Source of the DNA: Keratinibaculum paraultunense
Lineage (GTDB): Bacteria > Bacillota > Clostridia > Tissierellales > Tepidimicrobiaceae
Assembly: GCF_016767175.1 (NCBI RefSeq)
Contig: NZ_CP068564.1
Coordinates: 1,488,001-1,552,000 of the forward strand
Direction: 5' to 3'
DNA: 64,000 bases
Below the pieces are notes generated by a model that was not told where the DNA came from, did no database searches, and saw only the letters and a program-made list of their open reading frames with translations. Positions 1 through 64,000 of the stretch are shown in pieces. The translations under genes and the position numbers were made by a program. Position 1 is the stretch's first letter, and each line of letters begins with the position of its first letter.

Positions 1-546
1 AGAATAATATCGTTTACTTGCTCCTCCAGATTTATAAGCCCATATGATTTCATTTAAAAAATTCTCTCCCCCAAATATCTGATCCATTATAATTTTTATG
101 TAATGGACAGTCCTGTAGTCTAGATGGACGTACAGGGTTCCCTTTTCACTTAATAGTTCTTTCATCAAAAAAAGTCTAGTACATAACATTTTAAGGTAGG
201 AAAAAAATCCTTCTTCCCAAGTATCATCATAGGCAAAATGTTCTATTATATCCTCTTCTTCATCATGGTATAAAAATATTTTACCTTTATATTTGGTTTT
301 AGTGAAAAAGGGTGGATCTATATATATCAAATCTATTTTTCCCTTATACCCTTCTTCTAATAACTTTTTCATTACTATAAAATTATCTCCTTGATAAAAT
401 TGGTTATAAGTGGATTCATCCTTTTTAAAATTGGGGCAGATCTTTTCCTTTTGATGGAAGATATCCACATAGGGTTTAGTTAAAAAATTCTTAGACTCCC
501 TTTTTCCAATATCAATAACTTCAGATAATTTCTCTATTGTTAGCAT
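1..546 (-). CDS. Site-specific DNA methyltransferase, N-terminal part (runs off the window)
   Basis: Reading the minus strand from the ATG at 546 gives about 182 residues without a stop before the window edge. A GDNF segment near residue 51 is followed about 25 residues later by IYIDPPF, the catalytic DPPF motif of N6-adenine/N4-cytosine amino-methyltransferases, and then by a conserved LHLDYR-like stretch (here YVHLDYR). Such enzymes methylate adenine or cytosine in a short recognition sequence, either with a restriction partner or alone. The target-recognition region and the SAM-binding FxGxG motif would lie beyond the edge, so solitary and type III R-M modes cannot be told apart. It starts 19 bases after the nrdJ stop, which suggests co-transcription. 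Confidence 0.85.
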   Translation of the reverse strand, partial: MLTIEKLSEVIDIGKRESKNFLTKPYVDIFHQKEKICPNFKKDESTYNQFYQGDNFIVMKKLLEEGYKGKIDLIYIDPPFFTKTKYKGKIFLYHDEEEDIIEHFAYDDTWEEGFFSYLKMLCTRLFLMKELLSEKGTLYVHLDYRTVHYIKIIMDQIFGGENFLNEIIWAYKSGGASKRYYS

Positions 547-565
547 TATAATCTCCTTCAAAAGC

Positions 566-2698
566 TTATATGGAACAAGGACTGTATCCACAATCTCTAC
601 ACTCTGCACATCCACCACTATGAACTAAAACTCCACCACACATAGGGCAAACATCTGGATTCTCTTTCAAATGTTCTTCTATCAATTTATTTATTTCTCG
701 TTGTAACTTTTCAATTCTTTCAAATCTGTTTAAATTAGTTTTATCTGTAATTAATACACCTGTTCTAGCACAACCGTCTCTATATATAGTAACTCCTTTC
801 AGCCCCTTTTTCCAAGCATACATATATAATTCTTCAACTTGTTCCACAGTAAAATCATTAGGGACATTTACAGTAGATGATATACTAGCATCTATATATT
901 GTTGCCATGCAGCCTGCACATCTATTCTAGCCTTATAGTCCAAATTCAAAGTGGTTACAAAATAATCTGGTAAATCTTCTTCCCGAACTATATTATATTT
1001 GTCCATATACTCTTTAACTATTGGAGTAAATACTCTATAATAAGTATCTCCACCATGTAATGATTCAGATTTTCTAATGTAGGATATTTGAAAAATTGGT
1101 TCTAATCCACTACTGCATCCAATCAATGTAGATATGCTTCCTGTTGGTGGTATAGTTAAAAGCTGGGAATTTCGTAATCCATATTTTTTAATTAATTCAA
1201 GTACATCTTCTTCTGCATTAGATAACAAAAAAGGTGATTTTAAAATGGCTTCTCTATTATATCTAGGAAATGGACCATATTCTGCTGCTAAAAGAGCTGA
1301 CTGCTTTAAAGCTTCATTCACTAAAACTTTTCCTATATGGTGAATTAATTCAATGGATTCTTCGCTACCATATTTTATTCCCATCTTTATAAACATATCT
1401 GCTACTCCCATTATCCCTAAACCTATTTGTCTTAAATCTCTAGACAATTCTCTCTGTTCCTTCAATGGATGGAGATTTATATTCTCATCCAATACCTCAT
1501 TTAAATAAATAATGCCTTCTCTTACCATTTCTGCAAATCCTTTAAAATCAAAATTAGCCTTTGAAGTAAATGGATTTTTTACAAATTCACTTAAATTTAT
1601 AGAGGATAGGTTACAAGAGCCATAAGCTGGTAGTGTCTCCTCAGCACAAGGGTTTACACCAGCAAATTTGAAACTATCATCTTCACTCATAAGATGCCAA
1701 GAATTTATACGATCTTGATACAATACACCAGGTTCTGCCATATTCCAGTTGTTTTCTGCAATTTTTCTAAACAATTTCCTGGCTTTTATGATCTTTCTAA
1801 TTTCTTCACCAGTAGCATCTACATAAAAATATAATTCATAATCTTTGTCTTCTTCAACAGCTCTCATAAAATCATCAGTAACATTAACAGATATGTTAGC
1901 ATAATTTATCTTATTTAAATCATTTTTCACATCAATAAATTCCTCAATATCTGGATGATTACAATCCATGCTAAGCATCAATGCTCCACGTCTTCCCTTC
2001 ATACCAATTAAGCCTGTTACTAAGGAATATAAATCCATAAAAGATACTGCTCCAGTAGTAGTATTAGCTGCATTATTTACTTTTGCTCCTCTAGGTCTTA
2101 ATTTTGATAAATCAATACCTACTCCTCCACCATAAGAATAAGTTCTGGCCATATATTTAGCAGTATCAAATATGGACTCTATATTATCCTCAACTTTAGG
2201 CATCACATAACAATTAGATAAAGTAATCTTCCTCCCATATTTATCCAATCCTCTACCTGCTAATATTCTTCCTGCTGGCATAAACTTTTTATCCTTTATA
2301 GCTTTTTTTATATAGTTATTGCCCCCACTTACTCTAGTTAAAAACTCATCAAAGCTTTCATTCTCATATCTATATTTTTTTTCATATATATCCCTTTGTA
2401 AATCCGTCATCTCCCAACCATATTTCCTAAGTTTAGCTCTTTTATCCCTATATAAAATATATTTTTTGGCTACATCTGGTCTTTCTCTCATTAATTCTAC
2501 TTCTACAAAATCTTGTATTTTCTCTATATTAATTATTCCTAAATTTTTAAATGTATCAAAAGCCTTATTTGCTATTCCCTTGGCTATCTCCTCATCTATT
2601 CCTTGTTCAGTTTCAGCCATAGCCTTACAAATAGCATTAACTATTTTTTCTCCATCAAAATCCACAATCATACCATTTCTTTTTTCAACTTTTAACAT
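566..2698 (-). CDS. nrdJ: Adenosylcobalamin-dependent ribonucleotide reductase (class II)
   Basis: The product reduces ribonucleotides to deoxyribonucleotides using adenosylcobalamin as radical source. The 710-residue protein begins with an ATP-cone (about residues 1-90). It has the first active-site cysteine at C163 (SNC), a GGGVG loop near 190, and the catalytic NPCAE motif (C351, E353) followed by C362. A cysteine-rich tail ends it (CPMCGG, CAECRDCG), a zinc-ribbon/redox tail common in this class. No separate radical-generating small subunit lies nearby, which fits class II. The ATG at 2698 is preceded by a GGGGG ribosome binding site. Two NrdR-like boxes sit just upstream. The methyltransferase follows 19 bases downstream. 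Confidence 0.93.
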   Translation of the reverse strand: MLKVEKRNGMIVDFDGEKIVNAICKAMAETEQGIDEEIAKGIANKAFDTFKNLGIINIEKIQDFVEVELMRERPDVAKKYILYRDKRAKLRKYGWEMTDLQRDIYEKKYRYENESFDEFLTRVSGGNNYIKKAIKDKKFMPAGRILAGRGLDKYGRKITLSNCYVMPKVEDNIESIFDTAKYMARTYSYGGGVGIDLSKLRPRGAKVNNAANTTTGAVSFMDLYSLVTGLIGMKGRRGALMLSMDCNHPDIEEFIDVKNDLNKINYANISVNVTDDFMRAVEEDKDYELYFYVDATGEEIRKIIKARKLFRKIAENNWNMAEPGVLYQDRINSWHLMSEDDSFKFAGVNPCAEETLPAYGSCNLSSINLSEFVKNPFTSKANFDFKGFAEMVREGIIYLNEVLDENINLHPLKEQRELSRDLRQIGLGIMGVADMFIKMGIKYGSEESIELIHHIGKVLVNEALKQSALLAAEYGPFPRYNREAILKSPFLLSNAEEDVLELIKKYGLRNSQLLTIPPTGSISTLIGCSSGLEPIFQISYIRKSESLHGGDTYYRVFTPIVKEYMDKYNIVREEDLPDYFVTTLNLDYKARIDVQAAWQQYIDASISSTVNVPNDFTVEQVEELYMYAWKKGLKGVTIYRDGCARTGVLITDKTNLNRFERIEKLQREINKLIEEHLKENPDVCPMCGGVLVHSGGCAECRDCGYSPCSI

Positions 2699-2716
2699 AA
2701 AAAAACCCCCTTTTAT

Positions 2717-2764
2717 ACGCTATATGTAGTAGTATTGTTTGCGCTCATACACTATATATACAAT
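2717..2764. promoter_or_regulatory. Pair of NrdR-like boxes upstream of nrdJ
   Basis: Two 16-bp sites resemble the NrdR box: ACGCTATATGTAGTAG at 2717-2732 and ACACTATATATACAAT at 2749-2764. They start 32 bp apart, about three helical turns, which is the paired, in-phase layout known for NrdR repressor sites. On the minus strand a possible -35 TTGATT and -10 TACATT (17 bp apart) lie at the distal edge of the second box, so binding could block transcription. The regulator gene itself is not in the window. Confidence 0.7.
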
Positions 2765-2929
2765 GTAACATGATTTTAAACTAAAATCAAGACGTTTATA
2801 AACTTTTATAAAAAAGTATAATATTATATAATGAATATATAAAGTAAACAAAAATCACTATTCATAAAATAATATAGAATCATCATAAGTATTGGAAAAT
2901 ACTATTTGATTTAAAGAGGAGGAATTGGC

Positions 2930-4276
2930 GTGAATAACTTAAAATTTCTAGTGGTAGATTTGCCTGAGGATGTGAGTAAAGCTGTTATATATGGGGATTT
3001 TGATAAAGCATTAAAATTAATTGATTTGTATATGGCAAGAAATATTCCACAAGTATTAAAAGATAGATTAGATTTTGAAAAAGATAGGATTAGGAGGTTT
3101 AAAGAAGATTATACATACACTTTTGATGAAGCACTAGCTTTAGCACAAGAAAATATAAAAAACTTTTCAAAGAAAGAATTAGAGTATATTAAAGATGCAA
3201 GATATGCAGATTGGATTTACATAGATGGGGAGATTAAATTCCATAATAGATTTTTAGAAAATGCTATAAAAGTTCATCCTACTTTAAAAGAAAGATTAAT
3301 TAGTCCTGAAAAAAATACTCCTGATATATTGGATGAGGTAATAGAGGATATTATACAAAATGGAGAAACAAAGTATTTCATTCATGTTAAAACTGGATTA
3401 AAATTAAATTCTAAATACAAAAGAAAGGGAGAAAAAATAAGAGTTTACTTACCTATTCCAAGAAATGCTCAACAGATAAAAAACATTCGCATTATAAACA
3501 CCTCCCATGAACCTAAATTTATCTCTCCCGTCAATTACCCCCAAAGAACTATCTATTTTGAAGAAATAGTAAATGAAAAAGATGAATTCACAGTAGAGTA
3601 TTCTTATGAAAATCATATAAAATATAATGATATATCTGCAGATAAGGTTTCTGAAAATCAACCTACTTTCTATACTGAAGAATGGTTACCTCATATACGT
3701 TTTACTCCTTTCTTAGTAGAATTAACAAAAACAATTGTAGGAGATGAAAAAAACCCGTTATTGAAAGCAAGAAAAATCTATAATTACATTACACAAAATG
3801 TACAATACTCCTATGTTAGACAATATGCAGCTATTACAAATATCCCTGAATATGCAGCCTATAACCTAAAGGGAGATTGTGGTGTACAAGCACTATTATT
3901 TATTACCCTTTGTAGAATAGCAGGTATCCCCGCAAGATGGCAATCAGGATTAGTTGTAAATCCTTATAATATTGGTTGCCATGACTGGGCAGAATTTTAT
4001 ATAGAACCTTTTGGCTGGATTTTTGCTGATTTATCCTTTGGTGGTAGTGCACTCAGACGTGGAAATAAAAAGAGATGGAATTTCTATTTTGGTAACCTAG
4101 ATCCTTTTAGAATGGTAGCAAATTCCGAATTTCAATATGATTTTTATCCTGAAAAGAAATTTTTAAGGCAAGATCCATATGATAATCAAACTGGAGAAAT
4201 GGAATATTTAGATAGACCAATTTTCCAAAATGAATATGAAATAATACAAGAAATAATTGAAGTTGAAAAAATATAA
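2930..4276 (+). CDS. Transglutaminase-like domain protein
   Basis: The 448-residue protein has a helical N-terminal region with no signal peptide and a C-terminal transglutaminase-like (papain-fold) domain. Its triad is visible: C317 in GDCGVQ, H351 in CHDWAEFY and D367 in ADLSFGG. Bacterial proteins of this superfamily are cysteine peptidases, amidases or acyl-transferases; the substrate here is unknown. The GTG start at 2930 is chosen because AGAGGAGG lies 7 bases upstream. The gene stands alone on the plus strand, divergent from nrdJ, and ends at a strong hairpin. Confidence 0.82.
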   Translation: MNNLKFLVVDLPEDVSKAVIYGDFDKALKLIDLYMARNIPQVLKDRLDFEKDRIRRFKEDYTYTFDEALALAQENIKNFSKKELEYIKDARYADWIYIDGEIKFHNRFLENAIKVHPTLKERLISPEKNTPDILDEVIEDIIQNGETKYFIHVKTGLKLNSKYKRKGEKIRVYLPIPRNAQQIKNIRIINTSHEPKFISPVNYPQRTIYFEEIVNEKDEFTVEYSYENHIKYNDISADKVSENQPTFYTEEWLPHIRFTPFLVELTKTIVGDEKNPLLKARKIYNYITQNVQYSYVRQYAAITNIPEYAAYNLKGDCGVQALLFITLCRIAGIPARWQSGLVVNPYNIGCHDWAEFYIEPFGWIFADLSFGGSALRRGNKKRWNFYFGNLDPFRMVANSEFQYDFYPEKKFLRQDPYDNQTGEMEYLDRPIFQNEYEIIQEIIEVEKI

Positions 4277-4277
4277 T

Positions 4278-4311
4278 GGGGCAATGGGAGTATGTCAGTT
4301 CTCCCTGCCCC
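4278..4311. terminator. Hairpin between convergent genes
   Basis: A GC-rich inverted repeat (GGGGCA..GGGAG / CTCCC..TGCCCC) lies in the 39-base gap between the convergent transglutaminase and msrC genes. It could stop transcription from both sides. Confidence 0.7.
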
Positions 4312-4315
4312 TAAA

Positions 4316-4813
4316 TTATATGATCTCCCAATCTATATACTCATTTAATATATCTACAAATTTTATGAAATATTCCTTTTCCAATTGAGTAAATCTATTT
4401 TTTTCTGGGCTATCTAAATCTAATACCCCATATATTTTATCCTCATTAATAATAGGTATTACCAATTCTGAATTAGATGCTGAATCGCAGGCAATATGCC
4501 CAGGAAATTTATGAACATCAGGAACTAACTGCACTTTTCTAGTTTTAACTGCAGTACCACATACTCCTTTTCCCACATCTATTCTATTACAAGCAGGAAG
4601 ACCTTGGAAGGGTCCTAATACCAACTGTTCTCCACGTAATATATAAAAACCCGCCCAATTTAACCTATCAACACAAACCATAATTATAGCTGTTGCATTA
4701 GATATATTTGCAAGAGAATCTTCCTCTGAGCTCAATTGAGATTTTAACAATAAATTCATATACTTTAATCTTTCTTCTTCATTCATATTTTTTATTGGAT
4801 CTAATTTAAACAT
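4316..4813 (-). CDS. msrC: Free methionine-(R)-sulfoxide reductase (GAF domain)
   Basis: This 165-residue protein is a single GAF domain of the fRMsr family, which reduces free methionine-R-sulfoxide as an oxidative-damage repair step in the cytoplasm. The family's diagnostic cysteines are present at C75 (GLPAC), C85 (GKGVCG) and C109 (HIACDS), together with the NWAGFY and LGPFQG segments. The length matches the family. The ATG at 4813 follows TTAGGAGG. The DUF3221 lipoprotein gene lies 9 bases upstream, so the two are probably co-transcribed. Confidence 0.9.
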   Translation of the reverse strand: MFKLDPIKNMNEEERLKYMNLLLKSQLSSEEDSLANISNATAIIMVCVDRLNWAGFYILRGEQLVLGPFQGLPACNRIDVGKGVCGTAVKTRKVQLVPDVHKFPGHIACDSASNSELVIPIINEDKIYGVLDLDSPEKNRFTQLEKEYFIKFVDILNEYIDWEII

Positions 4814-4822
4814 AGTAACCTC

Positions 4823-5179
4823 CTAATCTGCTAATATTTTTATCTTTTTTGCAGTTCCCTGTACAGGATAAGACTCTTCAATAGCACCTTCAAATATCAC
4901 TTCCACTATCAATCCTTCTTCCAAATCATCTACTGTCACTTTTTCATCACCCTTATAAATATCCGTATTATTATTTATTGCAACATTAGCGCTTTCATAC
5001 ATGGTATCTTCATCTAAATGCCCTTCCACTAATATGCTCTGTATAAGTGCATTTTCCTCATTCATATAAATTTCCTTAATTTCTCCTCTTATTCCAATGG
5101 TTTCTATCGATTCTTTATTACAAGCAGTAACAAGAAATATGATAGAAAATATTAAAAATACTGAAAATAATCTTTTCAT
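4823..5179 (-). CDS. DUF3221-like lipoprotein
   Basis: The 118-residue product starts with a hydrophobic signal sequence ending in the lipobox LVTAC (cysteine at about residue 20), so it should be lipid-anchored on the outer face of the membrane. The mature part is a small acidic beta-rich domain with alternating short strands (IRGEIKEIYMNEE, LIQSILVEG) that resembles DUF3221/YobA-like proteins. No enzymatic motif is seen. It lies 9 bases before msrC and 55 bases after the D-cysteine desulfhydrase gene on the same strand. The function is unknown. Confidence 0.72.
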   Translation of the reverse strand: MKRLFSVFLIFSIIFLVTACNKESIETIGIRGEIKEIYMNEENALIQSILVEGHLDEDTMYESANVAINNNTDIYKGDEKVTVDDLEEGLIVEVIFEGAIEESYPVQGTAKKIKILAD

Positions 5180-5234
5180 AGCATCCCCCTTAAAAAATAT
5201 AGACTACACTTCAAACAAATAAATAAATAACTAA

Positions 5235-6212
5235 CTAATTACAAAGCAATGCCCTTTGAGCTTTGTTCCATCCAAATATGCCCCCTGTATGGATAAACAA
5301 TACATTTTCGTGCATATTAAAACTGCCTTTATTTATCTCATTAAATAGTCCATACATAGCTTTACCAGTATATACTGGATCTAATATTATCCCTTCTAAT
5401 TTTGCAAAATGATGGATGAATTGTATCTCTTCAGTTTGACTCAATGCATAACCCAATCCTTGATATCCATCTATTATATTAATTTCTTCTTTATTTACGA
5501 CAATTTGTTTATCTGTATAAGTAGTAATTTCCTCTAATAAGTTCCTCACTACTTCTTGAAAATGTTCTTTATTATTACAAACATTAACACCATAAATCTT
5601 AGCAAGATTAGAATTTATATAATTCCCATAATATAGTCCCGCATAGGTACCACCAGAACCTACAGCAACAACTATTGCATCAAACTTTATCCCTAGTTGC
5701 TTCTCTTGTTCTAGTATTTCATCCATGGCATTTACATAACCTAGAGAACCTATACCATTGGAAGCACCTTCTGGAATTATATATGCTTTATGCCCTTTTT
5801 TTGATAGTTGCATTCTTATTTCATCCATTATTTTAGTCCTATTTTTATATTCTTCCGATGTTATAAATTTTATATTTGCACCAAGTAATTTATCTAAAAA
5901 TAAATTACCTTCTATTTCTTCATTTTCATCTCCTCTCAATACAAGATAAGAGCCTAAACCTAATTTAGCTGCCACTGCAGCTGTAGCTCTAGCATGATTA
6001 GATTGAATCCCGCCACATGTAATTAAATAATCACAGTTATTCTCTAAAGCTTCTCCTACAGAAAATTCCAATTTCCTTATCTTATTTCCTGATAATTCTA
6101 TCCCTGTTTGATCATCTCTTTTTATATAGACATTTTTACCTAGTTCGCTGCTTAATCTATCCAACTTCTCTATTTTAGTAGGTAGATTAGCAAGTTTTAT
6201 TCTTTTTAGCAT
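5235..6212 (-). CDS. D-cysteine desulfhydrase / ACC deaminase family PLP enzyme
   Basis: The 325-residue protein belongs to the PLP-dependent tryptophan-synthase-beta fold group that holds D-cysteine desulfhydrase and 1-aminocyclopropane-1-carboxylate deaminase. Visible signatures are SGNKIRKLE around residue 41, whose first lysine would bind PLP, the GGIQSNHARATAAVAAKLG segment, and VAVGSGGTYAG, the phosphate-binding loop. D-cysteine desulfhydrase (D-cysteine to pyruvate, sulfide and ammonia) is the likelier role in a Firmicute, but the sequence alone does not settle the substrate. The ATG at 6212 is preceded by AGAGGTGA. Confidence 0.82.
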   Translation of the reverse strand: MLKRIKLANLPTKIEKLDRLSSELGKNVYIKRDDQTGIELSGNKIRKLEFSVGEALENNCDYLITCGGIQSNHARATAAVAAKLGLGSYLVLRGDENEEIEGNLFLDKLLGANIKFITSEEYKNRTKIMDEIRMQLSKKGHKAYIIPEGASNGIGSLGYVNAMDEILEQEKQLGIKFDAIVVAVGSGGTYAGLYYGNYINSNLAKIYGVNVCNNKEHFQEVVRNLLEEITTYTDKQIVVNKEEINIIDGYQGLGYALSQTEEIQFIHHFAKLEGIILDPVYTGKAMYGLFNEINKGSFNMHENVLFIHTGGIFGWNKAQRALLCN

Positions 6213-6353
6213 TTTATCACCTCTAATTCCTTTAATAATTCTATTTTACTATATTTATTCAATATTTCCTAATAGTTATTTTATTTTTCACAATTTATTA
6301 ATAATCTACATATTATATATACTTGTTAAAATAATTCTTGAGAGGGAAAATAA

Positions 6354-6455
6354 TGGACTAATGATATTAGAGATTGGTCACTACCCAACTATGTAACCTT
6401 AAATCCTATTGATGAAGAAAAGTTTAATAAATATATTTTAGAGAGGAATGATTGA
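6354..6455 (+). pseudogene. Possible C-terminal remnant of a protein gene
   Basis: In one plus-strand frame about 33 codons read as protein-like sequence (DWSLPNYVTLNPIDEEKF, then a basic end) and finish at TGA 6453-6455. The frame is closed upstream by TAA at 6351 and there is no start codon. It looks like the tail of a decayed gene rather than a functional small protein. The family was not recognised. Confidence 0.3.
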
Positions 6456-6495
6456 ATTAAAGATATATCTGTCCTTTCAATTTTATTTTGAAATA

Positions 6496-6545
6496 AAAGA
6501 GGCAAAGTCTATCGATTATAAGTTAATTGAAGACTTCGCCTCTTT
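6496..6545. terminator. Strong hairpin
   Basis: A 15-base inverted repeat with one mismatch (AAAGAGGCAAAGTCT at 6496-6510, AGACTTCGCCTCTTT at 6531-6545) has A- and T-rich flanks. It probably terminates the remnant gene on the plus strand or the unit ending at 6696 on the minus strand. Confidence 0.6.
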
Positions 6546-6695
6546 GGGTTTATATATTTAATTTTAATTTTGTACAAAATAAAAATAAATATTATCTTAT
6601 TCTACTGAGAATTTATCCAAGCTATTGATACTGAGCAATTCCCACATTATTATAACATCTTCTTTTTCATTTACATTCTTCTAATATGCTACATA

Positions 6696-7124
6696 CTAAT
6701 CTTTTGTACTTATAGTATTCTTTTCATCTATTTTTGTTATAATAATTCCTATTATAAGACAGATTAAAATTGTTATTATCCATATTGTGACTCCATGGTG
6801 AAGGTGGAGCATAGCTACCTTTTCATTTGACATATCCTGAGTTATTTTTTGAATGTTCAAATATAATAAATAATCCCCTAAAAACTGACCTATAAAAACA
6901 CCTATTAGGTTTCCTATAACTAATGAAGCAGCTATATAATACTTTTTGTAACAGGTAAGTATTATAACAATTAACCATAAATATAAGTAAAAATTACGTG
7001 CTGTCCATTCAAATAAATATAAATTAGATAAAAATAATTTAGAAATTATATAAAGAATAATAAATGGTAAAAGGAATAATATTAAAAATATCATCCTACT
7101 CTTTTTTATACTTGGTTTATTCAT
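6696..7124 (-). CDS. Small integral membrane protein of unknown function
   Basis: This 142-residue protein has four likely membrane-spanning stretches (about residues 12-32, 47-60, 62-85 and 111-130) and short charged ends. No known domain was recognised. Its ATG (7122-7124) directly abuts the stop codon of the C39-like protease gene, so translation is probably coupled and the two products may work together, for example as a secreted protein and its membrane partner. That link is inference from spacing only. Confidence 0.6.
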   Translation of the reverse strand: MNKPSIKKSRMIFLILFLLPFIILYIISKLFLSNLYLFEWTARNFYLYLWLIVIILTCYKKYYIAASLVIGNLIGVFIGQFLGDYLLYLNIQKITQDMSNEKVAMLHLHHGVTIWIITILICLIIGIIITKIDEKNTISTKD

Positions 7125-8219
7125 TTAATTCACCCAATATTCTGTGGCAGACCACCATAATGATCCTGTTCCTATTTTATAATATCTATCTACTGTATTA
7201 AACCAGTTATCCATTATACGCATATAATTACCACCGCTATTATATTCTCTATATCCCACAGAAATTATCCAATGCCAAGCAAATAGGCCGTCAGCTAACA
7301 AAATACCACAAGGATGATTATCAGTTGTCGCGCTTTTAATTCCATTAAAATTACTTACACTTTTATAATTTAATGTATATCCCCTGTCTTTAAAATATTG
7401 TTTAGCTCCTGAAGCAATTGTCATAGATGGTCCATTGCCAATAATTTTATGAACTGCTTTAAATGTATCACGTTTAGTATTTATTTTCAAATTTGTATTA
7501 CCCCTCTTAGCAAAATAAAGTGCCAAGTTCGTTACAGTTGTTGCTCCACAGTGATTCTTAGCAATATCATTATAGCTATCCATAATTGTCCAATCAGTGC
7601 TTGTGGCTGATAAAATTGTCTTAGCAGTATAAGAACCAGATGGCATATCCTTTAAATTAATAAATCCATAGTCACCATCGCCACGTGCCATTTTAAATTT
7701 TTCTAAAAGTTGTTGTTTATATTCATCATGCTGGTAAGCTAAATCATAATCAATTTCTTTCAATTCAGGGTAATAATCATACAATCCATTTGGAGTTTTA
7801 TTTTTATCTGAAAAATTTACTCTACTTGTTTCATAGATTTCTATTGGATTATTGTAAATGATATGATAATCAGATTTTTCTTTTAAAATGTCCTCAATTG
7901 TTTTATTATTGCCTTCTCCGAACTCAATAACAGTTGGGTTTTCAACATTATTATTTACAACAGCATAACCAGTAGGTGAAAATGTAGCATAATAAGCAAC
8001 TACCTCTCCCATATCATTGAATAAAGGAACTACTTTTTCCAAGTAAGTGTCTTCTGATATACACTCTTCTGTCGCTATCTCCGAATTTAAATATGTGCCT
8101 GCTGCTATTAAAATATCTAATATGTCCATTTCCTTAGATACTGTCTCTTTAGCAAATGCTACAGTACTAAGACTAATCAATAAAATACATAATATCGTTG
8201 ATATAATTTTTTTAAACAT
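7125..8219 (-). CDS. Secreted C39-like (papain-fold) protease
   Basis: The start at 8219 gives 364 residues and is chosen because GGAGGAAAG sits 3-10 bases upstream; a longer upstream frame lacks a ribosome binding site. A signal peptide (MFKKIISTILCILLISLS) precedes a low-similarity region. The C-terminal part carries the likely catalytic elements: a Cys in NHCGATTV, a His in FAWHWIISVGY and an Asn/Asp pair in MRIMDNW. This is the layout of peptidase C39-like domains found in extracellular proteins of Firmicutes. Substrate and role are unknown. It is encoded downstream of an ECF sigma/DUF4367 pair and immediately before a membrane protein. Confidence 0.75.
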   Translation of the reverse strand: MFKKIISTILCILLISLSTVAFAKETVSKEMDILDILIAAGTYLNSEIATEECISEDTYLEKVVPLFNDMGEVVAYYATFSPTGYAVVNNNVENPTVIEFGEGNNKTIEDILKEKSDYHIIYNNPIEIYETSRVNFSDKNKTPNGLYDYYPELKEIDYDLAYQHDEYKQQLLEKFKMARGDGDYGFINLKDMPSGSYTAKTILSATSTDWTIMDSYNDIAKNHCGATTVTNLALYFAKRGNTNLKINTKRDTFKAVHKIIGNGPSMTIASGAKQYFKDRGYTLNYKSVSNFNGIKSATTDNHPCGILLADGLFAWHWIISVGYREYNSGGNYMRIMDNWFNTVDRYYKIGTGSLWWSATEYWVN

Positions 8220-8295
8220 AACTTTCCTCCTATTTATTTTATTTTTTTGATAAATCAATGGTGCACAAATTTTCCATTACGGTTAAAGTTTATAT

Positions 8296-9426
8296 TTAAA
8301 CCTCACTGTTTCCAGAAGTAGCCTCCGCTTTTTCCCCATCCACATTCACTACAACTCCAGTTCGATATTTAACATCTGAAGCTCCTCTATAGCTTTTAGA
8401 TAAAAACACATTGTAAGTTTCATAAAAAATCCTCCTCATTGTTATTAGGTTCTTACCTATATAACGCACAAGGAGGAAAAAGGGGACATATCTTTTTAAA
8501 TTATTTTGAAATACTTTATGGCATTCAATACCATCTTGATGCCATATTAAATAAGTTATTTCATTAGTTTTCCACATATAAGCATTAGATTGTTTAAAAA
8601 TAAACTCTTCTATTTCTGTATTTCCTGTATCATAATATGATTTACCTTTTCTGGACGATGCCAGAAAACTTATATCAAGTTTTTTGTTATTCTCTGTGGC
8701 ATAATTATAAATAAGCATATTATGCCCTTCATTGATATTAACTAATTTAAAATCCATAGGAACATAATTGATTTTTAATGACTTTAGATCGATATTATCT
8801 TTATTTATATTTTGTGGTATGAAGATGCTAAACTTAGGGAATGTTACAACTACCCAATCAAAAAACCTTTCATGTACTTCCGCATTAACTACTAAAACAG
8901 TAGAAAAACTTAAAAAACATACTATTATAAATGCAGCTACTCTTTTAACCATTTTCATGAATATACTATTAGTCTTTTGTGAAATCTTAATATCTTTTAG
9001 TTTCCGTCTGAAGCTCTTAGAATAGTTAGGTTTGTGTAATGCTAGGGTATTATCATAGTCTTTTGTCTCTTCTATAAGAGCTATTTCACAAGCTTTTTTC
9101 ATAGAGTTATCATCAATCCATGAATTTTTAAGTCCCATAAAAGCAGATAGCATTTTTTGTATATAACGTAATTTACCTATAACATTTTCTATCTCAAGTA
9201 TCTTTTCTATTTTAGAAGGAGGATTATTAAAACAATATCGAAAGAAAAGAATATTACGATACTCCAATGGTAATAAACCTATTTTTATAGCTAATTGATC
9301 AACCTGCTCTTCACTTAATGTTTGATACTTAATACTATTCATATTTAATTTAGTGATTGTTTCTAATTCATTCTGAAAAGATAATTGACATACCTCTTTC
9401 ATAATATTGTTAGCTATTTCGGACAC
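8296..9426 (-). CDS. DUF4367-type membrane protein, probable anti-sigma factor
   Basis: The 376-residue protein has a cytoplasmic helical N-terminal half, one membrane segment near residues 165-185 (VAAFIIVCFLSFSTVLVV), and an outer domain resembling DUF4367. It overlaps the upstream sigma-factor gene by 17 bases, the usual arrangement for an anti-sigma factor tethering its sigma factor at the membrane. The last 60 or so residues are odd: the family's usual ending is absent, and a tail rich in Tyr/Arg followed by an acidic end (GEKAEATSGNSEV) replaces it. In another frame the same DNA carries GAGGAGG followed by an ATG, so a past frameshift or gene fusion near 8400-8450 is possible. Confidence 0.68.
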   Translation of the reverse strand: MSEIANNIMKEVCQLSFQNELETITKLNMNSIKYQTLSEEQVDQLAIKIGLLPLEYRNILFFRYCFNNPPSKIEKILEIENVIGKLRYIQKMLSAFMGLKNSWIDDNSMKKACEIALIEETKDYDNTLALHKPNYSKSFRRKLKDIKISQKTNSIFMKMVKRVAAFIIVCFLSFSTVLVVNAEVHERFFDWVVVTFPKFSIFIPQNINKDNIDLKSLKINYVPMDFKLVNINEGHNMLIYNYATENNKKLDISFLASSRKGKSYYDTGNTEIEEFIFKQSNAYMWKTNEITYLIWHQDGIECHKVFQNNLKRYVPFFLLVRYIGKNLITMRRIFYETYNVFLSKSYRGASDVKYRTGVVVNVDGEKAEATSGNSEV

Positions 9427-9976
9427 TTATATCACCTTCTTCATAATATAGACGTAGTTTTTTTAAAATGCGTTGACCACGTTTTTTTGCAGCTTCTTCA
9501 GTAATTCCTAAAAGCTCTGAAATATCTTTAATTCTCATTTCATTGACAAAGCGTAGATGAATAAAAATTTTTTCATCATCTGAGAGTCTATTAATACAGG
9601 AAAGTAATTGTTCTTTATTTACTTTTTCTAAATATTCTTCTTCAATATAATAATCTCCTTCGTTGTTATCAAAATAGTCTACATCCTCTACATATATGAT
9701 TTTCTTACGTTTTCTTATGATATTCATTGTTTCATTCTTTAATATTATAACGCAGTAGGATTCTATTTGGGGACATGGCAAAGCAGATATTTTTTCTATA
9801 TTGTCAATAATCTTTAAAAATGTTTGTGATACAGCTTCTTCTGCATCAAATTTATTCTTTAACATATTAAAAGAAATATTATACATTTTTACATTCATTT
9901 TTGAAAAAATCCTATTAATAAAATCTACTTCGTCATCTGTTATCACACCAAATAGTATAATTATCAAAATTTTCAC
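9410..9976 (-). CDS. RNA polymerase sigma-70 family (ECF-type) sigma factor
   Basis: The 188-residue protein has region 2 (FDAEEAVSQTFLKIIDNIEKI) and region 4 (LSDDEKIFIHLRFVNEMRIKDISELLGITEEAAKKRGQ..) joined by a short linker, with no regions 1 or 3, as in extracytoplasmic-function sigma factors. The first codon is GTG at 9976, and a second GTG (in FGVITDD) is an alternative because neither has a strong ribosome binding site. It overlaps the DUF4367 gene, its likely membrane regulator. The protease and membrane protein further downstream are plausible members of its regulon. Confidence 0.82.
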   Translation of the reverse strand: MKILIIILFGVITDDEVDFINRIFSKMNVKMYNISFNMLKNKFDAEEAVSQTFLKIIDNIEKISALPCPQIESYCVIILKNETMNIIRKRKKIIYVEDVDYFDNNEGDYYIEEEYLEKVNKEQLLSCINRLSDDEKIFIHLRFVNEMRIKDISELLGITEEAAKKRGQRILKKLRLYYEEGDISVRNS

Positions 9977-10431
9977 CCCATGAGCATTAAGTAGTAACTC
10001 AATTATAACATTAATTTACCAAATAATAACAATTTTATTTGCTAACAAATATTGAATTATTTTAGATTTTAGGGTATCATCTCTCTAATTACCCTATGTC
10101 ATCTATATTTTACCCTATTTTTGACCCTTTTTTTGTCCTCAAACCACTACATGTTGTGGTCAAACCCTATTATTTCTCCTTCGAACCACAATTATACTCT
10201 CCACATGGCTTGAGCGGCTTGGATTGATGTCTTGGACTGATTTTTTGAACCTTACGTCTACGGGGACATGTCAATGGGTTTTTCGGTCTTTTTTGAAAAA
10301 TCGTCGTTCGCAGGAACATATCAACAAGCCTTTCTTCCTAATATACATGTTTAAATGGTTTACGTAAATACCTCATCGTGATACTATTATTAAAGTTACC
10401 TCTATACGCTGATATTAGAAAGGCGGATTTT
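9977..10431. other. Intergenic region with repeats before lgt
   Basis: This 455-base spacer marks the change from AT-rich to more G+C-rich DNA. It contains an imperfect palindrome (CCACTACATGTTGTGG near 10144-10160). It also has two imperfect direct repeats of about 40 bases, at 10241-10278 and 10289-10329, both running from TTTTTTGAA through CGTC to GGRACATRTCAA. No gene is seen. Confidence 0.45.
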
Positions 10432-11238
10432 ATGATAGATAGATATTTAATAAAAAACCTATTTGGCATTAATGGTTTAAATATTGCATGGTATGGCGTT
10501 ATTATTGGATTCGGGGTTTTACTTGGTGTTTTGATTGCCTGTCGTGAAGCTAAAAGACAGAACCTTAAAAGTGAAATAATCTTTGATTTTCTCTTTTTAG
10601 CGCTCCCCATCGCAATCATCTGCGCGCGAATTTATTACGTTGTATTTGAATGGGAACAGTATAGCGGCAACTTTACAAAGATGATTGCTATTTGGGAAGG
10701 TGGTCTTGCTATATATGGAGGAGTTATTGGTGGAATCATAGCTGCGATTATTTTTTCAAAACGCAGTCAATTCCCATTTTTCCGACTTGTTGATATGGTT
10801 GTACCAAGCTTAATTCTAGGACAGGCAATTGGTCGATGGGGTAATTTTGTGAACCAGGAGGTCTTCGGCAATCTCGTTGCAAACCCAAATCTTCAATTCT
10901 TCCCCTATGCTGTATTCATAGAACGGTTGGAAGAATGGCATCAAGCTACATTTTTTTATGAAAGCATGTGGAATTTGTGTGTATTTGCTGTACTGGTTTA
11001 TTTCCGCAAAAAGACAAAGTTTAACGGTCAGCTTTTGGCAACTTACTTTATCGGATATGGGCTAGGTCGTTTTTGGATTGAAGGATTGCGTTCAGATAGT
11101 CTTTATCTGGTCCCGGGACTTAGAATATCGCAAGCACTGTCATTGGTTCTGATCATTTTCGGAATTATTATAATCGTATTCCACAATAAACTCTTCAAAA
11201 AAACCACTGATTATACGGGTAAATATATGATTAAATAA
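10432..11238 (+). CDS. lgt: Prolipoprotein diacylglyceryl transferase
   Basis: Lgt transfers diacylglycerol from phosphatidylglycerol to the lipobox cysteine of prolipoproteins at the membrane. The ATG at 10432 gives 268 residues and follows GAAAGGCGG; the longer frame from 10378 has no ribosome binding site. Seven or so membrane segments and the family signature GRWGNFVNQEVFG are present, with WYGVII, GGLAIYGG and a conserved FFYES further along. A strong terminator follows. Base composition is richer in G+C than the neighbours to the left, so this may be a second, acquired lgt copy; that is inference. Confidence 0.92.
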   Translation: MIDRYLIKNLFGINGLNIAWYGVIIGFGVLLGVLIACREAKRQNLKSEIIFDFLFLALPIAIICARIYYVVFEWEQYSGNFTKMIAIWEGGLAIYGGVIGGIIAAIIFSKRSQFPFFRLVDMVVPSLILGQAIGRWGNFVNQEVFGNLVANPNLQFFPYAVFIERLEEWHQATFFYESMWNLCVFAVLVYFRKKTKFNGQLLATYFIGYGLGRFWIEGLRSDSLYLVPGLRISQALSLVLIIFGIIIIVFHNKLFKKTTDYTGKYMIK

Positions 11239-11285
11239 AAAGATACCGCTGTCAGTATTTGTACTGAAGCGGTGTCTTTTTATTT
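11237..11285 (+). terminator. Rho-independent terminator after lgt
   Basis: A long hairpin (AAGATACCGCTGTCAGTA / TACTGAAGCGGTGTCTT) is followed by TTTTTATTT, just after the lgt stop codon. Confidence 0.88.
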
Positions 11286-11334
11286 GCACAGTGTAATAAT
11301 CAAAGTATAGGAAATTATAATTCAAAGTCCTGTT

Positions 11335-11694
11335 TCATTCTCCACATTCATCGTGGTGCTCATGTTCATGGCAAACAGAACCAGTAGATTTAAGAGAACC
11401 CTGCAGGTATGCTTCTACTGCTGCTTTGGCATCACCTCTTGCCCCAACAATAACCTCAATGTTCCTTTCATTAAAAATGTCAACTGCACCTCCTCCCATA
11501 CCACCACTGATGATGACGTTTACTCCACGATCGGCAAGAAAATTAGGCAAGAATCCAGGTTTATGCCCGGGGTTAGCGATGGTTTCACTTTTAACAATTT
11601 TGTTGTTTTCGGTGTCAAAAATTATAAACCCTTCGCAATGTCCAAAGTGCTCAGTCACCATTCCGTTATCACTTGCTACAGCAATTTTAATCAT
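11335..11694 (-). CDS. NifX/NifB-like dinitrogenase iron-molybdenum cofactor domain protein with His-rich tail
   Basis: The start at 11694 (119 residues) is chosen because GGAGGTC lies a few bases upstream. The product is a small single-domain protein of the NifX/NafY/NifB C-terminal family (IAVASDNG..VTEHFGHCEGFIIFD, ISGGMGGGAVDIF), which binds metal-sulfur cofactors or clusters. It ends in CHEHEHHDECGE, a probable metal-binding tail. Its start overlaps the end of the C_GCAxxG_C_C gene by 8 bases, and it is the last gene of the operon. No nitrogenase genes are present, so a role in the ORP-like complex rather than nitrogen fixation is inferred. Confidence 0.83.
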   Translation of the reverse strand: MIKIAVASDNGMVTEHFGHCEGFIIFDTENNKIVKSETIANPGHKPGFLPNFLADRGVNVIISGGMGGGAVDIFNERNIEVIVGARGDAKAAVEAYLQGSLKSTGSVCHEHEHHDECGE

Positions 11695-12160
11695 AGTTGA
11701 CCTCCTCCATTCTTTTACTCTGAATATATTCATCAAGTATCCTTGCAGCTTGCTCAACAAGTTCTGCGCAAGACCGCTTTTTATAATAATTATCATTTCT
11801 GGTCTCGGGTATAGGTTTATCATGCTTAATTGAAATACCTAACAGTTTCCTGCATATGATTGATCCGTTTTCATTTTCAAATTGTTTTGCCAAATCTTGA
11901 ACTAGCTCATAATGTTCTGCTTTCGCATTTTTGCTGGATGGATCTGTGTAACCATATTTCATGCCGACCACCATAAACATTCCTGTCACAGCACCACATA
12001 CTTCTCGCAACCTACCCATACCTCCTCCGAAAGAAGATGCAATTTTTAATGCTGTTTCCGTGTCCAGCCCCGTTTCATCACAAAAAGCAGCAAAAACAGA
12101 TTGAGAGCAATTGTAGCCTTTTTTAAACAATTTTCTTGCCAAATCTGAATGTGCACTCAT
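11687..12160 (-). CDS. C_GCAxxG_C_C family redox protein
   Basis: The 157-residue protein shows the spaced cysteine pattern that names this family: C in GYNCSQSVF, GAVTG within REVCGAVTG, C in SIICRKLLG, and C in RSCAELV. Such proteins are small, usually cytoplasmic, of unknown biochemical role, and occur in anaerobes near iron-sulfur or redox genes. The GGGMGRL stretch is also typical. Its ATG overlaps the Mrp stop (ATGA) and its end overlaps the NifX gene by 8 bases, so all three are translationally linked. Confidence 0.82.
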   Translation of the reverse strand: MSAHSDLARKLFKKGYNCSQSVFAAFCDETGLDTETALKIASSFGGGMGRLREVCGAVTGMFMVVGMKYGYTDPSSKNAKAEHYELVQDLAKQFENENGSIICRKLLGISIKHDKPIPETRNDNYYKKRSCAELVEQAARILDEYIQSKRMEEVNYD

Positions 12161-13005
12161 TTATTATCTTCCTCAATGATTTCCTCCAATACTTTTGCCA
12201 CCGGATCAAGCCAATCGCCGTCAAAAAGTTCTATCATACCCTTATCACAGGCGGCAGAAATTTTGGGGTTGACCGGAAGCTTAGCAAGCACTTTTAAATT
12301 ATGCTTTTCGGCAATTTCGTCAATATGGCTGTCGCCGAAAATTTTGTGTTCCTTACCGCAATCCGGACATTTAAAATAGGACATATTTTCTACTAAACCA
12401 ACGATAGGAATATTCATCATTTCAGCCATCCTGACTGCTTTTGATACAATCATGGATACAAGCTCCTGAGGCGAGGTTACAACAATGATCCCATCAACAG
12501 CAATGGATTGAAATACAGTAAGGGGAACATCGCCGGTGCCCGGTGGCATATCGATGAACATAAAATCCACATCGCTCCAGATAACATCTGACCAGAACTG
12601 CTTTACCATATTTCCGATCAGGGGTCCTCTCCACACAACTGGATCGGTATCATTCTCTAAAAGCAAATTAACAGACATTATATCAATACCTGTCTTACTT
12701 TTAACTGGGAATAAGCCAAATTCACTTCCTGTGGCTTTTTCCTTGATACCAAATGCCTTAGGAATAGAAGGCCCGGTTACATCAGCGTCCAGAACAGCGG
12801 TATGATACCCCATTCTATTCATGGTAACAGCTAGCATGGAAGTTACCAGTGACTTTCCAACCCCTCCTTTACCGCTGACAACACCAATAACCTTTTTAAT
12901 GCTGCTCATTTCATGTGGTTTCACGGAGAAATCATTTTTCTTCTCTTTTCTTTCTGCGCAGTCCTCCGAGCAACTGCTGCAGCTTTGGTTGCAATTTTCG
13001 CTCAT
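12157..13005 (-). CDS. Mrp/NBP35-type iron-sulfur cluster carrier ATPase
   Basis: The start at 13005 (282 residues) follows GGAAGGAG. The N-terminus holds a cysteine-rich tag (CNQSCSSCSEDC). Then come the deviant Walker A motif GKGGVGKS (about residues 45-52), a MFIDMPPGTGD segment typical of Mrp, and a CPDC pair near residue 215 that would bind a 4Fe-4S cluster at the dimer interface. These P-loop ATPases bind and transfer iron-sulfur clusters to target proteins. In this operon it would supply or remodel clusters for the NifX and ferredoxin-MinD proteins. Confidence 0.9.
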   Translation of the reverse strand: MSENCNQSCSSCSEDCAERKEKKNDFSVKPHEMSSIKKVIGVVSGKGGVGKSLVTSMLAVTMNRMGYHTAVLDADVTGPSIPKAFGIKEKATGSEFGLFPVKSKTGIDIMSVNLLLENDTDPVVWRGPLIGNMVKQFWSDVIWSDVDFMFIDMPPGTGDVPLTVFQSIAVDGIIVVTSPQELVSMIVSKAVRMAEMMNIPIVGLVENMSYFKCPDCGKEHKIFGDSHIDEIAEKHNLKVLAKLPVNPKISAACDKGMIELFDGDWLDPVAKVLEEIIEEDNK

Positions 13006-13060
13006 AATATTAGCTCCTTCCTGTATATTTTTCATGCATGGTTGTTATGCTGTAATAACT

Positions 13061-13792
13061 TTAGTGTTCGGTAAACATAATAAGCAGTGCGAAAACAATT
13101 CCCAATATAAATGCTAGTGTAGAGTGCTTTTTCTCATGTTCCCTTGCTTCAGGCAATAAATGCGATGCCGAAACGTATATTAAAACACCAGCAACAAATC
13201 CAAGCATATGTCCTAAAACATTGTTACTAAGATGTTGAACAATTGGATATGCTATAAAGGCACCGATAGGAGTTGTTAATGCTGCTGCAAGAAAAGCATA
13301 AATCCCAGCTTTCCTTGTGCTATATCCACCTTTAAGTAACATTGAAAAAGTTATAACGCCTTCGGCGAACTCATGAACAACCAACCCAACTCCAGTAAGA
13401 ATTCCAACTACTGTGCTGATACTAAAAGTAACTGTGTATACAACGCCATCTATAAGTGAATGAATTAAGATACCTTCAATTGCAGTTATGCCAAAGGCCA
13501 GTTCTTTTTGCTTTGTTTTGTATTTGATGATCTTATTGCTGAAATACATAAATAAAAATCCTGCGAGCGCAGTAAATCCTGCGTAGGAGGTTTTTTGTAT
13601 AGCTTGAGGTAAAGTCATTATCAGCGGGGAAGAGATAAGTATTCCCGCAGCAAAACACATACAATAGTCTTTAATTTTTTCTGCCCATTCGCGATTTTTA
13701 TAAAGAGTCCAGATTCCCAAACTGTTTACTATCATTGCTCCCATTGCAAAAGCAGAAATAAAAATAAATGTATTAATATCTTTCACAGGCAT
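13061..13792 (-). CDS. ZIP family metal transporter
   Basis: The 243-residue membrane protein has about eight transmembrane segments. The ZIP metal-site motifs are present: HSLIDGVVY in the fourth segment and HEFAEG in the fifth. ZIP proteins move divalent metals such as zinc, iron or manganese into the cytoplasm. Its place between the metallo-beta-lactamase-fold and Mrp genes of a metal-cluster operon suggests it feeds a metal (iron, or another ion) to that system, but the specificity cannot be read from the sequence. Confidence 0.86.
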   Translation of the reverse strand: MPVKDINTFIFISAFAMGAMIVNSLGIWTLYKNREWAEKIKDYCMCFAAGILISSPLIMTLPQAIQKTSYAGFTALAGFLFMYFSNKIIKYKTKQKELAFGITAIEGILIHSLIDGVVYTVTFSISTVVGILTGVGLVVHEFAEGVITFSMLLKGGYSTRKAGIYAFLAAALTTPIGAFIAYPIVQHLSNNVLGHMLGFVAGVLIYVSASHLLPEAREHEKKHSTLAFILGIVFALLIMFTEH

Positions 13793-13823
13793 TCATCTCC
13801 CTTGATTTGCACTATCAAATAAT

Positions 13824-14645
13824 TCATATGTGTATTTCACTGCCTGCTGACAGATAATCGATGCTATCACCCATAATAGTTTTCAGCCTTTTATAAGGCT
13901 CCAGACCAGTGCAATGACATGTGTAAAACTTTGCTTTTGTATCCACCAGGTATTTACCAATTCTATCTATCATTTCATGGACCTCGTTTCCGCCAGAACG
14001 GTTGGAAAGATGAAATCCACCTATCACATAGTTAGGCATACGTCTTTTTAAGTCATGGAAGTATTCAAGAATATTTACAATACCATTATGGGCGCAGCCT
14101 GTTACCAAAAGCGTCTTTCCTGCCTCCTCTATAATGAGGTTTTGTTCATGCGCAAAAGTATCCTGTACTATTTTGCCGTCATGTTTCATAAGCAAACTGT
14201 CATTTGACTTTGGTAGAGGTTCCTTCCTGGTAATATTTGAGAACACTTGAACCCCCTTGCTGACAAAGAAACGGTCTGATGTAAATACAATTCGCTTGTT
14301 TTGCTTCAATTCTTCATCCAAGCCAATATACTCCGGTTCATCATTTGAACGCAAAGCATAGTATTTTTCAAATGCTAGTCGGTGTAGGAATACCTCGGCT
14401 TTCGTGTTTTCACGCAAAAAAGCTCTTAGCCCGCCACCATGATCATAATGCCCATGCGAAATAATCAGATAATCAACCTCAGAGATATCTACATTCAGCT
14501 TCTTTGCATTTTCAAGAAATAACTCACTAGCGCCAACATCAAAAAGAATTTTGTGACTATTTGCTTCTATATAAAGGCTAAGTCCGTGTTCGCTGCCGAA
14601 GTTTTTGGATAGCGCTGTATTCTCAACTAGTGTTTTGATAATCAT
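13824..14645 (-). CDS. Metallo-beta-lactamase-fold hydrolase
   Basis: The 273-residue protein has the metal-binding HGHYDHGGG motif near residue 64, a downstream GCAHNGIVN histidine and a GGFHLS segment. It resembles the MBL-fold group annotated as 7,8-dihydropterin-6-methyl-4-(beta-D-ribofuranosyl)-aminobenzene-phosphate synthase-like proteins, found widely in anaerobes. The actual reaction is unknown. Its ATG overlaps the stop of the upstream ferredoxin-MinD ATPase (ATGA), so it is coupled to that gene. Confidence 0.84.
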   Translation of the reverse strand: MIIKTLVENTALSKNFGSEHGLSLYIEANSHKILFDVGASELFLENAKKLNVDISEVDYLIISHGHYDHGGGLRAFLRENTKAEVFLHRLAFEKYYALRSNDEPEYIGLDEELKQNKRIVFTSDRFFVSKGVQVFSNITRKEPLPKSNDSLLMKHDGKIVQDTFAHEQNLIIEEAGKTLLVTGCAHNGIVNILEYFHDLKRRMPNYVIGGFHLSNRSGGNEVHEMIDRIGKYLVDTKAKFYTCHCTGLEPYKRLKTIMGDSIDYLSAGSEIHI

Positions 14646-15526
14646 GACCTCAGCCCACCACCTTCTTCAAACAGCAGTTCCATTGTCTTGCTATAAATTG
14701 CTTTCACTGCTGCACCTGAGGCACAGTCTATATCAACAATTGTCTGCCCATTATTAATTGCTTTTACCGCGTCCAAATCAAAGGGTATTCTACCCAAAAG
14801 GCTAATTCCCTGACCTTTACAGAAGTTTTCTATCTTTTCTGTGTTTTGCATATTTGTGTCAAACTTATTGATACATACCGCCGTCTTTACGCCAAATTTC
14901 GCAGCTGTATTTATAATCCGCTCCATGTCACTAATTCCGGATATGGATGGCTCGGCCACAATTAACACCATATCAACACCGCTCAAAGACGCTATAACCG
15001 GGCAGCCTATACCGGGAGATCCGTCAATAATGGCAAACTCCACATCAGCGGCTGCTGACTTCATTTGCTTCTTTACCTCGGTAACCAACATTCCGGAGGT
15101 TCCGCTGCCCATTTTTAGCTGCGCTGTAGATAATACTTTTTCTCCATCTGTATATAACAGCAGTTCACCAGCTACAGCAGGTTTTAAAGTCACAGCTTCA
15201 ACAGGGCAAACAAGCTCGCAAACCCCGCAACCTTCACAGGCAAAAGGATCTACCTTGTATTTCCCGTCTGCTGATATAGCTTCAAATCGGCAGTTTTGCA
15301 TGCATTGTCCGCACTCTATGCACAGCTCGATATCTATCTCGGCTTTCGGCAAACCATAATAGTCTGTTTTCTTTGGCAGGGAGTTTTGCTTTGTTATAAG
15401 ATGCAGGTTAGGTGCATCTACATCACAGTCTGCATAAGCCTTAGCCTTTGAAAGCTTGATAAAAGCACTGGCTATTGTAGTTTTACCAGTACCGCCTTTA
15501 CCGCTAAGAATTAGAAGTTGTTTCAT
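14642..15526 (-). CDS. MinD-type P-loop ATPase with inserted 2x[4Fe-4S] ferredoxin domain
   Basis: The 294-residue protein starts with the deviant Walker A GKGGTGKT (residues 9-16). An inserted ferredoxin domain carries two CxxCxxCxxxC sets (C69, C72, C75, C79 and C97, C100, C103, C107 with CP). After this comes the ATPase switch region DGSPGIGCP and MVLIVAEPS. Fused ferredoxin-MinD ATPases occur as pairs in ORP-type gene sets of sulfate reducers and other anaerobes. This one overlaps its paralogue upstream by 23 bases, suggesting the two act as a heterodimer in metal-cluster handling. Confidence 0.88.
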   Translation of the reverse strand: MKQLLILSGKGGTGKTTIASAFIKLSKAKAYADCDVDAPNLHLITKQNSLPKKTDYYGLPKAEIDIELCIECGQCMQNCRFEAISADGKYKVDPFACEGCGVCELVCPVEAVTLKPAVAGELLLYTDGEKVLSTAQLKMGSGTSGMLVTEVKKQMKSAAADVEFAIIDGSPGIGCPVIASLSGVDMVLIVAEPSISGISDMERIINTAAKFGVKTAVCINKFDTNMQNTEKIENFCKGQGISLLGRIPFDLDAVKAINNGQTIVDIDCASGAAVKAIYSKTMELLFEEGGGLRS

Positions 15527-16364
15527 GATGCACCTCCTTTTTCACAGTCTCCAGCAAAAAAGAAAAAATCGTCCGGTATCTTTCACTTTTCCTTACAGCG
15601 ATTTCTGCATTTGAATTTAGCATACCGAGTGCACTGTCAAATGGAATTCGACCTATAATTTTTATGTTCTTTTCTATGCAGAATTGCTCTGATGGATTTT
15701 CACCATCAAGGCACTTGTTAAGAACAACTCCGAACGGCTTGTTAAATAACTTCACCAGTTCATATACCATGTTAAGGTTATGAACGCCGAACAATGTAGG
15801 CTCAGCTACTAATATACAGTAGTCTGCATCCTTAATGCTTTCCATGACTATACAGGCACTTCCGGGAGGGCAGTCGATAAATATCGTCTTGTTCCTTTCA
15901 GGTTTGTTCTCATTAAGCAACTTTTTTATAATTGGTATACCCGAAGGTTCACCGGTGTTCAATATTCCTGTATATACTGTTACCTGGTCCGAAGCTCCTT
16001 TTTGGATCTTGCCAATAACCTTTTCTTTCTCTGTTAACGCTTTCTCAGGGCAAAGCAAGATACAACCTCCACAAGAGTGACATATATCTTCAAATATAAT
16101 CAGTTTATCTTTTATATAGGCAAGGGCATTAAACTTGCAAAAGTCAACACACTTTCGACATCCATTGCATAGCTTGCCATCCACCTTTGGAATTCGTACA
16201 TGTACTTCTTCTTCCTGAATGTTTTCGGGCTTAAAAAAAAGGTGACCATTTGGTTCTTCAACATCACAGTCAATATACGTTGATATTTTTGCAGCCGCAG
16301 CTAAATTAACCGACACCAGTGTTTTTCCTGTGCCGCCCTTGCCACTTAGCACAGCTATCCTCAT
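15504..16364 (-). CDS. MinD-type P-loop ATPase with ferredoxin domain (paralogue)
   Basis: The start at 16364 (286 residues) follows GGAGGG. Layout matches the neighbouring gene: Walker A GKGGTGKT (residues 8-15), ferredoxin insert with C66, C69, C72, C76 and C95, C98, C101, C105, then FIDCPPGSACIV and CILVAEPT. The two ATPases differ clearly in sequence, so this is an old duplication and not a recent repeat. Together with NifX, NifU-like and Mrp proteins it probably assembles or moves a metal-sulfur cluster. The substrate is not known. Confidence 0.88.
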   Translation of the reverse strand: MRIAVLSGKGGTGKTLVSVNLAAAAKISTYIDCDVEEPNGHLFFKPENIQEEEVHVRIPKVDGKLCNGCRKCVDFCKFNALAYIKDKLIIFEDICHSCGGCILLCPEKALTEKEKVIGKIQKGASDQVTVYTGILNTGEPSGIPIIKKLLNENKPERNKTIFIDCPPGSACIVMESIKDADYCILVAEPTLFGVHNLNMVYELVKLFNKPFGVVLNKCLDGENPSEQFCIEKNIKIIGRIPFDSALGMLNSNAEIAVRKSERYRTIFSFLLETVKKEVHHETTSNS

Positions 16365-16365
16365 T

Positions 16366-16734
16366 TTAGTTCCCTCCATGGCCATGAAAACCAGGATGAA
16401 TTTCATCGAGTAAGGATAGCTTTCCACTGATGAAGTCATCAATATTTTTTTTAGCGGAAATACCCGCTGTTTTATATATTTTAATATCAGCGGATTTGAG
16501 CACATTAGCTGCATTTTCGCCACATCGGGGAGTAAGTAAAGCGTTCACTTTATTATCCACTATTGTTTGTGCTGCCTTAATTCCTGCTCCGCCTGTACTT
16601 GCTGCTGCACCATTATCAAGAAATATACTCTCTTTAGTTTCAGTATCATAAATTAGAAAATAGGGAGCACGCCCAAAGGATACACATACATTCGACTCCA
16701 AACTTTTTTCATCTACCGGAATTGCTATTTTCAT
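16366..16734 (-). CDS. NifX-like dinitrogenase iron-molybdenum cofactor domain protein
   Basis: The start at 16734 gives 122 residues with the family pattern IAIPVDEKS..SFGRAPYFLIYD and GGAGIKAAQTIV. It binds metal-sulfur clusters by family; in ORP systems the equivalent protein is the cluster-carrying orange protein. It ends in HPGFHGHGGN, a short His/Gly tail. The gene overlaps the NifU-like gene by 26 bases and ends one base before the first ferredoxin-MinD gene begins, so it is tightly embedded in the operon. Confidence 0.83.
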   Translation of the reverse strand: MKIAIPVDEKSLESNVCVSFGRAPYFLIYDTETKESIFLDNGAAASTGGAGIKAAQTIVDNKVNALLTPRCGENAANVLKSADIKIYKTAGISAKKNIDDFISGKLSLLDEIHPGFHGHGGN

Positions 16735-17107
16735 GAGAATCCTCCATTCTATTAATATAATTATTGATCGCATTTCGTAATGCGCTAACGCCTAAATTAG
16801 AGCAATGAACCTTGTTCTCAGGAAGTCCATCTAAGGCATGTATGACATCTTCTTCTGAAATTTCCAATGCTTCATCCAGGGCTTTACCCTTAGCTAATAC
16901 CGTCGTCATACTGGATGTTGCAATTGCCGCAGTGCAACCAAACACAAGAAAGCTTATTTCACTTATACGATTGTCTTTTACTTTAATATAAATCGTAAGA
17001 TAATCTCCGCATGTAGGATCACCGAAACTCCCTTCTGCATCGGCATCCGGCATACTATAAGCATTTTGAGGGCACATAAAATGTTCTATCACTTTGTCAG
17101 AATACAT
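16709..17107 (-). CDS. NifU/IscU-like iron-sulfur cluster scaffold
   Basis: The 132-residue protein is a single NifU N-terminal/IscU-type domain. The three cluster-ligand cysteines are present in GDPTCGDY, FGCTAAIATSS and VHCSNLG. Scaffolds of this family build [2Fe-2S] or [4Fe-4S] clusters for transfer to apoproteins. No cysteine desulfurase is encoded beside it, so sulfur must come from elsewhere. The stop codon of the DUF134 gene lies 2 bases upstream. Confidence 0.87.
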   Translation of the reverse strand: MYSDKVIEHFMCPQNAYSMPDADAEGSFGDPTCGDYLTIYIKVKDNRISEISFLVFGCTAAIATSSMTTVLAKGKALDEALEISEEDVIHALDGLPENKVHCSNLGVSALRNAINNYINRMEDSHENSNSGR

Positions 17108-17109
17108 TA

Positions 17110-17484
17110 TCAGTCACCTCTATCACTACCTGCAAAGCGCCAACCATGTCGATGCCTGCGACAACCTCGTCCGCACCCATTTCCGAATCCTTCACATAGC
17201 CTGTATTCGCCACCTTCTATCAATAGTACCTTACCATTAACCAGAGACTCGGCAATCTTTTTTCTGGCTTCAGCGTAAATGCCTTGAACAGTAGTGCGTG
17301 CAACATCCATCTGCTTGGCGCATTCCTCTTGCGTAAAGCCTTCCAAATCAATAAGCCTTATGGCTTCATACTCATCAACTGTCATTCTGACAATATTCTC
17401 ATCATCCACCTTTAAGTCAAGGGGACCAAACTTACTGTTTTCAGGCAAACAGCATACTTTTCTCCATTTCATTGGTCTCGGCAT
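17110..17484 (-). CDS. DUF134 helix-turn-helix regulator
   Basis: The start at 17484 (124 residues) follows GAGGTGA. The protein begins [15 protein letters not shown], typical of DUF134. It carries a helix-turn-helix resembling sigma region 4 ([31 protein letters not shown]) and ends in a Cys/His/Gly-rich tail ([11 protein letters not shown]) that could sense metal or redox state. It lies inside the metal-cluster operon and is a candidate for the factor that binds the paired palindromes at the operon promoter; that assignment is inference. Confidence 0.84.
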
Positions 17485-17580
17485 ATTTTTAGTCACCTCG
17501 ATTCTGATAGAAACAATCACTTTTATATTCCATTATATTTATGGTCATGCACCCCATCCCTTTAGATAAAACGCGAACAA

Positions 17581-17598
17581 GGCAGGCTATCGCCTGCC
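17581..17598 (-). terminator. Internal hairpin between DUF5320 and DUF134 genes
   Basis: A compact perfect hairpin (GGCAGGC..GCCTGCC) is followed on the minus strand by TTGTTCGCGTTTT. It may act as a partial terminator or processing site, lowering expression of the downstream operon relative to the DUF5320 genes. Confidence 0.5.
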
Positions 17599-17616
17599 TT
17601 TCGCATTACGACAGGA

Positions 17617-17934
17617 CTAATCTTCTAACTCATCGAGGCGCTTTTTTACATCATCAAGCTGATTTTCAAGAAATTTAGCCTGCCTTTTCAGAAATTCTTT
17701 TTCATCTGCATCCGATGCAAAGTACGCCCCATTTGCATTTTGAGCACCAAAGCGTGCCCACCTTGGCAAACCGGTCGCATAAAACATTCGCCTAAAGCCT
17801 CGTCCCCGTCCGAATCCAAATCCGTAACCGATTGGATTTGCATAACCCGGAACAGCAAAACCTGCGCAAAAGCCTGCACCTCGCCCTGTCATAGGGCCCA
17901 TTCCCATAGGCCCGGTTCCGTCTCCTCTTGGCAT
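17617..17934 (-). CDS. DUF5320 domain protein
   Basis: The 105-residue protein has the family opening MPRGDGTGPMGMGPMTGRGAGFC, a Gly/Arg/Phe-rich middle (GYGFGFGRGRGFRR) and a C-terminal coiled-coil (KEFLKRQAKFLENQLDDVKKRLDELED). Such small proteins are linked to NifX/MinD clusters in anaerobes; their function is unknown. The N-terminal repeat with one cysteine and the coiled coil suggest an assembly or scaffold role. It lies 17 bases after the second DUF5320 gene. Confidence 0.8.
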   Translation of the reverse strand: MPRGDGTGPMGMGPMTGRGAGFCAGFAVPGYANPIGYGFGFGRGRGFRRMFYATGLPRWARFGAQNANGAYFASDADEKEFLKRQAKFLENQLDDVKKRLDELED

Positions 17935-17951
17935 AATGTCACCTCCTTTTC

Positions 17952-18188
17952 TTATAATCTCTTACTTTTAATTTTGCTACGATTAAATAAGTGATAAGCT
18001 AGATAAAAACACCAGGGGATCATTCCAGCAAGCCAGAATGCACGCCTGTAACCTCGTCGTCCAAACCAAAATTCTCGTCTGTAACTTGCGTTCAAATAAC
18101 CGGGCACTTTGGAACCAGCACAAAAACCTAACCTCCGTCCAGTTAATGGTCCCATTCCCAAAGGACCAGTTCTGTCACCTCTGGGCAT
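17952..18188 (-). CDS. DUF5320 domain protein (short paralogue)
   Basis: The start at 18188 follows GAGGAGG and gives 78 residues. It opens with MPRGDRTGPLGMGPLTGRRLGFC, nearly the same as its neighbour, but lacks the coiled-coil end and finishes in a hydrophobic stretch and a basic tail (NRSKIKSKRL). This is the first gene of the operon after the palindrome-flanked promoter. The two copies look like an old tandem duplication. Confidence 0.75.
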   Translation of the reverse strand: MPRGDRTGPLGMGPLTGRRLGFCAGSKVPGYLNASYRREFWFGRRGYRRAFWLAGMIPWCFYLAYHLFNRSKIKSKRL

Positions 18189-18253
18189 AATAGTCCTCCT
18201 CATTTTTACAATCCATTTAATGAATTGATTATCCTTTCAACTGTTACTCAGCG

Positions 18254-18308
18254 TAAATGACATATGTCATTTACATCTTATATTATACCCCGATTCTGAC
18301 ATATGTCA
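18254..18308 (-). promoter_or_regulatory. Consensus promoter bracketed by two identical palindromic operators
   Basis: On the minus strand TTGACA and TATAAT are exact consensus boxes 16 bases apart. The palindrome TGACATATGTCA occurs twice, at 18297-18308 overlapping the -35 box and at 18258-18269 around or just past the expected transcription start. The second is extended to a perfect 20-bp palindrome (18254-18273). Centres are 39 bp apart. This is the pattern of a repressor or redox/metal sensor controlling the downstream DUF5320-to-NifX operon. Confidence 0.8.
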
Positions 18309-18317
18309 ATAACTATT

Positions 18318-18357
18318 TTAAAAAAATACGCCAATCAAGAATTTTTCTCGATTGGCG
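18318..18357 (-). terminator. Terminator after the recombinase genes
   Basis: A hairpin (CGCCAATCAAGA / TCTCGATTGGCG, 18329-18357) lies just past the stop of the recombinase gene at 18375. On the minus strand it is followed by TATTTTTTT. Confidence 0.8.
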
Positions 18358-18374
18358 GCAATCATATTGAAATC

Positions 18375-19943
18375 CTATAGATTCACTTCTATTTCTAACC
18401 CTGACTTAAACTCTACCACTAGCCTGTCATTATATACAGTTGCCTTTTCAATTAGTTTTCTAACCAGTTTATCATCAAATTCCGTAATATCACCGGTTTG
18501 CATATTAAGAAAGTCCGTCATCTCAGCAATCCGATCCCTCTTATCTTGACGGAGAGCGTTTCTCGAAAGTGTTTCTTGCCTTAAGTCCCGTAAGCGGTAA
18601 ATCTCATTGACAATATTATCATATGCTTCCTTTGAATTTGCCAATTGGATCAAATCGGTTTGGAGTTCTTCCAGCCTTTTATCAATATCTGCCGTACTCT
18701 CATCCAAATCCTCGCTTAATACGGTTTCAATATTCTTCTTCAGTATGGTCAGAAAAGAGTTTTTCCCGCTGACGGCTATATTGATAGCTTCTACAATCTT
18801 CTCTTTGAGAGTATCTTCAAGTATAGTGGAAGCGGTACAAAACAAACCGGTGTTTTCCAATCTGCTGACGCATCTCCAAACGATGGATTTTTTCCCTCGG
18901 TTATTCCAATGAACCCTGCGGAATACTTCATGACACTTGCCGCAGAACACCATTTGGGATAAGGGATGATTATTGCTGTAGTTTCTCTTCTTTCCGTTCT
19001 TACTTATATGCACACATCTTCTTTTGACAAGCTGTTCCTGAACCTGCATATAAATTTCACGCGGGATTATGGGCTCATGGCTGTTTTCTACATAGTATTG
19101 AGGAACTATGCCGTTATTGGCCACCCTTTTCTTCGATAAAAAATCTACTGTATAGGTTTTCTGCAACAGCGCATCACCGATATATTTTTCATTCCTCAAA
19201 ATCTTATTGATGGTGCTGGTATGCCATCTGTGATTGCCTGCACCTGTCAGAATTCCGTCAGCTTCCAGACCTCTTGCTATCTGTAGCATACTGGAACCTT
19301 CAAGGTATTCTCTGTAAATGCGTTTAACGATCTCTGCTTCTTCAGGTACGATAACTAAATTGCCATCCTTATCCTTTGTATAGCCAAGAAACCGGTTGTG
19401 ATTAATATGGATTTTTCCTTGCTGATATCGGTACTGAATACCCAGTTTTACATTCTGGCTTAACGATTGGCTTTCTTGCTGCGCCAAAGAAGCCATAATG
19501 GTCAGCAGGATTTCCCCTTTGGAATCCAATGTGTTTATATTTTCCTTTTCAAAGTAAACCGGAATATTTTTTTCTTTAAGCTGCCTTATGTACTTTAGGC
19601 AGTCCAGCGTATTTCTTGCAAACCGGCTGATAGATTTCGTAATTATCATATCGATTTTGCCTTGCATGCATTCTTCTATCATCCGATTAAACTCTTCACG
19701 CTTTTTCGTGTTGGTTCCGGTAATACCTTCATCTGCAAATATACCAGCTAACTCCCATTCGGGATTGCTTTTGATGTAGTTTGTGTAGTGCTCAATTTGC
19801 GCTTCATAACTGGTTGCCTGCTCCTCGCTGTCCGTAGAAACACGACAGTAAGCTGCTACCCGAAGCTTAGGCAATTCCTCGGCCTTTGCACTATTCCCAA
19901 TTCGCTTACGGGCAGGAATTACCGTAACATTCCTGGTTGTCAT
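18375..19943 (-). CDS. Large serine recombinase
   Basis: The 522-residue protein has the resolvase catalytic domain with the nucleophile serine in [13 protein letters not shown] (about residue 36), ISRFARNT, and DEGITGT. A recombinase DNA-binding domain, a zinc-ribbon (FCGKCHE ... C) and a C-terminal coiled coil follow. Large serine recombinases integrate and excise phages and integrative elements. It is the last of three overlapping recombinase genes and ends next to a terminator at the probable end of the prophage-like element, where an attachment site would be expected. Confidence 0.9.
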
Positions 19944-20361
19944 CTAAAATCACCTCGCTCTTAATAAGACTATAAGCATACTCTGCCTGCTGAAATGGAT
20001 CATCGTATAGATTATCTGGCATTGAAGCATGAAACCTAAAATTTAAGATTTTCTTTTCATTTCCTTTATGTTCATAAATCCTACCAAGCTCCTCTGCTCG
20101 CCTGTGTCTTTCCAGTTGTGCTTTTTCGAATGTGTCCTTGCTGATAATTGGCGGATAGAATTTGTACTCAACATACCGTTTATCTGCCAGCATTCTTGCA
20201 ACAGATGTATGGTAACGCTTAATACCCGCTTTTTGCGCCGCTTCGGTTAAAGAAAGCCCGGAAAGGTAAGCCTCAAATAGTTTCTCAATCTTAACTGCTT
20301 CCTCTTCATTAATTACAGCCCTACCGTTTTGAATGGTATATCCAAAAAGTATATGGCTCAT
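19906..20361 (-). CDS. Recombinase-like protein lacking the catalytic domain
   Basis: The start at 20361 gives 151 residues; its ATG shares one base with the stop of the upstream recombinase (TAATG). The sequence matches only the recombinase DNA-binding domain ([27 protein letters not shown], then a helix-turn-helix-like [14 protein letters not shown]). There is no catalytic serine motif. It overlaps the next recombinase by 38 bases. The tight coupling with two full recombinases suggests an accessory DNA-binding subunit rather than a random fragment. Confidence 0.78.
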
Positions 20362-21938
20362 TATTTCACCAGCCTTTCCCTTAAGTTCAACCCGCATTTC
20401 ATTTTGAAACCTATTTCTTCTTGTGAAAACACAATGATTTCGCGGGTAAAATCCTCAAATATTTCACTATCAAATGCATCAATCTGCTTTTCAGCTTTTG
20501 TTGCAAATTTAAGAAGCTTTTCAACCTCAAAGAGGATAGTCTGACTCCCATCGATTGTATGTTTTATGGCTTCTTTTTGTTCCTTTAATAAGGCCGCTTC
20601 TTTAAGCAGCTCATTTTTCTGTGTATTAAAAAGAGCGGGTTCCAGGTATCCCTTAGCCATAAGTCCCATGATTACCTGAACCCGTTCTGTATTTTCTTTG
20701 ATTTTTATTTCCAGCTCTTGAATCTTCGCTATATTTTCTGAGTAATTTGTTTCCTTTAAACTTTGTAGCAATGGTCTTAGAATGAATTTATGACCGAAAA
20801 TAAGCTTATTGATCATTACAACAAAGGCCTGATGGATCCCATCCTCTCTGACAAACTTCATGGAACAAGCCGAAGCGTCTTTTATATGCTTTGTGCAGCA
20901 CCAGGCAATGTATTTATGATTACCACTGCCATGAATTCGACGCTTAAAACTGCTGTCACATTCTGCGCATTTGATTTTCCCAGAGAAAGGGTAGCGTTTT
21001 TGATACTTGCTGCTTCCCTTAATTACACCTTTTTCTTTTCCTCTTTGCTTTAATATCTCTTGGGCGGCTTCAAATTCCTCATGGGATATAATGGCTTCAT
21101 GATGATCCTTTATCATGTATTGATCTTTTTCACCACGATTATAATGCCGCTTAAAATTCTCATCTGTATAGGTCTTTTGCAGAAGGACATCCCCGGTATA
21201 TTTTTCATTGCTAAGAATACCGCGGATAGTGGTCGCTGTCCAATGCGAACCTCTCTTTGTTGGGATTTTATCCAAATTTAACCCATCTGCAATTTTCTGT
21301 GTGCCTTTACCAGCCAAAGCCTCGGAAAAAATCCGCTTTACGATTTCAGCCTGTTCTTTATTGATAAATAGCTTCCCATCCACATAATCGTAACCATAGG
21401 GAGGATACGAAATTTTGTATGTTCCGTTTTGGAACCTACGTCTGATAGACCACTTACTATTTTCAGCAATGGATAAGGATTCGTTTTCTGCAAGACTGCT
21501 CAAAATTGTCAGCACTAATTCGCCATCCATGCGCTGCGTATTTATATTCTCTTTCTCGAAATAGATGAAAACACCGAGATCGGTAAGTTTTCTCACCATC
21601 TCAATACAGTCGGTTGTGTTTCTGGCAAATCTGCTGACTGACTTGGTTATAATAAAGTCAATTTTCTTGTTTTCACAATCTGCAAGCAGCCTTAAAAGTC
21701 CAGTTCGGTTCTCCTTTTTTGTGCCTGATATGCCTTCATCATAGTAGATCCCTGCAAACTCCCAATCAGGATTTGCTTTTATATAGGATTCATAATGGTC
21801 TTTTTGTGCTTCCAGGCTTGCCATTTGTTCATCACTGTCTGTTGAAACCCTGCAATAAGCCGCTACCCTCACCTTTGGCTTGAAAGCTTGGAGAGCATTG
21901 TTTCCATCAATCCTCGTTACCTTTCTCACTGTTTTCAC
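20361..21938 (-). CDS. Large serine recombinase
   Basis: The 525-residue protein has the catalytic serine in [21 protein letters not shown] and DEGISGT. A recombinase domain, zinc-ribbon (IKCAECDSSF .. WCC) and coiled-coil region (about 390-470) follow. It is clearly related to but distinct from the recombinase at 18375, so the pair may act together, as known for some elements that carry two or three serine recombinases. It lies 52 bases after the SHOCT-like gene. Confidence 0.9.
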   Translation of the reverse strand: MKTVRKVTRIDGNNALQAFKPKVRVAAYCRVSTDSDEQMASLEAQKDHYESYIKANPDWEFAGIYYDEGISGTKKENRTGLLRLLADCENKKIDFIITKSVSRFARNTTDCIEMVRKLTDLGVFIYFEKENINTQRMDGELVLTILSSLAENESLSIAENSKWSIRRRFQNGTYKISYPPYGYDYVDGKLFINKEQAEIVKRIFSEALAGKGTQKIADGLNLDKIPTKRGSHWTATTIRGILSNEKYTGDVLLQKTYTDENFKRHYNRGEKDQYMIKDHHEAIISHEEFEAAQEILKQRGKEKGVIKGSSKYQKRYPFSGKIKCAECDSSFKRRIHGSGNHKYIAWCCTKHIKDASACSMKFVREDGIHQAFVVMINKLIFGHKFILRPLLQSLKETNYSENIAKIQELEIKIKENTERVQVIMGLMAKGYLEPALFNTQKNELLKEAALLKEQKEAIKHTIDGSQTILFEVEKLLKFATKAEKQIDAFDSEIFEDFTREIIVFSQEEIGFKMKCGLNLRERLVK

Positions 21939-21990
21939 CTCCTTTTGGTATGTGACATGTTACCTCTGTGTGCCGCTAATAGCAAGCTAA

Positions 21991-22209
21991 TTAGGCCATA
22001 AGCTGTGCATACATCGGCGTGAAAGTTTTGCGGTTCAACTTGTCGATTTTGTTGAATTCTTCTTCTGAAATCAGTCCCGCCTTAAGCATCCTCTGCAGAA
22101 TTTTGTATGCCCGCCAGTAATCAACCTCTCTTTGAAGTTCCTCCTGCGTTATCTTTGTATAGTTAGTTTCCTGCGGGTTATATGGTAAATGATTAGCCGC
22201 CTCTATCAT
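21991..22209 (-). CDS. SHOCT-like small protein
   Basis: The 72-residue protein has a short helical region ending in RMLKAGLISEEEFNKIDKLNRK, which matches the SHOCT-type helical motif often found at the ends of bacterial proteins and in small proteins next to recombinases. The ATG at 22209 follows AGGAGGTG. A similar 45-residue protein precedes the other large recombinase in this window (33669-33806), which supports a linked role. The function is unknown. Confidence 0.7.
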   Translation of the reverse strand: MIEAANHLPYNPQETNYTKITQEELQREVDYWRAYKILQRMLKAGLISEEEFNKIDKLNRKTFTPMYAQLMA

Positions 22210-22232
22210 TCAAGCACCTCCTATAAAGACTT

Positions 22233-22256
22233 AGGACAGCCGCGATTGGCTGTCCT
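22233..22256 (-). terminator. Hairpin after the amidase gene
   Basis: A perfect inverted repeat AGGACAGCC / GGCTGTCCT lies between the amidase stop and the SHOCT-like gene and would separate lysis and integration modules. Confidence 0.6.
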
Positions 22257-22262
22257 TTATCA

Positions 22263-23267
22263 TTATTCCGGCAATTTGAGAACTTGTCCGGGGTAAATAG
22301 TATCTGAAGTCAGGCCATTCAGTTTCTTAATCTCCGGAAATCTTGTTCCTCTACCGAGTTCTTTTTCCGCTATTCTCCATAAGGTATCGCCTTTTTGCAC
22401 GGTATAGGTTCTATTGCCCTTGTTATCAGGAATGCTGTTTACAATTACAAGGTTTTCTTTTGCTACCCAAGTGTTTATGCCTGCGATTTCTTGACCGCCG
22501 GATTTCTTAACCTTTTTGCCAAGCAATACACATTCTTTGCCGCCTTTTATGACCGGCTTGCCTTTGTATAAAGTCTGTGTGACCCTGTGGTAATAGTCAT
22601 TTTTGACCCACGTTGGAACTTCCACACTGCCGGGGAAGTAATTCTTTACACTGACCTTAAACTCCACCATATCTCCAATTCCAATATCAGTATTGATATC
22701 TGTACTGTTCTCCAGCGCTTTTTTTACTGCTTTACGGAAAGTGTCCATATTCTCCCCATGCTTGGGAAACCAGTGCATCACATCAGCATGGTTGCTGGCA
22801 ATACCGAGCCTATATCCTTCGGAGTGGCAGATGATGTCATTTTCATTAAGACCGTACTTCTTGCAGAGCATAACGCAGAGTTCAACGGCATTCTGCCACG
22901 CTTTACGGAAATAATCTTCCTGCTTTGCTGCATCATAACCCACCATCACCGCCCCGGATTTATACGAAAACCCAGCAGGCTCACAGATCTCAAAGCCAAT
23001 ATGGGTATTGTTGGCGGATCCTCCTGCATGCCAACCGCGATGATTCCAAGGCAGGTATTGCCAAATCTCTTTATCGTCTACAAAAGCATGTACACATACC
23101 TGCCTGTTTATTTCACCGGCTTTGTAAGATTTGTTCCAACGGGAAAACCACTCAGCCGCCATTACACCCGGCACAGCCGTCGAATGTACCATGATTCCTT
23201 TAGGCGTGATTTTGCGGCCTGCTGTATAGCAATCGTTTCGCGTCATGTATTTAGTAAAAAGCTTCAT
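22263..23267 (-). CDS. Phage endolysin: N-acetylmuramoyl-L-alanine amidase with LysM domain
   Basis: The 334-residue protein has an N-terminal PGRP/amidase_2-type domain: metal-ligand His in [23 protein letters not shown], and a later C-H-S-E-G segment ([10 protein letters not shown]). A linker and a C-terminal LysM domain ([18 protein letters not shown]) that binds peptidoglycan follow. It cleaves the amide bond between muramic acid and the stem peptide. It overlaps the holin gene by 4 bases, forming a lysis cassette. No signal peptide is present, as expected for a holin-dependent endolysin. Confidence 0.9.
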
Positions 23268-23683
23268 TTCTTTTCATCCTCCTCATTTGAGTGGCCATGC
23301 AGTTGTTCCAATGCGTTCTTCAGCTTTTCAGGAATGGGCAGTCCTATATGTGCTGCATTCTCAAGAATTGAAATTCCCTCGTTACTCAGGTAAAAGAAAA
23401 TCACCGCTGTCCGGATTGCCCCGCCGTTGCCGAGCACCTGGCTGTCGATGATGTGTCCTACACCTACAAGTACAAAAATAAGCACTTTCTTAAAGATGCC
23501 CTTGGCTCCGACTTCACTCGAAAGCTTTTTGTCTACAATGGCACACATCACGCCGGTCACATAGTCAATGGCCACAAAAGCGATGAGCGCATATAAAAAT
23601 CCATCCAGCCCTCCAAGAAACCAGCCAAGAAATCCACCAATAGCAGTAAAAACCGCCTGTACCCAGTTCCATACTGTTTTCAT
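23264..23683 (-). CDS. Phage holin
   Basis: The 139-residue protein has three to four hydrophobic segments in the N-terminal 95 residues ([60 protein letters not shown]) and an acidic, charged end. It matches the toxin-secretion/phage-lysis holin family. It would form membrane holes that release the amidase encoded next to it. Confidence 0.86.
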
Positions 23684-23718
23684 TGTCTTAAACCTCCGTT
23701 CAACTTGAGTTTTGCATA

Positions 23719-23750
23719 TAAAAAAGCGCCCTGCCTTAAAGCAAAGCGCT
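23719..23750 (-). terminator. Terminator after the GH18-like gene
   Basis: AGCGC / GCGCT arms, with extra pairing inside, are followed on the minus strand by TTTTTTATA, just downstream of the gene ending at 23771. Confidence 0.65.
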
Positions 23751-23770
23751 GAATATATAAAACTTTTAAC

Positions 23771-26239
23771 CTATATTTGCTTCGGAAGCGCCTCCCACAG
23801 CCGCATATCCTCCTGCCCAAGCGACCAGATGGCTATACCTCGCAATTTCCATCGATAAGCCGCTTCGTTTGCCCAGTAAACAAGGCTGTCTGCATCCTGA
23901 TAATACAGAATAGAAAAACCATCCGCATCTCCGAGGAAGAGACGGGATATCCAGATATTGATGTCTTTTGATATAATTTTTACTTCATAGTCATTACCGC
24001 AGGAAAGCGTCAAAAGCTGCGAGTGGAAAAAATCATAGTCCATCGAAATGTCCTCATTGCGAGTTGCCGATTCCTCCACATCGTTATTTACTGAAAACAC
24101 CTGAAATTCATCATCCCACGTGACACCAGTGCGAGCAAGCCTGCCAAAGCTGGTTATATTTCCATCCGGAAGTTCCACATCAAAACGCTCGTATGGTTCA
24201 TATACCCACGCATCGCCCAGCCGCAGCAGCTCGCATACCGTCCGGTTGTCCGAGCAGTACCCTGCATAACCACTACCACCGATTACATTCACTGTGAAAC
24301 GCAGGGTTGAAGCTGCACCAGAATATACTCTTACCTTATTGCCGCGTTTTCGCATCTCTATAGTATACATATTCGGATTAGCACGAAGATCGGCATCTGC
24401 AGTTTTTGAGAAACTGGTGGAATAGCTACCAAGCAAGGAATTACCTTGATAAAGCTCGACTCTTTGCGTGTCATAATTTAAGCAGCAGAAAATATCCCCA
24501 AGGAACACCCCAGCCCGTCCACTGCTATTTTGAGGGAAAGCCAGCCTTGCCCGGATATGAATATCGGAAAACCCGTCGTATTTCCATGCAAGTTTGCCAT
24601 ATCCCTCGAGCTGGGAATATGGGCGACTTTCTGTGCTTTCTGGGTCTTGCCAAACATCCCATTCGCCGTCCAACACAGTCCAGTAATTTTCAGGCAGGAT
24701 GTTCCTGTCCCGAAAATCCTCATACCAAATAAGCGCCGAGTCGGGTTTTCTTCGCAACATTTCAAATGTCAGTTTAAAACCTCGATCCGGCTCAACCATC
24801 ACACCATTTACATCCTTGAACCGACGAGGAGAGAGCATAAAGCTGGCTTCACCGGCAAAGGGATACTCCGAAAATCCACTGCAAACCCTAAAACCGTAAA
24901 ACTGGACTCCCGGCACACCACCGCTTATGCTGACAGCATGCGTTCCCTCTTGGAGAAATACACCTTTTGCAAGTGTCAACCAGCAAACTCTTCTCCAGTA
25001 TGGCCACCATAAACGGTTCTCGCTGAAAGTCTTTGATTCACCATCAAGGGAAACGATAATCGCATTTTTGTCCCAGTAAGGAAAGCAAAGCTGTACTGCA
25101 ATATCGTAATATCCCGCTTCTGTTATCTCAAAACGGTACTCTGCTGACGCCTGGTCATCTCCAAGTGAGGCCATCTCATCAGTAATAATGACATTTCCTT
25201 CGTATTCATCCGGAACTCCGTTCCTGTCAATATAAATGGTTCCGAACTCCGCTTTCTGCTCCTTGCCATAGCTTGTCAAATATCTTCGCCTGTTATAAAC
25301 CCCTTTTAGCAGCGGATATTCCCAGGATACAGCATCCCATCCTTCCATATAATCATATACATGAGGAAGAGCCCAAGGTACTTTGTTATAGTCATCCCAG
25401 TAAACCACAATTGGAATAAACGGCTGGGGCGGTGCATCGCCTGTGAAATTGTAAACCCCAGTCATCCAGTATTTTGCCGCATAGTAGGTATTAGACACTC
25501 CTCGATAGGTTATTCCAAGGTTTTCAGGTGTATCATGAATCCTCCAGTTCCAACCATAAGCAGGCAATCCCATGAATATCTTGTCGGGTGACATAACGGA
25601 AACAGCATAATCATATATGCCCTCAAGCCAGTCACGAGGAGATACTGGGCCGGGAGCAGAGCCCGCCCATGCCATGCCATAGCTCATGATGGCGGCGGTA
25701 TCGCAATAGTCGTTAAGATCGGCATAAACACACCAATTTTCACCGCCCACCGAGCCTTGAACGCCGGTCATACCCGGCAGGCAGATGTTGACAAGCTTTG
25801 TTGCATCATAAGATTTAACTGTATTATATATATCCCTAAATAAAGCATTCGCCGCATCCTTGTTTTCATAACCTCCGCCGCGCTCCAGGTCAATATCTAC
25901 CCCAGCACACCATGGATACTTGTTCATGATCCGGATGATTTCAGTAAGAAACTTATCCTTTGCACCGTTTTCGTTGTTGCGAAGTGCAGTAAAAATATTG
26001 GCTATTCCATGATTCATAATTGTGAGCAGCCACTTAATATGAGGCCATTTCTGAATATACGGAAGCATGCTGCTGATGCTGGTACCGGTTTCAGTAATTG
26101 TGCCTGTTGCGTCAACCTCAAAAGTAAAAATGCCTACCGTATCAAAGCGGTCACCATAGTCTCTAAGTGCTTCATATATTCGGGCATTTCCCATAAAACT
26201 CCACACCATGCACCGCTTACCTTTTAAGAAATCCCTCAC
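23771..26239 (-). CDS. Phage tail-associated protein with GH18-like glycoside hydrolase domain
   Basis: The 822-residue protein begins with a GH18 TIM-barrel region. The catalytic-type motif is GVDIDLE (D115, D117, E119), and the typical ICLPGM, IMSYGM and MGLPAYGW strands follow. GH18 enzymes cut beta-1,4 N-acetylglucosamine bonds in chitin or peptidoglycan-like glycans. The C-terminal half (about 330-820) resembles carbohydrate-binding or tail-fibre beta-sandwich domains. Its ATG overlaps the upstream tail gene (ATGA). It probably aids cell-wall binding or penetration by the phage particle. Confidence 0.8.
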   Translation of the reverse strand: MRDFLKGKRCMVWSFMGNARIYEALRDYGDRFDTVGIFTFEVDATGTITETGTSISSMLPYIQKWPHIKWLLTIMNHGIANIFTALRNNENGAKDKFLTEIIRIMNKYPWCAGVDIDLERGGGYENKDAANALFRDIYNTVKSYDATKLVNICLPGMTGVQGSVGGENWCVYADLNDYCDTAAIMSYGMAWAGSAPGPVSPRDWLEGIYDYAVSVMSPDKIFMGLPAYGWNWRIHDTPENLGITYRGVSNTYYAAKYWMTGVYNFTGDAPPQPFIPIVVYWDDYNKVPWALPHVYDYMEGWDAVSWEYPLLKGVYNRRRYLTSYGKEQKAEFGTIYIDRNGVPDEYEGNVIITDEMASLGDDQASAEYRFEITEAGYYDIAVQLCFPYWDKNAIIVSLDGESKTFSENRLWWPYWRRVCWLTLAKGVFLQEGTHAVSISGGVPGVQFYGFRVCSGFSEYPFAGEASFMLSPRRFKDVNGVMVEPDRGFKLTFEMLRRKPDSALIWYEDFRDRNILPENYWTVLDGEWDVWQDPESTESRPYSQLEGYGKLAWKYDGFSDIHIRARLAFPQNSSGRAGVFLGDIFCCLNYDTQRVELYQGNSLLGSYSTSFSKTADADLRANPNMYTIEMRKRGNKVRVYSGAASTLRFTVNVIGGSGYAGYCSDNRTVCELLRLGDAWVYEPYERFDVELPDGNITSFGRLARTGVTWDDEFQVFSVNNDVEESATRNEDISMDYDFFHSQLLTLSCGNDYEVKIISKDINIWISRLFLGDADGFSILYYQDADSLVYWANEAAYRWKLRGIAIWSLGQEDMRLWEALPKQI

Positions 26240-26811
26240 AACCGATCACCGCCTTCTTGCATCTCCTGAAATTCAAAGAGCACCCGCGCCGATTTTCTCT
26301 CTTCCAGCTTCACCATATGTTTGCTATCCCATGCCGCAGAGTATTGATAAAACCCATCCTTACGAGTGGGGCTTCCGTTTTTAAGGCATTGGCGGGTGGA
26401 AGCCTTGAGCGCCAGCTCATCGCCTGCATTAACTGGGTCAAGAAACTTTACCTTATGCGCGCCCATACCTTGGGATATTTCAATACTTCCTGCGGCCATA
26501 TCCTGTATAGGATAGATATAACAGTCAAGACCAGCAGAAGTTTTGCCAAGGTTGAATAAGACTACAGTCTCCGCTGTTCGCACCACACCGTTATAATGCC
26601 GAGGCAGGACTGGCTGCCCGTTTTCATGCATCTTTGTTAGCATTTTGCTCGTGTGAACGGTATAGCCTGTCAACTGATCTCCATCCTGAAGCTGCATGTC
26701 GGTGAAATAGATAATTCCGTTACAGTCGGAGATCTTGAGTGTCACAGTTACGCTCACCACATGCTTATTGCTTTTTAGTTGTATGGTTTCCGCAAATCTT
26801 GAAAACTGCAT
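26236..26811 (-). CDS. Phage tail-associated protein
   Basis: The start at 26811 follows GGAGGAAAAAACT and gives 191 residues. The N-terminal part (VSVTVTLKISDCNGIIYFTDMQLQDGD) is clearly similar to the 64-residue protein at 27824-28018 (ITIRLCVTDCTGTVYFTDLLLQGG), so the two are related prophage tail genes. No enzymatic motif is seen. The erm promoter begins 22 bases upstream of this start, so the resistance cassette has replaced the tail gene's natural upstream spacer. Confidence 0.66.
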   Translation of the reverse strand: MQFSRFAETIQLKSNKHVVSVTVTLKISDCNGIIYFTDMQLQDGDQLTGYTVHTSKMLTKMHENGQPVLPRHYNGVVRTAETVVLFNLGKTSAGLDCYIYPIQDMAAGSIEISQGMGAHKVKFLDPVNAGDELALKASTRQCLKNGSPTRKDGFYQYSAAWDSKHMVKLEERKSARVLFEFQEMQEGGDRL

Positions 26812-26832
26812 AGTTTTTTCCTCCAAAACTAT

Positions 26833-26866
26833 TTGACAAACATAGGCATTAATGCTAAACTATAAT
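26833..26866 (+). promoter_or_regulatory. Probable erm promoter
   Basis: TTGACA at 26833-26838 is followed 17 bases later by TAAACT and 22 bases later by TATAAT (26861-26866). Either could be the -10 box; the 17-base spacing favours TAAACT. Confidence 0.55.
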
Positions 26867-26898
26867 TAGATTTTATATTTGGAGGCTAGTATAAACCT

Positions 26899-26928
26899 AT
26901 GTGTGGTATTTTTCGTATTCGTAAATAA
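26899..26928 (+). CDS. erm leader peptide (9 residues)
   Basis: A small frame encodes MCGIFRIRK, with GGAGG 13 bases upstream. Its stop codon (26926-26928) touches the base of the following hairpin. Macrolide-induced ribosome stalling on short leader peptides controls many erm and related resistance genes, and arginine-rich or IF-containing leaders are known stalling sequences. The peptide's role here is inferred from position and layout. Confidence 0.65.
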   Translation: MCGIFRIRK

Positions 26929-26987
26929 AGGTGCCCTGAACAAAAGATAGCTCAATAGCAGCGTCTTTGTTTTAGTGCACCCTTTTT
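26927..26987 (+). terminator. Transcription attenuator in the erm leader
   Basis: Arms AAAGGTGC (26927-26934) with GCACCCTTT, and AACAAAAGA with TCTTTGTT, form a long hairpin followed by TTTTT at 26983-26987. The left arm overlaps the leader-peptide stop codon, so a stalled ribosome would open the hairpin and allow read-through into erm. Confidence 0.68.
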
Positions 26988-27021
26988 CGATTAAAAAAAA
27001 ACCGAAAGAGGTGTATTTTTT

Positions 27022-27810
27022 ATGCCCCAAAATAGAAAAAAAGGGACAACTCCGCCCATTTGGGTATCTCAAAACTTTTTAACAAGTTACAAAATTATCA
27101 ACAGAATTATTCGCAGAACAACCCTTAACAAGGATGATCATGTGATTGAAATTGGCCCGGGAAAGGGTCATATAACAGGTTTCTTGATAAAAAGATGCCG
27201 GAAAGTTTCGGCAATCGAAATTGACGGCCGTTTATATAATAGATTGACAGCAAAATTCAAGGACGTCAAAAATATCCGTATATATCATCAGGATTTTATG
27301 AAGTGGAAGCTTCCTCAATCCGAAGATTATAAGGTTTTTTCAAACATTCCCTTTTGCTTCACTACGGATATTATGCGAAAACTCACGGAGTGCAAAAACG
27401 CACCTTCTGAAGCATGGCTTACCATGGAAAAAGGCGCAGCCAAGCGTTTCATGGGTAAGCCTTCAGAATCATTGCGTTCACTGCTTATAAAGCCCAGATT
27501 TGATTTGGATATTGCTTACTATTTCAGCAGGGAAGATTTTCATCCCAAACCGGGCGTTGATGTAGTACTTCTTCATCTTAAGAAAAAGAGCCCGCCGGAT
27601 ATCCCCGCAAACCAGTGGTTTGCCTATGAACAATTTGTTTCAAAGGCGCTAAAATATGGATTCCGCTGTTTTTTTACAAGCAAGCAATTATCTAGGGCAT
27701 TCCGTCAGGCTGGTGTGCAAAATAAAAATATTACTCCTACAGAGATTCTTTATGTTCAGTGGCTCTGCCTTTTCCGATGCTACTGGGAGCATGTGTTAGG
27801 CAGAAAATAA
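27022..27810 (+). CDS. erm: Erm-type 23S rRNA (adenine-N6) methyltransferase
   Basis: The 262-residue protein is a KsgA/Erm-family SAM-dependent methyltransferase. The SAM-binding motif is VIEIGPGKGHIT (about 42-52), and the catalytic motif is NIPF (N108-F111) where most relatives have NIPY; SQNFLTS at the start and a conserved FHPKPGVD are also seen. Erm enzymes methylate A2058 of 23S rRNA and give resistance to macrolides, lincosamides and streptogramin B. It does not closely match the common Erm(B) or Erm(C) proteins by eye. The gene runs against the surrounding tail genes, with its own promoter, leader and attenuator. Confidence 0.87.
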   Translation: MPQNRKKGTTPPIWVSQNFLTSYKIINRIIRRTTLNKDDHVIEIGPGKGHITGFLIKRCRKVSAIEIDGRLYNRLTAKFKDVKNIRIYHQDFMKWKLPQSEDYKVFSNIPFCFTTDIMRKLTECKNAPSEAWLTMEKGAAKRFMGKPSESLRSLLIKPRFDLDIAYYFSREDFHPKPGVDVVLLHLKKKSPPDIPANQWFAYEQFVSKALKYGFRCFFTSKQLSRAFRQAGVQNKNITPTEILYVQWLCLFRCYWEHVLGRK

Positions 27811-27823
27811 TTTTAGCGGCTCA

Positions 27824-28018
27824 TTACCCGTCCAATGTCCACCGGATTTCGCATACATGCCCGATCCATCCGGTGGAAACCGAGCCGCCCTGAAGCAATA
27901 AGTCTGTAAAGTACACTGTGCCGGTGCAGTCAGTGACGCACAGCCTGATGGTGATAGATTTGACTCTGCTGATACTTTTGGGAGAAATACTGTGTGCAAT
28001 CTGATTGAAATATGCCAT
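27824..28018 (-). CDS. Small phage tail-associated protein
   Basis: The 64-residue product (MAYFNQIAHSISPK.., DCTGTVYFTDLLLQGGS) resembles the N-terminal part of the tail protein at 26236-26811. This frame is preferred over a longer overlapping frame (27796-28032) because of that similarity. It lies downstream of a tail gene truncated by an insertion sequence and is separated from its relative by the erm cassette. Confidence 0.62.
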   Translation of the reverse strand: MAYFNQIAHSISPKSISRVKSITIRLCVTDCTGTVYFTDLLLQGGSVSTGWIGHVCEIRWTLDG

Positions 28019-28028
28019 ATCATCACCC

Positions 28029-28307
28029 TCAAATCAGGTCTATAAATCTTGTTTCTGCTGTACCGTCCTCGTATTCAATGACTATCTCAACACCAACCTG
28101 GCCGTTTTCGCCCTTTTCAAGGTTTTCGGAAGCAATCTGCGCTGAAAATGTATAACTTTTACGTGTTGCTGGGTATACCGTCTGTGACAGACTCTTTGTC
28201 ATACCAGGTACACCAACAGCCTTGAAGGAAGCAGTTCCCGAAACACCATTCTCAGTATCCACTTCAAAGCCGGAATTGACCCAGTAGGCAAAACTGGATA
28301 GGCTATA
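28029..28307 (-). pseudogene. Phage tail protein truncated by IS3
   Basis: The minus-strand frame ends at 28029 and stays open upstream to the insertion-sequence boundary at about 28308, coding roughly 90 residues of tail-type beta-sheet sequence (SFAYWVNSGFEV, then DTENGVSGTASFKAVGV). No start codon with a ribosome binding site lies inside, so the 5' part was removed by the insertion. The rest of the prophage beyond this point is missing. Confidence 0.7.
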
Positions 28308-28373
28308 CTAATTAGGACAATTAAATTCCGAACAATGGTATAATATAAATATAAAACTTTGGGAGGAATTTAA

Positions 28374-28646
28374 ATGGCAAAACGATATGAAGAGGAATTC
28401 AAAAAACAAATAGTTGCACTATATAATAATGGTAAATCTTTGGCAGATCTTAATAGAGAATATGGAATTGCAAAATCAACTATTAAAGTATGGGTAGAAA
28501 GATATAATGACTCAGGATCCTTCAATGTAAATGATAACAAATCCGAAGAGGAAAAGGAGTTAATTAGACTAAGGAAAAAAGTAAAGCAACTTGAAATGGA
28601 GAATGATATTTTAAAGCAGGCAGCGTTAATACTAGGCAAAAAATAG
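28374..28646 (+). CDS. IS3-family transposase OrfA
   Basis: The 90-residue protein has an N-terminal helix-turn-helix ([32 protein letters not shown]) and a C-terminal leucine-zipper-like coiled coil ([26 protein letters not shown]), the standard OrfA architecture. In IS3 elements OrfA is fused to OrfB by programmed frameshifting. The ATG follows GGGAGG. Confidence 0.88.
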
Positions 28647-29544
28647 ACCTGATTATCTCTAATAGATATAAATACAGTATTAACGCAATGTGTAAATTTC
28701 TTAAGGTCCATAGAAGTCTTGTGTATTATCACTTAAAAAAGAGAAAAGAAAGGAAGAAAAAAATAATTCTAAAGCAGAAACAAAACTAGAAAATGCTGTA
28801 ATTAGGATATTTAGAGAAAGTAGAAATAATTATGGAACCAGAAAAATTAAAAGACAATTGCAACGAGAAGGAATTATTGCTTCCAGGCGGAAAATAGGCC
28901 AAATTATGAAAAAATATTCACTGGTATCAAATTATACTGTAGCTCAATATAAAATAAGAAAAAGCAAATGTAATGAAGATGAAATAGAAAATATAGTAAA
29001 TAGAGAATTTAATAATAGAAAAAAACTAGAAGTAGTAGTTAATGACCTTACCTATGTGAGGGTTAATAAAAGATGGTGCTATATATGTACCCTACTCGAT
29101 TTACACAATAAAGAAATTATAGGATATTCTGTTGGAGAAAATAAGGATGCACAGCTTGTATATCAGGTATTCCTTACTTGTAGATATCCTTTATCTGAAA
29201 TAGAAATATTTCATACAGACAGAGGTAATGAATTTAAAAATAAATTAATAGATGAAGTAGTTACTACTTTTGAAATTAAAAGGTCATTAAGCGCTAAAGG
29301 CTGTCCTTATGATAATTCACCAGCAGAAACCTTTAACCATATATTAAAAACTGAATGTATAAAGGGCAAAAAATTTGGTAGTTTAAAAGAATTAGAGATT
29401 GAATTAATGGATTATATAAATTGGTACAATAACCATAGATTACATGGCTCATTAGGTTATCTAACACCTATGGAATACAAGGAAAAACAACTAAGTTTAA
29501 ATGGTTCTAAGGATAAAATTTCCTGTGAATTTGCATCTGTTTAA
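28647..29544 (+). pseudogene. IS3-family transposase OrfB, frameshifted
   Basis: The integrase (DDE) region is intact from about 28858: D in NDLTYV, D in FHTDRGNEF, and the E segment DNSPAETFNHILKTE. The upstream part (ISNRYKYSINAMCKFLKVHRSLVYYHL) is in another frame, and a one-base shift in an A-rich run near 28755-28770 separates the two. The element can therefore probably not move by itself. Confidence 0.8.
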
Positions 29545-29820
29545 AAAGATTATTTTTTGGTTCTGTGAAGGGCGAGCGATAGCGAGTTCATTTACCCTTG
29601 ACTGGACCAAAATAAATAATCTTATAATTGCAAACAAATTCATGGGGATTTATATAAATTGTTCGGTAAAAATATGTCCAAAAAAGTGTTGACATATCAA
29701 GGTGATAAATTTTCACAGAAAAATAAGGGAGTATTTTAATTTTACCCCCTATGAATTCAAGATGAACGCTTATAACTTTGCTTTAGCAGAAACATTATAT
29801 ATTTTTCTATTTGAAATATT

Positions 29821-30357
29821 CTATTTTTTATTCTCAGACTCTATCAGTTCTATCATTTTAATAAAATAATTATATACTTCTGTACTTTTATCAAATATGT
29901 TTTCTAAGTCTTTTTTCCCACTTTCCAAAACATCTTTTTCCGAAAACTTTTCATTAAAAATAATTGCTAAAGTATATTGCATTTGTGAAGCCACATTTAA
30001 CATTTGTTTTCCTGTATTTTCTGCTTTTAAATAATCAGAATATACTGATACAAAGTGTTCCGGAAAAACACTAATTAAATAACCATAAAACCACAAATAA
30101 TCTCCGTCATTTGAATATTTCTCAGTTGCTATTTTAAAGGCATCTAGTAATATATTTTCTGCTTGGTTTAAACATTTTTCTAATTTTGGTGATAATCTTC
30201 CCCATTCAGCCATAACATACCAAGTGTAAAAAGAAATTCTGAAAAGATCATATTTCTCAACTGTTTTTAAATAATCTTCATTAATAGCATCAAAAAAACC
30301 TATAAGTTCTTCCCATTTTTCATTTTTTATAATTCTCTCTAACTTATCTAAATCCAT
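29821..30357 (-). CDS. Hypothetical protein, all-helical
   Basis: The 178-residue protein is acidic, helical and rich in aromatic residues (ISFYTWYVMAEWGRLSPKLEKCL), with no signal peptide and no recognised domain. It lies alone between two IS3-derived elements. Proteins of this kind often sit in accessory regions as immunity or regulatory proteins, but nothing in the sequence proves that. Confidence 0.6.
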   Translation of the reverse strand: MDLDKLERIIKNEKWEELIGFFDAINEDYLKTVEKYDLFRISFYTWYVMAEWGRLSPKLEKCLNQAENILLDAFKIATEKYSNDGDYLWFYGYLISVFPEHFVSVYSDYLKAENTGKQMLNVASQMQYTLAIIFNEKFSEKDVLESGKKDLENIFDKSTEVYNYFIKMIELIESENKK

Positions 30358-30427
30358 TGTACATCATAACCTTTCAAATAATATTCTATTTATTTCTTAT
30401 TTACCCATGCATCGCTAATTTTCCATC

Positions 30428-30936
30428 TATTAAGCCCCCTAACCAATTTGGACAATCGCACACTAATTTAGTAAAATAAAAATTAATAGGAGGTTGTCTA
30501 AATTGAAAGGGAAAGGTAAAAGGTATCCAGAAGAATTTAAGCGTCAAATTGTTAAGGAAGTAGAAGAAACAGGCAATGCTTCTTTAGTTGCAAGAAGACA
30601 CGATTTAGTTCCTGGCACTGTTACTCGCTGGGTTAGGGAGTCAAAGAAGCAAAATGGATTAATTCCAAGTTCTAATTATTCCAATAATATTAATGCTAAA
30701 TCTTTAGAAGAAGAAAATGAACAATTGAAAAAATTACTAGTAGTAAAACTTTGATATTTTGTCCTCAAATAACTACACATTAATATTTAGCTGAAATCAA
30801 GGGCCCGCCTTAGCGGGGCGTAGCCTTTACCCTTGATGAAGGTAAATATTAATGTAAAATCAGACAAGGCCAAAATAAAATACTATGATATTGAAAGTAT
30901 TAGTGAGTTTTTGTCCAAAATTAAGGGGTCAATCCG
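30428..30936 (+). mobile_element. Internally deleted IS3 derivative (MITE-like)
   Basis: Both ends match the complete IS3 copy at 40343-41854: the left end CCCCCTAACCAATTTGGACAA with the start of orfA, and the right end TTGTCCAAAATTAAGGGGTC. The remaining 509 bases keep orfA to about 30741 and the last 190 or so bases. About 1 kb of the middle (the end of orfA and all of orfB) is missing. It could move only with a transposase supplied in trans. Confidence 0.82.
30494..30754 (+). pseudogene. Truncated IS3 OrfA
   Basis: The first 80 or so residues (KGKRYPEEFKRQIVKEVEETG.., then EEENEQLKKLL) are almost identical to the OrfA at 41480-41788. The frame then runs into end-of-element sequence and stops after VVKL. 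The helix-turn-helix remains, so it might still bind IS ends. Confidence 0.8.
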
Positions 30937-30968
30937 AATAAACGATATTTAAAATATTTAATTTGTAT

Positions 30969-31619
30969 TTAGATTTTCCAGTACACGTTATTAGGTAGTC
31001 TACGTAAATAGCCTTCGCTTTTTTCTATTATTTCTCCTGTTTGAATGTTTCTTACTATTACATTTTCATGATATTCGGGATCTTCATACCATTCAGATAG
31101 ATACAACCTATCCCCATCCCGAAATAATACTGTCTCTGTTTTTCCAATTGCAATTTTCTTTTTTTCTGGCCAAACAATTTCATAGAAGCCATCATTTCCA
31201 CTTCTTCCAAGAGTAAGTGGCGTTGTTTCAAGCTTTAAGTTATAGCAGTCTTCAACTTCTGATAAAGACAATTCAGTAATAACTTCTAATTTTTGTTTTT
31301 CTGGGATATATTTTTTAATTTTAATTAGCTTTTCATGAAAATCAACAACTAAAAAATTAAATATCCCATTATTCCATATAGGTTTTTCAACATATACATT
31401 CCCTTGGATTTGAAATGGTGAATGTACTTCCCCATCAGGATAATGGATTAAGTGATAATTCATTCCTTTAAAAAATCCATCGTTATTAAATATCTCTTGC
31501 GCTTCATATAAGTCACAATATTCAACTGTTCCTTCTCTGCATGAATACCATTCATTTGTTCCTTCAATTTCTTCTGGATAACTACTTGAAATACCTTTTA
31601 TATTAGTAATATTTATCAT
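30969..31619 (-). CDS. Hypothetical protein
   Basis: The 216-residue, acidic, probably cytoplasmic protein is rich in beta-strand patterns and aromatic residues (EWYSCREGTVEYCDLYEA, NYHLIHYPDGEVHSPF, IIEKSEGYLRRLPNNVYW). No domain, catalytic motif or membrane segment was recognised. It lies between the deleted IS3 derivative and the recombinase gene; the frame is long and well formed, so it is likely real. Confidence 0.6.
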   Translation of the reverse strand: MINITNIKGISSSYPEEIEGTNEWYSCREGTVEYCDLYEAQEIFNNDGFFKGMNYHLIHYPDGEVHSPFQIQGNVYVEKPIWNNGIFNFLVVDFHEKLIKIKKYIPEKQKLEVITELSLSEVEDCYNLKLETTPLTLGRSGNDGFYEIVWPEKKKIAIGKTETVLFRDGDRLYLSEWYEDPEYHENVIVRNIQTGEIIEKSEGYLRRLPNNVYWKI

Positions 31620-31807
31620 TTATTTATCCCCCTTTATAAAATAAGCCTATTTAACATTGTGTCAATAATATGATATTATGATTAGTCTATTTATTCATTT
31701 TATCACATCTATTCCATCTCCTCAACCCCTACAAAAAATCTAAGCTGTCAACTCAACCCTATTATTTTCATGGCAGTTGATATGTTTCCCCAATCAATAA
31801 AAATAAA

Positions 31808-31869
31808 GGTTTCCCAACATTGATATCTCCGGCAAAGTAGCCGAAAGGAAAACTCAATGTCTGGAAACC
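31808..31869 (-). terminator. Terminator after the recombinase gene
   Basis: Imperfect arms GGTTTCCCAACATTGA and TCAATGTCTGGAAACC pair across a 30-base loop. On the minus strand the hairpin is followed by TTTATTTTTATT. It lies directly after the stop of the gene ending at 31872. Confidence 0.7.
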
Positions 31870-31871
31870 TA

Positions 31872-33605
31872 CTATTTATCAATATTTCGATTAGTACCTA
31901 TTTTCCCACCCTTGACATCAATACCACACACTCCACATGTGTCGTGTGTGGAATGTAGATACAAATTATTATCTATATCTTTTTTCTCTATTTCTAGACC
32001 AGTCTTAAATACAAATGTAATTGAATATGGATTAACAACTCCTTCTTCATCAATCTTCCCCACTAATATTTTATCTATTACTGTTTCAAAAATTTCTCTA
32101 TCAAATTCCTCTAAAAACTTGTTATCTTCGAATAACTTTCTAAAGGCAGCAATTCTGTTTTTTAAGTCACCTTCCTCATTAACTATTGATTGCAATTCTT
32201 TTTCTCTAACCTTTACTTTTTCAAGTTCATTTAATAATTCTGCATATTTAGCTTCGAAATTTTCTTTTCTAAGTGTGCCTTCAAGGTAGAGATTCATTAA
32301 ATTATCTATCTTTTTTTCTATTTCACTTGTTTTTATTTCTATCTCTTTCAACTTTTTAATTGTACCAGAATTACTAAGTGTAGTTTCTACATTTTTTATA
32401 AATTCCTCTGTTATCTGCTTGTTCTTGCTTATCATTAAATTAAAAGCATCTATGAATGTAGATTCTAAATCTTTTTCCGCTATACTCTTGCTGTGTGGAC
32501 AATTTTTCTTTCCCTTTTTGATCGCTGTCACACAACTCCATGTAATCTTTTCATATTTTGTACCAGAATGCCATGTACGACGAGTAAAACTACTATTACA
32601 AAATCCGCATTGGATCAGACTGGAAAATGCGTATTTCCTACTATATTTTTCTCCTCTCCCTTTATTACTATGTCTTGCACTTCTTTTCTGTAATATTTCT
32701 TGTGCTTTATCAAAAACCTCTCTAGGGATTATAGGTTCGTGGTGATCTCTTATCCTATACATAGTCTCTTCTCCAAAATTCTCAAGCCTACGCTTTGAAA
32801 TTGGGTCTACTGTAAATGTCTTACCCATAATAACATCGCCTTTATATTTTTCATTTTTTATGATTCTCCTAACAGAACTTTCATGCCATGTGCTATTACC
32901 ATTTTTAGTTTTGAATCCTAGCTGTGTAAGTTCTTTTGCTATTGTGAAGCAACCTGCACCTTCTACATATCGTCTAAAGATATATCTCACTATTTCAGCT
33001 TCTTTTTCATTTATTGTCAAAGTTTTAGTTTCAGGATCATAATCGTACCCTAGGCAACCATGAAACCCTACTAACTCACCCCTTTTCATTTTCATTCTTA
33101 ATCCTAATTTTACATTCCTTGAAATGCTCTCGCTTTCTGCCTGAGCTAAGGAACTTAGGATAGTTAGTAACATCTCTCCTGCCATATCTAATGTGTTTAT
33201 ATTTTCTTTCTCAAATAGAATAGCAACATTTTTATCTTTTAATAAGCGTACATATTGAAGTATATCTAGGGTGTTACGAGCAAATCTAGAAATGGATTTG
33301 GTTAGAATTAAATCTATTTTCCCATCAAGTGCATCGTTTATCATTTGCTGAAAACCTTGCCTGTGTCTCACTTGAGTGCCTGAGATAGCTTCATCTGCAT
33401 AAACTCCTACATATTCCCAATTTTCATTTGAATTTATTAAATCTTTATAATACCTTACTTGAGATTGGTAGCTTTCTAGCTGTTCATTACTATCTGTACT
33501 TACTCTACAGTAGGCTGCAACACGCAGCCTTTTGATTTCTTTAGAGTTTTTTCTATCTATCCTATCCAAAGATGCCTCAATAACTTCCACCTTATTATTG
33601 CTCAT
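31872..33605 (-). CDS. Large serine recombinase of the plasmid-like element
   Basis: The 577-residue protein has the catalytic serine in [13 protein letters not shown] (about residue 36), ISRFARNT and DEAISGT. A recombinase DNA-binding domain, zinc-ribbon (IQCGFCNSSF .. SC) and a long coiled coil (about 420-510) follow. It is a different lineage from the two recombinases at 18-22 kb and is probably the integrase of the element that stretches to about 49.6 kb. Attachment sites were not identified. Confidence 0.9.
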   Translation of the reverse strand: MSNNKVEVIEASLDRIDRKNSKEIKRLRVAAYCRVSTDSNEQLESYQSQVRYYKDLINSNENWEYVGVYADEAISGTQVRHRQGFQQMINDALDGKIDLILTKSISRFARNTLDILQYVRLLKDKNVAILFEKENINTLDMAGEMLLTILSSLAQAESESISRNVKLGLRMKMKRGELVGFHGCLGYDYDPETKTLTINEKEAEIVRYIFRRYVEGAGCFTIAKELTQLGFKTKNGNSTWHESSVRRIIKNEKYKGDVIMGKTFTVDPISKRRLENFGEETMYRIRDHHEPIIPREVFDKAQEILQKRSARHSNKGRGEKYSRKYAFSSLIQCGFCNSSFTRRTWHSGTKYEKITWSCVTAIKKGKKNCPHSKSIAEKDLESTFIDAFNLMISKNKQITEEFIKNVETTLSNSGTIKKLKEIEIKTSEIEKKIDNLMNLYLEGTLRKENFEAKYAELLNELEKVKVREKELQSIVNEEGDLKNRIAAFRKLFEDNKFLEEFDREIFETVIDKILVGKIDEEGVVNPYSITFVFKTGLEIEKKDIDNNLYLHSTHDTCGVCGIDVKGGKIGTNRNIDK

Positions 33606-33668
33606 TCCCCAATCACCTCACTTGTATCTTTATTCACTATTAGCTTGATTTTATCAGTAGATACAATT

Positions 33669-33806
33669 CTAAGCAACATTTATTATTTTATATTTATCTT
33701 TAAGATATTGCTTAATCATTTTATACTCAGCCACACTTATGACTTTATTATTTAATAATCTTTTCAACATTGCTAATTGAACAGCATAACTAATTCTTTT
33801 ATCCAT
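33669..33806 (-). CDS. SHOCT-like 45-residue protein next to the recombinase
   Basis: The ATG at 33806 follows a perfect AAGGAGGT. The product (MDKRISYAVQLAMLKRLLNN.., ending KDKYKIINVA) carries LAMLKRLLNNKVISVAEYKMI, like the SHOCT-type motif RMLKAGLISEEEFNKI in the protein at 21991-22209. Both precede a large serine recombinase on the same strand. It stops about 60 bases before the recombinase start. Confidence 0.72.
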   Translation of the reverse strand: MDKRISYAVQLAMLKRLLNNKVISVAEYKMIKQYLKDKYKIINVA

Positions 33807-33904
33807 GTATTACCTCCTTTTGTAAAAACCTAAATTTCTACAACAGAGAACTGCCCAAAATGCATAAAAGTAGTGAAATTTAACTAAGCATATAAATGGA
33901 TAAA

Positions 33905-33933
33905 GGATCTGGCTCATATTAGGAACCAGATCC
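33905..33933 (-). terminator. Hairpin after the CPNC small gene
   Basis: A perfect 8-bp stem, GGATCTGG / CCAGATCC, lies about 55 bases downstream of the gene ending at 33988. The T-run on the minus strand is short. Confidence 0.5.
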
Positions 33934-33987
33934 TCCTATTGTTTAATTCAATATCTATTTAGTACAACTATATGAGTTGCTTTCTAT

Positions 33988-34128
33988 CTACATATATATT
34001 AGACCTGACTTAGAATCATATCTAAGTTGCTTCCATTTGCCTTCGCAATTTGGGCAAAGCCAGCTATATTTTTCAATGTGTTCTACATCTATTACTATTT
34101 CATTAATAGACAATACTAGTTTCTTCAT
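33988..34128 (-). CDS. Small protein with CPNC motif
   Basis: The 46-residue protein (MKKLVLSINEIVIDVEHIEK..) contains LCPNCEGKW, a single CxxC pair that could bind zinc as a dimer. It overlaps the end of the 268-residue gene by 26 bases, so it may be translated by coupling; no strong ribosome binding site is seen. It could be an element-encoded accessory factor, or the detached half of a zinc finger. Confidence 0.5.
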   Translation of the reverse strand: MKKLVLSINEIVIDVEHIEKYSWLCPNCEGKWKQLRYDSKSGLIYM

Positions 34129-34909
34129 CGACTTTATTCTGATTGTCAATTTTTAATAGTATAGTATTAGTCCCACAATTATTGCATATTGAACCATAAT
34201 AAATGTCACTCAATCTAACAACATTTAAAATTCTGTTACCATCATTTATAAATGATGAACCAAATCCACTCATTTCTAAGTTATTCGATACTTCTTTTTT
34301 ATATCTCTTGACAATCTCGTTTATTTTTCTATCATTTCTTAGAAACTTCATTAAAGGTAAGTATACTTCATTCCATAATTTAATTTCATCAAATGAGCTT
34401 ACTATTGCATCAATTTTTCTTAAGGTATTGATTTTAATTCCATTAATATGCGTAAAAATTTTTTCTAAAGCGTGCTTATCATACTCAAAACTTCTAATAT
34501 CTCCATTACTAATTTTTCTTTCTTTTTCTATTAAGCTTAGAACTATAAAAATCGATTTCTCAAGTTTTAGAAAATAAAAAATCTCTGGATATTCCTTAAA
34601 TAATTTTTTGAAGTATATGGCAACTTCTTCTATTTCATATAACTCCCTACTGTCATTAATATAACCTGAAACTGTTATTACAAGGCTTTCATGAAAAAAA
34701 GAGTTAAATAAACCAAATTTCAGGACTTCTGATTTATCTTCAGAATTTAGTAGCTCTAATAATTCAGTTAATACATACTCAATTTTACTAAAGTTAAGAT
34801 TTCTAATTTCCTCAGAAGTAATTATTAAATGAAGTATTTTGTCAAATCCAATTTTCTTTTTTTCTCTTTTTTTCATTGATTGAAACTGTTCAAATGTAAC
34901 TATTCTCAT
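34103..34909 (-). CDS. Hypothetical protein of the mobile element
   Basis: The 268-residue protein is mostly helical and charged. Its C-terminus has a CNNC pair (YYGSICNNCGTNTILL), which with the CPNC pair of the overlapping small protein would make a four-cysteine zinc site if the two were once one gene or act together. No family was recognised. The ATG at 34909 follows a GGAGG-type site. Confidence 0.6.
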   Translation of the reverse strand: MRIVTFEQFQSMKKREKKKIGFDKILHLIITSEEIRNLNFSKIEYVLTELLELLNSEDKSEVLKFGLFNSFFHESLVITVSGYINDSRELYEIEEVAIYFKKLFKEYPEIFYFLKLEKSIFIVLSLIEKERKISNGDIRSFEYDKHALEKIFTHINGIKINTLRKIDAIVSSFDEIKLWNEVYLPLMKFLRNDRKINEIVKRYKKEVSNNLEMSGFGSSFINDGNRILNVVRLSDIYYGSICNNCGTNTILLKIDNQNKVDEETSIVY

Positions 34910-34950
34910 ATAAACCCTCCTAAAAATTTATAATTACATTTAAAAGTTAT

Positions 34951-35011
34951 CAAAAAATAAAAAACACCCCGAAACTAAGCCTCTAAAGAATTTATAAGGC
35001 TTAATTTCGGG
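34951..35011 (-). terminator. Terminator after the ribbon-helix-helix gene
   Basis: Arms CCCGAAACTAAGCCT and AGGCTTAATTTCGGG form a strong hairpin, followed on the minus strand by TGTTTTTTATTTTTT. Confidence 0.85.
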
Positions 35012-35035
35012 TAAGTTATAAAAACTGAATTTTGT

Positions 35036-35365
35036 TTAGTCTTCTATTTCAAGAAGTTCTAGACCCACTTCTAATAAAAACTTAACAAGAGCAGACTTTC
35101 CAATATTTAAATACTCTGCTGTCTTGTTAATCCTTTCAATAAGGGGTTCTCCAAGGTAATAAGTTGCTTTTTTATCTTGCTCTTTCTTCTCAATTTTTTT
35201 AATAACAATTTTGTTTCCTTGAATAGCTTTACTTTGTCCTTCTGCTATTGTTTTGTCTTTAATATCATAATTCTCTTGTTTTGAATTCTTTTTATTTGTT
35301 TTTTCGGCTGACTGTACTTTAAAACTAATAAAATATTCTTTGCTGTCAATGTTATTAATCTTCAT
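35036..35365 (-). CDS. Ribbon-helix-helix DNA-binding protein
   Basis: The start at 35365 is chosen for its AAGGAG site; a longer form from a GTG at 35416 is possible. The N-terminal two-thirds is charged and low-complexity, and the C-terminal 45 residues (YLGEPLIERINKTAEYLNIGKSALVKFLLEVGLELLE) look like an RHH/CopG-type domain. Such proteins act as repressors or partition/relaxase partners on plasmids and mobile elements. It has its own terminator on each side. Confidence 0.65.
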   Translation of the reverse strand: MKINNIDSKEYFISFKVQSAEKTNKKNSKQENYDIKDKTIAEGQSKAIQGNKIVIKKIEKKEQDKKATYYLGEPLIERINKTAEYLNIGKSALVKFLLEVGLELLEIED

Positions 35366-35450
35366 ATCTTTATCAACTCCTTTTAAATTTTTATCTTGCT
35401 TTATCACAGTAATCACCTCCCCTTTATATTTTTTAAAAAAGCAAAAAGAT

Positions 35451-35493
35451 CCAGATTAAATTTTGTAGAATATCTCTACAAAACTTAATCTGG
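35451..35493 (-). terminator. Long hairpin upstream of the ribbon-helix-helix gene
   Basis: A 19-bp stem (CCAGATTAAATTTTGTAGA / TCTACAAAACTTAATCTGG) is fully paired in minus-strand RNA with one G-U. It is followed by ATCTTTTTGCTTTTTT. It ends about 85 bases before the gene start, so it may be an attenuator or the end of a transcript cut off by the IS21 insertion. Confidence 0.75.
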
Positions 35494-35666
35494 ACCACAA
35501 AAATCTACAGCTATCAAATTATAAAACTACATCCATTAATTAATCTACATGTATTTGGTAAAATAAAAATGCAATAAATGGTCATCAAAAATACAAAAAG
35601 TAATTGCCAGTACAATCCCAAAATTATACCCTATTAAGTGAGCAAACTTAGTAGGGGGGAAAGGAT

Positions 35667-37169
35667 GTGCTGACAATTACTCAAGTAAATTATATACGAG
35701 ATTTATACTTTTGGGAAGGCAAAAATATTACTGAAATTTGTAATCTGACTGGAAGAAATTATCGCACTATTAAAAAATACATAGAACAAGATGACTTTAA
35801 TTCAAAAGAACATAAAGTTAAAAGACCTAATAAATCCGATGTCTTAAGGCCGATCATCAATAAATGGCTTACCGAAGATAAGTTCAGACACCATAAACAA
35901 AAGCATACTGCCAAAAGAATCTATGATAGGTTAAAAGAGGAATATCCTGATTTATTAAAGGTTTCAGAAAGAACCGTAAGGAGAATTGTCAAAGAAGAAA
36001 GGGAAAAAGTTTATGGAGCTGATAATGCCTATCTAAAGCTTGAGCATCCAGGCGGGGAGGCACAAGTAGATTTTGGCTGCTTTAAAGCCTATGAGAATGG
36101 TACATTGAAAGATTTCCATATGCTAGTATTATCATTTCCAAAATCTAATGCAGGCTTTGCAGTAGCCACAAGAAGCGAAACAAGGGAAGCCCTTCTAGAA
36201 GGAATGGTAACTATCTTTAACTTCATGGGCTATGTACCTAATACTATTTGGTTTGACCAAATGTCCTCTGTGGCACTGCGAACTAGGGATGAGAGAGGTG
36301 TTGTAAAACCAACAGACTTCATAGTGAGATTTGCAACCCATTATGGCTTTGATATTAAGCTTTGCAATCCAAACAGTGGCCATGAAAAAGGGAATGTAGA
36401 AAACAAGGTAGGTACCATTAGGAGAAACATTTTCGTTCCTGAGCCAACAATTAAGGATTTAGATGAATTTAACCAAAAGCTCCTTGAGAAATGCCTTGAG
36501 GCCAATAAAGAACTTCATTACCGTCATAAGGTACCAATTAAAGATCTATTTGAATCAGAAAAAACATTGATGATTCCTGTTAACAAGGTAGTCTTTGATA
36601 CAGCTAATTATGAAAACAGAAAAGTGAATAAATATGGACTTGTAGAATATTCAGGATGTCGATATTCAGTAAGCCCAAAATATGTGGGAGAAACTGTAGT
36701 TTTAAAGATAATGGCCAACAAAATAGAAATCCTCACAAAGGATTTATCAGTTAAGATTACAGAACACCCTAGGCTGTTTGAAAGAGGGCAGGAATCCATA
36801 AATTATATAGACTTCATTGACATAATCAAGTTAAGGCCAAATGCCTTGAAATATTTAAGTATATATTCACTACTTCCTACATCATGGCAAGATTATCTTA
36901 AGTCCTTAGATAAAGAATCTTACAGACAAGCCTTTGATGTATTGAGAATGATACTATTAGAAGAAGATATGGACTATGCCGACAAGGTATTAAAAGAAAC
37001 TTTAAAACACAAGTCAATATCCCCAGAGGCTGTAGAGATAACATACAAGCGATTCAAAGAAGACCACACTCTCTTTGAAAGTACAATATATTTTCCAGAA
37101 GATTTACCACCATATGAAGTTGATATCAACCAATATGACCTCTTGCTACTTGGAGGTGAGAGAAGATGA
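35667..37169 (+). CDS. istA: IS21 transposase IstA
   Basis: The 500-residue protein has an N-terminal helix-turn-helix (NITEICNLTGRNYRTIKKYI), the rve DDE integrase core (AQVDFGCF with the first Asp, TIWFDQMSS with the second, and HEKGNVENKVG with Glu), and a C-terminal beta domain. It carries out strand transfer with IstB. The 3' end overlaps istB by 4 bases, as usual. Confidence 0.92.
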   Translation: MLTITQVNYIRDLYFWEGKNITEICNLTGRNYRTIKKYIEQDDFNSKEHKVKRPNKSDVLRPIINKWLTEDKFRHHKQKHTAKRIYDRLKEEYPDLLKVSERTVRRIVKEEREKVYGADNAYLKLEHPGGEAQVDFGCFKAYENGTLKDFHMLVLSFPKSNAGFAVATRSETREALLEGMVTIFNFMGYVPNTIWFDQMSSVALRTRDERGVVKPTDFIVRFATHYGFDIKLCNPNSGHEKGNVENKVGTIRRNIFVPEPTIKDLDEFNQKLLEKCLEANKELHYRHKVPIKDLFESEKTLMIPVNKVVFDTANYENRKVNKYGLVEYSGCRYSVSPKYVGETVVLKIMANKIEILTKDLSVKITEHPRLFERGQESINYIDFIDIIKLRPNALKYLSIYSLLPTSWQDYLKSLDKESYRQAFDVLRMILLEEDMDYADKVLKETLKHKSISPEAVEITYKRFKEDHTLFESTIYFPEDLPPYEVDINQYDLLLLGGERR

Positions 37170-37882
37170 GGGAAGAAATTAGTAAATATCAAAAGAAACT
37201 GAGACTATCCAGTAGCCTTATGGAGATCTATCCAAATATTGAAGCAGAAAGTCATGAGGAATTCTTACTTAAACTACTAAAAGAGCTAAATGAAGATAGG
37301 GAAGAAAAAAGGAGAATCAGAAATTTAAAGAATGCAGGATTTCAAGTATTAAAATCATTAGAAGGCTACGATTACTCACAAATCAGATTTCCAAACAGCT
37401 TAAGGGTACAAGAACTTGAATCACTATCCTTTGTAGATAAAAAAGAAAATTTAATTCTTTATGGCTCAGTAGGAACTGGAAAAACGCATCTATCAGTAGC
37501 CCTTGGAGTTAAGCTGATAAATGAAGGTAAAAAAGCAGTTTTCTATCGAGTCCATGATTTAATCAACCAACTAGAATCAGACGATCAAAAGAAAAAATCA
37601 TCCATTTACAAGAAAATCAATCAAGCGGACCTACTTATCCTTGATGAATGGGGGTACCTTCCCCTTCATCAAGAAGGAGCAAGACTCCTATTTGACATCG
37701 TTTCAATCTGCTATGAAACAAAAAGTATTATCATAACGACAAACATAGAATTTGGAAAATGGAAAGGCTTTTTATTTGATGAAAAGCTTACAGCTGCAAT
37801 AGTAGATAGACTAATACACCACTCACACATGCTAATATTTACAGGAAAAAGCTATCGTATGGCCAACTCATTAATTAGGTAA
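37166..37882 (+). CDS. istB: IS21 helper ATPase IstB
   Basis: The 238-residue DnaA/DnaC-like AAA+ ATPase has Walker A GSVGTGKTH (about 92-100) and Walker B LLILDEWGY. IstB assists IstA by remodelling target DNA. It is complete and overlaps istA by 4 bases. Confidence 0.92.
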   Translation: MREEISKYQKKLRLSSSLMEIYPNIEAESHEEFLLKLLKELNEDREEKRRIRNLKNAGFQVLKSLEGYDYSQIRFPNSLRVQELESLSFVDKKENLILYGSVGTGKTHLSVALGVKLINEGKKAVFYRVHDLINQLESDDQKKKSSIYKKINQADLLILDEWGYLPLHQEGARLLFDIVSICYETKSIIITTNIEFGKWKGFLFDEKLTAAIVDRLIHHSHMLIFTGKSYRMANSLIR

Positions 37883-38208
37883 AAATTGTGCTGGCAATTA
37901 CACATGGAAACTTGTATTTTAAATGGCCAAAAATTGTATTTTCATATTGCCAAACACAATTATTTATCTTACTACCTCTCATTCTATTAAGCCATTATAT
38001 ATAAATAAATTTTATTTATTATTAATTCATATCTTCAAATTTTTCTCATACCTACTCTTTTTAAGGATTTCATTAGCGTCCATTTATAAGTTGCTTCTAA
38101 TAATTAATAAAATAGAAAATAGTAAAAACAATCTAACTATGCTATAATCATTGATTTTATGAAAAAAGATGTCTATGTTTACTAATATCCACCATTTGGA
38201 AAATCAGC

Positions 38209-38261
38209 TTGACAAATATTAATATAATTGGTATATTATAGATGTAAAGGTAGCTTTACAT
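38209..38261 (+). promoter_or_regulatory. Promoter and palindromic operator of the XRE-DUF2178 pair
   Basis: TTGACA (38209-38214) and TATATT (38232-38237) are 17 bases apart. Just downstream, ATGTAAAGGTAGCTTTACAT (38242-38261) has 7-bp inverted arms and is a likely binding site for the XRE protein that follows, giving autoregulation. Confidence 0.72.
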
Positions 38262-38287
38262 TTGTTGAAAGGAGGTTGCATGAGATT

Positions 38288-38491
38288 TTGAAGAATAATT
38301 TAGAAAAACTAAGAAAAGAAAGAGGTATAAAACAAGAAGAACTAGCAAAAGAATTAAAGGTCTCTCGGCAAACTATTAGCTCAATTGAAAATGGGCGATA
38401 TAATCCGTCAATCATTTTAGCATTTAAAATTGCAAAATATTTTAATAAAAAAATTGAAGATATCTTTATTTATGAGGAGGTAGAAAAATGA
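38288..38491 (+). CDS. XRE-family helix-turn-helix regulator
   Basis: The TTG at 38288 follows AAAGGAGG by 12 bases and gives 67 residues, almost all a Cro/C1-type helix-turn-helix (LRKERGIKQEELAKELKVSRQTISSIENGRYNPS). This short form is the usual one beside a DUF2178 membrane gene. The partner gene starts four bases before its stop (ATGA). It probably represses its own operon through the palindrome upstream. Confidence 0.85.
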   Translation: MKNNLEKLRKERGIKQEELAKELKVSRQTISSIENGRYNPSIILAFKIAKYFNKKIEDIFIYEEVEK

Positions 38492-38910
38492 ATGTAAAGG
38501 AAAGTAAAACTACTAACACTATTTTTCTAGTAGTAGGTGTTATTATTGTAATATCTGGATTAGTTCTAGGAAAAATATCGAATTTTAATAATGTAAGATT
38601 TATTATAAGTGGTTTAGTTGGAATAGGTGGAGCATTTACCGCAATTAGTAGTATTAACCTGTACAAAATTAAAATACACCCCCAAAAATATGAGGAACAA
38701 ATGAGCGCTAAATATGATGAGCGTAATATTTTTATAAGGAGTAATGCTGGATATGCTACTTTTATACTCACATTATGTGTAGTAGGGATTGCTTCTATTA
38801 TATTTTTAACTTTAGATCATCTTTGGTTTGCTATAGTTGCACTTGGAACTTTTATAATTCAAATTATTAGCTACTGGATTTTTGTTAGATATTATAACAA
38901 AAAACTATAA
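38488..38910 (+). CDS. DUF2178-like membrane protein
   Basis: The 140-residue protein has four hydrophobic segments in two hairpins (IFLVVGVIIVISGLVLG, ISGLVGIGGAFTAISSI, YATFILTLCVVGIASII, FAIVALGTFIIQIISYWIF) and a basic KYDERN loop between them, typical of DUF2178 proteins that are encoded with small XRE regulators. The role is unknown. Confidence 0.78.
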   Translation: MNVKESKTTNTIFLVVGVIIVISGLVLGKISNFNNVRFIISGLVGIGGAFTAISSINLYKIKIHPQKYEEQMSAKYDERNIFIRSNAGYATFILTLCVVGIASIIFLTLDHLWFAIVALGTFIIQIISYWIFVRYYNKKL

Positions 38911-39015
38911 AATTTAATAGTTGAATTTATTTTAATTCTAGCTATGACAAACTCAAAAAACTTCTAAATAATTGATTTTACCAAAGGGTGATTTAATTAA
39001 GTCTGTGTTTAGTTG

Positions 39016-39076
39016 AATAAGACTCTTTTCTGGCACTACTTAGAAATATGAATTAAAACCAAAAAAGAGTCTTATT
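39016..39076. terminator. Bidirectional terminator
   Basis: Arms AATAAGACTCTTTT and AAAAGAGTCTTATT lie between the convergent DUF2178 gene and the gene ending at 39208. Confidence 0.72.
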
Positions 39077-39207
39077 ATGTCAATAATTAGTTACTAAGCA
39101 TATGGAACCCCCTCAAAACTGTAAACACCAAGTACTTTTCTATAAATTTCGAAAAATAACTTTCCCAAATCATTCCCAACTAATATTAATTTTTATTAAA
39201 TCCATAG

Positions 39208-39750
39208 CTATTTATTTTCTTCTTTAATAAAAATATAGATTCCATCAACACCTTCATTATCTTTAGCTTCTTTAAGAAGGTTTATAAGTTCACCACTTTC
39301 AATGTATTTAGGAGTGATTCCATATACACTTACATGTGTATCATCTTTTTCACCATATAAGCTATATTCTGTAAAATTACAGTTATTCTCTAAAAATGCC
39401 TTATGGGCATCCATTAAAACCTTTGCCACTTCTTCTAAGGAGCTATCTTCTAAATCCAACCTGATTAAAACCTCTGAACACAAGGGCAGTGATTTATCGA
39501 ATTCCATATCAAGTTCTAAAATTTTTCTAGCCTTATCATCCATTTTATACATTACCATTGTAGTATTGTTTTCATATCCAAGTTCTTCTGCAATAATTTT
39601 CTTAGCAATGGCAGAATATTCATCTGAAAATCTTTGTAATGTATTAAACTTTCCTAATACATAGCTTTCATAATCATCCCTAATATCACCGCTACGATAA
39701 TATATGGCAAATTTAGTATCTATACTTGTTTTAGATTTAGCTCTTGCCAT
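39208..39750 (-). CDS. Hypothetical protein of the mobile element
   Basis: The 180-residue acidic protein (MARAKSKTSIDTKFAIYYRS.., ending FIKEENK) has no signal peptide or membrane segment and no recognised motif. It is the downstream partner of the HExxH gene (47 bases apart), so the two are likely co-transcribed. Confidence 0.6.
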   Translation of the reverse strand: MARAKSKTSIDTKFAIYYRSGDIRDDYESYVLGKFNTLQRFSDEYSAIAKKIIAEELGYENNTTMVMYKMDDKARKILELDMEFDKSLPLCSEVLIRLDLEDSSLEEVAKVLMDAHKAFLENNCNFTEYSLYGEKDDTHVSVYGITPKYIESGELINLLKEAKDNEGVDGIYIFIKEENK

Positions 39751-39797
39751 ATATGACCCGTCTTTAAAATTATAAATTACTTTTTCTACTTCAAGAT

Positions 39798-40301
39798 CTA
39801 AAATTGAAATTCCTCATCATTGTTAAAAAGATATGTGGTTCCATCGTAAGTAAAATAATAGCGAAAGCTTCTATAAAAATCATCCATTGGGATATAGCCT
39901 TGAGATATCAAGTCTTGATTTTTATATTGAATGGCATGTCTTATTTCATGAAATAAGTTCCATATTATAAACAAACTATTTACTCCAATGTACTCTGGAT
40001 TTAAAAAAATAACTTTTTCTTCTTTATCATAATTAGCAAAAGCTGTTTCAAAACCCTTTTTAGGGATAAATAACAATGCCTTAAGATAGTCATTAAGTTC
40101 ATAATTTTCTACTAGAATTTCAAACATCCAGATAATACTTTGGAGTCTATGACTCTGATTTAATTTCTCCCAATTAGAAAGATAGATTATATCTATAACA
40201 GAATTCCTTGTAATTTTTATACCATTACAATCAAAAGATTCTATTCCTATAATATTATGTTTTTGAATAAATTCATTATGTTTTTCTACTCTATATTTCA
40301 T
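39798..40301 (-). CDS. HExxH-containing metallopeptidase-like protein
   Basis: The 167-residue protein carries FHEIRHAIQYK, a perfect HExxH zinc-protease motif near residue 123. The context resembles small ImmA/SprT-like peptidases encoded on mobile elements, which often cleave a repressor to induce the element. The third metal ligand and the family could not be identified, so it could also be a different metallo-hydrolase. It precedes the 39208 gene by 47 bases. Confidence 0.6.
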   Translation of the reverse strand: MKYRVEKHNEFIQKHNIIGIESFDCNGIKITRNSVIDIIYLSNWEKLNQSHRLQSIIWMFEILVENYELNDYLKALLFIPKKGFETAFANYDKEEKVIFLNPEYIGVNSLFIIWNLFHEIRHAIQYKNQDLISQGYIPMDDFYRSFRYYFTYDGTTYLFNNDEEFQF

Positions 40302-40523
40302 TATAGAATACCCCCATCAACTAATATAAACATTATACTATCGGATTGACCCCTTAATTTTGGACAAGAATTCAATAATACTTCCAATATCATAATATTT
40401 CATTTTGCCCTTGGTTTATTGTACATTAATATTTATCTTCATCAAGGGTAAAGGCTACGCCCCTTAAAGCAAGCCCTTGATTTCAGCTAAATATTAATGT
40501 GTTAGGCACTTGAAGGCAAAGTA

Positions 40524-41500
40524 TTAAAGCTTTATTTTCAAAGGTTTTGCTGTTCCTTCCAATGTTTTATGGTAAAATTCTACTGGTGAAATATATCCTA
40601 AAGAACTATGGATTCTAACTTTATTGTAGAATTTAATATATTCAGATACTGCTTCATAAGCTTCTGTATAGCTTTTAAATTCGTACCTTGACAAACATTC
40701 ATCTTCTAACAATCTATGAAAAGCTTCTATATGGGCATTTTTATTTGGAGTCTTAAATGGTATCCTTTCATGCTCTAATTTTAATTCTTTACAAGTATCT
40801 TGAAATTTATTGCTGATAAATTGTGGGCCATTATCTGACCTTATAATCAAGTTAATTTTCTTATTATAAAGTTCCCGCTTCATTAATCCCCTTTTAAGGG
40901 TTACGATTATGTCTTCAGTTTTACAAGATAATCCCATATGATATTCTACTATATTTCTATCATATACATCTAAAAAGGAAGCTATATAGAAGAATCTATC
41001 TTCACCATGAATATAACCATATTTAACATCTACTTCCCAAAGGGAATTTGATGTTGTTATTTCTCTATTTATAGCTATTTTTCTAGGATATTTAGGTTTA
41101 ATTTTCCTTTGAGGCCTTAGGACCTCAAGTTCTTTACATAATCTATATACTTTTTTCTTATTTATGATTAAATTAAATTTTCTCCCTAATAACACAGTTA
41201 TTTTGTAATAACCATAGTACAATCCCTCTGTTTCTATGATTTCTAATATATATTCTTTTATTTGTTCATCACAAATGCGGTCTCCATCTTTATCAAAAGA
41301 ATAACCAGGAATTGGTCTACCACCTTTATTCGTTATAATATCTTCATTTACATCTTCAGATTTAGCTCTTTTTTTAATGTTGTAATAATAGGTAGACCTA
41401 CTTAAGCCTACAATTTTAAGGACAGTAACTGCGGTATATCCTAGATCAATCCATTTCTTTGCAATGTTAACTTTATCTTCTATTGTGGGTTCGTTTTTTT
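40524..41500 (-). CDS. IS3-family transposase OrfB (made by frameshifting)
   Basis: The frame is open from the A-run at about 41500 and reads NEPTIEDKVNIAKKWIDLGYTAVTVLKIVGLSRSTYYYN, then the DDE core: D in WEVDVKYGYI, D in IIRSDNGPQF and E in NKNAHIEAFHRLLEDE. There is no good independent start codon, so it is made as an OrfA-OrfB fusion. Confidence 0.88.
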
Positions 41501-41788
41501 TAAAAGGTCTCTAAGAATGGCTATTTCTAAATCTTTTTCACCTAGTAATTTTTTCAATTGTTCATTTTCTTCTTCTAAAGATTTAGCATTAATATTATTG
41601 GAATAATTAGAACTTGGAATTAATCCATTTTGCTTCTTTGACTCCCTAACCCAGCGAGTAACAGTGCCAGGAACTAAATCGTGTCTTCTTGCAACTAAAG
41701 AAGCATTGCCTGTTTCTTCTACTTCCTTAACAATTTGACGCTTAAATTCTTCTGGATACCTTTTACCTTTCCATTTCAATTTAGACAA
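41480..41788 (-). CDS. IS3-family transposase OrfA with slippery site
   Basis: The 102-residue protein has a helix-turn-helix (EEFKRQIVKEVEETGNASLVARRHDLVPGTVTRW) and a C-terminal coiled coil. Eight A's on the minus strand (41494-41501) near its end are a typical -1 slippage site that fuses it to OrfB. Confidence 0.9.
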   Translation of the reverse strand: MSKLKWKGKRYPEEFKRQIVKEVEETGNASLVARRHDLVPGTVTRWVRESKKQNGLIPSSNYSNNINAKSLEEENEQLKKLLGEKDLEIAILRDLLKKTNPQ

Positions 41789-41855
41789 CCTCCTATTAAT
41801 TTTTATTTTACTAAATTAGTGTGCGATTGTCCAAATTGGTTAGGGGGTTTAATAG

Positions 41856-42077
41856 TTATGACCTTATAAATTCAAAAACTTTAACCATTATGTCACTTAT
41901 GAAGTGACAATTTTCATTAACATTTAAGATCTTTGTATATCTTAAATATTTTCTAATACATCTTGTATCTTTGTATTCTTTGGTTAAACAAATTACATTT
42001 AAAGGTAGATTTTGGCTGATAAAATAGCCCTTCTTACCTTTATAAATATAGTTAAATAATCTGCATTTAATAGTTTT
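41856..42077 (-). pseudogene. Open-frame fragment of a small protein
   Basis: A 73-residue frame (KTIKCRLFNYIYKGKKGYFI.., LPLNVICLTKEYKDTRCIRK.., ending KVFEFIRS) looks coding in composition but has no start codon. It follows TAG and lies directly against the IS3 end. It is probably an element gene whose 5' part has decayed. The gap also holds a small hairpin (TGTCACTTATGAAGTGACA). Confidence 0.35.
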
Positions 42078-42115
42078 CTAACACTCAATAAGTACTATAT
42101 GCTTCAAATCTTTAT

Positions 42116-43645
42116 TTAAACTAATAATCTTATTACCAGTTTTTTTACCCCATTAAGTTGCTTCTTATATTCTCTCCTAATATATTTAGATTCTTCTAAT
42201 CTTTTCAGTAAAATACTTATATTACTTGATGTAGTGCGTAATTCTTTTGCTAAAGTATTTAATGAAGGATTGCAAATTCCTTTGTTATAAGCATATTTTA
42301 AAAGCAATACATAAAGCCTAAATCCTCCAGGAGAAACACCTCTTTCAATAGCTTTATTTATAGCGTCATTGCTTACTAATGTATACCCTAAGCCAAAAGT
42401 ACTTTGTGAAATTGCTTTATAAAAGTTTTCCTCTCTTTTTCGTTTGTTACCATTTATTATTTTTACATAGCCCAGTTTCTTTAGAGTACTTAAGCTATCT
42501 AAAATTGTCTTATTGCTCATACATATCTTACCTGAGCTGTTAATTAGCTCCTCATTTAATGCACTTGTTGTTAGGCCTTCTTTGTTTCGGACTAATACTG
42601 AGTAAATTAGTAAATCATTTCCAGTTAACTTTTGTATGTCGTTCAACAATCGGTTATTAATTCTCACCATCTTGTCTAGGTTAATATTACCTATAGACAT
42701 AGAAAAATTACAATCAGGTCGATTACAATATTTATCAAGAATCTGTTGCAATTCGGGCTTATTTATCTTGCAACCTAACAGTTTGTAGTCTTCATACCAA
42801 TACATATTAAAGTCTTTTATAAGTTTTCTTATACTTTCCGGTGGATTGTTTCGATTATTCCAATCAAGGATAGCTTGTTGACTTATGTCTCTCGGAAATC
42901 CTTTTACTTGCAGCCACTTTGTTAGTCTGCCTAAAGCAAAGTTCCTCTCACCTTTTGATACACCTTTTATTATTTTTTCAATGCAAGGTCTATCGGTTTT
43001 AATCTCATCTATTATACTTTTTGTAAGCTCCAATTTGGCTTTTAAAGGCTTTTCTGAGACTTGTCCGATACAATCCTTCAAAAGTTCCTTAAATAGCCTA
43101 TAATCGTAAATTAAAGAGTAATCAGCTTGTAGTATTTTGTACTCTAATGGCCTTTCTTTATCTTTAATATTTAGTGTACCTGGCAACCTCATTATTCTAG
43201 CTTTATCTGTTGCCTTTATATCTGCATCTGTAATATCTGCTATTATTCTTAACACTTCTGTTACCTCTTGTTGCCTTTCCTTTAACAACCAATAAGCATG
43301 TATACCATTACCACTTGAAATTAATATAGAAGCTTTAGGCAGTCCTACTGCCATTATTATATCTTGTACCTTCTTAACTCTTTCTTCAACACTTAATCCC
43401 ATCATTCCTTTGTCAAAATCAAGCCACAAAACCCTTGTTGTATTGCAGCACCTAGTCTTACCACTCTTTTTGTTTCTACTAAAAACCCCAAAATACACAT
43501 TTTTATCCTTTGGTGGTGTATATTTGTTTATATCTTGTTGCTTAAGAAAGTGTTGCGTTACATTTCCTTCATGATCGATTTCCCTAATTTCCAAATATTC
43601 GTTAGTTCCATTAATTATTTCTTCTAAAAATCTGTTTAATTCCAT
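42116..43645 (-). CDS. AEP-type primase/plasmid replication protein
   Basis: The start at 43645 follows AGGAGG (509 residues). The N-terminal 190 residues look like an archaeo-eukaryotic-type primase (RepB/PrimPol-like) palm: VLWLDFDKG with two catalytic acidics, SSGNGIHAYW with the conserved His, and ARIMRLPGTLN. The C-terminal half has winged-helix-like segments (LTTSALNEELINSSG, NPSLNTLAKELRTTSSNISILLKRLEES). It probably starts replication of the element after excision. Its ribosome binding site is sequestered in a hairpin (separate entry). Confidence 0.8.
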   Translation of the reverse strand: MELNRFLEEIINGTNEYLEIREIDHEGNVTQHFLKQQDINKYTPPKDKNVYFGVFSRNKKSGKTRCCNTTRVLWLDFDKGMMGLSVEERVKKVQDIIMAVGLPKASILISSGNGIHAYWLLKERQQEVTEVLRIIADITDADIKATDKARIMRLPGTLNIKDKERPLEYKILQADYSLIYDYRLFKELLKDCIGQVSEKPLKAKLELTKSIIDEIKTDRPCIEKIIKGVSKGERNFALGRLTKWLQVKGFPRDISQQAILDWNNRNNPPESIRKLIKDFNMYWYEDYKLLGCKINKPELQQILDKYCNRPDCNFSMSIGNINLDKMVRINNRLLNDIQKLTGNDLLIYSVLVRNKEGLTTSALNEELINSSGKICMSNKTILDSLSTLKKLGYVKIINGNKRKREENFYKAISQSTFGLGYTLVSNDAINKAIERGVSPGGFRLYVLLLKYAYNKGICNPSLNTLAKELRTTSSNISILLKRLEESKYIRREYKKQLNGVKKLVIRLLV

Positions 43646-43653
43646 AATTTCCA

Positions 43654-43672
43654 CCTCCTATTAAATAGGAGG
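43654..43672 (-). promoter_or_regulatory. Hairpin that hides the primase ribosome binding site
   Basis: CCTCCTAT / ATAGGAGG with a three-base loop is a perfect 8-bp stem that contains the AGGAGG used by the primase gene, directly after the U-run of the preceding terminator. Read-through RNA would fold and block translation, so expression would need a dedicated promoter or another factor. Confidence 0.65.
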
Positions 43673-43675
43673 AGA

Positions 43676-43709
43676 AAAAAAGCCTCATAACTTTTTAAGT
43701 CATGAGGCT
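43676..43709 (-). terminator. Terminator after the replication-relaxation gene
   Basis: Arms AGCCTCATAACTT and AAGTCATGAGGCT with one mismatch are followed on the minus strand by TTTTTTTCTCC. Confidence 0.88.
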
Positions 43710-43728
43710 TAACAAGTTTAGTAAACTA

Positions 43729-44700
43729 TTAATTGATATCAAACACATGTGGTATGGAATACATTCTGTTATTTTTTGAATACATTTTAAATATCTGCTT
43801 ATCCTTTTTAGAATAAAATAAAAAAGAACCCTGTTTTAATCTAACACCATAAAAATGCTTTCTACTAGGGGCATATATATAGGTGTTCTCTGGTGGTTCT
43901 TCTAATATAAGTCTTAGTTGGTTATTTCCAGAAATTAATTCTCCAATATGCAGGATTTCACCATTGTACTCTGCTTTAAATAGAGGCTCTTGATACGATA
44001 GAAATTTGATTCCTGGAAACTGTTTTTTTGTAATACTTAAGAATTCTTTAATATAAAAATTGTGGTCATTAACGATATTAGGTAGATATTCTGTTGCGAA
44101 GCTCCATGGAATAAAATAAGCGTTTTGCAAAAATAATTTTTCCCTAAATTTACGTGAAATAATAAAGTGTTTAGCTCCTGGTATAACTTCTGATTTTATG
44201 AAACCTGCTATTCTACCTAAATCGTATCTTCCTATTTTATTACCCAAGACATAAATGAATATTGGATTGTCATTAGGGACAACACAACTAACTGGCATAA
44301 AATTTTTTAAACTATATTTTTCTATAGCCTGACGCTTTGATATTAAACTTGGAATTCTTGCAAGCAAATTACCTACTAGATTCGCTACATCAAGTCTGTC
44401 TTCCTTTGGTACTACATATCTAGGATCTATAGTGTAGCCAAGTTCCCTCAATGTTTTACTTGTTGCATAATATATAGCCGATATCCTTTGTGCAAATAGT
44501 CTATTATTCTTTTTATTTTGTGCATAATAATACACCTGCTTTAAATAACCATTATCTTGTAACTGCTTCAATCTTTTATATCCATAAACACTTTCATTAA
44601 AAAAAATTTCAACTATTTGTGGTCCAGGTAGACCATTAAAGTCTATTATTTTTTTCAGTAACTCTATATCTCTATCTTGTAACCTAATACCACTTGACAT
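43729..44700 (-). CDS. Replication-relaxation family protein
   Basis: The start at 44700 follows GGAGGTAC (323 residues). The N-terminal winged-helix region (LQDRDIELLKKIIDFNGLPGPQIVEIFFN, VYGYKRLKQLQDNGYLKQV) and the following domain match the replication-relaxation (MobC-like) family found on plasmids and integrative elements. Together with the primase it is likely part of the element's replication module. It is followed by its own terminator. Confidence 0.75.
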   Translation of the reverse strand: MSSGIRLQDRDIELLKKIIDFNGLPGPQIVEIFFNESVYGYKRLKQLQDNGYLKQVYYYAQNKKNNRLFAQRISAIYYATSKTLRELGYTIDPRYVVPKEDRLDVANLVGNLLARIPSLISKRQAIEKYSLKNFMPVSCVVPNDNPIFIYVLGNKIGRYDLGRIAGFIKSEVIPGAKHFIISRKFREKLFLQNAYFIPWSFATEYLPNIVNDHNFYIKEFLSITKKQFPGIKFLSYQEPLFKAEYNGEILHIGELISGNNQLRLILEEPPENTYIYAPSRKHFYGVRLKQGSFLFYSKKDKQIFKMYSKNNRMYSIPHVFDIN

Positions 44701-45014
44701 CTTGTACCTCCTTATCATCAAATAAATCATAATTATAAAAAGACAACTTTCACATTAAAGACTTAAACATCTCGAAAAAAAAGTGTAGTAAGAAAGAAAA
44801 ATTATTCATTGATAAAGCCCCACTAACTACTCATTAATCAGCTACACTTTAAATTTTTTAAAATACTTTAAAATACAATGGGGTAACTCATTTTATAGCA
44901 GCTATTCAGATATAAATTTTATCAATAGATAAGAAAAGCCTGTTATTGAAGTAGTTTTTAAGCAAAAAATTAAAGCTTAACTTACTACTTTTTACTTTGT
45001 ATTGACACTATTTC
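44701..45014. other. Intergenic region between RusA-like and replication-relaxation genes
   Basis: This 314-base stretch holds the terminator-like structure at 44774-44850 and A/T-rich direct repeats (TTTAAAATACTTTAAAATAC near 44860). No gene was found. A promoter for the downstream gene is likely but could not be fixed. Confidence 0.45.
44774..44850 (-). terminator. Terminator-like structure with a long loop
   Basis: A 9-bp stem AAAGTGTAG / CTACACTTT encloses about 53 bases and is followed on the minus strand by T9. The unusual loop length could hold an inner fold. Confidence 0.6.
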
Positions 45015-45563
45015 TTACTCTTCTTCTAAAAAAGGAATCAAAGTTTTTTCTATTTGGTTTTCATATTGCACTACAAATATTTCCGTTCGAGGATTTTCTT
45101 TATCTATTCTTGCTTCTTGAATAACTACAGGAACATGCTCTAGGTTATCATCTTTTCCAATAACACCAGCATACATAAGTCCATCTACTATCAGTTTCCC
45201 TATGAAATTGTCTGTATCACAAATCCGTGGAACATAGAATACCATATATACTATAGTAGGATCTATTCTTTCTCCTTCATAACCCTCCAATGCCTTATGG
45301 ATGATTGAATACCATCTATTTCTTGTTTTTTGATAAGCAATGCTATTTAAAGAACCATTAACTAATTCGTTTCTATAATAAAGACTAATCTTAGGAGGAT
45401 ATTCAGGGATAATAATTTTCAAAACTCCTCTAATAACTTCATGTCCTAGATTAAGATTAATATCTTCTAAAAATAAATTTGCTTTTTCCATTTCCTCTAT
45501 TATTTTCGATAATTCTATTTGTGCTTCAACTAATCTATTCTGTAATTTAATAAATCTATTCAA
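45015..45563 (-). CDS. RusA-like Holliday-junction resolvase
   Basis: The likely start is TTG at 45563, after GGAGGTGG (182 residues). A short coiled coil precedes the RusA-type core: VYMVFYVPRICDTDNFIGKLIVDGLMYAGVIGKDDNLEHV, with the conserved acidic residues (DTDN, VDGL, KDD) that bind magnesium. RusA enzymes cut four-way DNA junctions in phages and mobile elements. A terminator and a tandem hairpin RNA region lie just upstream, so expression may be attenuated. Confidence 0.8.
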   Translation of the reverse strand: MNRFIKLQNRLVEAQIELSKIIEEMEKANLFLEDINLNLGHEVIRGVLKIIIPEYPPKISLYYRNELVNGSLNSIAYQKTRNRWYSIIHKALEGYEGERIDPTIVYMVFYVPRICDTDNFIGKLIVDGLMYAGVIGKDDNLEHVPVVIQEARIDKENPRTEIFVVQYENQIEKTLIPFLEEE

Positions 45564-45617
45564 TTTTCCACCTCCTTCACTTTTTATAAAAATTGATACA
45601 CTGTGACAAAAAAGCAA

Positions 45618-45662
45618 AAAAACCCAAGGTCAAATCTGTGAACATCAATTTAACCTTGGGGC
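45618..45662 (-). terminator. Terminator upstream of the RusA-like gene
   Basis: Arms CCCAAGGTCAAAT and TTTAACCTTGGG are followed on the minus strand by TTTTTTTGCTTTTTT. It ends about 55 bases before the rusA-like start, in attenuator position. Confidence 0.85.
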
Positions 45663-45839
45663 TAATTATCTTATATTAAATTATATAAAAATATAAAATT
45701 CCTGATTTTGGGCACAGTAATCCTGCTGTACCAAAACCAGAACAAAAATCTAACAAATAAATGGAATTTTGCACACAGGTATCCTGTGGTCCTAAAAGCG
45801 GAGCAAAAATCTAACAGTTTTGTATTTTATTTTATTGCT
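45618..45839 (-). ncRNA. Candidate small RNA or riboswitch-like leader with tandem hairpin domains
   Basis: Minus strand: a -10 TATAAT (45846-45851) with TTGTAT 17 bases upstream is followed by two imperfect copies of a 50- to 55-base unit (45763-45816 and 45704-45755). Each runs from TGTTAGATTTTTG to a CAAAA-type closing arm and encloses a short hairpin (CACAGG-ATA-CCTGTG in one, GGTACAG..CTGTGCC in the other). A terminator follows at 45618-45662. The structure is coherent, but no known RNA family was recognised. Confidence 0.5.
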
Positions 45840-46049
45840 ATTTTTATTATAGTACAAAAATTCAAACAATACAAGTATAAATGTTTATATTTTTAAAAAC
45901 TAAATAAGTCAGTAATTTCTTAGTAAAACCTTTAGACACATTAATTTTTGAGTATTGCCTCCATATTAGACCAATAGAGCCTAATATTAGACCACTAAGT
46001 GCCTAAAAATAGACCACCAAATGCCAATTAGTAGACCATTTATTTAAGA

Positions 46050-46102
46050 CCTCCTATATAATGAAGGTGCATGCTTAATGCATGACTACATTATATAGGA
46101 GG
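46050..46102 (+). promoter_or_regulatory. Hairpin sequestering the istA ribosome binding site
   Basis: Perfect 14-base arms CCTCCTATATAATG (46050-46063) and CATTATATAGGAGG (46089-46102) enclose the AGGAGG of istA, with further pairing inside. Read-through transcripts from outside would fold and not be translated, a known way for insertion sequences to limit transposase. Confidence 0.78.
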
Positions 46103-46108
46103 TTTTTT

Positions 46109-47662
46109 ATGATTCAATACCGTAGAATACTTGATTTGCATTTCAAGGGAACAAGCCAAAGAACCATTAGCTCTAGCGTAGGTCACTCCAGGCAAACTGT
46201 ATCAGATGTAGTTATTAAGGCTAATCATCTAGGTTTAGTGGAGTTAACTGATGAGATGACCAACCAATGGCTAGCTGAGTTCTTATTCCCTGAAAAAGAA
46301 GCCATCGCAAAAGGGTATTTCCCAGTAGATTGGGAAGTTGTTCATCGAGAGCTACAGAAGAAAAATATGACATTAAAATTACTCCATTATGAATATGCAC
46401 AATGTGCTAGGGATAGTAAGAAGATCCCTTATGCCTATAGGACTTTTTGCAGACATTATGGAAAATACGCAAAGAAGTACAAATTAACCATGCCAATTAG
46501 GCGTAAACCAGGTGAAATTATGGAAGTTGATTGGGCTGGAGATAAATTGTCTATTAAAGATAGAAATACTGGTGAAAAGTTACCTATCTATATATTTGTA
46601 GCTACACTCCCGTACAGTCAATTATTTTATGCTGAAGGGTTTTTTAACATGACATCACAAAGTTGGTTAATGGCACATATTCATGCATTTGAATATTTTA
46701 ATGGGGTCGCAGAGGTTTTAGTTCCTGATAACTTAAAGACAGGTGTGAATAAAGCTCTGAGAGGAGAGCCGATTTTAAATGAGGCATATCGTGATTTAGC
46801 TAATTATTATGGAGCAACTATTGTTCCAGCACGTGTTAAATCTCCTAAGGATAAGCCTAGTGTTGAAGGAAGTGTTGGTTACATTAGCCGACAGATCATT
46901 GCTTCATTGAGATATTATCAGTGCTTTAGTTTGGATGACCTAAATTCAAAAATATTAGAAGAAGTAGATAAGTTAAATGATTAACCTTTCCAAAAAAGAG
47001 AAGGCTCAAGAAGAATTGTGTATAACGAAGAGGAAAAGAGCAAGCTTATTCCCCTCCGTTACCCACGTTACCAACTATCGGAATGGATAACTGCAAAGGT
47101 TCAATTAAACTATCATATCCAAGTGAACCGCATGTATTATTCCGTCCCTTATGAGTATGTCCAAAGTGATGTTGATATCAGAATCACTAAGGACCTAATT
47201 GAAGTATACTTCAAAGATATGAGAATTGCATCACATAAAAAGCTTTTAGGAGAAATTGGCGAATTTTCCACTAACCCTAATCATATGCCTGAGAACCATA
47301 GAAAATTTCTTGAACACACTCCTGATCAGGTTAGGGATTGGGCCAATACCATAGGATCCAATACAGAGAGATTTGTTGAATACACCTTAGATAATCATGT
47401 TGAGAAAAAAGCACTAACAATTTTACTGTCTCTTAAAAATCTAACTAAATATTATTCGGATGACCTTATTGAAAAGGGCTGTGAAACCTTAATGAGTATT
47501 TCACGAGTACCAAGTTTTTCTGTTCTCAAAACAATATTAAAGCGTATGAAAGATAGCCAGAAATCAAAAGAAAAAGGAACTTTAAATGAGACAAGTACAG
47601 ATAATGATTATGGCTTTGTTAGAGGTGCCAAATATTTTGGAGGTGTAAAAAATGAGGAATAA
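46109..47662 (+). pseudogene. istA: IS21 transposase IstA interrupted by a stop codon
   Basis: The ATG at 46109 follows AGGAGG. A helix-turn-helix (TSQRTISSSVGHSRQTVSDVV) and the DDE core (MEVDWAGDKL, VLVPDNLKTGV, KDKPSVEGSVG) are intact. A single TAA at 46981-46983 interrupts the frame (KLND stop PFQKREGSRR), and the same frame then continues to 47662. One base change from a sense codon (probably TTA) explains it. The C-terminal part is probably not made. Confidence 0.85.
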
Positions 47663-48419
47663 AGAAACTTTACGTAAATTAGCTGAAATGCACTTATCAG
47701 GTATGGTTGAGCTCTATGAAGAGCAAACAAGAAACTCAGATTACCAAGATATGACCTTTGACCAACGCTTTAATCTGCTTGTTGATTACGAATATTCTCG
47801 CCGTCAATCCAATAAATTAAATAGGTTAATTAAACAAGCTACATTCAACGATCCAACAGCATCTATTGAGGATATTGAATATCATCCTGATAGGCACCTA
47901 GATAAACAGTTGATATTAGAACTAGCTACATGTAACTATATACGTGAAGGCCATAATATTATTCTAATGGGGGCCTCAGGGAACGGTAAAACATGGATTT
48001 CAAATGCATTTGGTGTACAAGCCTGCCGTCAGCTCTTTAAAGTTAAGTACATTCGTTTACCAGAGCTAATCGATGAGTTGACAGCAGCTAAATATGCTGC
48101 GGATGGAAGTTATCGTAAGATTGTATCTAAGTACAAGAAGATAGAGTTGCTAATTCTTGATGAATGGTTAATTACTCCATTATCCCAAGAAGAAGCAATT
48201 CATGTTTTTGAAATTATTGAAGCCAGGTTAAAAAATTCCTCAACAATATTTTGTTCTCAATATGCCCCAGAAGGCTGGCATTCAAAGATTGAGAATGTCC
48301 AAATAGCTGATGCAATACTTGACCGTATAGTACATGATTCTTATCAGATACTGATAGATGGAGAGGTTTCTATGCGGGAGCGTCATGGTATTCACTATCA
48401 AAGGTCCAATCAACCTTAA
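47652..48419 (+). CDS. istB: IS21 helper ATPase IstB
   Basis: The 255-residue AAA+ ATPase has Walker A GASGNGKTW and Walker B LLILDEWL. It is complete and overlaps the istA end by 11 bases. Without a functional istA the element depends on a related copy elsewhere. Confidence 0.9.
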   Translation: MRNKETLRKLAEMHLSGMVELYEEQTRNSDYQDMTFDQRFNLLVDYEYSRRQSNKLNRLIKQATFNDPTASIEDIEYHPDRHLDKQLILELATCNYIREGHNIILMGASGNGKTWISNAFGVQACRQLFKVKYIRLPELIDELTAAKYAADGSYRKIVSKYKKIELLILDEWLITPLSQEEAIHVFEIIEARLKNSSTIFCSQYAPEGWHSKIENVQIADAILDRIVHDSYQILIDGEVSMRERHGIHYQRSNQP

Positions 48420-48679
48420 GGATTTCAATTTAAGAAGATAAATTAAGAAAGCCTCATAATTGGGGCTTTCTAAACTTTTGGTCTCCTGTAGGCACCGAGT
48501 GGTCTATTTAGTGGCACTTAATGGTCTAAAAGTGTGCACTAGTGGTCTATTTCAACGGCAATACTCAATTTTATAATTATCCAATCTCAACCATTTAAAA
48601 TACTGTATTCTAAGCTAGACACATTTTTGGCTCCTTTATAAAAATAATATATTTTTTAGGCACGTACTAAAAAAAGAAA

Positions 48680-48719
48680 ACTACCCTCAACTCTTTAGAA
48701 ATTCAAGGAATGAGGGTAG
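48680..48719 (-). terminator. Terminator after the gene ending at 48757
   Basis: Arms CTACCCTCAACTC and GAATGAGGGTAG are followed on the minus strand by TTTTCTTTTTTT. Confidence 0.8.
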
Positions 48720-48756
48720 GAACATCTTTGGCACTTTAGGATTAATTTAATTGTTA

Positions 48757-49257
48757 TTAATAATCGATTATTTTTTCAATTTTATCGTCAACTCTTTGCC
48801 ATATATTTCTATAACCACTTTTGTAATATATAAATTCATATATTCTCCTTCTATGGCCATTGAATGCTTCCACATAAATATTTCCTTCTTGATCCATTAC
48901 ACGTAACCTTGCTATGTATCCTTCTGGCAACTCAAATTCTATCCCATTGCACATAAATTCCCCTTCACTTGTAACATACGAATTAGTTAGATTATATTCA
49001 GTAATTATTGCTAGTTCATCTAAAATCCCCAAATTAATTAATTTTTTTATATTAACTTGATGTCTTTCGGGAACTAGATGATATGCTTTATGAACTAGAA
49101 CTAAAGCTAGATAATATATGTATAGTTCTTCAGTTAATACCTTTTCAGCTACATCTGCTTTATATGTCTCTGAGCTGTTTCTAGGAATTAATTTAAAAAT
49201 CATTTTATTAAGAGAGTTTCTTTGTTCTTTAGGTTGGAAATAGATTATATTCGACAT
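48757..49257 (-). CDS. Hypothetical protein of the mobile element
   Basis: The 166-residue protein is soluble, with a helical N-terminal region (LTEELYIYYLALVLVHKAYHLV) and a beta-rich C-terminus (IEFELPEGYIARLRVMDQEGNIYVEAF). No known domain was recognised. It starts 12 bases after the zinc-finger gene on the same strand, so the two form a small operon with its own terminator. Confidence 0.6.
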   Translation of the reverse strand: MSNIIYFQPKEQRNSLNKMIFKLIPRNSSETYKADVAEKVLTEELYIYYLALVLVHKAYHLVPERHQVNIKKLINLGILDELAIITEYNLTNSYVTSEGEFMCNGIEFELPEGYIARLRVMDQEGNIYVEAFNGHRRRIYEFIYYKSGYRNIWQRVDDKIEKIIDY

Positions 49258-49269
49258 GGTATCAACCCT

Positions 49270-49632
49270 TTAAATATGATTTTGAATATAGTTAAAGTCA
49301 TCTAATTGTTTTTTAAGATTTTTCTCTTTTTGTTCTTGTTCTATGAACTTTCTAAACGCATTATTTGCATCTTTATATTTTTTATAGGTTGCCTCATATT
49401 TTCCTTCTACATAAACACTGTAGTGTGAAAATCTACCTTGTAAATCATATTTTGGTTCCAGCACTATCTTTCTTCCATTTACAATTTTAACTTTTTCTAT
49501 TCGTCGTTTGGATTTATTTAATTTTAGTTCATTTGGATCTATTCCACTTCCTCCGCATCTAAAGCATACCCCACCTGCCACATGGCTATATTGTGCTAAC
49601 ACACCTGAGCCCCCACATCGTAAACATGGCAT
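49270..49632 (-). CDS. DnaJ-type zinc-finger protein without J domain
   Basis: The 120-residue protein begins with two CxxCxGxG-type motifs (CLRCGGSG and CFRCGGSG) that form the zinc-binding hairpin seen in DnaJ. A basic central region and a lysine-rich coiled-coil tail follow. Stand-alone versions often serve as zinc-binding nucleic-acid or protein-interaction modules on mobile elements. The ATG lies at 49632, close to the ISL3 insertion upstream. Confidence 0.7.
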   Translation of the reverse strand: MPCLRCGGSGVLAQYSHVAGGVCFRCGGSGIDPNELKLNKSKRRIEKVKIVNGRKIVLEPKYDLQGRFSHYSVYVEGKYEATYKKYKDANNAFRKFIEQEQKEKNLKKQLDDFNYIQNHI

Positions 49633-49835
49633 ATTAACACCTCACTTGTATTTTATAAAAAATTATATATTGGTTTACATAATATATTAATATACTTTCT
49701 AAGCAAAAACAAGTGTAATGTTAAAATGTTCTGAAATTATACTGTGCTAAAGAACAATATTACTGTGAATGATTTATCTGGGAATAAATTATTATCATTA
49801 CTTAATACTTGCCATCATGTAGACTAATTAATTTT

Positions 49836-51316
49836 GGCTCTTTGTCAATATTTGGGGTGGGATTTTCTTAAATCCCGCTCCATTACTATTTTTACCCTTA
49901 TTTTTGTGTTATGATTGAGATGGATAGAATTACATGTATTTTGGGCACACTTAAATAAACCTAGCTAAAATGTAGGCTTCTTACAGGTATTCACTTTTAG
50001 AAGTTTAGCTTGTACAGTGAAGTATTCTATTACGAAATCTATAAAAGTTTTTAAGTCCAAAGGATATTCGTTTTAATACTTTGATTTTATTGTTGAAACC
50101 TTCAGTTGGACCATTAGTATAACCATATTTAAAGGCATTTTTAATTTCCTTATGCCATCTTCTATATGTAGCTGCACATTTTTCAAACTCTGGTATTCCA
50201 GAGCTTTCTGCATTTTGAATCCACTTAGCTAATTCCCTACATTGGTAGGAATATTTATCGCTTTGACAGATTTCATAAAACCATTCTTTAAGTTTATGGG
50301 CAATACGTAGGTCATCATTATATAAAAGCATTAAATCAACGGCTTCTTTATTCTCATCCTTAAGCTTATGATATCGCGTTAAAATCAGTTTTCTACTCCG
50401 TTTATAGTATTTTCTAAGAGTAGCAGTCATAGATTTTTGTATGCGTTTCCTGACATTTTCAATAGCCCAAGTTACATGCCTAATAAAGTGGTATTTATCG
50501 ATAACAATTATAGCATTAGGGAAAAATACTTTAGCTAAATCAACGTAAGGCTGCCACATGTCGCATACAAAGAACTTCACCTTATTCCTTTCCTTACGAG
50601 AAAATTGCCTAAAGTAGCCTACAAGATCACTTTGACACCTGTCAGGAATAATATCTAAAACCTTATTGTTTTCCCCATCAACAAGAATACACTGATACTT
50701 TCCAGTCTCTGCATTCCCCTTAAACTCATCAATACATAGAACCTTAGGCAGTGTAGGAGTACCATAGTTGACATGATTAAAGATACGAATAACAGTAGAA
50801 ACAGAGACGTTGGCCACTTTAGCTACAGAAGTTAGACTAGTTAGCTTGGTAAGCTCTTGGCAAATAAAAAATGCTAAACGGTTAGTCATGCGATGATAAC
50901 GAGGTAGAAAGTCATAAGACTCATAAAACCTTTTTCCACAAGAGCAAGCATACCTTCTTTTTCGAAGTACAAGATATGTGTGCTTAAATTGAAAAGGTAA
51001 ATCCTTAATTGTCTGTTCTCTGTAGTCATGAATTTTTTTAGTTTAGCACCACAAGCAGGGCAAGTATGCTCTTTTGGATCAGTTGTAATGTAGATTTTAA
51101 CGAAAGAATCCTCATGCGATATTTTAGTTACTTTAACCCCTTTTAAATCTAATAATTGTGTGATAAAATTAGATTGCACTTGTGAATAAACCTCCTTTGT
51201 ATGTTTTTTTTAGCCAATTAACATTTTAGCAGGTTTATTTCACGAGTGCATTTTATTTTTAGAAAAAATAAATGTTAGGGTAAATTATTTTCCACCCCAA
51301 CATTTATTATAGAACC
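49836..51316 (-). mobile_element. ISL3-family insertion sequence (transposase frameshifted)
   Basis: The ends read GGCTCTTTGTC..TTGGGGTGG (left) and, reversed, GGTTCTATAAT..TTGGGGTGG (right). TTAATTTT is repeated directly on both sides (49828-49835 and 51317-51324), a perfect 8-bp target duplication as usual for ISL3. Confidence 0.92.
50005..51179 (-). pseudogene. ISL3 transposase, frameshifted
   Basis: The N-terminal part (residues 1-97 in one frame) has the zinc motif CPACGAKL, and the main part from 50889 has the DDE domain (FKGNAETGKYQCI, VIDKYHFIRH, NGPTEGFNNKIK). The expected linker (HDYREQTIKDLPFQFKHTY.., YACSCGKRFYESYDFLPRYH) is still readable in the other frame. The break is a one-base shift in an A-run near 51030-51040. 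The enzyme is probably inactive. Confidence 0.85.
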
Positions 51317-51720
51317 TTAATTTTATTAAATCTAATAGTTACAAATTTGTGTAGATACTCATTCCTATAATAGTTTAATGACTGTTATATCTTAATTTTC
51401 CCCGAAGTAGATTCAAGAAATCTATATTAGTACCAATCTTTTTCCTCCAAGCTCACAATAAAAGTTTTGCTTTTATCTGCAAAAATAACTCCTCATTGAC
51501 ATCTATACATATGATCTTTGATAATCGTTGCCACTTACACTAACTATGATCTTTTACTTTTCAATAAAGATTATTAATTGAGGAAATTGCATAATTAACT
51601 TTTTTAATCAAGGTTAAAAAAGAGTATAAAGAATTAGCCCATTAATAAATGGGATTTTGAAATTATTATTAATATTTTCGACAGTAAAATCCTCAATTCT
51701 TAGTATATTTATATAGTTTG
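51317..51720. other. Intergenic region and left end of the IS1182 element
   Basis: This 404-base AT-rich stretch begins with the ISL3 target duplication and contains the presumed left end of the IS1182-type element near 51651. No gene, RNA or promoter was recognised in the first 330 bases. Confidence 0.4.
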
Positions 51721-53012
51721 TTAAGCTGCTTTACTCAAAGATTTCATTGTGTTTATTGCTATGGTACCTGATATTAGTGCTATGCAATTTAATATTGCGT
51801 GGACCTTGACTTTTTTAATACCTTTAGACCTTACATTATCGAGGTTTAGGTAGCATTTTAATCTACTAAAACACCTTTCTACGGAGGTTCTTTTATCATA
51901 TTGCTTTTTCCAAACATCTGTGTATCGTAAAGGATAACCATAATACCTTGGATTTTCTTTATAGTTTACTTTAAGGGTATAGCCGTAATTAGAGCTTGAG
52001 CACCAGTTCATCCCGTGTGGACAATCACACCGTCCTAGGGCATGAGGGCATCTAAATTTTAAATAATTTCCATCTTTGCCCCAGTAAACTAACTTGTAAC
52101 CTCCTGAACAAATAGGATTAAAAGCTTCATCTAATCCTTCAGGTGGAGCATAGCTACCCCTTGGATTGTAAGCTATTATTGGAATGCCTTGATATTCGTT
52201 GATTATGGTCTTGTAGACATAATCAAGATCATAGGCAGAATCCATAGCATAATATTTAGGTTTAAAGGTATCTTTATAGTTTTCAAAGAATTGCTTTATC
52301 AAAGGCAAAGCCATGGTACCATCATAATTACTAGCTGGGGAGATTAGCAGATCTAGTGGCAACTCACTTTTGGAATCACAAAGAATATGGAGTTTCCAAC
52401 CAAACCATCGTATGTTGTTGCCATTGGTATCTTTTTTCATTCCCCAGTTAGGATTAGTACCGTCATGAACAATGTTTTTCTTTGGCTTAGCAGCTTCAAA
52501 AGAATCCAATTTAGTTGAATCTATTGAGATATGCTCTCCGTCAATGATATCAAGTTCTTTAGCTTTAATAACTAAGTCATGAAAAATCTGTTCAAGAGAT
52601 TCAGAGTTTGATAGTTTTTCAAGAAATCTACTAAAAGTGGATTCAGATGGAACCTTACCAAGTACATCAAAACCACAGCAATATCGAAGTACAGGATTTT
52701 CTTTAAGCTTGACAACTAAATCCTTAATAGTATCAATTTTTTCAACCTGCATTGCGATTAATGAATAAATAAAAACCTCAGGCTCATAACCTTTAGGACC
52801 CTTGGAATTAGAAGGTTTTCTGAGTTCGTTAGCAAGTTTAGAGACATCAATATTAGCTAAAATTAATTCTAATCTAGATTGTTGCTGAAATTTAATAATT
52901 TCTTTAAAGGAAAAAAGAGATGTTTGTCGAATATACATGTTAAGTGATTTCACCCCCATCGTTTTTTGTTTTGGTATCACTTAACATATTCGATATTAAT
53001 GGGGTGAAATCC
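51651..53012 (-). mobile_element. IS1182-type insertion sequence (ends approximate)
   Basis: A single intact transposase gene is flanked by sequences that share GGATTT and ATTAATAT in inverted orientation (left GGGATTTTGAAATTATTATT..; right, reversed, AGGATTTCACCCCATTAATA..). The ends are uncertain, and no target duplication was established. Confidence 0.55.
51721..52980 (-). CDS. IS1182-type transposase
   Basis: The 419-residue DDE transposase has SRLELILANIDVSKLANELR at the start, a dimerisation-like region, the first Asp in ISIDSTKL, the second in YYAMDSAYDLD, and the Glu in KRTSVERCFSRLKCY. A cysteine-rich loop (CPHALGRCDCPHGMNWC) is an insert within the catalytic domain. A shorter start at 52938 is possible. 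A hairpin covers the leader (GATTTCACCCC / GGGGTGAAATC). Confidence 0.85.
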   Translation of the reverse strand: MIPKQKTMGVKSLNMYIRQTSLFSFKEIIKFQQQSRLELILANIDVSKLANELRKPSNSKGPKGYEPEVFIYSLIAMQVEKIDTIKDLVVKLKENPVLRYCCGFDVLGKVPSESTFSRFLEKLSNSESLEQIFHDLVIKAKELDIIDGEHISIDSTKLDSFEAAKPKKNIVHDGTNPNWGMKKDTNGNNIRWFGWKLHILCDSKSELPLDLLISPASNYDGTMALPLIKQFFENYKDTFKPKYYAMDSAYDLDYVYKTIINEYQGIPIIAYNPRGSYAPPEGLDEAFNPICSGGYKLVYWGKDGNYLKFRCPHALGRCDCPHGMNWCSSSNYGYTLKVNYKENPRYYGYPLRYTDVWKKQYDKRTSVERCFSRLKCYLNLDNVRSKGIKKVKVHAILNCIALISGTIAINTMKSLSKAA

Positions 53013-53072
53013 TTTTTTTGTTATTGTAGAAATTAGTAAAATCAACGTTTTTAAATTATGAAATTTACTTAA

Positions 53073-53810
53073 TTATATATTTGAAAGTAAATCTATAAAA
53101 TTGCTACTAAATAATAGTTTTACTTCTTCTTCAGATTTCCCTAATATTTTTGATGATAGCATATAAAATTTATCAAAGTAATCAATAGTAAAATCATTTT
53201 TTGTATATTTTGTAAATGGAGAATCGCTTTCTATTAATAATTTGCTTGATGGCACAGTCAGCAAAAGATTTTTTCCTTTTTTAGTATTTAACATGTCAAT
53301 ATTTAAAGAAAAATAATATCCTTTTGCAATAGCACGCTCAAGCTCTTTATCAGTGCCAGTAAACCAATGAAGGATTATCCTGTTTTTACTTTCTCCTACA
53401 ATATCAATTACACTATCTACGGCATTTCTACTATGAATGCTAATAATTTTATCATTAAAAAAGCTGCAAGAATCAATAATTTTCTCAAAGATTAAAATCT
53501 GTTCTTTATTAACTCCATTAGAAAAATCTAAACCTATTTCACCTATATATCTACTCTCTGCTACATAATCTAAAAACAATTTGAGTTGACTCTTAAATTG
53601 AACAGCAAGTTCTGGGTGTAGTCCAAGAGCAAACCTACTATATTTTAAATTGTGATATTTAGCTTTATATCTAAGATAAAGTTTTGGTATATTAGTCATA
53701 ATAATGGAATAAATCTTGTTTTCCTCAATGAATTGAAGTTTTTCTTTAATATCATCATATAAGTCAAGGTGGGTATGAGTATCATATTTTATTATCTTCA
53801 TAATAATCAA
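53073..53810 (-). CDS. qatD: QatD: TatD-like nuclease of the Qat anti-phage system
   Basis: The 245-residue protein is a TatD-family metal-dependent nuclease. Every metal ligand is visible: H12 and H14 (THTH), E91 (GEIGLDF), H126 (SIHSRN), H148 (ILHWF) and D196 (ESDSPF). In the qatABCD system it is the nuclease component. The start is probably TTG at 53810 (ATG at 53801 also possible), and it overlaps qatC by 29 bases. The IS1182-type element ends about 60 bases past its stop. Confidence 0.88.
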   Translation of the reverse strand: MIIMKIIKYDTHTHLDLYDDIKEKLQFIEENKIYSIIMTNIPKLYLRYKAKYHNLKYSRFALGLHPELAVQFKSQLKLFLDYVAESRYIGEIGLDFSNGVNKEQILIFEKIIDSCSFFNDKIISIHSRNAVDSVIDIVGESKNRIILHWFTGTDKELERAIAKGYYFSLNIDMLNTKKGKNLLLTVPSSKLLIESDSPFTKYTKNDFTIDYFDKFYMLSSKILGKSEEEVKLLFSSNFIDLLSNI

Positions 53811-55080
53811 TTAACACTCCCTCTAATTCAGCCATTCCTCGTATTAAAAGTGATTCATAAAGTTCAACATTAGAATCTATTGGTCCAGACATTTGAATAT
53901 CGAGAAACGCCTTTTTAGCATCAAATTTCTCAAGTCCAAGTAAATATGAATTAAAATTCATCCTTGCTGTTGGTCCAGATGAAAAGTTTGAATCAAAATA
54001 AGTTGTCATATCCTCAATACCAGCAGACTTAATAGCTGCCCTTCTTATTACACATGGAAAACATGTTCCACAATGTTTAGTTTCACTTTCTCCACGCATT
54101 CTGCCTAGATCAGGATGAGAGCAAGACATTGTATTGACGATATTATCGATTAAAAATTGTTTATTTTTACACTCTGCAATCATTTCTCCTTTTGTTTTGA
54201 ACTGATATGGATTAATAAAAGTTACTTTTAAATTCAAGTTATCTATTAATTGCTGAAAAAGCTTTAAATAATGTGGATGTGTAGTTCTTGTACTACTTGA
54301 ACCTATTCTTGAAAAAGTTAATGGTATATTTAATGATATATAACCATTTTCAGGTATAAATAGGTTTATTCTCCTATCAAAACATGAAGCTATAGCTATT
54401 GCATGGCTAAAAAACATAAATGAACGAGATCTCATCGTATCCTCTTTTCCACCTAGTGGAGCAGCATAAAAAGAGAAAAAATGGTTTTCAGAAATTGAAT
54501 ATTTATTTACTAGCTCCTGTTTCAAAACTTTTTGATACTCTAATGTACCTTTTCCTCCTCCATAATGGCTTACAAAAATAATATCATTACCCTTTTCTTC
54601 CAACAAATCTATGGCTCCAATAAATGAGTCGAGTCCTCCAGAGAACATACATATCTTATTGATATCTAGTGTGTCAATTCTTCTCTGAGTCATCTGAACT
54701 CTGCGCATACTCTCTTCTAAAGTCAATTCTCTTTCTCTGAATGTAAATTCCCAATTGTCACCAGTAAGAAAATTTGTTATTTGTTTCAGTAGTTGTTTAT
54801 TGCTTTCCATCAAATCTATATTTAGTACTGGTAAATGCAAATGTATGCTTCTTTCCCACCCATCTAAAGCTTCTTTTCTCAAGATTATTCGATCAGCAGC
54901 GTAAACAGCTAATGATATCATTAAAAGGTCTATTGCTTCTATAGATGGAAATTTTGGTAATAATTCTAGTTTTTCCTTCCAAAAAGTATATCTATAATCA
55001 TCGAAACTACATGTTATGTAATCCTCATCAATAGCATATTCTTCATCAGAAGAATATTTATACACAATATTTATCACCAC
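53782..55080 (-). CDS. qatC: QatC: QueC-like protein of the Qat system
   Basis: The 432-residue protein has the PP-loop SGGLDS (147-152) typical of QueC/7-cyano-7-deazaguanine synthase relatives and a C-terminal cysteine set (C320, C337, C340, C343; HCGTCFPC) like QueC's zinc site. The N-terminal 140 residues are unique to this branch. In Qat systems it is thought to modify a substrate or protein with a nucleobase-like group. The start is GTG at 55080. QatB ends 20 bases upstream. Confidence 0.88.
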   Translation of the reverse strand: MVINIVYKYSSDEEYAIDEDYITCSFDDYRYTFWKEKLELLPKFPSIEAIDLLMISLAVYAADRIILRKEALDGWERSIHLHLPVLNIDLMESNKQLLKQITNFLTGDNWEFTFRERELTLEESMRRVQMTQRRIDTLDINKICMFSGGLDSFIGAIDLLEEKGNDIIFVSHYGGGKGTLEYQKVLKQELVNKYSISENHFFSFYAAPLGGKEDTMRSRSFMFFSHAIAIASCFDRRINLFIPENGYISLNIPLTFSRIGSSSTRTTHPHYLKLFQQLIDNLNLKVTFINPYQFKTKGEMIAECKNKQFLIDNIVNTMSCSHPDLGRMRGESETKHCGTCFPCVIRRAAIKSAGIEDMTTYFDSNFSSGPTARMNFNSYLLGLEKFDAKKAFLDIQMSGPIDSNVELYESLLIRGMAELEGVLIDYYEDNKI

Positions 55081-55100
55081 TACACCCCTTTAAGACAAAA

Positions 55101-55916
55101 TTACAGATATTCTTCAAAAGCTTTAAAACATGTATTATATAAATTGTCAATCTCTTTTTCAATACTACTTGAATGATAATCATAACTTTCTGGTTTCATT
55201 TCTCTCATCCTTAGCTCAACTTTAACACTAATATAATCTTTTAACTCTTTTTCTTTCTTAACCGATTCTTTAGGATTATCTATATATTTTTCAAATCTAC
55301 TCTGTAAATCACTCATAACACGTATAAAAATATATTCACTAACAAAAATTTCAATTACTTTTCTGAATAACGCCTCGTCAATTCTATGTAAGGCTTCAAT
55401 ATCTCCTCCATTTTCTACTACTATATCATAAAGTGTAGAAATGACTTCTACTGCTGCTCCTCTTGCAGCAATATCTTCTTTACTATCAACACTACTCGAA
55501 ATAACATTAACAAGTTCAGATAATACTTCTTTAGCACTTTTACCAACATAATCAATCTGTAAAGACCGAAGTGTTTTTTCAACTCCAATTTTCCTAAAGT
55601 CTTGGATTACTCTTCCTAAATTAATAGTTGTACTTTTTCCTGAAACAGAAGATTTAGTAAGCCTACTGGATCCACCTGATGCTCCAACATATCTACTCAT
55701 TACCCTGCCCTTATTGGATGAACTTCCTTTAACATATCTTGTCATTGCATCCTTTGCATCTTTCCATCTATATGGGACCCAATGTGAATTTGCCTTGTCC
55801 AAATTTTCTGGAATATCTTTATGTTCCTGGTCCTCGGCTGAATTATCATCAATATTATCATAATCCTTAGGTAATAATGACTTTACAGGTCCATCGTAGA
55901 TACTTGAAGTTCCCAC
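55101..55916 (-). CDS. qatB: QatB of the Qat anti-phage system
   Basis: The 271-residue protein starts MGTSSIYDGP and has a Gly/Ser-rich basic stretch (RYVKGSSSNKGR.., SRYVGASGGSSRL) followed by helical domains. The opening and the RYVxG repeats fit QatB, whose biochemical role is unknown. The identification rests mainly on position between a KAP-type ATPase and a QueC-like gene. It starts 2 bases after qatA. Confidence 0.82.
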   Translation of the reverse strand: MGTSSIYDGPVKSLLPKDYDNIDDNSAEDQEHKDIPENLDKANSHWVPYRWKDAKDAMTRYVKGSSSNKGRVMSRYVGASGGSSRLTKSSVSGKSTTINLGRVIQDFRKIGVEKTLRSLQIDYVGKSAKEVLSELVNVISSSVDSKEDIAARGAAVEVISTLYDIVVENGGDIEALHRIDEALFRKVIEIFVSEYIFIRVMSDLQSRFEKYIDNPKESVKKEKELKDYISVKVELRMREMKPESYDYHSSSIEKEIDNLYNTCFKAFEEYL

Positions 55917-55918
55917 GA

Positions 55919-57736
55919 CTAATTTCTCCTCTCTGATTCAATTATGGGCTTAATTTCTGGATTGTGCTTAATCCATTCATCTAAAATTTCATTAATTTTT
56001 TGCACTTGATTAATTTCTTTTGCAAAGTTCCACACTCTAGGTATATGGGATGGTTTTATCCTAGTACCACTCAAAGCTTCTAAACCTCTAATTATTGCAA
56101 TATGTGTTTCTTTTTTTAGTTTTCCCCATTCTAATAATGCTCTAAATTGCGTATCAATTATTTCGCTGGAACTTGTAATTTGCGAAATTAAATGTTCAAT
56201 TATTAATGCAGCTTCGTAATCATTTACTTCTTCTGCTTTAACACAAGCACTACGCAGAGCTGATTCAGAACCTGATAGCAATTTTTTCAATACCTCATTT
56301 GCTACTTTGCTCAATTTCATCTTTGGCATTTCATATCTATTATCAAGCGAAGTTCTAGCAAAGTAAAAATATGGACGCAAATCCTCATTTCCAATATAAG
56401 GCTCCATATTTAGCCAATTTATTACCCAATCATCATCCTTCCATGAGGCCAACTTTTCTAATGATTCAGTTTCGTTATTTTCAAGGGCTGATAGTTCAAC
56501 TATTTTACCCGTCAAGTCAATTGGTGCACTTACTAATTCTGCAAACATCCTTGGTTTGAAATATTCCAGCAGCATTGTTTTAGCTAAGATTTTTCTATCT
56601 AACTCAATACCTTTATGTTTGGCCATATTCAATCTCATTTCCATAGAATTCAAAAAACGCTTACAATGTCTTGGGTTACCATTTAGTCCCTTAGCTAAAA
56701 CCGATGAAATCTGCTTTGATATCTCTAAGCTCAATTTAACTTTATTTGCAATATCTTCATCGAAACTCTTTAATAAATTGTAATCAAGCTGAAAATCAAA
56801 AAAGTTCTTACTTTTTTGTTCATTAATAAATTCTATTGCTTTTTCAAACTCTTCATTCGTAAGTTCTTTTTCCATATATAGTAATGAAATATATAATTCC
56901 ACTTCTCTAGTACTTAACCTTGGTATTCTTACAGGATATTGAATAATTTTTTCTAAATATTCCTTTCCAATATCAATTCCAAGACCTTCAATCTCTTTAA
57001 ATTTTGTTTGAACAGCATAGGAAATATGTCTTTCATCAGCACCTATGATAAAAACAGTTCGTCCGACATATAAGAAAAGCCGTATTGCTTCAAGTGTTTC
57101 TAAAATTGTTTCAGGGCTACATCTATCAAGCTCATCAATAAATACAACTAACCTATCAATTTTTGTTTGCTTCAATAAGTTATCAAAATCTTTTCTAAAT
57201 GTAATAATGCTTTCACGCAATTCTTTATTCGTCAATTCTGCATTAATTGTTTCGAAAAGATTCTCTTTTAATATCTCGTCATTTGATGACATAATTTTAT
57301 CTATTAAAACAGAAATAGTAAAATCAGCAATGATTTTTGTTCCCCCTGTAAAAAATGATCCAATTCCTAAATTAATTGCATTTTTGAACAGTTTCATCTT
57401 ATCAATACTTTTATATAATCCAATAATACAATCTTTTGCTTTTTCATCAAGCTTCTTCTCTTTTTCAATAACATCTAAAATACTCCCCAATAAAGCTGTT
57501 TTAGCATCTTCGTAATCCTCAAACAACCAGCCATTAAAATATATTGGTACTATATCTTCATCTTCTTTAATAGAAGATATACTCATATTAATTAGACTTG
57601 ATTTCCCACTTCCCCAGTCCCCATAAACCCCAATTGTAGATGGTAATAAATTATCATTCTTAATAATATTGATTATAGTTTCAATCAAATAATCAAAATC
57701 AAGATAATCTAGTTCAGTTTCACTATCTTTCCACAT
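55919..57736 (-). CDS. qatA: QatA: KAP-type P-loop ATPase of the Qat system
   Basis: The 605-residue protein has Walker A GDWGSGKSS (39-47) and Walker B VFIDELDRCSP (around 197-207), the signature of KAP P-loop NTPases. A helical region that could touch the membrane (FFTGGTKIIADFTISVLI, near 128-145) lies inside. It is the sensor/ATPase of the QatABCD anti-phage system described in prokaryotic defence surveys. A possible promoter (TTGAGG, 17 bases, TAAATA at 57791-57819) lies about 60 bases upstream. The ATG at 57736 follows GGAGGTGAG. Confidence 0.9.
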   Translation of the reverse strand: MWKDSETELDYLDFDYLIETIINIIKNDNLLPSTIGVYGDWGSGKSSLINMSISSIKEDEDIVPIYFNGWLFEDYEDAKTALLGSILDVIEKEKKLDEKAKDCIIGLYKSIDKMKLFKNAINLGIGSFFTGGTKIIADFTISVLIDKIMSSNDEILKENLFETINAELTNKELRESIITFRKDFDNLLKQTKIDRLVVFIDELDRCSPETILETLEAIRLFLYVGRTVFIIGADERHISYAVQTKFKEIEGLGIDIGKEYLEKIIQYPVRIPRLSTREVELYISLLYMEKELTNEEFEKAIEFINEQKSKNFFDFQLDYNLLKSFDEDIANKVKLSLEISKQISSVLAKGLNGNPRHCKRFLNSMEMRLNMAKHKGIELDRKILAKTMLLEYFKPRMFAELVSAPIDLTGKIVELSALENNETESLEKLASWKDDDWVINWLNMEPYIGNEDLRPYFYFARTSLDNRYEMPKMKLSKVANEVLKKLLSGSESALRSACVKAEEVNDYEAALIIEHLISQITSSSEIIDTQFRALLEWGKLKKETHIAIIRGLEALSGTRIKPSHIPRVWNFAKEINQVQKINEILDEWIKHNPEIKPIIESERRN

Positions 57737-58175
57737 TATCTCACCTCCACTATTTAGAATTTCTAATTACTTTATAATTAAAGTTTATAATATTTATTAA
57801 AAAACTTTCTTATCCTCAATTATCTGATACCTATATCTCTATTTATAAATTATGATAACATATTTATCCATGCTTTCCAATAAAGTTATCCACAACTATA
57901 AAAGAATAAACTAAAAGTATCTCTTTGCCAATTAATAAAATTTTACCTAGAAATCTTACAGTGCTAACATCATGGTTTATATTTCAAAGAATACTGTTTA
58001 TTGCTCTAGATGACAAAAATAAAATACTTATATATCAGATAGAATAATGTTTTATTTTTTTGATAGAATTAAGAAGAAAATCCTATATGACTATAATTCA
58101 ATATATTATTACTTGATTTCCAAGAGATTTCCAAGATTAATTATAGCCTTAATAAACTGTATATGAACAATAGTT
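57737..58175. other. Intergenic region upstream of qatA
   Basis: This 439-base AT-rich stretch contains the likely qat promoter at its left end and runs into the ISLre2 element. Nothing else was recognised. Confidence 0.4.
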
Positions 58176-59860
58176 AGTGTAAAATAATTGTAGGAAAAAA
58201 TACAAAAAAGAATAGCCCCATATGTTATGATAGAAGTGTCAAAAACAAAAATCATAATAAAGGAGGCTATTCTTATGAATACAATTATACACGAAATTAT
58301 AGAAAAAATCACTAGAGATTTCAATAATAATATAGAGGATTTGATGTTAAATAGCAGGGATATATCAAGATTCATAATAAATACTAAAAAATCATTGGAT
58401 GAAATAGGAGCAATGATAGTAAAAGAAGCCTTAGAGATGCTAGATGAAATAATAAGAGAATCTAGTAGTAGGAAAAAGGAATATTACATACAAAGAAGAA
58501 TTGACGAAAAAACTTTAATTACAATATTTGGAGAAGTAAATTATCTAAGGACATATTACAAAAGTAAAAAAGATGGCAGCTATAGATATCTTTCAGATGA
58601 ACTAGTAGGAATATATCCATATGAAAGAATGGATCTTTCATACGAATCGGAATTAATAAAAGAAGCTATAGAAACATCCTATGAGAAATCAGGTAAAAGA
58701 GCCTCAAATAATGTACAAGTAACAAAACAAACAGTAATGAACACCATAAGAAAGCTAGGAGAAGTAGAAAATGACGAAGCGAAATTGCCAACTAAAAAGA
58801 AACAAGTAAAAACAATCTATATAGAAGCAGATGAAGACCATGTAGCATTGCAAAATGGGAAAAATAAAGAAATAAAATTAATCTATGTCCATGAAGGCAA
58901 GAAATACAAATCAAAAGGAAGATATGAATTAATAAATAAAAGATACTTTACAGGCTCATTAAAAAATAGTGAAGAATTATGGCTAGAAGTTGCTAATTAT
59001 CTAGAAGAAGCATATGAAATGGATAAGGTAGAAAAGATATATATCTCAGGAGATGGAGCAAGCTGGATAAAAGAAGGACTAAACTGGATTAAAGGAAGTA
59101 AACACGTACTAGATTACTTTCATTTATCCAAGTATGTAAGAAAAGCAACAGCACATATGCCTCATACAATAGAAGTATTATGGAGCTATATAAATAACCG
59201 TAATAAAGACCATGTAAAAGAATTACTAAACTTCATAATAGAAGAAACAGAATCACAGGCCAAGAAAGAAGCAGTAAAGGACAGTAAAAGATATATATTA
59301 AACCATTGGGACTCAATAATGAGGGGTTATGAGGAAGAATACATAGGTTGTAGTGCAGAAGGTCATATAAGTCATATATTATCCTCTAGATTAAGCTCAA
59401 GGCCATTAGGTTGGAGTTTGGTAGGAGCAGATCAAATGGCTCGCTTAAGAGTATATAAAGCAAATGGTGGTGATATATACGAATTACTAAGTAAGAAAAA
59501 AGGAGAAAGGCAAAAGGAAAATAGAATAATAGAGTTAGAAAAAAAGGTAGTAAAGAAGAAACTAAGAACAGCATCAGCAGAAACCATAGACAATATACCC
59601 TATATAAATGATGGAAGAAGAACTTGGCAACGACAGATACTAAAAGCCATTAGAGGTGCTTAAAAAGAATCAATAGTAGGTAACAAACAAATTTAAATAT
59701 AGAAAGAGCTATAATGAATAATAAAATAAAATGTTATAGCTTAATTTAGTGACCCCAAAAACAAATAGCTTATAAAAAAAATTGGTGAAACAAGCAACTA
59801 TGCACTTTTCATAAAATATGGGGAGATTTAAAAAAATTTTTCCTACAGTAACTTGACACT
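58176..59860 (+). mobile_element. ISLre2-family insertion sequence (intact)
   Basis: The ends share AGTGT and TGTAGGAAAAA in inverted orientation (left AGTGTAAAATAATTGTAGGAAAAA; right, reversed, AGTGTCAAGTTACTGTAGGAAAAA). The single transposase gene is complete. The target duplication is not clear. Confidence 0.82.
58275..59663 (+). CDS. ISLre2-family transposase
   Basis: The 462-residue protein (start at 58275 after AGGAGG) is of the ISLre2/UPF0236 type: YYIQRRIDEKTLITIFGEVNYLRTYY near the start, acidic residues in IYIEADEDHVAL and YISGDGASWI, VLDYFHLSKY, and a C-terminal basic region. It is full length for the family, so the element is potentially active. Confidence 0.9.
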   Translation: MNTIIHEIIEKITRDFNNNIEDLMLNSRDISRFIINTKKSLDEIGAMIVKEALEMLDEIIRESSSRKKEYYIQRRIDEKTLITIFGEVNYLRTYYKSKKDGSYRYLSDELVGIYPYERMDLSYESELIKEAIETSYEKSGKRASNNVQVTKQTVMNTIRKLGEVENDEAKLPTKKKQVKTIYIEADEDHVALQNGKNKEIKLIYVHEGKKYKSKGRYELINKRYFTGSLKNSEELWLEVANYLEEAYEMDKVEKIYISGDGASWIKEGLNWIKGSKHVLDYFHLSKYVRKATAHMPHTIEVLWSYINNRNKDHVKELLNFIIEETESQAKKEAVKDSKRYILNHWDSIMRGYEEEYIGCSAEGHISHILSSRLSSRPLGWSLVGADQMARLRVYKANGGDIYELLSKKKGERQKENRIIELEKKVVKKKLRTASAETIDNIPYINDGRRTWQRQILKAIRGA

Positions 59861-59879
59861 ATCTTCTATTCTCCCTTTT

Positions 59880-60752
59880 TTAACCTTGAAGTTGTTCTGG
59901 ATTATAATATAGATAAAGGTCCTCAAGATTAGGCTCTTCTAAATGAGCATCCTCTGCTGGAGAAGTTTCTGAAAACACTCTAACTTTAGTTTTATTGCCA
60001 TTTCTGTAATAACGAATAACAGGGAAGTTTTCAGTATTTGCCAATAATTCTATATCATCAACGGGGAATTCCCATACCTTTCCAATTAATTGATTAAGTA
60101 ATGTTTCTTCATCACTTTTGCATATTATTTTACCAGACTTCATTATAATGATATCATCTGCAATATCTTGGATATCTGATGTAATATGGGTTGATAGAAT
60201 GATAATTCGATCCTTAGAAATATGGGAAAGATAATTTTTAAAAACTAGTCGCTGCTTAGGATCTAAACCTGCTGTTGGTTCATCCAATATTAATATACGA
60301 GGTTCATTAAGCATTGCTTGAATTAGTCCTAAGCGCTGTTTCATACCACCAGAATAGGTCTTTATCTTCTTATTTTTCATATCAAACAGTTGAAATAACT
60401 CAAATAATTCATTAGCCCGTTTTTTAATAATACCTTTTGGAAGGCCTTTTACTGTACCTATAAAGTCTACATATTCCATACCTGTAAATTCTGGATAATA
60501 ACCAGAATTTTGTGGTAGATAGCCTAGTAGTTCTAAATATTCTTCTCCAAGTTTTTTAGTATTTTGGCCATTAAGCATTATCTCACCACTAGTAGGTTCT
60601 AATATTCCACATATCATTTTCATTAATGTTGTTTTACCAGCGCCATTTGCTCCTAAAAGCCCATGTATCCCATATCCAATTTTTAACGAAACATCATTAA
60701 CTGCCTTTTTCCCAGCAAATACTTTGTTAACATTAATAAGAGTTAATTCCAT
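59880..60752 (-). CDS. ABC transporter ATP-binding protein
   Basis: The 290-residue protein has Walker A GANGAGKTT (34-42), Q-loop YLPQN, signature YSGGMKQR (around 134), Walker B ILILDEPTAGLD and the H-loop LSTHI. It is of the type that serves simple ABC-2 exporters such as antimicrobial-peptide resistance pumps. It lies 59 bases after its permease gene and downstream of the VanRS-like genes. The ISLre2 element ends 20 bases past its stop. Confidence 0.92.
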   Translation of the reverse strand: MELTLINVNKVFAGKKAVNDVSLKIGYGIHGLLGANGAGKTTLMKMICGILEPTSGEIMLNGQNTKKLGEEYLELLGYLPQNSGYYPEFTGMEYVDFIGTVKGLPKGIIKKRANELFELFQLFDMKNKKIKTYSGGMKQRLGLIQAMLNEPRILILDEPTAGLDPKQRLVFKNYLSHISKDRIIILSTHITSDIQDIADDIIIMKSGKIICKSDEETLLNQLIGKVWEFPVDDIELLANTENFPVIRYYRNGNKTKVRVFSETSPAEDAHLEEPNLEDLYLYYNPEQLQG

Positions 60753-60811
60753 TTACACCTTCTCCTTCCTCTACAAATTCCATATATAAACCAATCATAA
60801 ATAAATCATCT

Positions 60812-62050
60812 TTATTCTACTTGATGTTTCTTAAAAAATATCATTGAAAGGGGTAATAAGATTAAAATAAGTAATATATAAACAGCTATAGCCATATGAT
60901 AAAATGTCAAAACTTTCCCAAAGAAGGAATATGTGACTAATCCATAGTACTGACGGCCGCTTAAAAAAGCAGGTAAAAGCCTTGTTATTTTTTGAAATAT
61001 CCTATTTCCTCTTTCCACTGGAATAAATAACCCACCTAAATAAAATAAGATTACAATTACCGCAACAGGCGTTGTCTTCTTAATTTTGGAAGATAAACTT
61101 AAAGCTATTGTTGCAACAGCTAAAGCACTTAAAAAGCTCATAAATATCCTGATTCCTATAGTTTTTAATAATGTCCAATTATACAATATTTTCGCATCTA
61201 ATACCTGTATAGGCAGATTCCATCCTTCAGTGCCAAAAAACAGTAATATGGGAACTACGCATAGTAAAAGCCCCACTAGAACAACAGCAATCGCAAATAT
61301 CAAAGAGGCAGTAATTTTTCCTGTTACTAATTTCGTCCTCCCGTATTTTGCAGACAATAAAATGGCATCCATTCCTGTTTCATGTTCCTCAGAAAAAACA
61401 CAGCTAATGCCAATTCCTATAGCTAGAACTAAAAATACAACTATGTCTAAAGAATCATTGATATAATTCCAACCTTGATAATAACCATACTGATAGGGTC
61501 CTTTTGTTATATTAGCTCTTTGTTGCCAAAATTCCCTCTCAGTACTTGTTAGATTCATTGAATCAAACCATGTTTCGATGTTTTTTTGTCTGTGTACATA
61601 AAAGTCGCCCAGTTCATCAAACTCTATCATCAATATATGAGGGTATGGACCGGATATGAAATTTTGTGAAAGCCAATAAAAATAAGACTCTCTAGGTTTG
61701 TAATATTCATAATATATGTCTTTAGGTAATGCTTTATCATATTCAAATCCAGTTTTATTATTTTCTACTATGTAATGTTCTTTTAAATTTTCTATATTGG
61801 CCCGAATCCTTTCATCTGTTTGTACTTGGTTTAAATATTCCTTGTAAAATTCCTTTTCATAATTTACCGCCTGTTTTCTTTTAAGTAAATTGCCATTATC
61901 ATCATAAAAAGTATATTTAAAGATATTTGGAACATAAGAGTAGATTAAAATTAGGTAACTTATAATAAGGGCACCTATAGTCAATTTAGAACTTAGTATC
62001 TTTTTTAGTTCAAATTTAATAATACGAGCTATTATTTTCATATTTGCCAT
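60812..62050 (-). CDS. ABC transporter permease (ABC-2 type)
   Basis: The 412-residue membrane protein has one N-terminal transmembrane helix, a large external region (about residues 45-195) and five C-terminal helices, a layout like ABC-2 permeases linked to bacitracin or lantibiotic resistance. No Walker motifs are present. It pairs with the ATPase just downstream. The start at 62050 follows AAGGGGG; MKIIARI nine bases on is an alternative. A terminator lies between it and the kinase gene. Confidence 0.86.
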   Translation of the reverse strand: MANMKIIARIIKFELKKILSSKLTIGALIISYLILIYSYVPNIFKYTFYDDNGNLLKRKQAVNYEKEFYKEYLNQVQTDERIRANIENLKEHYIVENNKTGFEYDKALPKDIYYEYYKPRESYFYWLSQNFISGPYPHILMIEFDELGDFYVHRQKNIETWFDSMNLTSTEREFWQQRANITKGPYQYGYYQGWNYINDSLDIVVFLVLAIGIGISCVFSEEHETGMDAILLSAKYGRTKLVTGKITASLIFAIAVVLVGLLLCVVPILLFFGTEGWNLPIQVLDAKILYNWTLLKTIGIRIFMSFLSALAVATIALSLSSKIKKTTPVAVIVILFYLGGLFIPVERGNRIFQKITRLLPAFLSGRQYYGLVTYSFFGKVLTFYHMAIAVYILLILILLPLSMIFFKKHQVE

Positions 62051-62074
62051 TTAAATCCCCCTTGTTAATATAAT

Positions 62075-62118
62075 AAAAGCCTATTATCAAGTATAAGTAT
62101 ACTTAATAATAGGCTTTT
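62075..62118. terminator. Terminator between the kinase and permease genes
   Basis: Perfect 13-base arms AAAAGCCTATTAT and ATAATAGGCTTTT separate the two-component genes from the ABC genes, so the latter probably have their own promoter or rely on partial read-through. Confidence 0.82.
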
Positions 62119-62162
62119 AAACTTGAAGAAAATATCAATAAAAAATAAATATTTCTTTATAT

Positions 62163-63287
62163 TTAATTATTTGTCATTTTAAGTGGAAAGTCCATAATGA
62201 TTTTCAAAGTTGAACTAGTCAATTCCGAACTAATTCTACCCTTATGTTTTTCCATAATCTCTTTTGATATAGCCAATCCTAAACCAGAACCCTCAATAGA
62301 TTTATTTCTAGACTTATCTATCCTGTAAAAAGGTTGAAACAGCTTAGAAGCTTGTTCATCAGTCATACCATAGACATCATTTTCAATAATAACAGATTGA
62401 TATTCCGAATTTGAAATGGTGTAAATTCTTATTTTCCCACCTGGTTTTGTATATTGTATAGCATTTTTTATAACATTGTAAAATGCTCTAGCAATCAAAT
62501 CTTGATCTACAAGAAATATAATAGACTCTTCTATATCAATCTCAAATTTAAGGTTTTTTTGGGTGATTTTAGGATAAAAAGTTTCTCTCATCTGTATTAG
62601 CAAATTTAATAAATCTATTTTTTTTAAGTTCAAATGAGAAATTTGAAGTTGAAATTTGGCCAAATCAAAAAATTGATTGATGAGATTCTCTAGTTCTTTG
62701 GATTTTTCCTGAATAATCTTCAAATATTTCTTTCTATTTTCTTCTGATATATTTGGTTCATCTAATAGCAAGGATACATATCCAAATATTGAGGTTAATG
62801 GCGTCTTCAAATCATGTGCTAAAAATGCCATAGATTGATTATGTTGTATAACTTGGTCTTGGTTTTGTTTTATAAGCTCGTTTCTTTCTTCGATTAATGC
62901 TTTAATTTCTTTATCTATGCCTAGATATTCCAGCTTATTTTCTGGCACAAGGTTATTTTTTAACATTTGAATTCTTTCATGGATTTCTAACGCTACCGCA
63001 TTTTTAACTTCTAAAACTTTTCTCATAATGAAAACTTCTGAAATAATAAATGCTATAATATATACTGCATAGATTAGTAGTATTGAAGTCTGCCTAATAC
63101 TACTCCAATCCAATTTCCCCTCAATATAAGTTTTACCATAAACCTTTACTTCTCTTATGTCAAACATAAAATTGTTTGTAAAAATGTGTAGGAAGTTACT
63201 TCCAATAATCATATATATAAGAATCAATATGAGAGTTAATATAATTAAACCTTTAAGAAAACTTTTAGTCGTTTTTTTCAATAACAT
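62163..63287 (-). CDS. VanS-like sensor histidine kinase
   Basis: The start at 63287 follows GGGGGGAGGG (374 residues). Two membrane helices flank a short external loop (about residues 11-30 and 66-90), and a dimerisation helix carries AHDLKTPLTS with the phospho-acceptor His at about residue 158. The ATPase domain has N (VIKNAIQYT), DxxG-like (NDVYGM) and GSGLGLAI. The compact input region suggests sensing of an antibiotic, peptide or membrane stress. It overlaps the regulator gene by 23 bases. Confidence 0.9.
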   Translation of the reverse strand: MLLKKTTKSFLKGLIILTLILILIYMIIGSNFLHIFTNNFMFDIREVKVYGKTYIEGKLDWSSIRQTSILLIYAVYIIAFIISEVFIMRKVLEVKNAVALEIHERIQMLKNNLVPENKLEYLGIDKEIKALIEERNELIKQNQDQVIQHNQSMAFLAHDLKTPLTSIFGYVSLLLDEPNISEENRKKYLKIIQEKSKELENLINQFFDLAKFQLQISHLNLKKIDLLNLLIQMRETFYPKITQKNLKFEIDIEESIIFLVDQDLIARAFYNVIKNAIQYTKPGGKIRIYTISNSEYQSVIIENDVYGMTDEQASKLFQPFYRIDKSRNKSIEGSGLGLAISKEIMEKHKGRISSELTSSTLKIIMDFPLKMTNN

Positions 63288-63963
63288 ATCCCTCCCCCCA
63301 AACGGTCTTGATATAATGGGGATTTTCAAAAGAATCTCCTAATTTTATCCTTAAATTTCGGATATGGGTTGCCACACTATTGTAAGCCATATTATAATAG
63401 TCATCTCCAGTAATACTCTTATAAATCCACTCGGATGAAAGTTTTTTGCCAATATTCATCAACAATAATGTTAATATTTCAAACTCTGTTGTTGTTAAAT
63501 CTATCTTCTTTCCTTTCACATAGCAATCTCGGGTCTCCAAGTTCAGCTGTAGATCCTTGTATTGAAATATCATTTTCTGCTTTTTGTCAAGCTCTTCATA
63601 TACTTCTATTCTGCGTAACAATGCCTTTACCCTAGTCACTAGCTCTAGAGGATTAAAAGGCTTTTTGATGTAATCATCACTTCCTAACATCAATCCCTTA
63701 ATAACATCTAAATCTTCATTTTTGGCCGTAACTAAAACTACAGGATAATAATATTTCTCCCTTATTTTTGTTAACATAGTCAAACCATCTATTTTAGGCA
63801 TCATAATATCCAAAATTAAGGCTTTAGGAATATTATCTTCTAAGTACTCCATAGCATCTTGAGAGTCATAAAAAACAACCACCTCAAATCCTTCGTTTGT
63901 TAAATACAAAGCTATTAAATCAGCTATTTCTTTTTCATCATCCACAACAACTATTTTTCCCAT
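63265..63963 (-). CDS. OmpR-family response regulator (VanR-like)
   Basis: The 232-residue protein has a receiver domain (VVDDEKEIADL, phospho-Asp D52 in LDIMMP, Lys in YIKKPFNP) and a C-terminal winged-helix OmpR domain (TTTEFEILTLLL.., SVATHIRNLRIKLGDSFENPHYIKTVWGEGYV). It pairs with the kinase overlapping its 3' end and probably controls the ABC transporter downstream. The ATG is followed by MGKIVVVDDEKE. A GGGGGG site precedes it. Confidence 0.92.
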   Translation of the reverse strand: MGKIVVVDDEKEIADLIALYLTNEGFEVVVFYDSQDAMEYLEDNIPKALILDIMMPKIDGLTMLTKIREKYYYPVVLVTAKNEDLDVIKGLMLGSDDYIKKPFNPLELVTRVKALLRRIEVYEELDKKQKMIFQYKDLQLNLETRDCYVKGKKIDLTTTEFEILTLLLMNIGKKLSSEWIYKSITGDDYYNMAYNSVATHIRNLRIKLGDSFENPHYIKTVWGEGYVIEKND

Positions 63964-64000
63964 AGATTATCCCCCCTACACCAATACTCCAAAAAAAACA

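Follow-up and report, generated by a model that had tools for sequence, protein, structure and literature searches.

The window analysed, a 64,000-nucleotide stretch of the 2.31-Mb genome of Keratinibaculum paraultunense, contains a duplicated 51-nucleotide unit and an intrinsic terminator on the minus strand, followed in order by genes for a RusA-like nuclease, an orphan protein and a RepA-like replication protein. The surroundings are rich in mobile functions, and the feature sits in what looks like an integrated mobile island. A large serine recombinase, possibly the island integrase, is encoded at 31872-33605 on the minus strand, and a complete QatABCD anti-phage defence operon, with matches to all four of the QatA, B, C and D models, lies at 53073-57736, also on the minus strand. 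An IS21-type element occupies 45949-48567; its terminal repeats are 22 bp long, and it is flanked by a target duplication of 5 bp, ATTTT. Further transposase-type genes are at 35667-37882, 40524-41788, 50005-51179, 51721-52980 and 58227-59663; the families represented are IS21, ISL3, DDE_Tnp_1 and UPF0236, that at 40524-41788 being of IS3 type as judged by eye only. Four transposase-carrying insertions fall within 40-53 kb. Together the RepA-type gene, the serine recombinase, the Qat operon and the IS elements presumably make up one island.

The gene nearest to the feature (45015..45563, minus strand) begins with a TTG codon at 45563-45561 behind a GGAGG sequence. Its product is a divergent RusA-like nuclease, which matches PHROG 1682 (E 8.3e-13) and PHROG 34 (E 4.4e-10) and has D-x-D-N and D-D aspartates that are invariant in five aligned sequences; Pfam (up to E 1) and PADLOC (up to E 0.001) gave no match. 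Homologues (the best 80 of 108, and 39 of 39) are mostly 25-38% identical, with up to 49% identity over short segments. Downstream of rusA lies a gene for a 333-residue protein (43729..44730, minus strand) that is without a match in Pfam, NCBIfam or PADLOC and has a weak match to PHROG 9996 (E 0.0027). Of 249 genomes of the order, its own is the one in which this orphan gene was found, and the structure model of its product (pLDDT 38) is too low in confidence to use. The third gene (42116..43645, minus strand) encodes a RepA-like protein with a primase-type N terminus and a C-terminal winged helix, 27.7% identical to RepA of pCD6 and 24.7% identical to that of p10 (Sarcina sp. JB2), and with a weak RepB_primase match (E 0.00096) that is below the curated cut-off. 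In front of repA (43712-43625, minus strand) there is a terminator hairpin, then an 8-pair hairpin over the Shine-Dalgarno sequence; this stretch folds with z -6.60. The reading frames of rusA, the orphan gene and repA are unbroken.

The two units, which the sequence-only reading had described as imperfect tandem copies, are indeed present on the minus strand as direct repeats (D1). Unit A (45766..45816), the first along the presumed transcript, and unit B (45705..45755) are identical at 40 of 51 positions (78%) and are spaced 61 nucleotides start to start. In 20 first-order Markov simulations of 64 kb, the maxima were 31-34 matches; the two-unit repeat exceeds chance. The window holds a second pair with 40 of 51 matches, at 17885-18190 with an offset of 254. 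The closing arms ATTTTTG and CAAAA and the core CAGGAT are, as originally described, unchanged between the copies, as is a 13-base flanking block, and 11 other positions differ. Each unit contains a dyad, CACAGG-ATA-CCTGTG in A and GGTACAG...CTGTGCC in B. Between unit B and the terminator lies an A+T-rich spacer of 43 bases (45661..45703, minus strand), with 12% G+C vs 33% for the window, and a plus-strand frame of 62 residues with a TTG start overlaps the units.

By blastn there is no further copy of the unit in the window, the best other match being 20 letters at 90%. A possible inverted third copy over the rusA ribosome site is weak: the local alignment with unit A is equalled in 15 of 2398 control windows and that with unit B in 605 of 2398, and the profile score is just 0.3 bits. 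The unit is absent from the ends of the IS3-type element, and the idea that it is a transposon end was rejected. With regard to a coding remnant, both units keep one frame open, and 6 of the 11 differences fall at its third codon position, which is only weakly unusual; one encoded peptide gave a single match against plasmids, at E 6.

Upstream of unit A, a TATAAT box is present at 45851-45846, where the sequence-only reading had placed a promoter, within a promoter-like site TTGTAT - 17 - TATAAT (45846..45874, minus strand) that has 9 of 12 consensus letters. The -35 element matches at 3 of 6 positions, and the site is not above chance: a scan of 44000-48000 gave 13 promoter-like sites vs a shuffle mean of 21.7, i.e. 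fewer, and this site is missing from its list. The upstream promoter is at chance level and is a candidate, a possibility. The IS21-type insertion lies upstream of the site, which it leaves unbroken. A second promoter-like site, a consensus match only, lies 3' of the terminator (45581..45609, minus strand), and reads either as TTGTCA - 15 - TATAAA (10 of 12) or as TTGTCA - 17 - TAAAAA (9 of 12).

The terminator itself (45616..45660, minus strand) is strong and beyond chance, and its position before the rusA-like start, likewise proposed from the sequence alone, is confirmed. It has a 14-bp stem (45660-45623) with a 10-nt loop, then seven T, and folds with z -3.81, none of 200 shuffles being as good. 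On the plus strand no T run follows the stem, so the terminator is one-directional; its end is 53 bases from the TTG codon of rusA. A custom finder scored it at 20, vs a best score of 16 in six simulated strands, and found seven sites in the window, all on the minus strand, vs five in the six simulated strands altogether; a standard terminator scan omits it, presumably owing to a loop limit of 8 vs the loop of 10. Beyond the IS21-type element, a terminator-like hairpin at 48655-48722 (z -2.95, equalled by 1 of 200 shuffles) belongs to the gene at 48757-49257; the custom finder, with its stricter limits, does not list it. Between this hairpin and the terminator before rusA there is no minus-strand frame of at least 50 residues outside the IS21-type element, except for a 5' extension of rusA.

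The fold of the 256-nt leader (z -4.43) surpasses that of every one of 200 shuffles, with much of this value contributed by the terminator. Among 711 windows of 125 nt, each compared with 20 shuffles, the units rank 32nd (z -2.83) and the terminator 15th (z -4.26). Unit A alone gives z -2.40 as minus-strand RNA and -2.28 for the plus strand, and unit B gives -3.80 on both; since both strands fold about equally, folding cannot separate an RNA from DNA dyads. Prefix folds predict three distinct, mutually compatible hairpins, one for each unit and one for the terminator.

The predicted folds of the two units differ from one another. Unit A forms a three-way junction in which CACAGG pairs with CCTGTG and the GG of the core is paired, whereas unit B forms a long hairpin whose loop contains CAGGATTA, the core being inside an 8-nt loop. 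An inner hairpin around CAGGAT had been proposed for both units; the shared core is there, but a common hairpin is not. When the folds are transferred, 6 of 17 pairs of the fold of A are lost in B, and 9 of 17 pairs of the fold of B are lost in A; in neither of these folds is a pair altered at both of its positions. The consensus from RNAalifold is a third, weak fold (-3.95 kcal/mol), the energy of which is reached by 77 of 500 column shuffles; its two double changes, as far as they go, favour a shared structure.

Searches of several kinds found the unit in its home genome only. Rfam gave no matches at gathering thresholds over the whole window, the sequence-only reading too having recognised no known class, and 11 sub-threshold matches in a permissive search of 45540-45960 (best E 0.35), none of which holds. 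DNA searches returned short pieces throughout, both from plasmids (E 0.3-0.9, among the best 20 of 59 records) and from phages (10 records, E 0.08-1). Among 199 relatives, matches with E <= 0.01 occurred in 81 genomes, including the home genome, and fell mainly on A+T-rich portions of the query. The palindromic core ACAGGATACCTGTGT has short matches, of 23-25 of 25-27 letters, in four of these relatives (G058, G032, G046 and G068), with longest stop-free stretches of 53-69 residues, so that they are not clearly coding. By eye, the matches in G058, G032 and G046 also sit before another gene and that in G068 is accompanied by a long stem; the remainder of the unit was not seen around any of the four, and nor was a further copy. 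One more match, in G029, lies inside a stop-free stretch of 299 residues. We judge the core matches in relatives to be chance or convergent.

A sequence-only profile of 60 positions, R1, was built from units A and B, which it scores at 55-56 bits. Above 22 bits it finds the home genome only, across overlapping sets of 391 (E <= 0.01), 248 (E <= 0.01) and 398 (E <= 0.001) genomes; nine weak single matches elsewhere score 16.8-21.8 bits, and 7 of the nine are in stop-free stretches of 205-816 residues. The other two, L178 and L179, lie in stop-free stretches of 30 and 54 residues, the match in L179 covering only model positions 2-35. No unit was found with R1 near the RusA homologues, at 80 loci from viral contigs, 39 from genomes and 3 from phages, nor at 3 repA loci, including that of the home genome; plasmid locus L039 gave one match, at 11.4 bits (E 0.084). 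A pattern search of viral contigs gave 11 loci with a single match each, 9 of them in stop-free stretches of 123-1881 residues and two (L042 and L048) in stretches of 53 residues, and R1 found no unit at any of the 11. A tandem 13-mer pattern had no match in viral contigs, and one exact pattern had none in GTDB genome contigs, a search that misses diverged relatives, as a two-sequence profile or an exact pattern generally would. RusA, RepA, the orphan protein and the 48757 protein, each queried alone, gave no viral relatives. Among the best 10 of 104 papers, a literature search found no title on such a leader before RusA, which does not prove absence from print. There is thus no second copy of the unit in the plasmids, phages, viral contigs, GTDB contigs (with one exact pattern) or four genome sets searched; as these searches turned up no relative that shares the arrangement, it cannot be shown to be under selection.

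These results bear directly on the proposal, made from the sequence alone, that the locus is a tandem riboswitch or a small RNA. A short terminated RNA or leader is possible, but a tandem riboswitch is not supported: no Rfam aptamer class matches, no conserved covarying structure was seen (within the limits of a two-sequence comparison, neither unit's own fold shows a compensatory change), no other occurrence turned up within the searches made, no second genome with the unit was found, and rusA is not a metabolic gene. The locus probably acts either as a short leader with a regulatory role or as a site for protein binding, and nothing shows a new riboswitch. A more general caution is that a repeat, a TATAAT box and a terminator in succession mimic a tandem riboswitch, a reading that is unsupported without a second genome or covariation.

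The preferred reading, held tentatively and at rather less than an even chance, is that the feature is the terminated 5' leader, or attenuator, of rusA. Transcription would start near 45840 on the minus strand and would pass through both hairpin-forming units, with most transcripts stopping at the intrinsic terminator 53 bases before rusA. Expression of rusA and the orphan gene would then come solely from readthrough, or from the second promoter past the terminator, and the leader would hold it low until termination shifts. We infer the transcript, its attenuation and the relevance of the duplicated unit to attenuation. A short terminated RNA or leader is the most economical explanation because the terminator is strong and one-way and follows no minus-strand frame of at least 50 residues outside the IS21-type element; a terminator without a preceding protein gene implies a short transcript, if the terminator is in use. 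As in attenuators, an intrinsic terminator stands before the first gene, and it points towards rusA, which supports the leader reading, as do the better-than-shuffled fold of the 256-nt leader, the compatible hairpins of the prefix folds and the observation that repA too sits behind a terminator hairpin and a hairpin over its Shine-Dalgarno sequence. Counted against it are the chance-level promoter, the overlapping 62-residue plus-strand frame and the outcome of a search for an antiterminator, which found none: upstream pairing of the terminator arms does not exceed that of shuffles, 356 of 500 of which equal the 5' arm and 110 of 500 the 3' arm. The second promoter-like site (10 of 12) would, if used, make the leader unnecessary for rusA. 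If it is a working attenuator, the leader would show how an integrated island silences a Holliday-junction-type nuclease and nearby genes.

Alternatively, though on present evidence this is on the unlikely side, the repeats may act as DNA, i.e. as paired sites bound by a protein of the island, whether RepA, the orphan protein or a repressor, and serve as operators or as part of a replication origin. Consistent with such a role are the dyad in each unit, the identical 13-base flank, the about equal folding of the two strands, the adjoining segment with 12% G+C and the RepA-type protein with a winged-helix end encoded 2 kb away, to which may be added the possible weak inverted third copy over the rusA ribosome site, although the latter is unsupported by unit B or by the profile. 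However, two related plasmids have 27- and 35-bp arrays behind repA rather than a pair spaced at 61 and placed 2 kb before it, there is no comparable array within 39200-45960, and sites acting as DNA leave the one-way terminator unexplained. Were they DNA-binding sites, the units would mark a control point or the origin of a RepA-type island carrying a Qat defence operon.

It is unlikely that the units are a functionless duplication in a decaying island, with the terminator left over from an earlier arrangement. The four transposase-carrying insertions within 40-53 kb fit such decay, as do the lack of a second occurrence in the searches made, the finding that neither unit's own fold contains a compensatory change, and a consensus fold that does not surpass shuffles. 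Against it, the 13-base block and the core have stayed identical while 11 other positions differ, and the rusA, orphan and repA frames are intact.

Also unlikely, and ranked next, is that the feature is a small RNA in its own right, about 225 nt long, and that rusA is expressed from a separate promoter; unit A could then mask the rusA ribosome-binding site. The feature has its own terminator and there is a promoter-like site past it, and the predicted pairing of unit A with the rusA start region (-32.2 kcal/mol) is as strong in none of 500 dinucleotide shuffles. Against this reading, 1 of 1312 other stretches of 57 nt in the window reaches the same strength, the pairing of unit A is one of five that were tried, and that of unit B is not unusual (61 of 500). 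Moreover, in the full RNA the Shine-Dalgarno sequence is predicted to pair mainly with the U-rich tail after the terminator (about 0.6-0.66) and less with unit A (0.11-0.27), and an mRNA from the second promoter would exclude part of the paired region. A broader proposal, which we regard as improbable, is that an island RNA of about 225 nt carries two copies of an undescribed 51-nt module and regulates rusA or the replication genes, whether it does so as a leader or by acting in trans, for instance with unit A covering the rusA ribosome site.

The motif bound by CsrA is A-N-GGA in hairpin loops. The genome encodes CsrA, but none of the four GGA sequences in the leader carries an A two bases before it, and a role as a CsrA sponge was rejected. 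A type III toxin-antitoxin locus, in which a repeat RNA antitoxin and a terminator precede a toxin gene, is very improbable: a tandem repeat, presumed to be transcribed, and a terminator do stand before a gene here, but the downstream protein is RusA-like, with neither a Pfam match up to E 1 nor a PADLOC match up to E 0.001, and is no ToxN/CptN/TenpN-type toxin.

Several described systems resemble the locus in part. In ssiA and ssiB of RSF1010 (PMC4434180), a hairpin with single-stranded flanks, similar to the units here, is recognised by the plasmid primase; there is one site per strand there, whereas here there are two on the same strand, and the one pointer to priming is the weak RepB_primase match of RepA. 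The plasmids pCD6 (Clostridioides difficile) and p10 (Sarcina sp. JB2) share with this island a related RepA and direct repeats near repA. By contrast with the locus, their repeats are arrays of 35 bp (pCD6) and 27 bp (p10) lying behind repA, and R1 has no match in either. As regards an iteron replication origin, the locus does have two long units and an A+T-rich segment, but these are 2 kb from repA and do not resemble the arrays of the two plasmids.

The ToxIN, CptIN and TenpIN loci (PMC5812544) have the same order of parts, i.e. repeat RNA, terminator palindrome and protein gene. They differ in that the protein here is a RusA-like nuclease rather than a ToxN-type endoribonuclease, and in the form of the repeat, with two long units of 51 nt spaced at 61 here vs 2.9 repeats of 34 nt in ToxIN.

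The closest parallel to the preferred reading, that of a terminated leader, is with repR of pIP501, a plasmid replication gene with an attenuated leader, for which PMC4981023 describes the use of an antisense RNA and CopR. The present leader differs in carrying a unit in duplicate and in being followed first by rusA rather than rep. In both cases, however, a long untranslated leader with hairpins and a terminator precedes a gene of a replication-type element, and readthrough would decide its expression.
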